IMG/VR virus record: IMGVR_UViG_3300035703_000275
Coordinates: 1-33,849 of that record
DNA: 33,849 nt
Reading direction: 5' to 3' (one strand)
Source: a virus
Positions 1 to 33,849 of the stretch are shown here, in pieces; the first letter of the stretch is position 1; every line of letters begins with the position of its first letter. The notes below the pieces were generated by a model, which was not told the DNA's origin, ran no database searches, and worked only from the letters and a program-made list of their open reading frames with translations. The translations under genes and the position numbers were made by a program.

Positions 1-2071
1 GCGCCGCCGCCTGTGCGCCCTGTGCCACCGTGGTGATGAACAGCGGCGATGGGTTGACCGTCACGTTGACAGACTGCTGCCCGCCGCCGCCCTGCCCGGT
101 TGGCACACGCGGCATGATGTAACCGGCGCTGGATGGCACAAACACTTCAGGGCGCTTTTCCCCGACGATGTAGGCCTTGCCCGGCAGCACGCTGCCGCCT
201 GCCTCCCTGAAGCCGCCGAACTTGGCCTTCAGTTCTTGCATCAGCTTGGCGGTGGCGCGCTGCTCCGGCGTCTCGTCGCGGCTTGTTTCGCGTGTCGTCC
301 GCCCGTCTGCAACGCCGAACATGGGCGCGCGCATCGCCGCCAGCTTCTTGCGCAGATCGGCAAAGCGCAGCTCGTCATCGTCCGCCTTGCCAAAGTCAGC
401 CGGCACACGCGGCACAATGAAGCCGTCCTGTTCCGGCACAAACAGTTCGGGGCGCTTTTCCCCGACGATGTAAGGCTTGCCCTTTTCAACCGGCCCGCCA
501 GTCTCTCGGAAGCCGCCAAAAATGCTGCCCAGCGCGCCAAGGCTGCTGCCAAAGCTGGTGCCAAGCTTGCCACCGCTCAAGATGTTGATCAGGCCGCTGG
601 AAAGGATCTGTTGCACCAGGCCCTTCAGCACGTCGCCAAAGTTGCGGCCATAGACCACCGCCTGCGCCAGCCCTTCGGTCAGCGTGCGGGTGTAGTCCTC
701 GGCCAGCGCGATCTGCTCTTGGCCGATCAGGTTTATTTCAAAATCATAGGATTGCAGATCGCTTAGTGTGGCGGCCACACCGCGCAGCGCCTCGTTGGAC
801 AATTCGATGTTTGCCGGTGTGCCGGCCTCAAGAAGCTGCCGCAGCTCAAACCCGCTCTCCATGTTGGCAAGCGTAAATTCTTGCGGGCCATTTTTGGCAG
901 CTTTGGTCTTTTTCTTTTTGTCGGAGGGCGCAGCCGGCGCGGTGGGCGCGGCACCAAATCGCCCGCGATCATTCAGGGCAAAGCGGGACATGGGGTCAGC
1001 CACGTCGGCGTTAGCCCGCATGAAGGTGACATATTCACGGTTGCGCGCGTCAAAGGCGGCCTTGGCATTGGCCACCATCTGCGGTTGCGGGTTGCCCAGC
1101 ACGCGGGCTTTGCGCGCAGCATCTAGTTCGCGGGCGGCTGCATCACGGCGGCCCCTCAACACTTCCGCATTGCCCTTGGGAGTGGCTGCTTGCAGGATGT
1201 CGTCCTGGGATGCGAACAGGCCCTTCCACCCGCGCGATTGCAGGATCGCCGCCATCCCGCTCATCGTATTAGACAGATAATCAAGGGTCTGAATAAACGC
1301 GCTGTTGAACCCCATGCTGCCAACGGTCGTTGCAAGCCGGCCTGCCGCATCCTCAAGGTTGGACAGCTTGCCGTCGATGGTGTCCATTTGCTTGGCCATG
1401 CTGCCGGCAAACACGCCGCTTTCATCGCCCAGCCCGCGCAAGTATCCGGTGATCGCCTGCGCCGTGTTCTGAACGGTCGTCGTGACGCCCTGGAACGTGA
1501 ACTTTACCTTGTCGCCTTCCTTGCTGGCCTTGATGCCAAACTCTTTCAGGCGCTCAAACTCGCCGGTTGCCGCATCGGCGACAGCCTCAATGAACTGCAT
1601 GATGTCCTTGCCCATCGCGGCGCTGGTGTTCCCAAAAGAACGCAGCGCCTCGGTGGACGGATCAAGGCCAAGGTTCTTCAGCTTGATGTAAGCCTCAGTG
1701 ACCTGGCCCAGCGTGAACGGGGTTTCAGCGGCAAATGACTGCAACTGTGACATTGCGGTTGCCGCGCTGCCGGCGCTGCCCGTGGCGACTTCCAGCATGG
1801 CAGACAGCCGCTGCATGTCGGCATTGGCGCGCACCATGAACGATGCCGCCTGGCCAACAGACAGCAGCCCCGCCGCAAACCCGGCAAGGCGCGCGGTGGC
1901 TGCATTGGCTGAACCACCGATGCCAGCAAAACCGGCGTCGATCTTCTTGAGCTTGGCCGCTCCCTTGTCAGCAAACCCGTCAATATCGTTGCGGGCTTTG
2001 GCGACTTCCTGCCGCAGCAGGGTTGCGCTGGCGTCGATCTGGAGCAACAGCCGCTGCACGTCTTGGGCCAT
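1..2071 (-). CDS. Tail tape-measure protein, C-terminus cut by window edge
   Basis: This frame is open from an ATG at 2071 to the left edge, giving at least 690 residues. The start is preceded by GAGGTG. It follows the two tail chaperone genes, the usual place for the protein that sets tail length and is threaded through the tail tube. The N-terminal part is alanine-rich and helical. It contains TPFTLGQVTEAYIKLKNLGL and a stretch of TMP type around 'AMGKDIMQFIEAVADA'. The C-terminal part has the lambda gpH-like block GGFRETGGPVEKGKPYIVGE followed by KRPELFVP. This block occurs twice, 300 bases apart, at about 401-519 and 101-219. Function is assigned from position, length and this C-terminal motif. 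The true C-terminus is not in the window. Confidence 0.9.
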   Translation of the reverse strand, partial: MAQDVQRLLLQIDASATLLRQEVAKARNDIDGFADKGAAKLKKIDAGFAGIGGSANAATARLAGFAAGLLSVGQAASFMVRANADMQRLSAMLEVATGSAGSAATAMSQLQSFAAETPFTLGQVTEAYIKLKNLGLDPSTEALRSFGNTSAAMGKDIMQFIEAVADAATGEFERLKEFGIKASKEGDKVKFTFQGVTTTVQNTAQAITGYLRGLGDESGVFAGSMAKQMDTIDGKLSNLEDAAGRLATTVGSMGFNSAFIQTLDYLSNTMSGMAAILQSRGWKGLFASQDDILQAATPKGNAEVLRGRRDAAARELDAARKARVLGNPQPQMVANAKAAFDARNREYVTFMRANADVADPMSRFALNDRGRFGAAPTAPAAPSDKKKKTKAAKNGPQEFTLANMESGFELRQLLEAGTPANIELSNEALRGVAATLSDLQSYDFEINLIGQEQIALAEDYTRTLTEGLAQAVVYGRNFGDVLKGLVQQILSSGLINILSGGKLGTSFGSSLGALGSIFGGFRETGGPVEKGKPYIVGEKRPELFVPEQDGFIVPRVPADFGKADDDELRFADLRKKLAAMRAPMFGVADGRTTRETSRDETPEQRATAKLMQELKAKFGGFREAGGSVLPGKAYIVGEKRPEVFVPSSAGYIMPRVPTGQGGGGQQSVNVTVNPSPLFITTVAQGAQAAA

Positions 2072-2074
2072 ACG

Positions 2075-2188
2075 TCACCTCGGCGCGTTGATTTCTTTAT
2101 GGATTTCCAACGCGGCCCACGCCTCATGCGGTGTGGCCTGCCAGAACGATGCGGGCGGCAGATGAAACACAGCCGTCCAAATGCCCAT
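2075..2188 (-). CDS. Tail assembly chaperone, GTA gene 10.1-like (short)
   Basis: This is a 37-residue protein with the motif LPPASFWQATPHEAWAAL. It matches the 'PxxFWxxTPxE' signature of the small phage tail assembly chaperones next to gene 10 of alphaproteobacterial gene transfer agents. The ATG at 2188 overlaps the upstream stop as TGATG. The same frame is open upstream to about 2281 inside the preceding gene, so a -1 frameshift product is also possible, as in lambda G-GT. It lies directly upstream of the tape-measure gene, where lambda gpT-like functions sit. The family call rests on one motif plus position. Confidence 0.75.
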   Translation of the reverse strand: MGIWTAVFHLPPASFWQATPHEAWAALEIHKEINAPR

Positions 2189-2598
2189 CAGCCGGCGGCG
2201 GGGATCTCCGTCGCCACCGGCTTCCACTCCCCCGCGCTGGTCACGCCGCCCGTCGCCGCTGCCATCAGCACAATGGCGCAACGCTCGGTGGCCTGCACCA
2301 GCCCATGTTCGTGGATCAGCCGCGCCACTTTTTCAGGCCGCGCGCCGGTTGCCGACCGCGCTTCGGGCTGATCGTTGCCGCTTGCCGCCTGCTGCTTGCC
2401 CCATGCACGGATGCACTCGGTCACAACGATGGCGGCGTTCTTCAGGCTCAGTTCGCCCTGTGCCGCCAGATTGACCAGCGCCACCACACCGCGCCCGGTC
2501 GCCGTCTCAATAGCCTCAATCGCTTCATAAGACGGGCGCATCACATAGGTGGCGTCCAGATCAATCGTCACTTCGCCGCGCGTGTTCGGCTCACTCAT
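2188..2598 (-). CDS. Tail assembly chaperone, GTA gene 10-like
   Basis: A 136-residue protein beginning MSEPNTRGEVTIDLDATYVM, with 'YEAIEAIETATGRG' near residues 24-37. This pattern (a beta-strand start, then 'fxAixxiExxtGrg') is typical of the gene transfer agent gene 10 / Phage_TAC_11 family, which acts in tail assembly with the tape-measure protein. The second half, from about residue 65, is a low-similarity tail with 'GNDQPEARSATGARPEK'. The start overlaps the stop of the upstream gene by four bases (ATGA), and the stop overlaps the next ATG as TGATG. It is analogous in place and role to lambda gpG. Confidence 0.8.
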   Translation of the reverse strand: MSEPNTRGEVTIDLDATYVMRPSYEAIEAIETATGRGVVALVNLAAQGELSLKNAAIVVTECIRAWGKQQAASGNDQPEARSATGARPEKVARLIHEHGLVQATERCAIVLMAAATGGVTSAGEWKPVATEIPAAG

Positions 2599-2864
2599 TT
2601 GTCACCCTTGGGCTTTGCCGGCGTTGCAGCCAGCTTGACGGTCAGCGCGGCGCACCAATCGGCGGCGCTGGCAGTGTCGGTTGCCATCGTGTCGGCCAAT
2701 GCCCGCACATCGCCAGCATCGGGCAACAGCGGCGCGGCAACCGCAGCAATTACCAGCCACGGCGGAGGCGTCGGCCCGCTCACCACTTCAAGCGGTGTGC
2801 AACCAATCGCCTCGATCACGGTGCCAGCATAGCCTGCCGGCGCGGCGCTTAGGTCTGCGATCAT
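2595..2864 (-). CDS. Hypothetical tail-region protein
   Basis: An 89-residue, alanine-rich protein starting MIADLSAAPAGYAGTVIEAI. It contains 'PPPWLVIAAVAAPLLPDAGD' in the middle and a lysine-rich end, PAKPKGDK. I do not recognise the family. The hydrophobic middle is short and broken by prolines, so a membrane segment is doubtful. The ATG overlaps the stop of the tail tube gene as ATGA, and its own stop overlaps the start of the gene 10-like chaperone. It is therefore translated as part of the tail unit between tube and chaperones. It may be another small chaperone or a minor tail component. Confidence 0.75.
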   Translation of the reverse strand: MIADLSAAPAGYAGTVIEAIGCTPLEVVSGPTPPPWLVIAAVAAPLLPDAGDVRALADTMATDTASAADWCAALTVKLAATPAKPKGDK

Positions 2865-3277
2865 GACAGCACGTCAGTGGTCGGCGCGGCAGTCGGCACG
2901 AACGTCACGTTGATGCTGTTCACATCGTTGATCGGCGTGCCGGTGTTCATGGCAGACACGCGCATTGCGCACTGGAACACAACGGTGGGCGTGCCGATCT
3001 TTACGACCTGGATGTTGGTAGCGGCACCGCTGGTGAAGATCGTCTCAAGCCTGCCGTGGCCGCTGGCGTCGGGCAAATCGGGGCGATACTCAAGGCTCAG
3101 GCCATAGGTGCGCATGGCGCGGCCAGTCACCTCAACAGTGCTGGCCTTGTCGATGGTGCTGAAAGACACCTCGCCGCGATCAACGGTGACGCTGATCTGG
3201 CCGGCGACCTCGGTGAACGTGCCGGGCGTGGCGCTGTCAACGCGCACGCGATAATCGTTGGCGGAAAGTTTAGGCAT
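2861..3277 (-). CDS. Tail tube protein, paralogue 2
   Basis: A 138-residue protein starting MPKLSANDYRVRVDSATPGT. It is clearly paralogous to the gene just upstream. Both share MPKL-AN-YR, GQIS, the block DRGEVSFSTIDKAS, TGRAMR, EYRPDLPD, RVSAMNTG and NDV. Size, position between tail terminator and tape-measure chaperones, and the beta-rich pattern fit a siphovirus major tail tube subunit, which polymerises into the DNA conduit. Two copies in a row are unusual. One may form most of the tube and the other a specialised ring. The sequence alone does not say which. Confidence 0.8.
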   Translation of the reverse strand: MPKLSANDYRVRVDSATPGTFTEVAGQISVTVDRGEVSFSTIDKASTVEVTGRAMRTYGLSLEYRPDLPDASGHGRLETIFTSGAATNIQVVKIGTPTVVFQCAMRVSAMNTGTPINDVNSINVTFVPTAAPTTDVLS

Positions 3278-3289
3278 GGGTCAGGCTCC

Positions 3290-3712
3290 TTACGACAGGG
3301 CGTCAACAGACGGCGCGGCAAGCGCGGTCAGGGTGGCAGTGATGTTGCTGACATCGTTCAACGGTGCGCCGGTATTCATCGCCGACACGCGCACAGACGC
3401 GGTGTAAACGCTGTCACCGACACCGAACGGCGACTTGCGCACTTGGACATTGAGCGCGCTGCCGGTGCCGTAAAACGTCTCAAGCCGGGTGTGGCCATTC
3501 GTGTCGGGCAGATCAGGGCGATACTCGCACGACACCGCATAATTGCGCATGGCGCGGCCCGTGGTTTCGACGGCGCTGGCCTTGTCGATGGTGGAAAAGC
3601 TGACTTCACCACGATCAATGCTGGTGCTGATCTGACCAGCAATTGCGTTAAACGTGCCGGGCGTGCTGCTTTCGATGAACAGCCGGTATTCGTTTGCGTT
3701 TAGCTTGGGCAT
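3290..3712 (-). CDS. Tail tube protein, paralogue 1
   Basis: A 140-residue protein starting MPKLNANEYRLFIESSTPGT. It shares long blocks with its downstream paralogue, including DRGEVSFSTIDKAS, EYRPDLPD and VRVSAMNTGAPLNDV. Roughly half of the residues agree by eye, and only short insertions differ, around residues 95-105. A small gap of about 12 bases separates the two genes. GGAGCG lies just upstream of the ATG. The role as a tail tube subunit is inferred from position after a DUF3168-type tail terminator and before the tail chaperones and tape measure. Confidence 0.8.
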   Translation of the reverse strand: MPKLNANEYRLFIESSTPGTFNAIAGQISTSIDRGEVSFSTIDKASAVETTGRAMRNYAVSCEYRPDLPDTNGHTRLETFYGTGSALNVQVRKSPFGVGDSVYTASVRVSAMNTGAPLNDVSNITATLTALAAPSVDALS

Positions 3713-3724
3713 GGGTGCCGCTCC

Positions 3725-4144
3725 TTACAAAATAATGATTTCAAAGGTTTGCCGACCAACGTGAACTAAGTTGGCTTCGGTCGCTTCCTCACCCACGGCG
3801 CTTGATTGCAGGCGGCATTCGCCAACGGTGAAGCCGGCAACGGTGAGCTTTTCGCCTTCAAGCCGGCCATAAACCGCGCCAATGATGGCTTGCGCGCTGG
3901 CCTTGCTGCGGCCCCGGTAGACGGTCGCAATGTCCACCAGCGCCCGACGATCATTGCCGCCCTTGGTTTCGGCAGGCCCCAGCGACACGCCGTCCACCAC
4001 GATCACCGCTGGCACCAGTTCATCAGGAACGCGCTGTTGCACCGGCACGCTGCTGGTTGTGCTGCCTTCTGTGTAGGTGATGGCCGGCGACGACAGACGC
4101 GCCAAGACCGCCGCAGCAAGCGCGGCTGTCGGATCATTTGCCAT
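3725..4144 (-). CDS. Tail terminator-like protein (DUF3168 type)
   Basis: A 139-residue protein, MANDPTAALAAAVLARLSSP at the N-terminus, with a conserved-looking 'VQQRVPDELVPAVIVVDG' region and 'TVYRGRSKASAQAIIGAVYG' in the middle. Size, pattern and position (connector - gp10 - this - tail tube) match the DUF3168 / lambda gpU-like tail terminator proteins. These cap the growing tail and form the interface with the head. The family call is from recollection of this pattern. No residue-level proof is visible. Confidence 0.75.
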   Translation of the reverse strand: MANDPTAALAAAVLARLSSPAITYTEGSTTSSVPVQQRVPDELVPAVIVVDGVSLGPAETKGGNDRRALVDIATVYRGRSKASAQAIIGAVYGRLEGEKLTVAGFTVGECRLQSSAVGEEATEANLVHVGRQTFEIIIL

Positions 4145-4149
4145 GTCTG

Positions 4150-4635
4150 TTAGCCTCCTGCGGATAGCCGCTTGAGTGCCTTGCCCAAGATGCCGCGCAT
4201 GTCGTCGCCAAGCGTGCGCTGCATGAACTGTTCAGCCCGGCCCCGCACAAAGTCGTAACGATCTTTTGAAATTGCTCGGACGCGCATTGTGTAAACGGCA
4301 ACACCGCCCGAAACCGGACGCCGCCGCCTCACCTTCGCCACTTGCGCCCGCCGGCCCTGTTCAAGAATGTGAGCATAGAAAAACTTGGATTGGATGCGCT
4401 TGGTCAACAGGCCGATGCGCACTCGCAACGTCTTGGGGAATATCTTGAACGACAAGGCCGCCCGCAGCCTGCCAGAGCGCGAAGGAACCTCACTGCGGGC
4501 ATAAGCCAGGATGGCCGGCGCTCGGTGCTGGTATGCCTGCAAAATCTGTTGTTCAGCTTGCGGCCCGATGTTTTGCAGCAGTCGGCGAACCCGGATGCGA
4601 TCTCGCGTCCTGAACTCGCTTTTGCCGCGTGCCAT
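4150..4635 (-). CDS. HK97 gp10-like tail completion / neck protein
   Basis: A 161-residue, arginine-rich basic protein starting MARGKSEFRTRDRIRVRRLL. It contains 'ARSEVPSRSGRLRAALSFKI' at about residues 48-67 and 'FYAHILEQGRRAQVAKVRRR' further on. The 'VPxxSGxLrxslsfki ... yAhilEfGt' sequence pattern is that of HK97 gp10-like neck proteins, which help join head and tail. It overlaps by one base with the upstream head-tail adaptor gene and is followed by the tail terminator, the usual order. Confidence 0.8.
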   Translation of the reverse strand: MARGKSEFRTRDRIRVRRLLQNIGPQAEQQILQAYQHRAPAILAYARSEVPSRSGRLRAALSFKIFPKTLRVRIGLLTKRIQSKFFYAHILEQGRRAQVAKVRRRRPVSGGVAVYTMRVRAISKDRYDFVRGRAEQFMQRTLGDDMRGILGKALKRLSAGG

Positions 4636-4973
4636 CAGGTCGGCACCCCATCGGTTGCGGTCAGCAGCAAAAACCGCCGCCGCCCGTCCAGATCGGCCAC
4701 GCTGTCGATGCGCAGATCAACTGCCCGCGCGCCGTCCAGCCAGATAATGCGGCAAGCCGGCGTCACGTCTGCACGATAGCGCGTGTGCAGTTTGTAACGC
4801 TGCTGCCCCACGCTGATCACGTTGCCTTCGTCAATCTTTGCCCCGCCCAGCGGCAGGATTTCGGCCCACACGGTGGCAATCGCCGCCCAGGCTGTCACCT
4901 CACCGCCAGCGCCGTCGCTGGTGTTGGCGGGCTGTTCAATGCGCACCCGGTGCCGCAACTTGCCGATGCGCAT
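4635..4973 (-). CDS. Head-tail adaptor (phage head-tail joining protein)
   Basis: A 112-residue protein, MRIGKLRHRVRIEQPANTSD, with 'GGEVTAWAAIATVWAEILPL' next. This is the typical opening of phage head-tail joining proteins (HK97 gp7 / SPP1 gp16-like): 'iGkLrhRvtiq......dGaGg...w....tvwA.v.pl'. The rest is beta-rich, with the usual 'HTRYRADVTPACRII' segment. It probably forms the stopper or adaptor ring below the portal. The start overlaps the stop of the upstream connector gene by one base (TGATG). Confidence 0.85.
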   Translation of the reverse strand: MRIGKLRHRVRIEQPANTSDGAGGEVTAWAAIATVWAEILPLGGAKIDEGNVISVGQQRYKLHTRYRADVTPACRIIWLDGARAVDLRIDSVADLDGRRRFLLLTATDGVPT

Positions 4974-5872
4974 CAGGCCACCATCAGAACGCGATAAAAG
5001 CTTATCAAGGCTTCATAGGCCAGCGGCACATCAACCGGCGTGCGGTCGCTGTTCACGGCCTCGCGGTTCTCATACCAGTGGCCGATCAGCAGCAGCGCCG
5101 CATGGCGCAGCGAGGCCGGCACCGCGTCATTGCTGGCATAGCCGGCCTGATACGTCACCCGCACTGTGCCAATGCCAGATTCTACCGCAGGCCACGTCAC
5201 ACCATTGGCCGGCACAATCCACGATGCACCGGCAAAGCTACGCAACCGATACTGATTGGCTGCCAGCACCTGTTCAGCGCCAGCTTCGTCGTCGTAGGCA
5301 ACGCCCGTCACCGATACCACCGGCCCGCGCCACAACGGCAGGCGCTGGCGTCCATTGGTTGCCCAGCCCTCAAAGGCCACAGCCACCGCGCGCTGGCGTA
5401 GCACCAGCCCGGTGTCGCGTTCGATCTTGTCAGCCGCCGCACGGATCAGGCCGGTGATGTAGTCATTTTCTTCGCTGTCGATCACGCGCAGATGCGTCTT
5501 GGCCTCGGCCAATGTCAGCGGTGCATTGAGCGCATCAGATTGCGCCACCCGCACCAGAACAGACCGCTGGAAGGTGCGCGACGGGCTGGCGCTGGTGGTG
5601 ACGGTAGCCGTTACAACGCACAACACACCGGCTGCAAACGCTACGTTGTTAGGCTGCGAACAGGTCAGCCAGAAGCGCCCCGACTTGGAAACAGCAACAG
5701 GCGCATAACTGCCGACACCCAGCGCCAGGCCGACGCCCGCACTGGCGGCATCAATAGCCACCGATTGCAGCGAAACGGTTTCGTTGGTGTCCAGCAGATC
5801 GGTAAAGTCGATGACGTAATCCGCCACATCTGACGGATCATGCATACCGGCGAAAAGCGGTGCCTCACTCAT
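4973..5872 (-). CDS. Head-tail connector (gp6-like) with extra N-terminal domain
   Basis: A 299-residue protein made of two parts. Residues about 118-299 start LTLAEAKTHLRVIDSEENDY, followed by 'IRAAADKIERDTG' and ending in a helical segment 'LRHAALLLIGHWYENREAV'. This is the HK97 gp6 / phiE125 gp8-like DNA-packaging connector, which forms a ring under the portal. Residues about 10-112 (DVADYVIDFTDLLDTNETVS ... SRTFQRSVLVRV) look like a separate Ig-like beta domain. In other phages I recall that pattern as a stand-alone small structural protein, so this is probably a fusion. The start overlaps the stop of the repeat protein gene as ATGA. Confidence 0.85.
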   Translation of the reverse strand: MSEAPLFAGMHDPSDVADYVIDFTDLLDTNETVSLQSVAIDAASAGVGLALGVGSYAPVAVSKSGRFWLTCSQPNNVAFAAGVLCVVTATVTTSASPSRTFQRSVLVRVAQSDALNAPLTLAEAKTHLRVIDSEENDYITGLIRAAADKIERDTGLVLRQRAVAVAFEGWATNGRQRLPLWRGPVVSVTGVAYDDEAGAEQVLAANQYRLRSFAGASWIVPANGVTWPAVESGIGTVRVTYQAGYASNDAVPASLRHAALLLIGHWYENREAVNSDRTPVDVPLAYEALISFYRVLMVA

Positions 5873-7305
5873 AATCTTGTCTCCCGCCTGCCGCCAAAGA
5901 GCGTCACCGCGCGTGTGCCGCCCGCCACAGCAGCGTTGCGTTGCCGCCCCGCCAGCGTCACCGATCGGTCACCGGGCGCGGTCAGTTCGCCCACGAACAG
6001 GGCTGTATCCCCACCGACCAGGCCAACGTTGCTATCATTGGCGGCCAGCAAGGCCGTGGCGCTGAACGAACCATTGCCCGCCAGCAAGCCAACGCTGCCC
6101 GCCTGCCCGGCAAGCGTAGCCCCGGCTTGGATAGCCGACACCCCGCCGATCAGGCCCACCGTGCTGGCGCTGGCCAGCAACGCAGCCGATGCACGCAATG
6201 TCAGAGCATCAGTCAGCCCAAGCGTGCCAGCATTTGGCGCAACAGTGGCATTGGCCGACAAGGTTGCAGCCGCGCCCAATAGGCCAAGTGTGCCAGCTTG
6301 CGGCGTAAAAACCGCCGCCGACGATAGAACAACAGCGCCGCCAGACAGACCCAGCGTGCCAGCATCACCAGCCATAGCCGCATTAGCTGCGAGCGTGGGC
6401 GTGCTGCCAGCCAGGCCGACACTGCCGTTGTCGGCAACCAAAATAGCCAGAACCACAAGGGTTGCAGTCGAACCAGCCAGCCCCACCGTTGCGGCATCTG
6501 GAGCTATGTTAGCCGCCGCACCGATTGTCAGCGCGTCTGTTAGCCCCAGGCTTCCCGCATTTGGCGCAACAGAGGCCGCCGCCGAATATGTGGCAACGCT
6601 ACCCGTAAGGCCTGCTTGGCCCGCGTCAGCGATAAACACAACGCCCGTTGCTAGCGTTGACGTACTGCCTGCCAGCCCAAGCGTGCCTGAGTCGGGCGCA
6701 AGATTGGCCGCCGCCGAGACAACCGCAACGCCGCCCGTAAGGCCAAGGCTGCTTGCGTTTGGCGCAATCGCGGCATTAGCGCCGATCGATGCAAGCCCGC
6801 CCGCAAGGCCAAGAGTCCCGGCATCTGGCGCAATGGCAGCGTTTGCAGATAGCGTTGTTACGCCGCCAACAAGACCAATGCTCCCAGCATTTGCCGTTAT
6901 CGTGGCATTGGCCGCGAATGTAGTTGCACCGCCAGACAGGCCAACGCTGCTAGGATCGGCAGTAACCGTCGCCGCAGCCGCAAAAGTTGCAACGCCGCCA
7001 GACAGGCCAAGCGTGCCAGCATCAAGTGCAAGCGCGGCATTGGCCGCAATTGCCGCCTGCTGCCCCACCAGGCCCAAAGCGCCGGCATCTGGGGCAAAGG
7101 TAGCGGTTGCGCTTAGTGACGCCTGCTGGCCGCTTAAACCAAGGCTACCAGCCGCAAGGGAAAGCGTAGCGGTTGCCGTGATATTGGCAACGCTGCCAGA
7201 CAGGCCAAGGCTGCCCGCATCCGCAATGAAATTGGTATCGGGTGCCTGCACATAGGCAAACCCGCCATCAGGCTGCGCGCCAAGCGGGAATGCCCCTAAA
7301 AACAT
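5869..7305 (-). CDS. Repeat protein, about 19 copies of a 22-residue unit
   Basis: A 478-residue protein. After a short N-terminus (MFLGAFPLGAQPDGGFAYVQ) it consists almost entirely of units of the form DAGTLGLSGGVATLAANAAI, about 22 residues each and about 19 in number. Two units are one residue short (NAGSLGLTDALT). It is nearly free of charged residues. The alternation of small and beta-favouring residues suggests a beta-repeat fibre or solenoid. The function is unknown. It lies between fibre-type genes and the connector genes, so a virion surface role is plausible. AAGGG lies upstream of the ATG. The C-terminal 45 residues leave the repeat and are basic (GRQRNAAVAGGTRAVTLFGG), possibly an anchor. 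Confidence 0.8.
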   Translation of the reverse strand: MFLGAFPLGAQPDGGFAYVQAPDTNFIADAGSLGLSGSVANITATATLSLAAGSLGLSGQQASLSATATFAPDAGALGLVGQQAAIAANAALALDAGTLGLSGGVATFAAAATVTADPSSVGLSGGATTFAANATITANAGSIGLVGGVTTLSANAAIAPDAGTLGLAGGLASIGANAAIAPNASSLGLTGGVAVVSAAANLAPDSGTLGLAGSTSTLATGVVFIADAGQAGLTGSVATYSAAASVAPNAGSLGLTDALTIGAAANIAPDAATVGLAGSTATLVVLAILVADNGSVGLAGSTPTLAANAAMAGDAGTLGLSGGAVVLSSAAVFTPQAGTLGLLGAAATLSANATVAPNAGTLGLTDALTLRASAALLASASTVGLIGGVSAIQAGATLAGQAGSVGLLAGNGSFSATALLAANDSNVGLVGGDTALFVGELTAPGDRSVTLAGRQRNAAVAGGTRAVTLFGGRRETRL

Positions 7306-7341
7306 GGATTAAACCCTTTGCGTCAGCAATGACGTTCAGTT

Positions 7342-7584
7342 TTACGCTAAATAAGCCTTGCCGGCAAGAATGGCCGCATCAACGGCGGTCATATCCTCAT
7401 CAGTCCAAAAGTCTTTGGCGCGCATAATCTCAAGATGGCGCACGTTGCGATCAACGCAATCGCTTTTGGCATCCTGCATATCAGTGGCCATCTGCACACC
7501 AGCAATAACAGCGTTTATGAGTTGCACGCTGTCACCCATAGCCTTGTAGTGCTGTGCAATTTGTTCGGGCGTTGGCGCTTCCAT
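7342..7584 (-). CDS. Hypothetical small protein
   Basis: An 80-residue acidic protein starting MEAPTPEQIAQHYKAMGDSV and ending with 'DEDMTAVDAAILAGKAYLA'. I choose the ATG at 7584 because GGAG lies about 9 bases upstream. A TTG at 7611 would add nine residues and overlap the previous gene. It has no recognisable domain. It follows a tail-assembly chaperone-like gene and may be a co-chaperone or structural accessory of the fibre module. Confidence 0.65.
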   Translation of the reverse strand: MEAPTPEQIAQHYKAMGDSVQLINAVIAGVQMATDMQDAKSDCVDRNVRHLEIMRAKDFWTDEDMTAVDAAILAGKAYLA

Positions 7585-7589
7585 GGTGA

Positions 7590-8039
7590 TCACTCCGGTT
7601 GCGTTGGCCAATTGACTGAATACGGAAAGCCTGGCTGGCTCGTAATGTCACGCAAGGCTTGGCGATACGTTGCCCATGCCGCTTTTTGCGTGTTGGTCAG
7701 CGGTGCATCGTCAACTTGCGTCCAATCAGATGCGGCCAATTTCTCGTTTCGTTCGTAGCGCATGGCGTTGGCTTGCGCTTCAACCTGTTCCGGCGTTGGC
7801 TCAACAAGCTCCCACCGTTCATGCCAAACGCCGTCAACCAGTTCAGGCGCAATGCGCTGCGCCACCATGCCGATCGCTTCTGGCGGCGTCGTGTCCTGCA
7901 CCGAGTGGCAATGCCAATCGCTTGCGTCGAAGTTGGTCATATCGCGCGGAAACGAGGTGCCGGGGTTGGCGCGCATCAGGTCAGTCAGCGTGTAGGGGTA
8001 GACCGGTTCTTCGCCCGGCTTGGTCAGGATGTAGAACAT
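7590..8039 (-). CDS. Tail/fibre assembly chaperone-like protein
   Basis: A 149-residue protein, MFYILTKPGEEPVYPYTLTD. It has a C-terminal segment from about residue 97, 'RNEKLAASDWTQVDDAPLTN', continuing 'AAWATYRQALRDIT' and 'PGFPYSVNWPTQPE'. This ending ('R..LL..sDWtql.Dap...k..W..YRqaLRdip.q.gfP..v.WP') is the signature of phage tail assembly chaperones of the Phage_tail_APC type, often encoded beside fibre genes. The first half resembles the small N-terminal domain of such proteins. The ATG overlaps the stop of the upstream gene as TGATG. The likely client is the fibre or propeller protein encoded upstream. Confidence 0.8.
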   Translation of the reverse strand: MFYILTKPGEEPVYPYTLTDLMRANPGTSFPRDMTNFDASDWHCHSVQDTTPPEAIGMVAQRIAPELVDGVWHERWELVEPTPEQVEAQANAMRYERNEKLAASDWTQVDDAPLTNTQKAAWATYRQALRDITSQPGFPYSVNWPTQPE

Positions 8040-8278
8040 CAGCCCTCCAACTGCTTGGCGATTACGTCGCGCATGATGATTTCCTTGCGCTGCTCGACAA
8101 TTGACGAGGCCAGCAGGTCAGCGAGGCGGGCGCGGAAGTCTTGGATTGCCGCGTCATCTGCGTAGTTGGCGTCAATCTCGGCAATGGCCAATGTGTAGTT
8201 GTCGATGTTGATCTGATGATGCAGCACCTCAGCTTCGCGGTGAGCAAGGGCGGTGGTGAGGATTTCGTTTTTGTTCAT
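8039..8278 (-). CDS. Hypothetical small helical protein
   Basis: A 79-residue charged, helical protein: MNKNEILTTALAHREAEVLH, then 'IDNYTLAIAEIDANYADD' and 'DFRARLADLLASSIVEQRKE'. The spacing of hydrophobic residues suggests a coiled coil or helical bundle. I do not recognise a family. It sits four bases after the beta-propeller gene and is coupled to the chaperone-like gene downstream, so it probably serves the same fibre assembly unit. Confidence 0.7.
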   Translation of the reverse strand: MNKNEILTTALAHREAEVLHHQINIDNYTLAIAEIDANYADDAAIQDFRARLADLLASSIVEQRKEIIMRDVIAKQLEG

Positions 8279-8282
8279 GTGT

Positions 8283-9329
8283 TTATACCTGTGTGAAAGC
8301 TACGCCTTGAACTTGACTTGCCGGCAGCGTGGCCGGGTTGGCAAACTTTGTTCCAAAGCCACTGCCACTCCAAGGATAAGCAGAGATGTAAGGGCTAATG
8401 TCGTGTCCAACAGCGATGGCATCACCGGCGGGACTGAACGACACACCTATGCTGCGTCCAGTTGGCAGCGTTGCCGGGTTGGAAAATTTCGTGCCGAAAC
8501 CACTACCGCTCCAAGGATATGCGGTAATAAATGGTGTTACATAGTGCGCCACAGCAATGGCCAGACCTAGAGGGTGGAACGCTACGCCCTCCGCGTTGCC
8601 AGTTGGCAGCGTTGCTGGGTTGGCAAACTTTGTTCCAAAGCCACTGCCACTCCACAGATAGGCGGCAATAAATGGTGAATTATAGTGCGCCACAGCAATG
8701 GCATTACCGGCTGGTGAGAAGGCAACAGCAATAGCGAGATTCGGCGGCAGCGTTGCTGGGTTGGCAAACTTTGTTCCAAAGCCACTGCCACTCCAAGGAT
8801 AAGCGGTGATGTAAGGTGAAGTGGCGTGAGCTACCGCAATGGCATCACCGGCGGGACTGAACGCTGTGCCGTAACTCGTGCCAGTCGGCAGCGTTGCCGG
8901 ATCGGCAAATTTTGTGCCGAAACCACTGCCGCTCCACGGATAGGCAGAGATGAACGGCTCGGTACTATGTGCTACCGCAATGGCATTGCCGGCTGGTGAG
9001 AATGCCACGCCGCGACCAGTGTTCGGCGGCAGCGTGGCCGGATCGGCAAACTTTATTCCAAAGCCACTGCCACTCCAAGGGTAAGCGGTGATGTAAGGTG
9101 ACGTGGTGTGAGCTACCGCAATGGCATTACCGGCGGGGGAGAAGGCCACGCCGCGACCAGTGTCCGGTATTGGATTCGCCGGGTTGGAAAATTTCGTGCC
9201 GAAACCACTACCGCTCCAAGGATAGGCGGTGATGTGAGGGGAGCCGGGATGCACTAACGCAACATACTGCGCCGCAGTCGGCGTCGGCGTCGGCGTAGCA
9301 GTCGCCCCTTTGATCCTCTGCGACAGCAT
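8283..9329 (-). CDS. Seven-repeat beta-propeller protein, probable receptor-binding tip
   Basis: A 348-residue protein. Residues 1-22 include a PTPTPTAAQ linker. The rest is seven units of about 44-47 residues, each with [S/T]P[Y/F/H]I[T/S]AYPWSGSGFGTKF, then NPATLP, a variable loop, and VAFSPAGNAIAVAH. The reading starts inside a unit (YVALVHPG) and ends in the complementary strand (VQGVAFTQV). This is the permuted closure seen in beta-propellers, so a seven-bladed propeller is likely. The DNA repeats are also very alike, which suggests recent expansion. Its ATG overlaps the stop of the fibre gene (TGATG), pointing to a role with the fibre, perhaps glycan binding. That role is inference. Confidence 0.8.
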   Translation of the reverse strand: MLSQRIKGATATPTPTPTAAQYVALVHPGSPHITAYPWSGSGFGTKFSNPANPIPDTGRGVAFSPAGNAIAVAHTTSPYITAYPWSGSGFGIKFADPATLPPNTGRGVAFSPAGNAIAVAHSTEPFISAYPWSGSGFGTKFADPATLPTGTSYGTAFSPAGDAIAVAHATSPYITAYPWSGSGFGTKFANPATLPPNLAIAVAFSPAGNAIAVAHYNSPFIAAYLWSGSGFGTKFANPATLPTGNAEGVAFHPLGLAIAVAHYVTPFITAYPWSGSGFGTKFSNPATLPTGRSIGVSFSPAGDAIAVGHDISPYISAYPWSGSGFGTKFANPATLPASQVQGVAFTQV

Positions 9330-11017
9330 CAGGCGTCACCCACCCGCGCGCCGTAGATCGTCGTGCCGACTTTCCACAACACGATTACCGTAAAGCCGGT
9401 CGTGGCCAGCGTCGGCGCGGTGCCGCCGTTCGTTTCCCACACCACGCCAAGCGTTGTCCACGTCACCGTGAACGCACTACCATCGTCAATCATCAGCGTG
9501 ATCGACTGACCCGCTTCCCAGTTGGCTTGCCCAGGAGTGCGGTTTGCTCCAAGTGTCCAAGTTTGAATGCTGCCGTTGTTTGGATCCAGGTTGACCGTTG
9601 CGCCGTCCGTGACGGCAAACACAGTTTCAGTGTAGCTCTTGAGAAACTTCACGTCGCCAAAGATGCGCGCCGATGTGGTGCTGCTGTTGCCGATGGTGGT
9701 TTCGTTGTTGACCGTGGCAGACGAGGCGGCGGCGTTGTAGCCAATCATGATATTGTTGCTGCCGGTCGTCAAGTCGTTGGTGCCAGAACTTCCAGCAGCC
9801 GATCCAATAATTGTATTCTGAAAACCAGTTAAAATCTGACCACCCGCTTGATCACCGATAGCAGTGTTGTTAGACGCGGTTGTGCTGGCACCAAGTGCGG
9901 CAGCGCCGATAGCGAGGTTTCTCTCACCAGATGTGTTTGCGTCTAACGAATTAAAACCGACAGCGACGTTTCTGATGCCGTTAATATTTGACTGTAGCGC
10001 GCTTTTTCCAACCGCTACGTTGCTGGAGCCAGTTGTGTTGGAATACAGCGTTAAATTGCCACCAACAGCTACGTTGTCAATTCCAGTCGTGTTTGAATAG
10101 AGCGCGCTCGCTCCAAAAGCCACGTTGCGGTTGCCAGTTGTGCTGGCAATAAACGACTGGTAACCAAGAGCAGAGTTTTGTTCTCCACTGGTATTCGCTC
10201 GCCCAGACTGGTATCCGATGAACGTATTCTGATCTCCAGTATTAAACGCGCCAGCCTCAAACCCCAGCGACGTCTCGAACGGAGACGCGCTGTCAGTGTC
10301 GCCCAGCAAAGAAGCCCCAGCCGCCGCACTTGTCCACGTTGTGCCGTTGCTAGTCAGGACGTTGCCAGACGCGCCCGGAGCGACAAACTGCACCGCGCTA
10401 GTGCCATTGCCAAGAATGACGTTGTTGGCGGTAAGCGTGGTTGCGCCTGTGCCGCCGTTGGCGACTGGCAACGTTCCGGTGACTTGCGTGGTCAAGCTTA
10501 CGCCGGACAGCGTGCCGCCAAGTGTCAGGGAACCGCTGCCCGTAACGGTGCCGGTTAGGGTGAGGCCGTTTACCGTACCAGTTCCGCCAACGCTCGTAAC
10601 AGTGCCAGCGCCCAAGTTTGTGCGCGCCGTTGCGGCATCTGTCGCGCCTGTGCCGCCCTTTGCAACGCCCAGCGTGCCGACTACATCAACACTGCCCAGG
10701 TCAACCGCATCGCGCGGGTTGATCGCAAACACGCGCTTGCTGCCTGCCGCAAAGTTGATCCGGCTGCCCGTGCTGCTATCTCGCAGCGTGCCGCGCGTCA
10801 GCGTAGACGGGCTAGTGAACGCCGTATCGCAAATCTCATAGTCACCCGTAGGTGCGCCCGCCGCGTCAATCGCCTCAATGACAATCGTGGCAGTATCGGC
10901 GTTCGCAAGTTCGCTTGAAAACGATGCATAGCCCGTCACGGCACCGGCAAGCGTAATGCTGCCGGTGCCAGTGGTGGTCGTCGTCTCAGCGACGCGATAC
11001 GGGCGCAGATACGGCAT
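9329..11017 (-). CDS. Phage fibre protein with YadA-head-like repeats
   Basis: A 562-residue protein. The N-terminus (about 1-110) has RVAETTTTTGTGSITLAGAV and later 'FAAGSKRVFAINPRDAVDL', a pattern common in virion-attached ends of phage fibres. At about residues 120-135 is GVAKGGTGATDAATARTNLG, a classic phage tail-fibre segment. From about residue 245 come repeats such as NTFIGYQSGRANTSGEQNSA and NVAFGASALYSNTTG. This 'N-A-G--A' left-handed roll is typical of trimeric adhesin heads and some fibres. The C-terminal 95 residues form another beta domain (QSITLMIDDGSAFTVTWTTL). It probably recognises the host. It lies directly after head genes rather than after the tail tip, so attachment to the capsid or neck cannot be excluded. 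Confidence 0.8.
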   Translation of the reverse strand: MPYLRPYRVAETTTTTGTGSITLAGAVTGYASFSSELANADTATIVIEAIDAAGAPTGDYEICDTAFTSPSTLTRGTLRDSSTGSRINFAAGSKRVFAINPRDAVDLGSVDVVGTLGVAKGGTGATDAATARTNLGAGTVTSVGGTGTVNGLTLTGTVTGSGSLTLGGTLSGVSLTTQVTGTLPVANGGTGATTLTANNVILGNGTSAVQFVAPGASGNVLTSNGTTWTSAAAGASLLGDTDSASPFETSLGFEAGAFNTGDQNTFIGYQSGRANTSGEQNSALGYQSFIASTTGNRNVAFGASALYSNTTGIDNVAVGGNLTLYSNTTGSSNVAVGKSALQSNINGIRNVAVGFNSLDANTSGERNLAIGAAALGASTTASNNTAIGDQAGGQILTGFQNTIIGSAAGSSGTNDLTTGSNNIMIGYNAAASSATVNNETTIGNSSTTSARIFGDVKFLKSYTETVFAVTDGATVNLDPNNGSIQTWTLGANRTPGQANWEAGQSITLMIDDGSAFTVTWTTLGVVWETNGGTAPTLATTGFTVIVLWKVGTTIYGARVGDA

Positions 11018-11020
11018 GGA

Positions 11021-11380
11021 TTACACCAGCGCCGTTGCAGTGACGGTGAAGTTTGCAACGCTGATGCTGCTGCCGCTGTTCGCCGTCTGTGCGGCACCTG
11101 TCGTCACATACAGCAGAGTGCTGGCCGTGCAGAGTGCAACATGGTCGATGTTGCCGCTGGAGTTGGCCGTGACGCTCTTGCCGGTCACAGTCAGCACGCG
11201 GTTGGTGCTGCCAGTTTTGGCATAGTCACCGCCAGCCATAGTGATGGCAGCCGTATGACGCGCCTTGGCAATGGCATCAGCGCGATCAGTCGGCTGCCCG
11301 TTGCAGATATACATTTCGACCGCCGTAGCGATCACGTCCAGCGGCGCATCCTGCACCGCCAGGCTGGCAAACTTGGCCAT
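11021..11380 (-). CDS. Small virion structural protein, probable
   Basis: A 119-residue protein starting MAKFASLAVQDAPLDVIATA and containing 'TMAGGDYAKTGSTNRVLTVT' and 'DHVALCTASTLLYVTTGAAQ'. Proteins with this layout ('MAkfad.vldaal..i......m.vc...P.....a') recur next to capsid and fibre genes in phages and are usually called structural. The exact role (head decoration or fibre base) is unknown. It follows the capsid gene after a strong terminator. AAGGAG lies upstream of the ATG, so translation should be efficient. Confidence 0.7.
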   Translation of the reverse strand: MAKFASLAVQDAPLDVIATAVEMYICNGQPTDRADAIAKARHTAAITMAGGDYAKTGSTNRVLTVTGKSVTANSSGNIDHVALCTASTLLYVTTGAAQTANSGSSISVANFTVTATALV

Positions 11381-11395
11381 GAGGCTGGCTCCTTA

Positions 11396-11440
11396 TTTCA
11401 AAAAGGATTGGGGCCGGCGCACTTCCAACACCGGCCCCAA
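11396..11440 (-). terminator. Intrinsic terminator after the capsid gene
   Basis: On the minus strand a perfect 10-bp stem (TTGGGGCCGG paired with CCGGCCCCAA, loop of 13) is followed by TCCTTTTTG. It lies between the capsid stop (11452) and the next start (11380). This is a strong Rho-independent terminator or mRNA-stabilising hairpin directly behind the capsid gene. Confidence 0.85.
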
Positions 11441-11451
11441 GTCTCAGGCTG

Positions 11452-12663
11452 TTACGAAGCGCCGTTCTGAAAGAACTTCACTGCGCCGGCATCCAGCAGA
11501 TTGCCGCCCGAACGCAGCCAGCCGCAGAACCCGATCTGGCCCTTCAGCATGAACGCGCTGTCATCGAAGCGGCGCAGCGTGATCCCCATTGCATCGCGGA
11601 TCGTGTAGCGGCTGAAGTTACCGAACAGGATCGACTTGGCAGACGCGGCCATGCTGGCAACGTCCTGGTTGATCTGGATGCCATAACCCAGCAGCGTATC
11701 GGGAGCGCCGCCGGGGACGCCCTGCTGATAGCCGGGGTTAAAGATCGGCATACCGCTGCCGTCCTTGATCTTGCGCAGCACGCCCACGGTGGCGTCGTTC
11801 ATCATAAACAGCGCGCCGTCGCGGTAAGCCGGATCGACCGAGTGAACCAAGTTAACAAGGCTGTCGTAGGTCACTGCCGTCACCTGGGTGCTGCCGTTAG
11901 CAGCAACCACGCCTGAACCAGCGCCCGTCACCACGCCGCGCGGCTGCGATGAGCCGGTGCCGGTAGTGAAGTGCGTGTTCGTGATGCGGCCAAGGCGCGT
12001 CACCAACAGCGCGTTTACATAGGCTTCGATGTCGATGTTGCTGTCCTGCAACAGTTCAATCGGCACCGCGACAGACTTGGACGAATACTTGTAAACCGGC
12101 AGCGAAACCGTCCCGAAGGCGGTATCGGCAGCGGTCGCAGCGGCGTTTTCAGCCACGATTTCGCCCACTTCAGCAGTGGCGTCAGCAGTCGGGAACGACA
12201 GCGGCGCACCAGTGGCGGTCACCAGCACGTTGGCAACAGCGCGCATCCCGCCGAACGCCTTCAGGCTTTCGATCAGGGTGGACGCGGTTTCGGTCGGGAC
12301 GGTGAAACCGCCTTCGCTGCCGGTGGTGGTGGACATGGTGTTGTAGAACGTTGCGGCTTCTTCAGCCGACAGCGAACGCTCGCCGTTGCGCAGCCACTTG
12401 GCAAACACGGCAGAAGCCGGCGAAGCCTTGTCCTTGGCAGTGCGTTCAGCAGCTTCGATCACGTTGCCGCGAATGTTGGCCTCAACCACCAGCGCGTTAG
12501 CCTGCTCGGTGCGCTTGATCTGGCCGTCAAGGGCCGTCACTTCGTCCATCAGGGCGTCAAAAACCACGTTGTCACGGGCCGGCGAATAGTCGGCCTTGGT
12601 GACCAGTTCGTTTGCAGCGGTTGCCTTTGCCGCGCGCTGCTCGCGGAGAGCCTGAATGCTCAT
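11452..12663 (-). CDS. Major capsid protein, HK97 type
   Basis: A 403-residue protein. Residues 1-110 are a helical scaffolding-like delta domain (MSIQALREQRAAKATAANEL ... LDGQIKRTEQANALVVEANI). The mature fold begins around residues 110-125 (TMSTTTGSEGGFTVPTETAS), which is the typical HK97 cleavage zone. It continues with 'DSNIDIEAYVNALLVTRLGR', 'FTTGTGSSQPRGV' and 'ILFGNFSRYTIRDAMGITLR'. Length and motifs fit HK97-family capsids that are cleaved by the protease encoded just upstream. TTAGGAGAAGC precedes the ATG, a strong ribosome binding site. The gene is bracketed by two terminator-like hairpins. Confidence 0.95.
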   Translation of the reverse strand: MSIQALREQRAAKATAANELVTKADYSPARDNVVFDALMDEVTALDGQIKRTEQANALVVEANIRGNVIEAAERTAKDKASPASAVFAKWLRNGERSLSAEEAATFYNTMSTTTGSEGGFTVPTETASTLIESLKAFGGMRAVANVLVTATGAPLSFPTADATAEVGEIVAENAAATAADTAFGTVSLPVYKYSSKSVAVPIELLQDSNIDIEAYVNALLVTRLGRITNTHFTTGTGSSQPRGVVTGAGSGVVAANGSTQVTAVTYDSLVNLVHSVDPAYRDGALFMMNDATVGVLRKIKDGSGMPIFNPGYQQGVPGGAPDTLLGYGIQINQDVASMAASAKSILFGNFSRYTIRDAMGITLRRFDDSAFMLKGQIGFCGWLRSGGNLLDAGAVKFFQNGAS

Positions 12664-12679
12664 GTTTGCTTCTCCTAAG

Positions 12680-12705
12680 AAAAACCCCGCCGAAGCGGGG
12701 CGGGG
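12680..12705 (-). terminator. Terminator-like hairpin just before the capsid gene
   Basis: On the minus strand CCCCGCC pairs with GGCGGGG over a 7-base loop and is followed directly by TTTTT, then the capsid ribosome binding site TTAGGAG. It therefore sits between protease and capsid. It may reduce read-through, act as an RNA processing or stability element for the capsid message, or be overridden by antitermination. Confidence 0.75.
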
Positions 12706-12726
12706 TCTGCTCGGCGCGGCTTGCGC

Positions 12727-13476
12727 TTAGGCAGTGGTGGCGAGTGCCAAACGTGCCATTGCACGGCGGCGCTCATGTTCTGGGTCGGCCTGCGCGATAA
12801 CTTCAGCGGCAGGCGGCGAAGCGTCGGCAATCACAGCCGGCGCATTGGCGTAGGCGCTCAGATCGAACGCCATGTTCATTTTCTTTCCGGCCTTCTCGGC
12901 AACGCGATTGACCAGCCCGGCTTCAACCGCCTCCGCTGCCGTGAACCACGTTTCAGCGGTCATCAGCGCCGCCCAATCTTGACTGTCGCCGGCCTTTTCG
13001 CGGTATGCTTCCACAAGCTGACCGTCGATCTTTTCAAGCAGGCCAGCGGTCGCCATCATGTCGTCGGCGTTGCCCATCGCAATCGTCCACGCCTTGTGGA
13101 TCATCACCATGCCAGACGGGGAAATAACCGCCTCGTCAGCGGCAGCGACAAGCAGGCTGGCGGCGCTGGCGGCGTAGCCGTCAACATGCGCCGTCACGCG
13201 GCCCTGATGCTCGCGGATGGCTTGCGCCATCGCCACCCCGGCAAACACGTCACCGCCTGGGCTGTTGATGCGCAGAGCCACATCAGCGTCACCGGCAGCG
13301 CGGATTGCGGCGATCACAGCCTGGGCCGAAACGCCGCCGAAAAACGCCGCGTCTGCCTCGCTGGCCACGATCACGTCATAAACCTCAATGGTCACGCCGC
13401 CCGCAGCCTGTACAACCGCCAGCGGCGCACCCTTGCCCTTGTTGGCCTCATAGAAGGCCATCAGCCCTTTACGCAT
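12727..13476 (-). CDS. Head maturation protease, ClpP-like (S14/U9 type)
   Basis: A 249-residue protein. The ClpP-like core holds 'LRINSPGGDVFAGVAMAQAI' at about residues 67-86, the serine motif DGYAASAAS near residues 98-106, and the histidine segment 'ISPSGMVMIHKAW' about 20 residues later. These are the expected nucleophile and general base. It cleaves the delta domain of the HK97-type capsid during prohead maturation. The last 50 residues are alanine-rich and charged, possibly a scaffold tail. The ATG overlaps the end of the portal gene by eight bases. Portal - protease - capsid is the standard order. Confidence 0.93.
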   Translation of the reverse strand: MRKGLMAFYEANKGKGAPLAVVQAAGGVTIEVYDVIVASEADAAFFGGVSAQAVIAAIRAAGDADVALRINSPGGDVFAGVAMAQAIREHQGRVTAHVDGYAASAASLLVAAADEAVISPSGMVMIHKAWTIAMGNADDMMATAGLLEKIDGQLVEAYREKAGDSQDWAALMTAETWFTAAEAVEAGLVNRVAEKAGKKMNMAFDLSAYANAPAVIADASPPAAEVIAQADPEHERRRAMARLALATTA

Positions 13477-14779
13477 TGGCCTCTCCTGTCTGTTGCAACG
13501 CGGTCATGCCGCGTTCGATCTGATCGCCGCCCTCAAGTTCAGGCAGATTCAGTTTCCGGCGCACTTCGCTTTCGGTCATGAAGCCGGGCTTGCCCTGGCC
13601 GCCCAGCGCAACGCTGAAGGCGTTGAACAGCGTTTCAGTGTCGGCGCGTTCAAGCTCGGTCGTATCAAACTCAGCAAACTTGCTGAATTGCCTAAAGAAC
13701 TTGCGGTTGATCTCGTTAGTGAAGGCGTGAAGGTGCGTTCGCAGCGTGTAGCGGACGAAGCCCGTCCCCATCGCTTCAACGCCGCTGCCCCAGCTTGTAG
13801 TCTTTTCGTTGTGGCCGATCATGAACGGCGGCACGCCAAAGATGCGGGCGATTTCCTCAACCTGAAACTGCCGCGTCTGGAGCAACTGGGCATCCTCAAA
13901 CGGCATGGTGATCGACTTGAACTCTAGCCCACCTTCCAGCAGCATTGGGCGGTGCGACTTGGAAAATCCGCCGTGCGCTTCGTCGATCTGCTTTTTGAGG
14001 TTGACGAATTGCTCATCAGACAGACGAGTCGCGCCTGCAGCCGACTGAATTACAAAGTCAGGCCGCGCGCCGTTGGCAAAGAACCGGGCCGCGTATTCCT
14101 GCGTTGACATTGCAGCAGCGCCAGCAATGAGCATATCATAACGCAGCGGCGAAAGAGTGCGGATACCGTCAAAGCCATCGCCGGGAACATGCAACATGTC
14201 GTCTTGGTCATAGACCTCGACCATCTGCCCGCGCGCCGCATTAGTTGGATAAACTGCATATACAAGCCGGTCGTCAGGCGTTTCATAAACCTCAACGCGG
14301 CGAGGATGCACCGGCTTTAGGTGCTGAATAGACCCATCTGAGCGGCGTTGGATAACTGCAAAAGCATCGCCGTGCAGTAGCCGCGACCGGGCAAGAAACG
14401 TCCACCCGGCAGACGCGCTCCAACGAGGATGGAACTCTTCATTCAGCAACCACCAGAGCGGGTCTGTGTGAAGTTCAGCGCGCGAACCATCACGCTCTCG
14501 GCGATAAGTGTTCATCGGCAGCACGGCAATCGCGCCGCTGATCACCTTTATGCAGGCATTGATGGCCGCAACCGTCTGCGCCGTCTGTTCAGTCAGGCCC
14601 GGCAACCCGCCGCCCGTGTCGCCCGTGAAGGCCATGAACACTTCGCTGCCGCGTGACACGCTGCCGCTTGGCACCACAGCGTTCATGAAGCGCGCTTCGC
14701 GGGCAGCCTGAGCCGCCTGCTTGTCGGCCTGGGTGACCGTAGGCCAGACGTTATCGCGGATCGCGTCAAGCAACCCCAT
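13469..14779 (-). CDS. Portal protein, HK97 type
   Basis: A 436-residue protein with the usual HK97-portal segments: 'NACIKVISGAIAVLPMNTYR' (about 91-110), 'LLHGDAFAVIQRRSDGSIQH' (about 151-170) and 'IARIFGVPPFMIGHNEKTTS' (about 310-329). Twelve copies form the ring at one capsid vertex, through which DNA enters and to which the tail attaches. It is read directly after the large terminase, with overlapping stop and start at 14779, and before the head protease. Length is normal for the family. Confidence 0.95.
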   Translation of the reverse strand: MGLLDAIRDNVWPTVTQADKQAAQAAREARFMNAVVPSGSVSRGSEVFMAFTGDTGGGLPGLTEQTAQTVAAINACIKVISGAIAVLPMNTYRRERDGSRAELHTDPLWWLLNEEFHPRWSASAGWTFLARSRLLHGDAFAVIQRRSDGSIQHLKPVHPRRVEVYETPDDRLVYAVYPTNAARGQMVEVYDQDDMLHVPGDGFDGIRTLSPLRYDMLIAGAAAMSTQEYAARFFANGARPDFVIQSAAGATRLSDEQFVNLKKQIDEAHGGFSKSHRPMLLEGGLEFKSITMPFEDAQLLQTRQFQVEEIARIFGVPPFMIGHNEKTTSWGSGVEAMGTGFVRYTLRTHLHAFTNEINRKFFRQFSKFAEFDTTELERADTETLFNAFSVALGGQGKPGFMTESEVRRKLNLPELEGGDQIERGMTALQQTGEANA

Positions 14780-16575
14780 TATAGCACCCGAAGGCTGGGC
14801 GCTTCGGCAGGCGCGGTCTGTTGCATTGTCGCCGCTCCTATTGCCATTGCCAGCGCCACCGCAGGGTCAATTCGCTGCGTTGCTTTGCGCTTTGCAAACC
14901 ATCTGTTTTCCAGCGGGTCGCTATCGAACACCGCTGACATCATTGCGCTGATCAGCACTGGGTTGCGCTTCAAGCGCAGCCGGCCTTCGATCAGCAGTTC
15001 CTCAAGCATTGTAACGCTGCCCGGCATCCAAAGCCCGGCGTCACCTTCGTCCGTCTTGGCGCGTTTGCGGCCAGCTTGCGGGTGCTGCATCTCAGGGATG
15101 CTTAACCCCATACTGTCAGCCGCCTCGCGGAATCGGTCGAAGGCGTAGTTATCGTATGCCAGCAGTCCAATGGGGCTGGCTTCGTGAACGTCCAGCACGC
15201 CCTTGGCGACGTGTTCATACCCAACCCGCGCGCCCGGCGTAGTGTGCAGCCAGCCAAGATCGGCCCACGCCTCATACGGCGCACGGTCTTTCTCGCCGCG
15301 CTCCCGGATGCCCTGTTCAGGCGTCCAGGCTTCAACCCAAGCCGCAAACTTTGGCTTGCCGTCTTCCGTGAACCCATCAGCCGCAACAAAGGCCGCAGCG
15401 GTCAAATCGTTGCGGCCCGACAAATCCAGCCCCGCCGACAGCACGCTGCCAAACTCAGCCGGGTCAAAATCATCAAGCCGCTGTTCAAGCAACTCGCGGG
15501 CGATCCAGCTATTCTCGGCGTCCGTCCAGCGGCAGAAATTCAACCGCATGATTCCGTTGCGCTTGCCGGGCAGTTCCTTGGCCTGCTTGGCCTTCTTGGC
15601 CAGATAGTCCGGTTGCAGGATCGTACCTAGCAGCGGGTTAGCCTTGATCCAGCAAGTCGGATCGTTCAGCGGATCATCGTCTTTATCTAGGCCGCAGACA
15701 AAGCTGAACGTATCGTCATCAATCGGCTCGCCAATGTAAGGCGCGTCATCGTCCTTTGCCTCGCGGTTGCCCGATGCCACCCGGATCGCGTGTTCATGTT
15801 CTTCCCAGCAGATCGAATTGCGATCTGTGCCGCTGTTCGTGATCATCAGCAGCATAGGCTGCCGGCGAAACTTAAAACCCGCCTCCAGCATTTCAATGGC
15901 GTCACGGCTTGGATGCTCATGCACCTCATCCGCCAACCCAATGTGCGGGCGCAAACCTGATCCGGTCTTGCCGGCGTCACGCGACATTGGCCTGAAAAAA
16001 CTGCCGGTCTGCAACCAGGCCAGATTGTATTCCCGCGCCGGCCCGCCCGACTTTGTGACCCGTTTGGCCAGATCAGGCGACTGGTCAACCATCTTGACCG
16101 CATCGCGGAACAGGATCGCGGCCTGATCGCGCTGCGCACCCAAGCTGTAAATCTCTGCCCCGGCCTCGCCATCCGCCATCATGCCGTAAAGCCCGACGCC
16201 GGCCGCAAACGGGCTTTTGCCGTTGCCCTTGCCTTCCTCGATATAGGCTCGGCGGAACCTGCGGGTGTTATCCTCGCGCTTCCATCCAAACAGGCAGCCC
16301 AGCTTGAACGCTTGGCTGGGGTGCAGCAGAAATGGCCGCCCCTCGAATTGGCCGCCGTTCAGCCGCAGCCGTGTCTCAAAGAACCGCCAGACGCGCTCGG
16401 CAGCCTCAACGTCATAGCGCAGGCCGCGTTCGTGGCCGAACTTCAGATCGTCAAGGTGCCGGCGACAGGCGTTGCGGATGTGCGGCCCGGCCACAATCTT
16501 GCCAGCGACCACATCAGCCGCCCATGATGTGGCGCGGTCAGTTGACGCCAAAGAACTCGTCGGCTTCCTTTTCAT
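14779..16575 (-). CDS. Terminase large subunit (TerL), HK97/phage terminase_1 type
   Basis: A 598-residue DNA-packaging motor. The ATPase half holds the Walker A-like loop EEGKGNGKSPFAAG (KGNGKS at residues 116-121) and a Walker B region 'PHIGLADEVHEHPSRDAIEM'. The nuclease half has 'LSAGLDLSGRNDLTAAAFVA' with the metal-binding aspartate, and 'LLAYDNYAFDRF' further on. The C-terminus carries 'ALAMAIGAATMQQ', normal for the family. The start overlaps the small subunit gene by 38 bases. A later start is possible but the N-terminal residues look natural. Confidence 0.95.
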   Translation of the reverse strand: MKRKPTSSLASTDRATSWAADVVAGKIVAGPHIRNACRRHLDDLKFGHERGLRYDVEAAERVWRFFETRLRLNGGQFEGRPFLLHPSQAFKLGCLFGWKREDNTRRFRRAYIEEGKGNGKSPFAAGVGLYGMMADGEAGAEIYSLGAQRDQAAILFRDAVKMVDQSPDLAKRVTKSGGPAREYNLAWLQTGSFFRPMSRDAGKTGSGLRPHIGLADEVHEHPSRDAIEMLEAGFKFRRQPMLLMITNSGTDRNSICWEEHEHAIRVASGNREAKDDDAPYIGEPIDDDTFSFVCGLDKDDDPLNDPTCWIKANPLLGTILQPDYLAKKAKQAKELPGKRNGIMRLNFCRWTDAENSWIARELLEQRLDDFDPAEFGSVLSAGLDLSGRNDLTAAAFVAADGFTEDGKPKFAAWVEAWTPEQGIRERGEKDRAPYEAWADLGWLHTTPGARVGYEHVAKGVLDVHEASPIGLLAYDNYAFDRFREAADSMGLSIPEMQHPQAGRKRAKTDEGDAGLWMPGSVTMLEELLIEGRLRLKRNPVLISAMMSAVFDSDPLENRWFAKRKATQRIDPAVALAMAIGAATMQQTAPAEAPSLRVL

Positions 16576-16918
16576 CGTCGCCGCCTGTCAGCACTTTGCT
16601 GCGGTTGGTCGGATCCGCACCCAGCTTCGACAAGATGGCCTGCAACATCGACAGCTTGGTCACGCTCACGTCAGGATCAGTCATCAGCTCGCCGCGAACC
16701 TTGGCAGCAACCTCGACCATTGAACGGTCGCTTTCCATCAGCCACGGCAGTTCGCGCTTGAAGCCTTCCCATGCGCGCTTTCCAGCTTCCGGCAGAAAGT
16801 CAGAAGGCTTGCCCAGCGGCGCAGTGACGGGGTTGGCGCGGTGCTTGTGTCGGCCAGGGTTTTTGATTTCAGCGCCCGTCGCCTTCGCTTTGGCGACAGG
16901 CAGGCGGGGGTTTGCCAT
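16538..16918 (-). CDS. Terminase small subunit (P27-like)
   Basis: A 126-residue protein from the ATG at 16918: MANPRLPVAKAKATGAEIKN, then 'PSDFLPEAGKRAWEGFKREL' and 'SDRSMVEVAAKVRGEL'. This is the pattern of P27-family small terminases ('k..G.....P..l...a...w......l.......Dr.al...a'). It recognises phage DNA and hands it to TerL, encoded immediately downstream with an overlap. The frame is open further upstream to 17035, but that region is out of character and the 16918 start fits the family. Confidence 0.85.
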   Translation of the reverse strand: MANPRLPVAKAKATGAEIKNPGRHKHRANPVTAPLGKPSDFLPEAGKRAWEGFKRELPWLMESDRSMVEVAAKVRGELMTDPDVSVTKLSMLQAILSKLGADPTNRSKVLTGGDDEKEADEFFGVN

Positions 16919-17003
16919 CGGTGAACTTTCAACTGTGGATGCGTGTTTTGTGGCCACCATACGGTTTCCCGCTTGCCACCTTCCAAGGTTCTGACCCCCC
17001 CGG

Positions 17004-17291
17004 TCACACCGCCCAGCCATCAAGTCCGATCTCAACCCTGACCCGATGCCCCATCGCCTCGTTCGTCACGTCCACATGGCATTGACGACACAGCGCCCGC
17101 AGATTGCCCCGCTCGGTTGCGTGACCGCCTAGGTGCAACGGCACGATGTGATCGACCTCTTGCGCAGCCGTCACCCGATCACCGCTCAGACAGATGCGGC
17201 ACAGCGGCTCGGCCATCAGCACCTCGCGCCGTATCCGCTGCCATGCTCTGCCACGAACGCGCTCGGTTGCTGCGGTCATATCGCTGGCCAT
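17004..17291 (-). CDS. HNH endonuclease next to terminase
   Basis: A 95-residue protein from the ATG at 17291, with 'GRAWQRIRREVLMAEPLCRI' and the nuclease core CRIC ... VDHIVPLHLGG ... NLRALCRQCH. The two Cys pairs bind structural zinc, and DH plus N-L and the final H form the HNH active site. Small HNH proteins beside HK97-type terminases are common and are needed for packaging in HK97-like phages (gp74). The frame extends upstream to a TTG at 17399, but a terminator lies there, so the internal ATG is preferred. The ribosome binding site is weak. Confidence 0.85.
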   Translation of the reverse strand: MASDMTAATERVRGRAWQRIRREVLMAEPLCRICLSGDRVTAAQEVDHIVPLHLGGHATERGNLRALCRQCHVDVTNEAMGHRVRVEIGLDGWAV

Positions 17292-17343
17292 TCCGTTGCG
17301 GTGGGCGTGTAACGATGGCCAGCGCCGGCTTGGCCGGATAAGC

Positions 17344-17374
17344 AAAACCCCCAACGCGCTAACGTCAGGGGCTT
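17344..17374 (-). terminator. Probable terminator between replication and packaging genes
   Basis: On the minus strand CCCC, an internal loop, ACG, a 6-base loop, CGT and GGGG form a stem followed by GTTTTGCTT. It lies after the stop of the 17454-17720 gene and before the HNH gene start. The stem is imperfect, so efficiency is uncertain. It would separate the early leftward operon from the late operon. Confidence 0.5.
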
Positions 17375-17453
17375 CGTGGCTGCTGCGCTCTAGGCGCAAT
17401 TCAAGCCGTGACGCTTGGTAACATATCCCACGCCGTTACGCAATCCCCTTTGA

Positions 17454-17720
17454 TTACCCGGCTCTCATATCGTTAGGCAGCCAAGATGCCAGTGCTTTTG
17501 CTGTTGCTGTGTCCCCATTTTCATGTGCCGCAAAAAGCGCAACGGTAACGCCTGTCTGCAAAGCGGCAGTCGCTGCGCGGATAGCGGCCAACTCGGCCAT
17601 TCTGCGCTTAGGAATGATTCCCGCTTCTTGCCCTTCCAAAACAAACTGTAACGCCATTTCCGCTATGGTGTCACGAACCTCATCAAAACGCTTAGTCGGC
17701 AAACCAATGTGTTTAGTCAT
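17454..17720 (-). CDS. Hypothetical protein
   Basis: An 88-residue helical protein from the ATG at 17720: MTKHIGLPTKRFDEVRDTIA, then 'EAGIIPKRRMAELAAIRAAT' and 'HENGDTATAKALASWLPND'. AGAGGGG lies 8 bases before this ATG and the start overlaps the preceding stop by one base. An upstream ATG at 17741 would add seven residues. No family recognised. It is the last gene of the early leftward operon. Confidence 0.7.
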   Translation of the reverse strand: MTKHIGLPTKRFDEVRDTIAEMALQFVLEGQEAGIIPKRRMAELAAIRAATAALQTGVTVALFAAHENGDTATAKALASWLPNDMRAG

Positions 17721-18310
17721 CAGATCAACCCCTCTGCCCATGCCTCAAACGCATCTGCCTCAAACTGCACTGGCGCTGGCCGCACTGGCACACGCTCACC
17801 AGCTTCATGCCACGCAAGCAGATCATCAGCCACCGATGCGATCCAGCATTCTAGGTGTTCGCGGTTATGCGCGCGGCGACCACCGAACCAACGCTCTGCG
17901 ATTTGATCCAGCGTTTCGTTGTCGCGGTTTTCCAGCGCCTGCTTAACCAAGGCCAAGGCAAGCTGATTACGAACAGCAACCTCCATTGCCTCGTGTTTCA
18001 TGCGCCGCCCGACAAGGCGTTCAGGCCGCGCATCGCCGCCTCCGGTTGGTGGGCATAGGGCAGACCGCACCACGTCCCACCCTGCCTCTGCACAAGCCTG
18101 GTCGAGCAGCACAAGCATCCCCTGCTGCTGCTGTGACAGCCATCCCCAGCGCAATGCCGGGCATATGCGCCGCCGCGTGTGCAGCGCCTCCCGTTTTACC
18201 TCGCCGGGCATCATCACCACCCGCGCATCGGTGAAGCCATCCCCTGCCCTGATCTGATCGACAAAGTCGCCAATCGGCTGCGGCGTGGCTTTGCGCTTGG
18301 CTTTGGGCAT
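17720..18310 (-). CDS. Hypothetical protein of the replication operon
   Basis: A 196-residue protein from the ATG at 18310: MPKAKRKATPQPIGDFVDQI. AGGAG stands 8 bases upstream, which decides the start against a more distal one at 18367. It contains 'LRWGWLSQQQQGMLVLLDQA' in the middle and a histidine- and tryptophan-containing segment 'NREHLECWIASVADDLLAWH' near the C-terminus. The basic N-terminus could contact nucleic acid. I do not recognise a family. It follows the primase-helicase gene. Confidence 0.75.
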   Translation of the reverse strand: MPKAKRKATPQPIGDFVDQIRAGDGFTDARVVMMPGEVKREALHTRRRICPALRWGWLSQQQQGMLVLLDQACAEAGWDVVRSALCPPTGGGDARPERLVGRRMKHEAMEVAVRNQLALALVKQALENRDNETLDQIAERWFGGRRAHNREHLECWIASVADDLLAWHEAGERVPVRPAPVQFEADAFEAWAEGLI

Positions 18311-18347
18311 CGGTGCAACTCCTGGCTGGTGGAATGGCGGCGTGGGA

Positions 18348-19835
18348 TTAAGCGTCTTCGCCAGCAAACATCATCGCAGGCCGCTCAAAACGGGCGCGTT
18401 CCCAATCAAAAGCCAAATCTTCAACACCAATCTTCCCCGGCAGGCCCATGCGAACCTTGACGGTGGCAACCGTGGTGATGTTGCTATCTTGCTTCTTGCG
18501 GTGGATCACGATCCCGTAGTCAGCCTTATTGGCCCAATGCGATGAGCCGGCGATCATGTAGAGCGTCGGCGGTAAGCTGGCCTGGTCGCTGTTCGGCTTG
18601 GCAGGGTGCGCAACCACAACCACGGCCACCGCGTAATCGCGGGCGAAGCGTTTCAGCAGGCGAATGGCGCGGCCCGTGTATTCGGTTTCGCTTTCGTCGC
18701 GGCCCCGCTTGTGATCCATTTCGTTCCACGGATCGAGAACCAGCACCTTGCAGCCGTCACGCAGCACGGCGATCTTGGCCAGCTCAAGCACCTGTTCAAG
18801 ATCAAGGTCGCTGTCATCGTCAACCGATTGCTGGGCAATGATGGTCAGTCGGTCGCGGATCATCTGGTCAGCCCATGCCCGCTTTTCAGGTGTCAGCCCC
18901 TTGAGATTTGAGCCAACAAGATGCTGGCGCAATTCGTTGACCAGCACCGGCTTGATGGCCGTCTCAAAGCTACCCATGCAGATGTTGACGCCCTGATCCA
19001 TCAGATCCGCAAGGCAAGCCATCATCCACGTTGTCTTGCCGCGACCTGCGTAGCCGGTGACGACCGTGAAGGTGCCGGGCAGCACAGGCCACATATCCCA
19101 CATGCACGGCACACGAACGCGGAACGGCTCCCACGTTGGCGGCTCCGGAAAGTCGTCGATCTTGTAAAGCCCCTGCACCGGATAAGGCTTGGCCATGTTG
19201 ATGCACCGCGTAACGCCAGCCTCGCCGTGCGCCACCAACACATCGTTCAAATCTTTCATGCCAGGCGGGTAATCGATAAACCGGCAGCGTTCGGCACCAA
19301 GCCGGCGCACCAGTTCAGCGGCAAGGATGCGCCCTGGCTCGTCGCCATCGGTGGCGATGATGAACGTCTGCACCCGGTCAAGCAGGCGGCGGGCGTTCCA
19401 GATCGGCGCATAGCGGGCGGCATCGTTGGCCGGGTCAATCGCGCCTTCCGTGGCCTTGGCCGGTGCGCCGTTCGGCACGGACAGCACGCGGGTAAAGCCC
19501 GCCGTCATCGCTGACAGTGCGTCCATCTCCCCCTCGGTGATAATCACCGGCTCGGATGGCTTGAACAGTTCCACATCCGTCAAGCACCGCAGGTTCCACA
19601 GCAGCAAGGGCGCGCCCTCGTCCATGCGAAACGCCTTCCGGCTTGTGAGGCGATACTTGCAGTTGACCTGATCCCCCGTCTCCGGGTCGGCATACGGAAA
19701 GGCCAGCCAATGCCCGCCTTCGCCGCTCATCGTGGTGACGCCAGCGCGCATCGCCGTCTCCACGTCGATCCCGCGCGTTTCCAGAAACTTCATGTGTTCC
19801 CGATGCAGTGGCATTGCTTGCCCCTTTCCATTCAC
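18348..19835 (-). CDS. Phage primase-helicase, T7 gp4 / Twinkle-like (TOPRIM + RecA-like helicase)
   Basis: A 495-residue protein if started at GTG 19835, or 488 from ATG 19814. The TOPRIM domain has EPVIITEGEMDALSAMTAG (Glu near residue 101), 'FIIATDGDEPGR' (about 159-170) and 'MKDLNDVLV'. The helicase domain has the Walker A loop GYAGRGKTTW (about 261-270) and a Walker B-like 'CKVLVLDPWNEMDHKRG', then 'VVVVAHPAKP'. It primes and unwinds DNA at the phage fork. Related proteins carry an N-terminal zinc ribbon. Here that ribbon is encoded immediately upstream in another frame (see the 19435-20001 entry). AAGGGG stands before ATG 19814, so a helicase-only form is possible. Confidence 0.9.
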   Translation of the reverse strand: MNGKGQAMPLHREHMKFLETRGIDVETAMRAGVTTMSGEGGHWLAFPYADPETGDQVNCKYRLTSRKAFRMDEGAPLLLWNLRCLTDVELFKPSEPVIITEGEMDALSAMTAGFTRVLSVPNGAPAKATEGAIDPANDAARYAPIWNARRLLDRVQTFIIATDGDEPGRILAAELVRRLGAERCRFIDYPPGMKDLNDVLVAHGEAGVTRCINMAKPYPVQGLYKIDDFPEPPTWEPFRVRVPCMWDMWPVLPGTFTVVTGYAGRGKTTWMMACLADLMDQGVNICMGSFETAIKPVLVNELRQHLVGSNLKGLTPEKRAWADQMIRDRLTIIAQQSVDDDSDLDLEQVLELAKIAVLRDGCKVLVLDPWNEMDHKRGRDESETEYTGRAIRLLKRFARDYAVAVVVVAHPAKPNSDQASLPPTLYMIAGSSHWANKADYGIVIHRKKQDSNITTVATVKVRMGLPGKIGVEDLAFDWERARFERPAMMFAGEDA

Positions 19836-20001
19836 AGTGGTGGCAAATCCACGTTGAGCCTTTGTCGTCGATCTTCACGCTCAGGCAGCGCACGGTTTTC
19901 TTTTTGCGGTGCGGGCTGCACTGCGGGCATGTCGCCTGATGTTCGCCCTGGCCGTAGTTGCTGAGCCGGATGCCAGCGCGATTCAGAGCGTCGGCAATCA
20001 T
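19435..20001 (-). CDS. Zinc-ribbon N-terminal part of the primase, out of frame with the helicase
   Basis: The frame starts MIADALNRAGIRLSNYGQGE and contains a four-Cys zinc ribbon: CPQC near residues 25-28 and CHHC near residues 53-56, followed by EWKG. This is the zinc-binding domain expected at the start of a T7 gp4-like primase. After 'CEWKGA' the frame becomes arginine/glycine-rich noise, while the helicase frame begins exactly there (GKGQAMPLHREHMKFLETRG). The two join if one base is skipped at AAAGGGG (plus-strand 19821-19827). The 550-residue fusion would have normal family length. Either a one-base sequence error or mutation, a +1 frameshift, or separate translation of the two parts explains it. 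The 3' two thirds of this frame are probably not coding. Confidence 0.55.
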   Translation of the reverse strand: MIADALNRAGIRLSNYGQGEHQATCPQCSPHRKKKTVRCLSVKIDDKGSTWICHHCEWKGASNATASGTHEVSGNARDRRGDGDARWRHHDERRRRALAGLSVCRPGDGGSGQLQVSPHKPEGVSHGRGRALAAVEPAVLDGCGTVQAIRAGDYHRGGDGRTVSDDGGLYPRAVRAERRTGQGHGRRD

Positions 20002-20720
20002 CAGACCGCGCCCATGATGCGGCTGCGCTCGTCGTCGTTCATGCCAGCGCCTTCGCTTGGCCGGTTGAGGTTGACAGCGTTGCGTTTGAGGCAGGCGGCG
20101 ATGAACGGCACCGGATCAACAGCTCGCTCGATTTGGGATTGGGTGATGGCCTTGGCTGTTTCAGCCTGCCCATAATCGCGGCACCACTTGCCGATAAGCC
20201 CGCCTGATTTTTGCCCGCCAAGATACTTTTTAGCGGCGTCCCAAAACGCCTTATCCGGCGACGCTTCAGCGTCAGTAGATTTATCTACTGAACTCTTATC
20301 TCTATCTCTATCTCTTATGCTTGAGCCTGCCTTAAGCCCCCGCTCTTGCAAGTCGCTGTTTTCATTAGCCGCAGCCTGTTTTTCGGCACGCTTTCGTCCA
20401 CCGTTCGCGCCTGCTTCGCTGAGCTTTCGCAGAAGTTTCGCCTGACTTTCGAGTTCGTTTTGGGCGCGTTGATTGGTCAGCAGGCCATCAACTTCGGTCA
20501 GTTTGCCGGCTTCAATCAGGCGCTCAACAAGCGACTTTGCAAGCCTGGCAGAGCATCCCATGACGCCGGCCAGATACCGCCAATCGGCAGGCACAGAACC
20601 GCCGCGCGCATAGATCAGGTCAAGCACCACGATGTAGGCACCGATAGCTTCCGGCCCCATGCCCTGCACGCCCTCAAGGAAGTCGCGCGGGTTGTGTTTA
20701 TACCAAGCTGCGCCGCTCAT
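20001..20720 (-). CDS. DUF1376-like (YdaU-type) replication protein
   Basis: A 239-residue protein whose N-terminus reads 'WYKHNPRDFLEGVQGMGPEA', then 'GAYIVVLDLIYARGGSVPAD'. This is the pattern of DUF1376 / YdaU-type phage replication proteins ('Y..dyl..t..Ls..e.GaY..Lld.yw..ggplp.d'). A winged-helix-like region follows (CSARLAKSLVERLIEAGKLT). The middle (about 105-155) is charged and low-complexity (KSSVDKSTDAEASPDKA). The C-terminal 'CRDYGQAETAKAITQSQIER' and 'DPVPFIAACLK' resemble DnaA-N/helicase-loader ends. It probably loads the helicase encoded next. The start overlaps the previous stop by four bases. Confidence 0.8.
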   Translation of the reverse strand: MSGAAWYKHNPRDFLEGVQGMGPEAIGAYIVVLDLIYARGGSVPADWRYLAGVMGCSARLAKSLVERLIEAGKLTEVDGLLTNQRAQNELESQAKLLRKLSEAGANGGRKRAEKQAAANENSDLQERGLKAGSSIRDRDRDKSSVDKSTDAEASPDKAFWDAAKKYLGGQKSGGLIGKWCRDYGQAETAKAITQSQIERAVDPVPFIAACLKRNAVNLNRPSEGAGMNDDERSRIMGAV

Positions 20721-20911
20721 GCTGCCCTCAATTCGTGCAATTCCAGCATCGCGGCGAACGTCTCGCCGTTGATGGTGCCGGCCTCGTAAAGCGTTGCCAG
20801 AAGCTGCTTGTGATGCGCTGGCGACGTGGCCACGCGCTGCGCCAGATCAAGCATGACGCTGGCCATCGCAGAGCCTATGGAGAGCGCCTGATCAGGCAAC
20901 ATGGCGGTCAT
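20717..20911 (-). CDS. Hypothetical small protein
   Basis: A 64-residue helical protein (MTAMLPDQALSIGSAMASVM, ending ETFAAMLELHELRAA). It is coupled on both sides: the ATG overlaps the RusA-like stop and the stop overlaps the start of the DUF1376-like gene. No family recognised. The clear coupling and matching codon use support it as a gene. Confidence 0.7.
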   Translation of the reverse strand: MTAMLPDQALSIGSAMASVMLDLAQRVATSPAHHKQLLATLYEAGTINGETFAAMLELHELRAA

Positions 20912-21255
20912 GCCAGCACCTCAAGCAAAACCGCCCCGCCCCGCACTGGGTCAGCCCAGCGATAAGTCGGCTGAAACCGTGCATCATTGACACCCCAGGC
21001 CAGCGCCACGCCGTCTTGCGCGTGCTTCAGGCTGGCAATGACGTTGTCCATGTCGCGGGCGCGGTTATCAGGCGGGCAAAGCGTCCACAGCAGCGCCACC
21101 GGGCCAGCATCAGGCAGCGCGGGCCTGCCGGCAGCATACGCCAGCGTGTGCGCTTCACCCTTGGCGATCTTGGCCACGCGGCTGCGCTGCATGAAGTGAG
21201 TGCGCGCGTTAGGTGATAGCCGCTTGTCGGGCCACGGCAGAGCAACGCGCGTCAT
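20908..21255 (-). CDS. rusA: RusA-like Holliday junction resolvase
   Basis: A 115-residue protein from ATG 21255: MTRVALPWPDKRLSPNARTH, with the catalytic-type segment 'RARDMDNVIASLKHAQDGVA' followed by 'GVNDARF'. The D-x-DN-x6-K-x3-D arrangement and the late ND are the RusA signature. The enzyme cleaves four-way junctions made during phage recombination and replication. The 21255 start overlaps the stop of the small upstream gene as ATGA, which decides it against an ATG at 21306. Length is normal for RusA. Confidence 0.88.
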   Translation of the reverse strand: MTRVALPWPDKRLSPNARTHFMQRSRVAKIAKGEAHTLAYAAGRPALPDAGPVALLWTLCPPDNRARDMDNVIASLKHAQDGVALAWGVNDARFQPTYRWADPVRGGAVLLEVLA

Positions 21256-21383
21256 GCCGTCCACCCCAGGGCGCGCTGCACATCGTTCATCGTGCGGCCA
21301 GTCCACATGGCAATGAACGGCACGCTATGGCCACGCCACAACAGGTAGCGCGCCTGCCAGCGCCAAGGCAGTAGCGCGATCAT
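21252..21383 (-). CDS. Small hypothetical protein, 43 residues
   Basis: This short frame starts at ATG 21383, inside the stop of the preceding gene (ATGA), and stops at the start of the RusA-like gene (ATGA). It encodes MIALLPWRWQARYLLWRGHS and ends 'TMNDVQRALGWTA'. The double overlap fills the only gap in the operon, which supports it as real. The aromatic/arginine composition is unusual. The C-terminal part resembles the helix of a small DNA-binding motif, but I cannot assign it. Confidence 0.65.
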   Translation of the reverse strand: MIALLPWRWQARYLLWRGHSVPFIAMWTGRTMNDVQRALGWTA

Positions 21384-22165
21384 GCGGCCACGTTCCGCCA
21401 AGCATCCGGCTGCCAACCGCGCCGTTCAGCTTCCGCAATCAATTCATCAGCCTGCCAAAGCCGGCCCGAAAAACGATAGCCGGGCAAGTTCGCGTCATAG
21501 ATGCGCAACGGGTAGCAAGGCCCCTTGCGTTGCAACCACCGCATCGCCTGATCTGCGCGCGTCACAGCCGAAGTCTGCGCATCTTTGACCAGCGGCAACT
21601 TCCAGCCCGTTGGCTTCATGGCCACCGGGTTGCGCTTCGGAGCATCTTTCGCGGCAGCCAGGCGCGCGGCCTTCTGCAACGCCGCGTTACGCCGGCCCGC
21701 TTCGACCATCGCCCGCGCACCGGCAGTCGCTACCAGCGCCCGCGCCTGATCGCCCGCCTCTTGCAGCCAGTATTCAATCTGGCGTTCGCTGCACTTGTAG
21801 ATGGCGCGCAGCCGTGTCTTGCCGTTGATCTTGCACTGCGCCATAAAATCAGCCGGCACAGGCGCACGAAGCAACCGCTTTTCACGCTTCTCGCCAATGT
21901 CGGCAAGCCAGCGCTTAACAATCGCGTGGCGCGCACGGTAGTGGCGCATAAGCTGCTCAGTCGTCATCGTGCTGGCCACGGCAGCGAAGTCGTCAGGCAT
22001 CGCGCGGATACGGTCACGCTTTACACCGGCTTCATCACGCCACCGCCGCACCACAAACATGCCGGCACGGTAATGCGCGCACAATTCAATGTCAGTCATA
22101 ACAGCGGCGTGTTCGGCAAAGTCAGACGGCGCAGGGCGCTCAAGATGCTGGTTTTTGCGGGTCAT
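21380..22165 (-). CDS. DNA-binding protein with repeated HTH-like modules
   Basis: A 261-residue protein. Residues 1-140 hold three related modules of about 40-48 residues: 'APSDFAEHAAVMTDIELCAH', 'MPDDFAAVASTMTTEQLMRH' and 'VPADFMAQCKINGKTRLRAI'. Each runs on to a 'YxxxxxxVxRWxxExG'-like helix (HYRAGMFVVRRWRDEAG; HYRARHAIVKRWLADIG; IYKCSERQIEYWLQEAG). This looks like tandem helix-turn-helix units. The C-terminal part (about 200-261, 'DQAMRWLQRKGPCYPLRIYD') resembles a separate small winged-helix-type domain. It may be a replication initiator, a regulator or an organiser of the origin. Its place at the head of the replication genes fits. Coupled to both neighbours. Confidence 0.75.
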   Translation of the reverse strand: MTRKNQHLERPAPSDFAEHAAVMTDIELCAHYRAGMFVVRRWRDEAGVKRDRIRAMPDDFAAVASTMTTEQLMRHYRARHAIVKRWLADIGEKREKRLLRAPVPADFMAQCKINGKTRLRAIYKCSERQIEYWLQEAGDQARALVATAGARAMVEAGRRNAALQKAARLAAAKDAPKRNPVAMKPTGWKLPLVKDAQTSAVTRADQAMRWLQRKGPCYPLRIYDANLPGYRFSGRLWQADELIAEAERRGWQPDAWRNVAA

Positions 22166-22632
22166 CAGCGCACACCCGCTTGCAGATCGGCCAAACGTGA
22201 CCGCAGCGTGTCGATCACAGCGCCCGCGTCCGCAACCTCGGCGGCCATGTCCAACAACTCGCGGTCGCTGAAGCGGCCATCTGGGCTTGTGGCCATCATC
22301 TTGTGCAGCAGGCTGACCACCGGCAGCGCATCGGTGCGGGACGTGTAATCAAGCTTGACCAGCACATAGCCAGCCAGCCCAAACGCAGCATTGGCCATAG
22401 CTGGCCCCAGCGCGACCGTAGAGGCGACCAGCGTGGCTGCACTCATGCCGGATTCGCCCTTGCGATACAGCGCGGCAGCATCAGCAGATCGGCCAACCTT
22501 GAGGCCAAGCTGCAAATCAGTCAGATCGCGTTCCGCCTTGATGTCAGTAAGCACCACAGCAATTGCAGTGTTCACCGAAGTCTCGGATATATTGCTCCAC
22601 ATTCGGTTGTTGTTCGGTTGTATTGCAGCCAT
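22165..22632 (-). CDS. Small HTH-like early regulator, CII-like in position
   Basis: A 155-residue protein: MAAIQPNNNRMWSNISETSV, then 'LTDIKAERDLTDLQLGLKVG' and 'ADAAALYRKGESGMSAATLV', which has the look of a Cro/CI-type helix-turn-helix (residues about 28-70). The C-terminal half is helical (DRELLDMAAEVADAGAVIDT). It is the first gene after a strong terminator and heads the replication operon, the position of CII- or replication-control proteins in lambdoid phages. GGAAG lies 8 bases before the ATG. Function is inferred from fold impression and place only. Confidence 0.65.
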   Translation of the reverse strand: MAAIQPNNNRMWSNISETSVNTAIAVVLTDIKAERDLTDLQLGLKVGRSADAAALYRKGESGMSAATLVASTVALGPAMANAAFGLAGYVLVKLDYTSRTDALPVVSLLHKMMATSPDGRFSDRELLDMAAEVADAGAVIDTLRSRLADLQAGVR

Positions 22633-22661
22633 TGTGCTTCCAATGATTACGATGAACTCAG

Positions 22662-22698
22662 AAAAAAGCGGCCCGACCGACTTTCACAGCCGGGCCGC
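22662..22698 (-). terminator. Intrinsic terminator after the HNH/AP2 gene
   Basis: On the minus strand GCGGCCCG pairs with CGGGCCGC across a 15-base loop and is followed by TTTTTT. It lies between the stop of the HNH/AP2 gene (22792) and the start of the 22632 gene. Leftward early transcripts would end here unless antitermination occurs, much like a tR1/tL1 site of lambda. Confidence 0.88.
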
Positions 22699-22791
22699 AG
22701 GTGGTGGCGCGGGTCGCTGCGCCACAAAGACGGGTTGCCCCGATCAGCCGGGCGAGGCTGACCGAGGCGCAAAAGGTCGGAGACGCGAACT

Positions 22792-23382
22792 TCACGCGCA
22801 ATCTCCAAACAAAGCCAATTCAACAGCGGCGCGAGCGGCGGCTGCCTCATGAACACTTTCAAAACGACCAATTCTGTGTTCGTGGCCATCAATCGTAATG
22901 TAGGCCAACCATGTGCGGCATCGCTTTTCGCGGCGAATGCCAGCAAAACCAGTCGTGTTGTTTATTTGAATGCGCCGATTGTGCTGATTTTGCGAAACGG
23001 ATACGCGGCGCAAATTCTGTCGGGTGTTGTTCAACCCGTTGCCGTCAACGTGGTCAATTTCCATTCCGGCCTGATGCTCAACCAACCAATGGTGCATATA
23101 TTTGCCAGCGCCAGTCTTGGCGTAAACAGCGCGGATAGTTCCGTCAGGACGCTTTGTTTCCAAGGCGCACCAAATATGGTGCCGGACTTTTTCAAGGTCG
23201 CGCACGTCGACAATGGCGTAATAACCCTTGGTCAACGCAATCCACGCCTCGTTGCCAACCACAATTGGTTCCGGCGGCCTAGTGCGCCTCACGCTGCGCA
23301 AATTTACGGGCCGGGAGACAGTGGGGTCGCTCAACCGGCCCGACCGGCGCGCAGGGTGGGAGGCGCGCGGGTTCGAGATCAT
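22792..23382 (-). CDS. HNH endonuclease with AP2-like domain
   Basis: A 196-residue protein. The middle holds 'KYMHHWLVEHQAGMEIDHVD' followed by GNGLNNTRQNLRRVS, the H...H/DH-x-N-x3-N...L pattern of an HNH nuclease. Downstream is 'NNTTGFAGIRREKRCRTWLA' with 'IGRFESVHEAAAAR', an AP2/integrase-like DNA-binding domain. Such HNH-AP2 proteins are mobile or homing-type endonucleases common in phages. The ATG overlaps the stop of the Cro-like gene (ATGA), so it is produced with Cro in the immunity region. The N-terminal 35 residues are basic and low-complexity, and a later start is possible. Confidence 0.85.
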   Translation of the reverse strand: MISNPRASHPARRSGRLSDPTVSRPVNLRSVRRTRPPEPIVVGNEAWIALTKGYYAIVDVRDLEKVRHHIWCALETKRPDGTIRAVYAKTGAGKYMHHWLVEHQAGMEIDHVDGNGLNNTRQNLRRVSVSQNQHNRRIQINNTTGFAGIRREKRCRTWLAYITIDGHEHRIGRFESVHEAAAARAAVELALFGDCA

Positions 23383-23606
23383 GCTGCGGCGTCGACCGGA
23401 TACAGGTCTGGGCGCAGGTCATGGCGCGAAATTTCAAACATCAGTTCTATCAAAAGAGCCGCGTGTCGCGACACGCGACCGGCAGCCACCCATTCCGAAA
23501 CGGCCTGCTGGGTAAACCCCAGCCTGTCGGCTAACGCGGCTTGCGTGCCGCCAGCAGCGTCGATTGCGCGCTGGAGCGCACCGAACTCGGAGGTTTGAGC
23601 TGTCAT
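23379..23606 (-). CDS. Cro-like repressor (YdaS-type HTH)
   Basis: A 75-residue protein: MTAQTSEFGALQRAIDAAGG, then TQAALADRLGFTQQAVSEWV, a clear helix-turn-helix of YdaS/Cro type (about residues 21-42), then 'VSRHAALLIELMFEISRHDL'. It is divergent from the CI-like gene with 88 bases between, the classical lysis-lysogeny switch. The frame is open far upstream to 23858, inside the CI gene, but the ATG at 23606 sits just after the promoter. No Shine-Dalgarno sequence is visible and the predicted leader is only about 5 bases. Confidence 0.85.
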   Translation of the reverse strand: MTAQTSEFGALQRAIDAAGGTQAALADRLGFTQQAVSEWVAAGRVSRHAALLIELMFEISRHDLRPDLYPVDAAA

Positions 23607-23617
23607 GGGCGCGACAA

Positions 23618-23646
23618 ATACAATTCTCTTGTCATCAAAGCAACAA
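23618..23646 (-). promoter_or_regulatory. Leftward early promoter for cro
   Basis: On the minus strand a -35 box TTGTTG (plus 23641-23646) is 17 bases from a -10 box TTGTAT (plus 23618-23623). Both boxes overlap the two ACAA-N5-TTGT operators. The expected transcript start is only about 5 bases before the cro ATG at 23606. Confidence 0.65.
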
Positions 23647-23655
23647 GAAACTTGT
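23620..23655. promoter_or_regulatory. Operator pair between cI and cro
   Basis: Two 13-bp sites with the form ACAA-N5-TTGT: ACAATTCTCTTGT (23620-23632) and ACAAGAAACTTGT (23643-23655). The second is part of a perfect 6-bp inverted repeat, AACAAG/CTTGTT. Centres are 23 bp apart, about two helical turns. The same motif recurs only at the other early promoter (24974-25008), so these are the likely CI/Cro binding sites. Confidence 0.8.
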
Positions 23656-23694
23656 TCGAGCAACGAATCGCCTTTGCCGGTATTCCTTTGACCC

Positions 23695-24366
23695 ATGGAT
23701 GATGCAGCGAAACAGGGGGCAGCGCTGGCCGCCGCACGCAAGGCGAGGGGTTGGTCGCAGTCCGCTTTAGCAGAACGTGCGCGCGCGCTTATTCCAGAAC
23801 ACGAAGAGATCAAACTTAGCCAGCAACTTATCCAGCAATTTGAATCCGGCACTACCAAAAAGGTGCCGCGCTGGGTTCGCTATCTCCGACAGGCGCTTGA
23901 AGCTGCCGATGATCGCATTGACACCTCGCCCGATCTGCCACCCGTCGATCCGTCAGTTTCCTATCTTGAAGTTGAGGTGTTGCCGACGTTTGGCGGCATG
24001 GGAGGCGGTGGCAATGGGGAAGGGGAAACGGGGCTTGCCCTATTGCCGCGCTCTTTGCTGGAGGACCAACTCCGCGGACGGCCAAAGGACTTCCTGCTAA
24101 TCGAAGTGCGCGGCGACTCAATGATACCCGAATTCTTGCATGGCGATCAGATACTTATCGATCGCCGCGACGTGAACCCGCGCCAGCCAGGCCCGTTCGC
24201 GTTGTTTGACGGAGATGGCATCGTTGTCAAGCTAGTGGAGCGCATACCCGGCCGACGCGATTACTACCGAGTATTTTCCGCCAACCCCCGTTATTCAGAG
24301 TACGAAGTGCAGGAGGAAGATGTGCGGATTCTTGGGCGGCCGGTTTGGTTTGCACGCCGGCTTTGA
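23695..24366 (+). CDS. CI-like prophage repressor with S24 peptidase domain
   Basis: A 223-residue protein. Residues about 5-60 form an XRE-type helix-turn-helix (ALAAARKARGWSQSALAERA, later 'QQLIQQFESGTTKK'). A glycine-rich linker (residues 99-112, GGMGGGGNGEGE) joins it to a LexA/S24 domain with the serine motif VRGDSM (Ser near 142) and the lysine in GIVVKLVERI (Lys near 179). It should keep the lysogen and cleave itself when RecA is activated. The exact cleavage dipeptide is not obvious; it may lie in the linker. It is divergent from cro and convergent with the zinc-ribbon gene, whose stop is 4 bases away. Confidence 0.92.
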   Translation: MDDAAKQGAALAAARKARGWSQSALAERARALIPEHEEIKLSQQLIQQFESGTTKKVPRWVRYLRQALEAADDRIDTSPDLPPVDPSVSYLEVEVLPTFGGMGGGGNGEGETGLALLPRSLLEDQLRGRPKDFLLIEVRGDSMIPEFLHGDQILIDRRDVNPRQPGPFALFDGDGIVVKLVERIPGRRDYYRVFSANPRYSEYEVQEEDVRILGRPVWFARRL

Positions 24367-24370
24367 TCGC

Positions 24371-24871
24371 TCAGTCCTTATCCCCAAAGCTGCCTGCAAA
24401 AGGCGAACCAGCTGCAATACGGGTAATGCCATCAGATGCACGTACAGATATGTAAGTATTAGGATCTGCACGGCCATCAGTTTGATCGCATGCCAAAGCT
24501 ATAGCAACACCCTGGCGTTGACCCAGACTTAGCGCGCGCCACACTCTTTCGTCTACGTTTACACCATACTTATTACTGCTAACGATTAGCCCGGTTCGGC
24601 TCAACGTGCCGATTAGTTTTCGAGCTTCACTAACATTGCACGAAGCAAAGCTTTGTGCGGCAGTGCCGTTAGTAGTATTGCCCGTGCCGGTTGTATTAGA
24701 CGAATTGCACATTGCCAACATGACGCAACCACCCACAATCCAAACCAGCATTGTGAGGTAGGGGCCAGCCTTGCTGCGACCAATCTCCTCTTCCGTAAAC
24801 TGATACCCGCAATATCGGCACACCCTAGCTGTGTTCTGAATTTTCTCGGCACACGATGAGCATCGCTTCAT
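24371..24871 (-). CDS. Zinc-ribbon membrane protein, probable lysogenic cargo gene
   Basis: A 166-residue protein. The N-terminus is a four-Cys zinc ribbon, MKRCSSCAEKIQNTARVCRY with CGYQF next (CxxC ... CxxC). A single membrane segment (about 38-55, YLTMLVWIVGGCVMLAMC) follows, then an N/T/G-rich linker and a C-terminal domain of about 95 residues with 'SFASCNVSEARKLIGTLSRT' and a second Cys. The layout (cytoplasmic zinc ribbon, one helix, external domain) is common in proteins of unknown function. It lies alone on the minus strand between the repressor and the early operon, a typical place for genes expressed in the prophage. Superinfection exclusion is possible but unproven. No clear promoter seen. 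Confidence 0.8.
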   Translation of the reverse strand: MKRCSSCAEKIQNTARVCRYCGYQFTEEEIGRSKAGPYLTMLVWIVGGCVMLAMCNSSNTTGTGNTTNGTAAQSFASCNVSEARKLIGTLSRTGLIVSSNKYGVNVDERVWRALSLGQRQGVAIALACDQTDGRADPNTYISVRASDGITRIAAGSPFAGSFGDKD

Positions 24872-24973
24872 TTTTACCGGCCTCCCCGTTCACCCCAGCA
24901 ATCTATCGCGCGCGGCAGATTCTTACCAGTCGGCCAGTTGTCGCCCAGGCAAGCGCCCCCTTGTGAAGTTTAC

Positions 24974-25008
24974 ACAAAAAACTTGTTGACACATAACAAG
25001 ACTCTTGT
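24974..25008. promoter_or_regulatory. Operator pair at the rightward early promoter
   Basis: Two 13-bp sites ACAAAAAACTTGT (24974-24986) and ACAAGACTCTTGT (24996-25008) share ACAA-N5-TTGT with the sites between cI and cro. Centres are 22 bp apart. They flank and overlap the -35 and -10 boxes of the early promoter, so binding would block it. Confidence 0.8.
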
Positions 25009-25013
25009 ATTTT
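24986..25013 (+). promoter_or_regulatory. Rightward early promoter
   Basis: A consensus -35 TTGACA (24986-24991) and a -10 TATTTT (25008-25013) are separated by 16 bases. The expected start is about 30 bases before the ATG at 25050. AGGGAG (25038-25043) provides the ribosome binding site. This promoter should drive the operon that runs to the integrase. Confidence 0.75.
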
Positions 25014-25049
25014 TTCCCGTCGCCGCACGTTGCGGTGAGGGAGACGACG

Positions 25050-25376
25050 ATGCAACACCTTACAGCCCGCAATGGCCGCAGCGAGTGGGTCAGCGACGGC
25101 GAAGCCAGCGACCAAGCCATTGACGCCGCTCTCTTGAGCGAATTGGCCCGCCGCATCGGCATGGATTGGCACGAAGCCGACGCCGAGCTTCAGAACCACG
25201 CCCCAGATGACGCCGAAGCTGAAGCCGCCGCTGATCAGGCGCGGGCCTGCACCGACAACGATATTGTCCGCGAACTGCTGCGCATGATGGCCGCCCGTCG
25301 CGCTGAGATGGTGCGGTTTCAGGCAGCCCGGCTCATGCACATGACGGCCCGCGACCTAATGGAGCCGGCCAAGTGA
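25050..25376 (+). CDS. Hypothetical acidic early protein
   Basis: A 108-residue protein from ATG 25050: MQHLTARNGRSEWVSDGEAS, with an acidic alanine-rich middle (HAPDDAEAEAAADQAR) and a helical end (LRMMAARRAEMVRFQAARLM). AGGGAG six bases upstream decides this start; the frame is open upstream but runs through the promoter. It is the first gene of the rightward operon and so would be among the first proteins made on infection. Small acidic early proteins are sometimes host-takeover or anti-defence factors. I do not recognise this one. Confidence 0.75.
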   Translation: MQHLTARNGRSEWVSDGEASDQAIDAALLSELARRIGMDWHEADAELQNHAPDDAEAEAAADQARACTDNDIVRELLRMMAARRAEMVRFQAARLMHMTARDLMEPAK

Positions 25377-25555
25377 GCGCCGCCGCCCCGCCCGCCGTGA
25401 CGCTTCGAGACGCTTTTGCAGCCGTCGCATTGATTGGTGTGCTGCCGGCGTTTGCAGACGATCTTCGGCACGGTGATGAAGCGGTTGTCGCTAACATGGC
25501 GTTCGATATTGCCGACGCGATGCTGGCGAAGCGCGACCAGGATGACGGCCAATGA
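25373..25555 (+). CDS. Small conserved-type phage early protein
   Basis: A 60-residue protein from a GTG start overlapping the previous stop (GTGA). It contains 'VTLRDAFAAVALIGVLPAFA' and ends 'VANMAFDIADAMLAKRDQDD'. The pattern 'lRD.FA..al.gll ... a..Ay.iADaMl..R' recurs in small proteins of early operons in many phages and prophages near recombination genes. The function is unknown. The hydrophobic stretch is short and probably not a membrane segment. It is coupled on both sides. Confidence 0.75.
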   Translation: MSAAAPPAVTLRDAFAAVALIGVLPAFADDLRHGDEAVVANMAFDIADAMLAKRDQDDGQ

Positions 25556-25755
25556 CCGGCACCCGCGCAAGGCCGTGGCTGCCGGCCATCAACCAGCACG
25601 AGGCCAACAGCCGCGCCGCGCTGATCGACCCGCGCCCCGAACCGGGCTTCTGGCCGACGCTGGCCGCCGCGATCCGCACACACCCGCGCACATGGCGCGT
25701 GGCCGTTACACTCACTGCTGGCGTGTTGCTGGCACAGATTGGGAGCATGATCTGA
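25552..25755 (+). CDS. Small single-pass membrane protein
   Basis: A 67-residue protein: MTGTRARPWLPAINQHEANS, a proline-rich middle, and a C-terminal hydrophobic segment 'WRVAVTLTAGVLLAQIGSMI' that may span the membrane. The ATG overlaps the previous stop (ATGA) and its stop overlaps the next ATG (TGATG). No family recognised. It is one of two tiny membrane proteins in this early operon. Confidence 0.65.
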   Translation: MTGTRARPWLPAINQHEANSRAALIDPRPEPGFWPTLAAAIRTHPRTWRVAVTLTAGVLLAQIGSMI

Positions 25756-26426
25756 TGGATATGAGCGACAACATTGCCGATCTGGCTGCCGCGCTGGCAA
25801 AGGCGCAGGCCGATCTAGAAGGCGCTGCAAAGAAGTCCAACAACCCCGCGTTCCGCACCAAGTATGCAGACTTGGGCGCGGTTTGGGATGCCTGGCAGGA
25901 AGTCGGCCCCAAGAACGGGCTGTCTGTGGTGCAGTTCCCCACTGACATGGCCGATCCCAAAATGGTCGGCATGACCACGATGCTGCTGCACACCAGCGGC
26001 CAGTGGATGCGCGGCGTGTTCTCGCTGCCCGCTGGCAAGCAGGACGCCCACGGCTATGGATCCGCAGTTACATATCTGCGCCGCTTCTCGCTGTCCGCCG
26101 TGGTGGGAGTTTGTCCCGTGGACGATGATGGCATCGCTGCCGCCAAAGTTGCGACGCGCCAAGCCCCTGCTAACGAAGCCGCGCAGGCAGACGACCTCGC
26201 ACAAGCGCCGAACGTTCGCGCCAAGATGACGGCAGATCAGTGGCTTGACGACCAGAACAAGCGCCTCGATGCCATGCTCAAGGCCGCTGACATTGACGGC
26301 ATCCACAACTGGCCCGCCGCCGAAGCAAAGGCCTTGGCCAAGCTAAAAGACACCAACCCGGAAGCTCACGCCAAGGCGCTGCGCATCCATGCAAATGCCC
26401 TGTCCGCCATCCGCGCGGCAGGCTGA
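25755..26426 (+). CDS. ERF-family single-strand annealing recombinase
   Basis: A 223-residue protein: MDMSDNIADLAAALAKAQAD, then 'SNNPAFRTKYADLGAVWDAW', 'GLSVVQFPTDM', and 'DAHGYGSAVTYLRRFSLSAV'. The last segment is the conserved G-x4-T-Y-x-RR-x2-L motif of ERF proteins. These anneal complementary single strands during phage recombination and genome circularisation. The C-terminal 80 residues are helical and variable, as in the family. Pairing with SSB directly downstream is a standard arrangement. Confidence 0.92.
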   Translation: MDMSDNIADLAAALAKAQADLEGAAKKSNNPAFRTKYADLGAVWDAWQEVGPKNGLSVVQFPTDMADPKMVGMTTMLLHTSGQWMRGVFSLPAGKQDAHGYGSAVTYLRRFSLSAVVGVCPVDDDGIAAAKVATRQAPANEAAQADDLAQAPNVRAKMTADQWLDDQNKRLDAMLKAADIDGIHNWPAAEAKALAKLKDTNPEAHAKALRIHANALSAIRAAG

Positions 26427-26440
26427 GAGAGGAACGACAC

Positions 26441-26821
26441 ATGCAGTTCATCACCATCGCCGGCAATGTCGGCAAAGACGCCGCCACCAAGGACGTGAAC
26501 GGCAACAGCGTGACCGAGTGGAGCGTGGCCGTCAGCAATGGCCGTGACAACGCCAGCACCTGGTTCAAGTGCAGCATGTGGGGTGCGCGTGGCGGCAAGG
26601 TCGCCGGCTATATCCGCAAGGGCGACAAGATCACCGTCGCGGGCCGGCTCACCGTTGGCGTGTATGACGGCAAGCCCGACTGCAAGATCGACGTGTCTGA
26701 GGTGACCCTTCAAGGCGGCAAGCAGGATGTGCCGGGCCGGTCGTACCAGGATGAAGGCGATAGCCGACCGCGTGGCGCTGCGCCCACCCGCGACGATCTT
26801 GACGACGATGTTCCGTTTTGA
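26441..26821 (+). CDS. ssb: Single-stranded DNA-binding protein (SSB)
   Basis: A 126-residue OB-fold protein: MQFITIAGNVGKDAATKDVN, with 'VTEWSVAVSNGRD', 'TWFKCSMWGARGGKVAGYIR', 'KGDKITVAGRLTVGVYDGKP'. It ends in the acidic tip DDLDDDVPF, the docking tail for partner proteins in bacterial SSBs. It coats single strands for the ERF protein and the replication machinery. GAGAGGAACG lies upstream of the ATG. Length is short but normal for phage SSB. Confidence 0.95.
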   Translation: MQFITIAGNVGKDAATKDVNGNSVTEWSVAVSNGRDNASTWFKCSMWGARGGKVAGYIRKGDKITVAGRLTVGVYDGKPDCKIDVSEVTLQGGKQDVPGRSYQDEGDSRPRGAAPTRDDLDDDVPF

Positions 26822-26859
26822 GCGCCACACAGTTTGAAGCGCGGCAATAACGCCAGCGC

Positions 26860-26902
26860 GCCGGGGTGGGCCTTACGTCTTCCCCTATTCGCCCACCCCG
26901 GC
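26860..26902 (+). other. Perfect 12-bp inverted repeat between ssb and the next gene
   Basis: GCCGGGGTGGGC (26860-26871) and GCCCACCCCGGC (26891-26902) form a perfect 12-bp stem with a 19-base pyrimidine-rich loop. No T-run follows, so it is not a standard intrinsic terminator. It ends 17 bases before the next ATG. It could act as an RNA stability or processing element, as an attenuator, or as a protein binding site. Confidence 0.7.
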
Positions 26903-26919
26903 ACTAACAGGACAAACCC

Positions 26920-27633
26920 ATGAACGCCCCCGCCATGATTGGCCATAACAGCAGCCCCTACATTGCCGCCCGAGACACGATTGCGGACGCAGTAGGCGAG
27001 GCGCGTGAATGGCTGGACGGCAAGCCCGTCGCTGACAAAGATCAAGCCGATGGCTTGGCGCATCTGCTGGACATGCTGCGCAAGGCCCACAGGGCCGCCG
27101 ATGACGCGCGCAAGATCGAGGCCAAGCCGTTTGATGACGGCAAGGCCGAGGTGCAGTCCAGGTATAAGCCGATCTTGACTGACGCAGAGCGCGCGATTGA
27201 AGCTGTGAAGATGACGCTGGTAAAGTGGCAGGCCGCCGAACAGCGCCGCGCCAACGAAGCCGCCCGCATTGCCCGCGAAGCCGCCGAACGTGCGCAGCGC
27301 GAGGCAGAAGAAGCCCGCCGCGCCGCCGATCTGGCCAACCTGGCCGAACGTGAAGCCGCAGACCGAAAGCTGGCAGAGGCCGAACGATTGGCAAAGGCCG
27401 CCGACAAGGCCGAGGCAGCCCCTGTAGGCGCGAAAGGCGCTTATGCCGCCCGTCGCACTGCATTGGTAACAATCCACTTTGCGGCGTCCCTGAATGACCC
27501 TGCCGCCGCCCTCAAGTGGTGCAAGGAGCATCAGCCGCATTTCCTCAAGGTGGCCGTGCTGGACATGATTGCAAAAGGCCGCTGGCAGAACGTTCCCGGC
27601 GTGACCTACGAAACGCGCGAGACGGTGCGCTGA
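26920..27633 (+). CDS. Hypothetical coiled-coil early protein
   Basis: A 237-residue protein: MNAPAMIGHNSSPYIAARDT, then 'AHRAADDARKIEAKPFDDGK' and a long alanine/arginine/glutamate coiled coil at about residues 107-167 (ARIAREAAERAQREAEEARR). The C-terminal domain (about 172-237) has 'YAARRTALVTIHFAASLNDP' and 'ALKWCKEHQPHFLKVAVLDM'. Proteins of this layout, opening with 'igHNs', are common in early regions of alphaproteobacterial phages and have no assigned role. The C-terminal part resembles the ends of phage proteins found beside ERF/SSB. It may bridge recombination factors. This is an inference. Confidence 0.8.
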   Translation: MNAPAMIGHNSSPYIAARDTIADAVGEAREWLDGKPVADKDQADGLAHLLDMLRKAHRAADDARKIEAKPFDDGKAEVQSRYKPILTDAERAIEAVKMTLVKWQAAEQRRANEAARIAREAAERAQREAEEARRAADLANLAEREAADRKLAEAERLAKAADKAEAAPVGAKGAYAARRTALVTIHFAASLNDPAAALKWCKEHQPHFLKVAVLDMIAKGRWQNVPGVTYETRETVR

Positions 27634-27995
27634 TGCTTGCACGTCGCCACAAAAACAGCGGACGCCAGAATATTGGCAGGCGCTTTGCTTCCCACCGGCA
27701 ATGGCTGCGCGGACACGTTTGCGCCGTCGCTGGTGATGCTTGCGGCGGTGACATTGAGTGCGCCCACGTTGAAGGCAGCGGCACGGGCGGCATGGGCATG
27801 AAGGCGGACGATTGGGCGACCATTCCGCTGTGCCAATACCACCATGCAGAACGCCACCGGATTGGCTGGCGCACGTTTGATGCACGTCACCGCCTGGACG
27901 CACTGGCACTGGCCAAGGAACTCGCCGCCAGATCGCCGCACATTCAACGGGCAGCGCGTGAGGCTGGTTACATTGTGGACGAGGTGGACGCATGA
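27633..27995 (+). CDS. HNH-like / DUF968-type putative nuclease
   Basis: A 120-residue basic protein from ATG 27633 (TGATG overlap with the previous stop): MLARRHKNSGRQNIGRRFAS. It has CAVAGDACGGDIECAHVEGS followed by 'GTGGMGMKADDWATIPLCQY' and HHAERHRIGW. The Cys pairs, the 'C-H' and the final 'C-x2-HH' fit the zinc-dependent HNH fold of DUF968-type and related phage nucleases, often in ninB/rusA-type recombination blocks. It probably processes recombination intermediates. Starts further upstream in this frame lie inside the coiled-coil gene and are unlikely. Confidence 0.8.
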   Translation: MLARRHKNSGRQNIGRRFASHRQWLRGHVCAVAGDACGGDIECAHVEGSGTGGMGMKADDWATIPLCQYHHAERHRIGWRTFDARHRLDALALAKELAARSPHIQRAAREAGYIVDEVDA

Positions 27996-28441
27996 ACGAC
28001 AAGCCGCCCCTGATATTCACCGCCAAGCTGGGGATGCTTGCCCCGGTCAACGCTGCCGCCCGCGCTGCTGTTGCCGCCTGTGTTGGCGATGTGACCGTGA
28101 CCATCAAGCGCGCCACGAAGAACCAGCGCCGCCGCAGCCTCTATTGGATTGTGGCCGATCTGGTGGCGGGCATTATGAACGATTTGCATGACCTGGATAT
28201 TACCGACGCCGAATTGCACGACCAGACGCGCGAACGGCTTGGGTTGGTGACGCGCATCACCCTGCCATCGGGTGCCGTCATCAAGCGCCTGCACAGCACC
28301 AGTGACGCCGCGATGCAGGAGCCGGAACGCGCCGCATACACAACGAAAGCGTTTGCCCTGTGGGCGCGGTGGACGGGCGTACCCGTTGAAACGCTGACCG
28401 CAGAAGGCCGCAAGATCGAGGAAGGACGAAACGCAGCATGA
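27992..28441 (+). CDS. Putative recombination protein (NinB/DUF1367-like impression)
   Basis: A 149-residue protein: MNDKPPLIFTAKLGMLAPVN, then 'VTVTIKRATKNQRRRSLYWI' and 'LHDQTRERLGLVTRITLPSG'. The 'K..rt..Q.r.yw.ll.di' style segment is reminiscent of the NinB/Orf and DUF1367 families, which assist recombination in lambdoid phages, but the match is only by pattern. The ATG overlaps the previous stop (ATGA). The C-terminus is basic and charged (TLTAEGRKIEEGRNAA). Neighbours (HNH-like, ParB-like, SSB, ERF) agree with a DNA-metabolism role. Confidence 0.65.
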   Translation: MNDKPPLIFTAKLGMLAPVNAAARAAVAACVGDVTVTIKRATKNQRRRSLYWIVADLVAGIMNDLHDLDITDAELHDQTRERLGLVTRITLPSGAVIKRLHSTSDAAMQEPERAAYTTKAFALWARWTGVPVETLTAEGRKIEEGRNAA

Positions 28442-28584
28442 CCACGCCCATCCACCACATCACCCGCCGCCCCCATGAAGAGCCGCCCATCCGCGACGAC
28501 AGCGGCTTGTGGCTAGGCTGGGCGCTGCTGCTGTGTGCGGTTGTGCTGCCGGTGGGCGTGGCTGTGCTTTGGGGGGTGATGTGA
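28438..28584 (+). CDS. Small single-pass membrane protein, 48 residues
   Basis: This short frame begins at ATG 28438 within the previous stop (ATGA) and ends at 28584, where the next gene starts (TGATG). It encodes MTTPIHHITRRPHEEPPIRD followed by a C-terminal hydrophobic segment 'WLGWALLLCAVVLPVGVAVL'. This gives a charged, probably cytoplasmic N-terminus and one membrane helix. No family known. The double overlap supports it as a gene. Confidence 0.7.
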   Translation: MTTPIHHITRRPHEEPPIRDDSGLWLGWALLLCAVVLPVGVAVLWGVM

Positions 28585-29378
28585 TGAAGTCGCCGTTTAA
28601 TGCCGCCAAGGGAGCGCCGCCGACGCTCGAATGGGTGTCGCTTGATCGCCTGCATATTGACGACCGCTATCAGCGCGCCATTGCCGACAGTAAGCCGGCG
28701 CAAGCCCTGATTAACCGCATAGCCCGCGATTGGGACTGGCGCTTGTTTCAGCCGTTGTCTGTTGCCAGGCGCGCTGCTGGCGAGTTATTTGTGATTGACG
28801 GCCAGCATAGGCTTGCAGCCGCCACATTGCGCGGTGATCTGCCCCATCTGCCATGCGTGATTGCAGCTTTTGCCGGCGTGGAGGATGAGGCCGCCGCCTT
28901 TGCCGCCATGAACCGCCAGCGCCGCGCAATGTCAAAGCTGGAAACTTACCGCGCCGAAATTGCAGCAGGCGACACGCAAGCTGTTTTGGCGATGCGATTG
29001 ATTGAGCAGGCCGGTCTGTCATTGGCGCGCACTACCAACCCGCTGGCATGGGCACCTGGGCAAATTGATTGCATAGGCGGCGTTGTTCGCGTGCTTAACC
29101 GCCATGGACGCCAAGCTGCCGTAAATGCGCTTACAGCGATGGGCGAAGCTTGGGGGCAAACGCGGCTTAGTTGCCCCGGCTCGGTATTGGCGGGACTTGC
29201 CGACATTTACCTAAACCCGCCGCCTGACTTTGATCCAGATGCGCTTATTGACGCGTTGTCGCAAACCACCGGGCGCGATTTGCTGGAAGAGGCGGGCGAG
29301 TGGCGCAACATTTACAGTAAGTCCGAACACAAGATGCGCGCCGCTATTCTGGCCCGTATGGCGCAGGAGGCAGCATGA
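28584..29378 (+). CDS. ParB-like / DUF6551-type nuclease-domain protein
   Basis: A 264-residue protein from ATG 28584. Residues about 16-85 form a ParB/sulfiredoxin-like domain: LEWVSLDRLHIDDRYQRAIA, then 'RLFQPLSVARR' and the hallmark LFVIDGQHRLAAA. Then 'AFAAMNRQRRAMSKLETYRA' follows, and a helical C-terminal domain. Phage proteins of this type bind or nick DNA or act as regulators. The exact activity cannot be read here. Starts upstream of 28584 would overlap the small membrane gene. TGATG coupling supports the chosen ATG. Confidence 0.8.
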   Translation: MKSPFNAAKGAPPTLEWVSLDRLHIDDRYQRAIADSKPAQALINRIARDWDWRLFQPLSVARRAAGELFVIDGQHRLAAATLRGDLPHLPCVIAAFAGVEDEAAAFAAMNRQRRAMSKLETYRAEIAAGDTQAVLAMRLIEQAGLSLARTTNPLAWAPGQIDCIGGVVRVLNRHGRQAAVNALTAMGEAWGQTRLSCPGSVLAGLADIYLNPPPDFDPDALIDALSQTTGRDLLEEAGEWRNIYSKSEHKMRAAILARMAQEAA

Positions 29379-29692
29379 CCAACCTGCAAGCACTCGCCAG
29401 CAAATACCGCCGCGCGCTGCGTAATGGCACCGGATGCCGCCTGACACATGAGGAGTTGCAGGCACTCGCCGGCATTGGCACGCTTGAAACACTCCAGATC
29501 GCAGAAGCGCGGGAATTGCAGTCATCATGGCAAACAAAACACAGCACAAGCGTCGAACCACCAGCCCGTTCATCATGGGCGACTTCTGGCTCGACCGCAG
29601 GCCAGACGGCAAATCAGCCGCCTGGCAAATTGCTCGGTATGACGCCAAGGCCAAGTGTGTCCGCTATGTTAGCACTCGCTGCGAAGCCCTAG
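29375..29692 (+). CDS. Small helical protein overlapping the integrase start
   Basis: The frame starts at ATG 29375 within the previous stop (ATGA): MTNLQALASKYRRALRNGTG, then 'CRLTHEELQALAGIGTLETL' and QIAEARELQSSW. The first 50 residues look natural and helical, perhaps a small excisionase-like or hypothetical protein. The last 55 residues (from about 29527) overlap the integrase gene in another frame and are Ser/Pro/Ala-rich without pattern. The 3' part may be accidental read-through after loss of an earlier stop, or the overlap is real. Function unknown. Confidence 0.5.
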   Translation: MTNLQALASKYRRALRNGTGCRLTHEELQALAGIGTLETLQIAEARELQSSWQTKHSTSVEPPARSSWATSGSTAGQTANQPPGKLLGMTPRPSVSAMLALAAKP

Positions 29693-30786
29693 AGGATGCC
29701 AAGACGGCACTTGAGGCGCATTACGCCGCCGCCAAGGCCATCAGCCAGCAGGACGCCAGCGCCGCCGTATTGCCGCAACTGCTGCTATATTGGGAAGAGC
29801 GCGGCCAGCACGTTGTCAGCCCTAGCCAGATCGCCAGCAGCCTGCGGGCCTTCATTGGTTTTTTGATGCAGGACGATGCCACCCCCGGCGTGACCTACGC
29901 AGAATGCAACCCGGCGCTGTTCCGGCGCTTTCAGAACTGGCGCATGGGGCCGCACGCCTATTCGGTCGATTGGAAGGGCCGCAGCTACACGCACAAGCAT
30001 ATTGGCGTCAGCGGCAACGCGGTGCAGCGCAACCTGGAAGATATTAGCGCGGCCCTGAACTACGCGGTCAGGGAGGGGCGGGTGCCATACGCGCCGCACG
30101 TTCCGTCAGTGGAAGCGCGGCATCGTCCCAAGAAGCCGGTGACGGTGCTAACGCTAGACCAGCTTGCCGCGATCATCGGCTATGCGCTGGATGATCCCAC
30201 GCTGTTGCGTTTCGTGCTGGCACAGGTGGCTACGCTCACCCGCCCCGAAGCCGTCCGCGCATGGCAGCCGTGGCATCAAGCCGATCTTGCGCTGGGCGTC
30301 ATCGACACGCACCCGACCGATTGGCAGCGCACCAAAAAGCGCAATCCGATTCTGCCGGTGCCGACATGGTATCGTGATTGGCTGGCCGAATGGATGGCAT
30401 CCGGTGAGGTGCTGCCGACACAGACCCGCCGACGCTGGGCGACAATGCGCGCAGCAATAGGCCTGCCCGACGATACCGACGCCAAGATCATCCGCCGCAC
30501 GATGGCGACTTGGTTGAACGCTGCCGGCGTGCCTGAGTTTGAGGTCAAGACGATGCTCGGCCACACGGCAGGCGGCGCGACAGACCATTATATCCACGTC
30601 CGACCTGATCACCTGGTCGCCGCACGAACCACGCTTGATTCGCTATGGCTGCGCATTATGTTCTCTGTCCGTTCATGGCGGACGAACCATCGACGAACCA
30701 CAAACCAGTTTGGCAAGATTATCGTGACTGACCTAATTCCGTCTATTCCCCACAATATCAAACACTTGGCGGCTGGTGGGCGCTGA
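29527..30786 (+). CDS. int: Tyrosine-type phage integrase
   Basis: A 419-residue protein. The N-terminal part (about 15-75) is an arm-binding-like domain (MGDFWLDRRPDGKSAAWQIA). The core-binding part spans about 80-190. The catalytic part has box I Arg in LAQVATLTRPEAV (Arg near 239), a Lys around 271, box II 'KIIRRTMATWLNAAG' (Arg near 323), LGH (His near 346) and the nucleophile in DHYIHV (Tyr near 355). Box II begins with Lys instead of the usual His. The last codons and the stop lie inside the tRNA-derived attP core, so this gene abuts its own target site. Confidence 0.93.
   Translation: MANKTQHKRRTTSPFIMGDFWLDRRPDGKSAAWQIARYDAKAKCVRYVSTRCEALEDAKTALEAHYAAAKAISQQDASAAVLPQLLLYWEERGQHVVSPSQIASSLRAFIGFLMQDDATPGVTYAECNPALFRRFQNWRMGPHAYSVDWKGRSYTHKHIGVSGNAVQRNLEDISAALNYAVREGRVPYAPHVPSVEARHRPKKPVTVLTLDQLAAIIGYALDDPTLLRFVLAQVATLTRPEAVRAWQPWHQADLALGVIDTHPTDWQRTKKRNPILPVPTWYRDWLAEWMASGEVLPTQTRRRWATMRAAIGLPDDTDAKIIRRTMATWLNAAGVPEFEVKTMLGHTAGGATDHYIHVRPDHLVAARTTLDSLWLRIMFSVRSWRTNHRRTTNQFGKIIVTDLIPSIPHNIKHLAAGGR
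30681..30701 (+). repeat. Left arm-type repeat of attP (two copies)
   Basis: Two tandem copies of GACGAACCA[T/C], 11 bases apart, within the end of the integrase gene. The same double repeat occurs at 30903-30923, differing by one base. The two copies flank the attP core at about 72 and 80 bases. They are probable arm binding sites for the integrase N-terminal domain. Confidence 0.7.
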
Positions 30787-30822
30787 GGGTTTCGAACCCC
30801 CGACCCTCTCGGTGTAAACGAG
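30774..30822 (-). other. attP core: 3' part of tRNA-Val(UAC)
   Basis: On the minus strand this is the 3' half of a tRNA: half of the anticodon stem, loop TTTACAC with anticodon TAC, the variable region, a T-arm (GGGGG TTCGAAA CCCTC), acceptor strand AGCGCCC and ACCA. The D-arm and 5' acceptor strand are absent; identity ends in the anticodon stem near 30822. Integrating phages carry such a fragment as the attP identity block and restore the tRNA when inserted. The integrase stop lies inside it. Confidence 0.88.
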
Positions 30823-30902
30823 CGAACACATATGCCCCAGCACGGTTACACCAAGGAAGCGCGCACCAATTTACGCGAACAAGAGGCGAACACGGTTGAA
30901 TT

Positions 30903-30923
30903 GACGAACCATTGACGAACCAC
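30903..30923 (+). repeat. Right arm-type repeat of attP (two copies)
   Basis: Two tandem copies of GACGAACCA[T/C], 11 bases apart, matching the left arm site at 30681-30701 in 20 of 21 positions and in the same orientation. It lies in the 183-base gap between the integrase and the next gene, which otherwise holds only the attP core and a related GCGAACA sequence at about 30886. Confidence 0.7.
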
Positions 30924-30969
30924 CCGCTGATCGGCGGCGGGCTTGCAGAATTAGCGAAAGGAACGCCGC

Positions 30970-31335
30970 ATGACTGAAACAACCGCGCCAGATGCGCTGC
31001 TGCCTTGCGCTCATTGTGCGGGCGCAGCGGGGCGCATGAAGTATCTCGAACCGGACGAACCGCACTGGTATATTTGCTGCCATGGCTGCGGGATGGAAAC
31101 TGACGTTTTTCCGTCAATAGAGCAGGCCGATGCCGCCTGGAACCGCCGCGCTGGCCAAGTCCACGCTGCTGCTGGGCTGCTGGAGGCGTTGCTGACAGCG
31201 AAAGACTATGTTTCCGACGCCGCTAATGGGGCTTTGTTTTACGAAGGCGGCGATGCCGTGTGTCCTAAAATGGCCGGCGAAGATTTGGCCGCGATACGCG
31301 CAGCCATCGCCGCAGCGAAAGGAGCAGGCCAATGA
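30970..31335 (+). CDS. Lar-like zinc-finger protein (restriction alleviation family pattern)
   Basis: A 121-residue protein: MTETTAPDALLPCAHCAGAA, then 'HWYICCHGCGMETDVFPSIE' and 'QADAAWNRRAG'. The C-x2-C ... C-x2-C pairs followed by '[E/Q]Ax-AWNrR' are the signature of Lar-type small zinc proteins, first known for relieving EcoK restriction in the Rac prophage. Most homologues are untested. The C-terminal part (about 60-121) is a helical extension ('LLEALLTAKDYVSDAANGAL') common in phage versions. AAAGGAACG is upstream of the ATG. It is the first gene beyond attP. Confidence 0.8.
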   Translation: MTETTAPDALLPCAHCAGAAGRMKYLEPDEPHWYICCHGCGMETDVFPSIEQADAAWNRRAGQVHAAAGLLEALLTAKDYVSDAANGALFYEGGDAVCPKMAGEDLAAIRAAIAAAKGAGQ

Positions 31336-31928
31336 CCACGATTGATTGGAGCCGCCCGATTGTAACGAACGCGGGGAAGCCGGCGAAGGTGGATAAAGGG
31401 CCAGACAGCACCGGCGATTATCGCGTTCGGGCTGATTTTCAGGACGGCACAGACACCGATTGGTTCGATTGGTTCAACGCCAATGGCTTTTGGCCTGGAC
31501 AGGAAGCTCCTTACATCCGCAACGCCACCCCCGCCGAAATCCTGGCGCATCCTGATGTGTGGCCAGAGTGGCAGGAGTGGGCGCGCAGCATAGTTGAAGG
31601 CCCGCAGATGGGTGTTGATATGCTGCGGCCTTTGCGTGGAGGCCCGTCTGTTGACGACTTTCTGGCCAAGGTTCCAAAGCCCATCACGCACGCCGCCATG
31701 CTCGCAGCCGTTGAACGCCTTCCTGAACACCTGGACGGCCCGGCAGCGATTGCAGACGCTCTGTGCAATGCGCTGGGTGTGGATGTGCCGGTGAAGCGTG
31801 CGGCGTGGGAGGTGGCTTGGGGAGCGTGGCGGTTTCCGGGTTGGACGTTTGCAGAGCGCCACGCATGGCAAGCCGCATGGGCAGCGTGTGAGGCGCACCA
31901 CGGGATTACGGGACAGGGGCAACAGTGA
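31332..31928 (+). CDS. Hypothetical protein, accessory region
   Basis: A 198-residue protein rich in Trp: MTTIDWSRPIVTNAGKPAKV, with 'STGDYRVRADFQDGTDTDWF', 'HPDVWPEWQEWARSIVEGPQ' and 'WTFAERHAWQAAWAACEAHH'. The N-terminal 60 residues look like a small beta domain typical of proteins annotated only as phage hypothetical. The C-terminal part is helical. The ATG overlaps the previous stop (ATGA) and the stop overlaps the next start (TGATG). No function can be given. Confidence 0.75.
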   Translation: MTTIDWSRPIVTNAGKPAKVDKGPDSTGDYRVRADFQDGTDTDWFDWFNANGFWPGQEAPYIRNATPAEILAHPDVWPEWQEWARSIVEGPQMGVDMLRPLRGGPSVDDFLAKVPKPITHAAMLAAVERLPEHLDGPAAIADALCNALGVDVPVKRAAWEVAWGAWRFPGWTFAERHAWQAAWAACEAHHGITGQGQQ

Positions 31929-32236
31929 TGGAGTTTGCACGCATAGACCGCGTTTGTGCGAAAAAGCCGCATCGCTGTGATGATTGCCGCGCAACTGTTC
32001 AGCCTGGCGAGACTTATCTTTCGGGTGCGGGCAAGGTTGAGGGCGAGTTTGTCTCGTGGAAGTCATGCATTGCCTGCGATGAACTGCGCAAGGAAATGGC
32101 AAACGATACGGATTGGTCTTGGGATGAAATGCCGCCTCTTGGTCAGATCGGCGAAATGCTGTTTGAGGCATATGGCGACGACTTAACTGATGCGGCGCTT
32201 GCTTTTAAGGCCCGCCGCTGCTTTGGAGATAGGTGA
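31928..32236 (+). CDS. Small zinc-binding hypothetical protein
   Basis: A 102-residue protein from ATG 31928: MEFARIDRVCAKKPHRCDDC, with 'GETYLSGAGKVEGEFVSWKS' and CIAC. The HRCDDC ... SCIAC arrangement gives two CxxC pairs able to hold one zinc. The C-terminus is helical and acidic. The pattern 'A.k.h.C..C...I.pGe.Y' is typical of small phage zinc proteins of unknown role. A GTG at 31925 is a possible alternative start, but the ATG with TGATG overlap fits better. Confidence 0.75.
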   Translation: MEFARIDRVCAKKPHRCDDCRATVQPGETYLSGAGKVEGEFVSWKSCIACDELRKEMANDTDWSWDEMPPLGQIGEMLFEAYGDDLTDAALAFKARRCFGDR

Positions 32237-32373
32237 TGTTCGTCGCCGGCATGATGTGGGGCGCAATATTGATGTGGTGGTGGATGGATCGTGATCAGCC
32301 TAACGCGGCCACGCCCCCACAAGAGCCGCCCGCTTCGCCTCGCAAAGTGCAAGCGTCACCTCGCTCTGAATGA
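32236..32373 (+). CDS. Very small membrane protein, 45 residues
   Basis: The frame starts at ATG 32236 within the previous stop (TGATG): MFVAGMMWGAILMWWWMDRD, then a proline-rich tail 'NAATPPQEPPASPRKVQASP'. The N-terminus is a strongly hydrophobic, Met/Trp-rich segment. It overlaps the minus-strand Rz1-like gene by 74 bases at their 3' ends. Only the overlap with the previous stop and the composition support it, so confidence is moderate. Confidence 0.5.
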   Translation: MFVAGMMWGAILMWWWMDRDQPNAATPPQEPPASPRKVQASPRSE

Positions 32374-32557
32374 CCCAGGCTGCCAGCGCCTTATCTGTGG
32401 CAGGCAGCGGCAGCATTGGAGCCGGCGCGCATTCAATCGCTGCTTGTGCTGGCGGCGGCGGATTGTCGGACAGTCGCGCGGGCTTCTTCCAAAGACCGCA
32501 CGAGGTCAGCATCAAAGCAGTCGCGGACAGGGCGATCACGCCAGTGGGTTTCGACAC
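32300..32557 (-). CDS. Rz1-like outer-membrane spanin lipoprotein
   Basis: An 85-residue protein from GTG 32557: VSKPTGVIALSATALMLTSC is a short signal with a lipobox (LTSC), followed by proline-rich 'PARLSDNPPPPAQAAIECAP'. This is the o-spanin design, a lipidated Cys with a proline-rich chain. It begins inside the Rz-like gene in another frame, like lambda Rz1 in Rz. The frame is open upstream to 32701, but the GTG just before the signal fits the family. The C-terminal helix (LAAWVIQSEVTLALCEAKRA) is longer than in lambda. Confidence 0.8.
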   Translation of the reverse strand: MSKPTGVIALSATALMLTSCGLWKKPARLSDNPPPPAQAAIECAPAPMLPLPATDKALAAWVIQSEVTLALCEAKRAALVGAWPR

Positions 32558-32786
32558 GCACGGTCTCCTTAATCGCGGCTTGGGGTATGGCGGCGGATTG
32601 CTTGGCCAGCGCATCGGCTGCCCAGTTGGCGCGCTCAGTTCGCAGTTGCAGCAGTTCAGCACGGGCGGCTTGCCATGTGGCGCGCTCTTTATCCACGCCA
32701 TCGCCGCGCCCCTTCACATACCCGCCCACGCCAGCCAGCGCGATTGCGACGGCGGCACCGCCCGCAAGATACGGCAGCCCGATCAC
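32433..32786 (-). CDS. Rz-like inner-membrane spanin
   Basis: A 117-residue protein from GTG 32786, which overlaps the holin stop as GTGA: MIGLPYLAGGAAVAIALAGV gives an N-terminal membrane helix (first codon GTG). Then comes a charged, helical periplasmic part 'DKERATWQAARAELLQLRTE' and 'WRDRPVRDCFDADLVRSLEE'. This is the i-spanin layout. It would pair with the Rz1-like lipoprotein nested at its 3' end to fuse inner and outer membranes at lysis. An ATG at 32846 in frame lies inside the holin gene and is less likely. Confidence 0.82.
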   Translation of the reverse strand: MIGLPYLAGGAAVAIALAGVGGYVKGRGDGVDKERATWQAARAELLQLRTERANWAADALAKQSAAIPQAAIKETVRVETHWRDRPVRDCFDADLVRSLEEARATVRQSAAASTSSD

Positions 32787-32986
32787 GTCTTGCCCTGCCA
32801 GACCACGCCGCCCAGCCCGCCGACGAACAGCGCGCCAATCAGCCACTTAATATTTTCCGACAGCATAGCCGCCGCCTCACCCTCGACGTGCAGCGGCACG
32901 ACCAGCAAGGCCAGGGCCAGCGCCACAGCGACAAGGCCCATGTGCGTGCTGCGCTCTTGCAGCCGGGCGCGAATCCAATTGATCAT
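32783..32986 (-). CDS. Holin-like membrane protein
   Basis: A 67-residue protein: basic start MINWIRARLQERSTHM, membrane segment 1 (GLVAVALALALLVVPLHV), a short acidic turn, then segment 2 (WLIGALFVGGLGGVVW). Two hydrophobic helices, small size and position between endolysin and spanin genes indicate a class II-like holin. It permeabilises the inner membrane at a set time. The ATG overlaps the endolysin stop (ATGA). Confidence 0.78.
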   Translation of the reverse strand: MINWIRARLQERSTHMGLVAVALALALLVVPLHVEGEAAAMLSENIKWLIGALFVGGLGGVVWQGKT

Positions 32987-33486
32987 CAGCCTTCTCCAGT
33001 TGTGTCAGCAGCAGCAGCGCCCGCCCACGGTGCAGGCGATGACCGCGCCACACCCTTGGGCCAGCGCAGATCAAGCAACCTGGCGCGCGGAAAGCGTCGC
33101 ACGTTGACCGCATCGCCCTGGTTGCCGCCAAGGATGTTCAGCGATCCGTCTGTGTTGACGCTTTCAACGAACCCGACATGACCGCCACCGTCGCGGCCAA
33201 ACACGGCGACACAGCCAAGCGGCGGGCGCGTGGCAATTGTGCCAACGCTATCGCCCCAAGACGCCCACGCCTTTGCGCGGATCGCAATGGGCGGCGGTTT
33301 CAGGCCAGCTTGGGTGATGCAGTGAGCTACAAACAGACCGCACCAAGGCACCCCATCATTGCCGTATGCGATGCCCAGCACCTTAGCGCCAAGACGGTTG
33401 CCCCACGCCATGATCACCGGATTGCTGGCACCGCCTGGCACCTCGCGCAGCCCGATGTGGCGGCGCGCTTCTGTCATCCATTGCAT
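32986..33486 (-). CDS. Endolysin, CHAP/NlpC-P60-like (TIGR02594 type)
   Basis: A 166-residue protein: MQWMTEARRHIGLREVPGGA, catalytic Cys in 'NDGVPWCGLFVAHCITQAGL' (near 49), His in 'DGGGHVGFVESV' (near 103) and a polar 'LGGNQGDAVNV' after it. This matches the TIGR02594 phage endolysin family, which hydrolyses peptidoglycan cross-peptides. No signal peptide is seen, so it depends on the holin. GGGGGG about 7 bases before ATG 33486 supports that start. ATG 33477, coupled to the upstream stop, is an alternative. Confidence 0.9.
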   Translation of the reverse strand: MQWMTEARRHIGLREVPGGASNPVIMAWGNRLGAKVLGIAYGNDGVPWCGLFVAHCITQAGLKPPPIAIRAKAWASWGDSVGTIATRPPLGCVAVFGRDGGGHVGFVESVNTDGSLNILGGNQGDAVNVRRFPRARLLDLRWPKGVARSSPAPWAGAAAADTTGEG

Positions 33487-33650
33487 GTGTCGCCCCCCGT
33501 TGCCCGCCTAATGGCGTCCTGATACTCCTGCACCCGTCGCGCGATGATGCCCGCGAACTGGCGGCGCACCTCTGCAACCGCGTGCGCCTCTGCTACGTCG
33601 CGTGCGTCATAGGCGGCGGCCAGGGCTTCTGTGGCAGCAGCAACGGTCAT
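33474..33650 (-). CDS. Hypothetical small protein before the endolysin
   Basis: A 58-residue helical protein: MTVAAATEALAAAYDARDVA, then 'EVRRQFAGIIARRVQEYQDA' and a short end 'IRRATGGDTCNG'. The ATG overlaps the upstream stop (ATGA) and the end overlaps the endolysin start. No membrane segment and no family seen. The tight coupling on both sides supports it as a gene. Confidence 0.65.
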   Translation of the reverse strand: MTVAAATEALAAAYDARDVAEAHAVAEVRRQFAGIIARRVQEYQDAIRRATGGDTCNG

Positions 33651-33849
33651 GCTGCCTCCAGCATTTCGGGCCGCACCGTGTTGCGCGCGACCTCGCCAAA
33701 CTGTGCATGGTAGGTGATGCCTATGGCCGCCCGCTCGGCGTAGTGAGGGGCGCGGGCGCTGTAGGCATCCTTTGCCGACAGCGTTGGGTGCTGCTCAATA
33801 ATTGCGCCGTCATCCTCTTTGACGCGGCGGTGATGGTAATGGCCAGTGT
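33647..33849 (-). CDS. Hypothetical protein, N-terminus cut by window edge
   Basis: This frame is open from the right edge to a stop at 33647, giving the last 67 residues of a protein. It reads 'GHYHHRRVKEDDGAIIEQHP', then 'SAKDAYSARAPHYAERAAIG' and ends 'VARNTVRPEMLEAA'. It has several His residues and no membrane segment. Its position upstream of the endolysin suggests it belongs to the end of the tail/late operon. I do not recognise the fragment. Confidence 0.6.
   Translation of the reverse strand, partial: TGHYHHRRVKEDDGAIIEQHPTLSAKDAYSARAPHYAERAAIGITYHAQFGEVARNTVRPEMLEAA

Follow-up and report, generated by a model that had tools for sequence, protein, structure and literature searches.

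In phage lambda, the repressor gene cI lies between two operator sets, OR and OL: OR fills the gap that separates cI from cro, and OL sits on the promoter of the operon for recombination and integration. Each set contains three 17-bp sites; in the lambda record (J02459) OL occupies 35591–35651 and OR 37951–38014, with cI and rex (rexA and rexB, between cI and OL) in the interval. The two sets are 2.3 kb apart, and CI loops OR and OL by octamer formation (PMC3708714). This plan is standard and is already known in an alphaproteobacterial temperate phage, Rhizobium phage 16-3, whose annotated record (DQ500118), the source of the operators used here, places pairs of sites on both sides of the repressor gene c: OL2 (ACAATCAATTGT) and OL1 (ACAAGCAATTGT), and OR1 (ACAATGGTACTTGA) and OR2 (ACAATTGTAGTTGT). 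The −35 of each 16-3 early promoter falls between or beside the paired sites, and the PL side leads to xis and int. The arms of the 16-3 operators are ACAA...TTGT, separated by 4 bp in the OL sites and by 6 bp in the OR sites, and the 16-3 repressor carries an SQQ recognition helix (SQQAINN). Phage 434 has ACAA half-sites as well, in 14-bp ACAA-N6-TTGT operators that its CI and Cro share, and the glutamines of QQ-x-I-x-Q in its repressor contact the ACAA arms.

We compared these systems with an immunity locus in the window, the whole IMG/VR record of 33,849 bases (33.8 kb) from a phage whose closest matches lie in sphingomonad-type bacteria. An earlier note on this DNA had proposed a two-locus, four-site system built on the motif ACAA-N5-TTGT; all four of its sites are exact and correctly placed, with start-to-start spacings of 23 bp at OR and 22 bp at OL, in line with the 22–23 bp between centres that it gave. 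The OR site on the cro side (23620–23632, ACAATTCTCTTGT) overlaps the −10 of a putative leftward cro promoter (TTGTTG-17-TTGTAT, 23618–23646, minus strand), and the site on the cI side (23643–23655, ACAAGAAACTTGT) overlaps its −35. OL lies 1.35 kb from OR: site 1 (24974–24986, ACAAAAAACTTGT) abuts the −35 of the rightward early promoter, the PL equivalent (TTGACA-16-TATTTT, 24986–25013, plus strand), while site 2 (24996–25008, ACAAGACTCTTGT), a perfect palindrome, fills the promoter spacer up to the −10. Both promoters are thus present where the note had them overlapping the two pairs, and none of 400 random places held a promoter as good as the rightward one. These four sites very likely serve as OR and OL in a lysis-lysogeny switch of the lambda type.

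The genes around the sites are arranged as such a switch predicts. The cI-like repressor (23695–24366, plus strand, 223 aa) combines a 434-like helix-turn-helix (LSQQLIQQFESGTTKK) with an S24 C-terminal half that retains the Ser-Lys pair (invariant S142 and K179). The divergent cro-like repressor (23379–23606, minus strand, 75 aa) has a YdaS/Cro-type helix-turn-helix with recognition helix FTQQAVSEW, and the operators in the cI-cro gap overlap its promoter. The leftward operon continues beyond cro (18348–23382, minus strand) with an HNH gene (22792–23382), other ORFs without assignment and a primase/helicase (18348–19835), followed by head and tail genes. Rightward, a 108-aa ORF (25050–25376, plus strand), whose ATG is preceded by a GGGAG-type ribosome site, is followed on the same strand (25755–30786) by an Erf annealing protein (25755–26426), SSB (26441–26821), an exonuclease-like protein (26920–27633) and an integrase (29527–30786). 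By gene order and operon logic, the OR side drives cro and replication and the OL side drives Erf, SSB, exonuclease and integrase. The cro promoter ends 11 nt from the cro ATG in the window, which should leave the cro mRNA with next to no leader. Across the 22 loci listed (the window, 23606–23623, and 21 relatives, which share this promoter geometry), the operator nearest to cro always overlaps the −10 and starts 11–15 bp from the ATG; judged by these positions, cro is probably transcribed with little or no leader.

The comparison largely supports a mirrored lambda OL/OR plan, a parallel, together with its precedent in 16-3, that the earlier note had not drawn. As in lambda, the repressor gene stands between the two operator sets, OR separates cI from cro, OL sits on the promoter of the recombination/integration operon, and an accessory gene occupies the interval between cI and OL. 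The window differs from lambda in orientation, in its 13-bp ACAA sites and in having two plus two sites, as 16-3 does, rather than three plus three; its accessory gene points against cI, whereas that of lambda is co-transcribed with cI. The position of the −35 relative to the paired sites and the ACAA...TTGT arms are shared with 16-3, which has no accessory gene between c and OL. The 5-bp spacer at all four window sites falls between the two values of 16-3 and differs from the 6 bp of the 14-bp ACAA-N6-TTGT operators of 434.

In the whole record, exact ACAA-N5-TTGT occurs five times, at 23620, 23643, 24974, 24996 and 25255, against a mean of 0.35–0.36 expected per shuffled record (0.36 for dinucleotide shuffles), and a random scatter of copies was not seen. 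The tally in the earlier note therefore stands for the four operator sites and falls one short overall, having overlooked the fifth copy (25255–25267, ACAACGATATTGT). This copy is probably a chance occurrence, because the first rightward ORF encloses it and nothing corresponds to it in L049 or L079, whose loci contain no exact motif outside the two operator regions. Among 1000 local-composition shuffles, none gave four or more sites and none gave even one pair 15–45 bp apart. When all dyad words with 4-bp arms and spacers of 3–8 were considered, ACAA-N5 was the only one with two pairs 0.3–2.5 kb apart in the window, and none of these words gave two such pairs in any of 100 local shuffles.

The recognition helix of the window CI resembles that of the phage 434 repressor. 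A comparison of the helix-turn-helix with all PDB sequences matched only phage 434 repressors, aligned through QQ-x-I-x-Q; the match is weak on its own (E 0.47–0.9), the turn between the helices is longer than in 434, and the remainder of the domain, beyond the recognition helix, shows weak similarity. The AlphaFold2 model of CI has a mean pLDDT of 79 and a pTM of 0.56, with low interdomain confidence. Foldseek matched the modeled S24 half to the C-terminal domains of the LexA, lambda and 186 repressors, which supports the S24 assignment and says nothing specific about the oligomer formed. A motif, FGGMGGGG, precedes the S24 core, and the position matching the Ala-Gly cleavage site of lambda is Gly-Gly in the window and in L019; most relatives have F-A-G-M-G at this place. 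With Gly-Gly in place of Ala-Gly, RecA-triggered self-cleavage might be weaker in the window CI.

A nucleotide search of a phage collection with 23379–25400 gave no match, and tblastn of CI against the same collection gave distant S24 matches only. Relatives came instead from a CI scan that yielded 19 viral contigs (some near-duplicates) and one Novosphingobium contig sharing the S24 half, with two lower hits discarded; L024 and L025 were left out for low similarity. A genome search added the Sphingomonadaceae prophages L046–L051 and a second search L079–L083 (L056 is the same prophage as L050). L032 and L033, which have a related recognition helix on a different repressor half, were not used as evidence.

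The repressors of L049 and L050 carry a helix-turn-helix of the window kind (43% and 38% identity), and QQ opens the recognition helix in all five window-type repressors; with the ACAA half-sites of the window, this agrees with operator specificity of the 434 type. In oriented coordinates, ACAA-N5-TTGT occurs at both loci in L049 (7171, 7194 and 7220; 8493 and 8516) and in L050 (6649 and 6669; 7692 and 7715). L079 came to light once the prediction had been made; its 12 kb contain three exact copies (5543, 6303 and 6326), all of them at the two positions predicted, and copies with one mismatch lie at 5524 and 5569. L055 lacks an exact copy, but each of its two loci has a pair of one-mismatch copies spaced 23 bp apart. 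Sites aligned with the cro-side OR site of the window are found in all four of these relatives. The L055 repressor (4899–5642) joins the window-type DNA-binding domain to a different S24 half, and the two-locus pairs are kept in the one-base variant. Phage records of other classes contain the exact motif twice in about 295 kb, with no copy near the repressor, and ten phage records with other repressors or from L055 contain it twice in about 339 kb. The two-locus, four-site proposal is thus upheld in the relatives, where the motif is retained with similar DNA-binding domains and is replaced at both loci in those with other domains.

About 24 relatives share the S24 half and carry other DNA-binding domains, their N-terminal halves falling into several classes. 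In nearly all of them a class-specific dyad is found both upstream of cI and 10 to 1640 bp downstream of it. A scan that did not assume the window motif recovered the dyads upstream of cI as a pair downstream in most loci; it missed L011, L015, L018 and L019 because their arms are longer, and the class consensus found both sets there. With the class consensus motifs (TGCGATNATCGCA, TAGGCAN4TGCCTA, TAGCAN4TGCTA, GTGCGN5CGCAC and ACAAGANTCTTGT), both operator sets were located in all 21 loci first examined, and L048 added a TTCGAN3TCGAA class. For a lock-and-key test, each locus supplied dyads solely from upstream of cI, and these were compared with the region downstream of cI in every locus. 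Mean mismatches were 1.6 for the own region, 1.9 within the class and 3.6 for other classes. The Mann-Whitney p values were 2e-8 (own region against other classes) and 1e-18, and the observed sum was reached in none of 20,000 column permutations; since related loci are not independent, these figures overstate certainty. L046 failed the test, and L015, L018, L020 and L047 scored weakly in the automatic procedure despite sites that are clear by eye. The low scores of L020, L022 and L047 are in part an effect of the scoring: their operators are identical to those of class B, which was counted as a different class. Classes B and C have operators and Cro type in common, with CI helices that differ somewhat. 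Operator specificity thus shifts together with the repressor DNA-binding domain, as among lambdoid immunities.

The geometry of the downstream promoter is also largely shared. The −35 of the best rightward promoter precedes OL site 2 by 9–12 bp in 16 of the 23 relatives and by 10 bp in the window, the rest having weak consensus scores, so that OL2 holds a fixed place on a TTGAC-type promoter in most relatives. OL sites are spaced 22–23 bp apart in the window type, L007 and L048 and 31–34 bp apart in the others, equal to two or three helical turns. Several relatives, including L049 and L079, have three OR sites, compared with two in the window; this difference weighs against the switch reading, as do the failed and weak lock-and-key results and the weakness of the PDB match.

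The sequences show the sites, their statistics, their places on promoters, their conservation and their covariation with the DNA-binding domain; that CI and Cro bind them, that binding is cooperative, that RecA triggers induction and that a loop forms are inferences. The S24-type CI (23695–24366) would bind as dimers, with its 434-like recognition helix reading the ACAA half-sites. Lysogens would carry dimers at 23620 and 23643 that shut off the leftward cro, replication and late operon, and dimers at 24974 and 24996 that shut off the rightward recombination and integration operon, so that one repressor would silence both early transcripts and give superinfection immunity. The two dimers predicted at each promoter would flank the −35 on the same DNA face, about two helical turns apart, which would suit cooperative binding. 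Cro, which in the window-type class usually has the same QQ residues, would probably compete for these sites, and repressor oligomers might join OR and OL over 1.35 kb in a DNA loop.

Other readings of the sites differ widely in how well they account for these observations. Promoters are AT-rich, the motif has only eight fixed bases and one of its five copies (25255) looks like chance, yet chance recurrence at promoters has next to no probability: not a single pair arose in 1000 local shuffles, and relatives repeat the two-locus pattern, whose return in independent prophages refutes this reading. Short ACAA-arm palindromes do occur in many regulons, which would suit a host regulator unconnected with immunity. 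This too is highly improbable, and we rejected it, because at the two loci alike the motif changes with the DNA-binding domain of the phage repressor, and phages with other domains lack it near the repressor. A rather unlikely alternative, though a better one than either of these, is that the sites are mainly those of Cro, or that Cro and CI bind with different preferences at the two loci. The Cro helix does change in step with the CI class: [TS]QQ is present in four of the five window-type (D-class) Cros, and in class A TT-P-S-R in Cro accompanies TT-x-N-R in CI. This change with class suggests, without proving, that both proteins recognise one set of sites, and the sharing of operators by the two proteins of 434 is in keeping with it. 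On the other side, L049 combines ACAA-N5-TTGT operators with a Cro that carries TQP in place of TQQ, and classes B and C have operators and Cro type in common with CI helices that are somewhat different.

With the four sites read as operators of CI, the two loci could still be bound independently, the 1.35-kb distance being without meaning and no loop being formed, and we give this slightly less than an even chance. It fits the OR-OL distances among relatives, which range from 0.7 to 2.3 kb with no preferred value, the placement of each pair on its own early promoter, where it could repress without the other, and the two plus two rather than three plus three sites. Against it stand the looping of lambda CI over 2.3 kb through octamers (PMC3708714) and the predicted resemblance of the S24 half to the C-terminal domains of lambda, 186 and LexA, a fold that is silent on oligomer type. 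By analogy with lambda, looping between OR and OL is plausible.

The accessory, or cargo, gene of the window (24371–24871, minus strand, 166 aa) is convergent with cI, and its product combines a zinc ribbon with an apparent membrane segment. It had no relative among the viral contigs, and its candidacy as a known defence gene was dropped for want of any PADLOC match or viral relative. L011, whose operators differ, also has a gene for a zinc-ribbon protein at this position, running against cI (6424–7104). The cargo gene that the earlier note placed between the loci holds for the window and most relatives but not for L007, L008, L015 and L079, which have no gene between cI and OL. Small ORFs that begin within the last codons of cI are present in most relatives (L012, L016, L017, L018, L019, L020, L022 and L026) and often have a signal-peptide or lipoprotein start; the product in L018 matches Adhesin_E. 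Such starts fit co-transcription with cI, which the opposite strand precludes for the window gene. In position, the slot just after cI resembles lambda rex and may likewise serve genes expressed in the lysogen.

Six specificities can be proposed from these operators: ACAA-N5-TTGT, TGCGA-N3-TCGCA, TAGGCA-N4-TGCCTA, TAGCA-N4-TGCTA, TTCGA-N3-TCGAA and GTGCG-N5-CGCAC. We think it reasonably likely that the phages sharing the S24 half form one immunity family, in which this oligomerisation half is constant and the DNA-binding domain, Cro and both operator pairs are exchanged as a set, giving at least six specificities, with the 13-bp ACAA operator as a third spacing of the 434/16-3 kind. These observations extend the operator plan of lambda and 16-3 to the little-studied phages of sphingomonad-type bacteria. 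They also supply a natural lock-and-key set, in which one repressor body carries several DNA-binding domains with matching operators at two places each, and which could be used to predict mutually excluding prophages and to test how far a repressor dimer tolerates operators of 12, 13 or 14 bp when the ACAA arms are kept constant. If replacement within one S24 family is indeed set-wise, immunity groups would be predictable from sequence alone.
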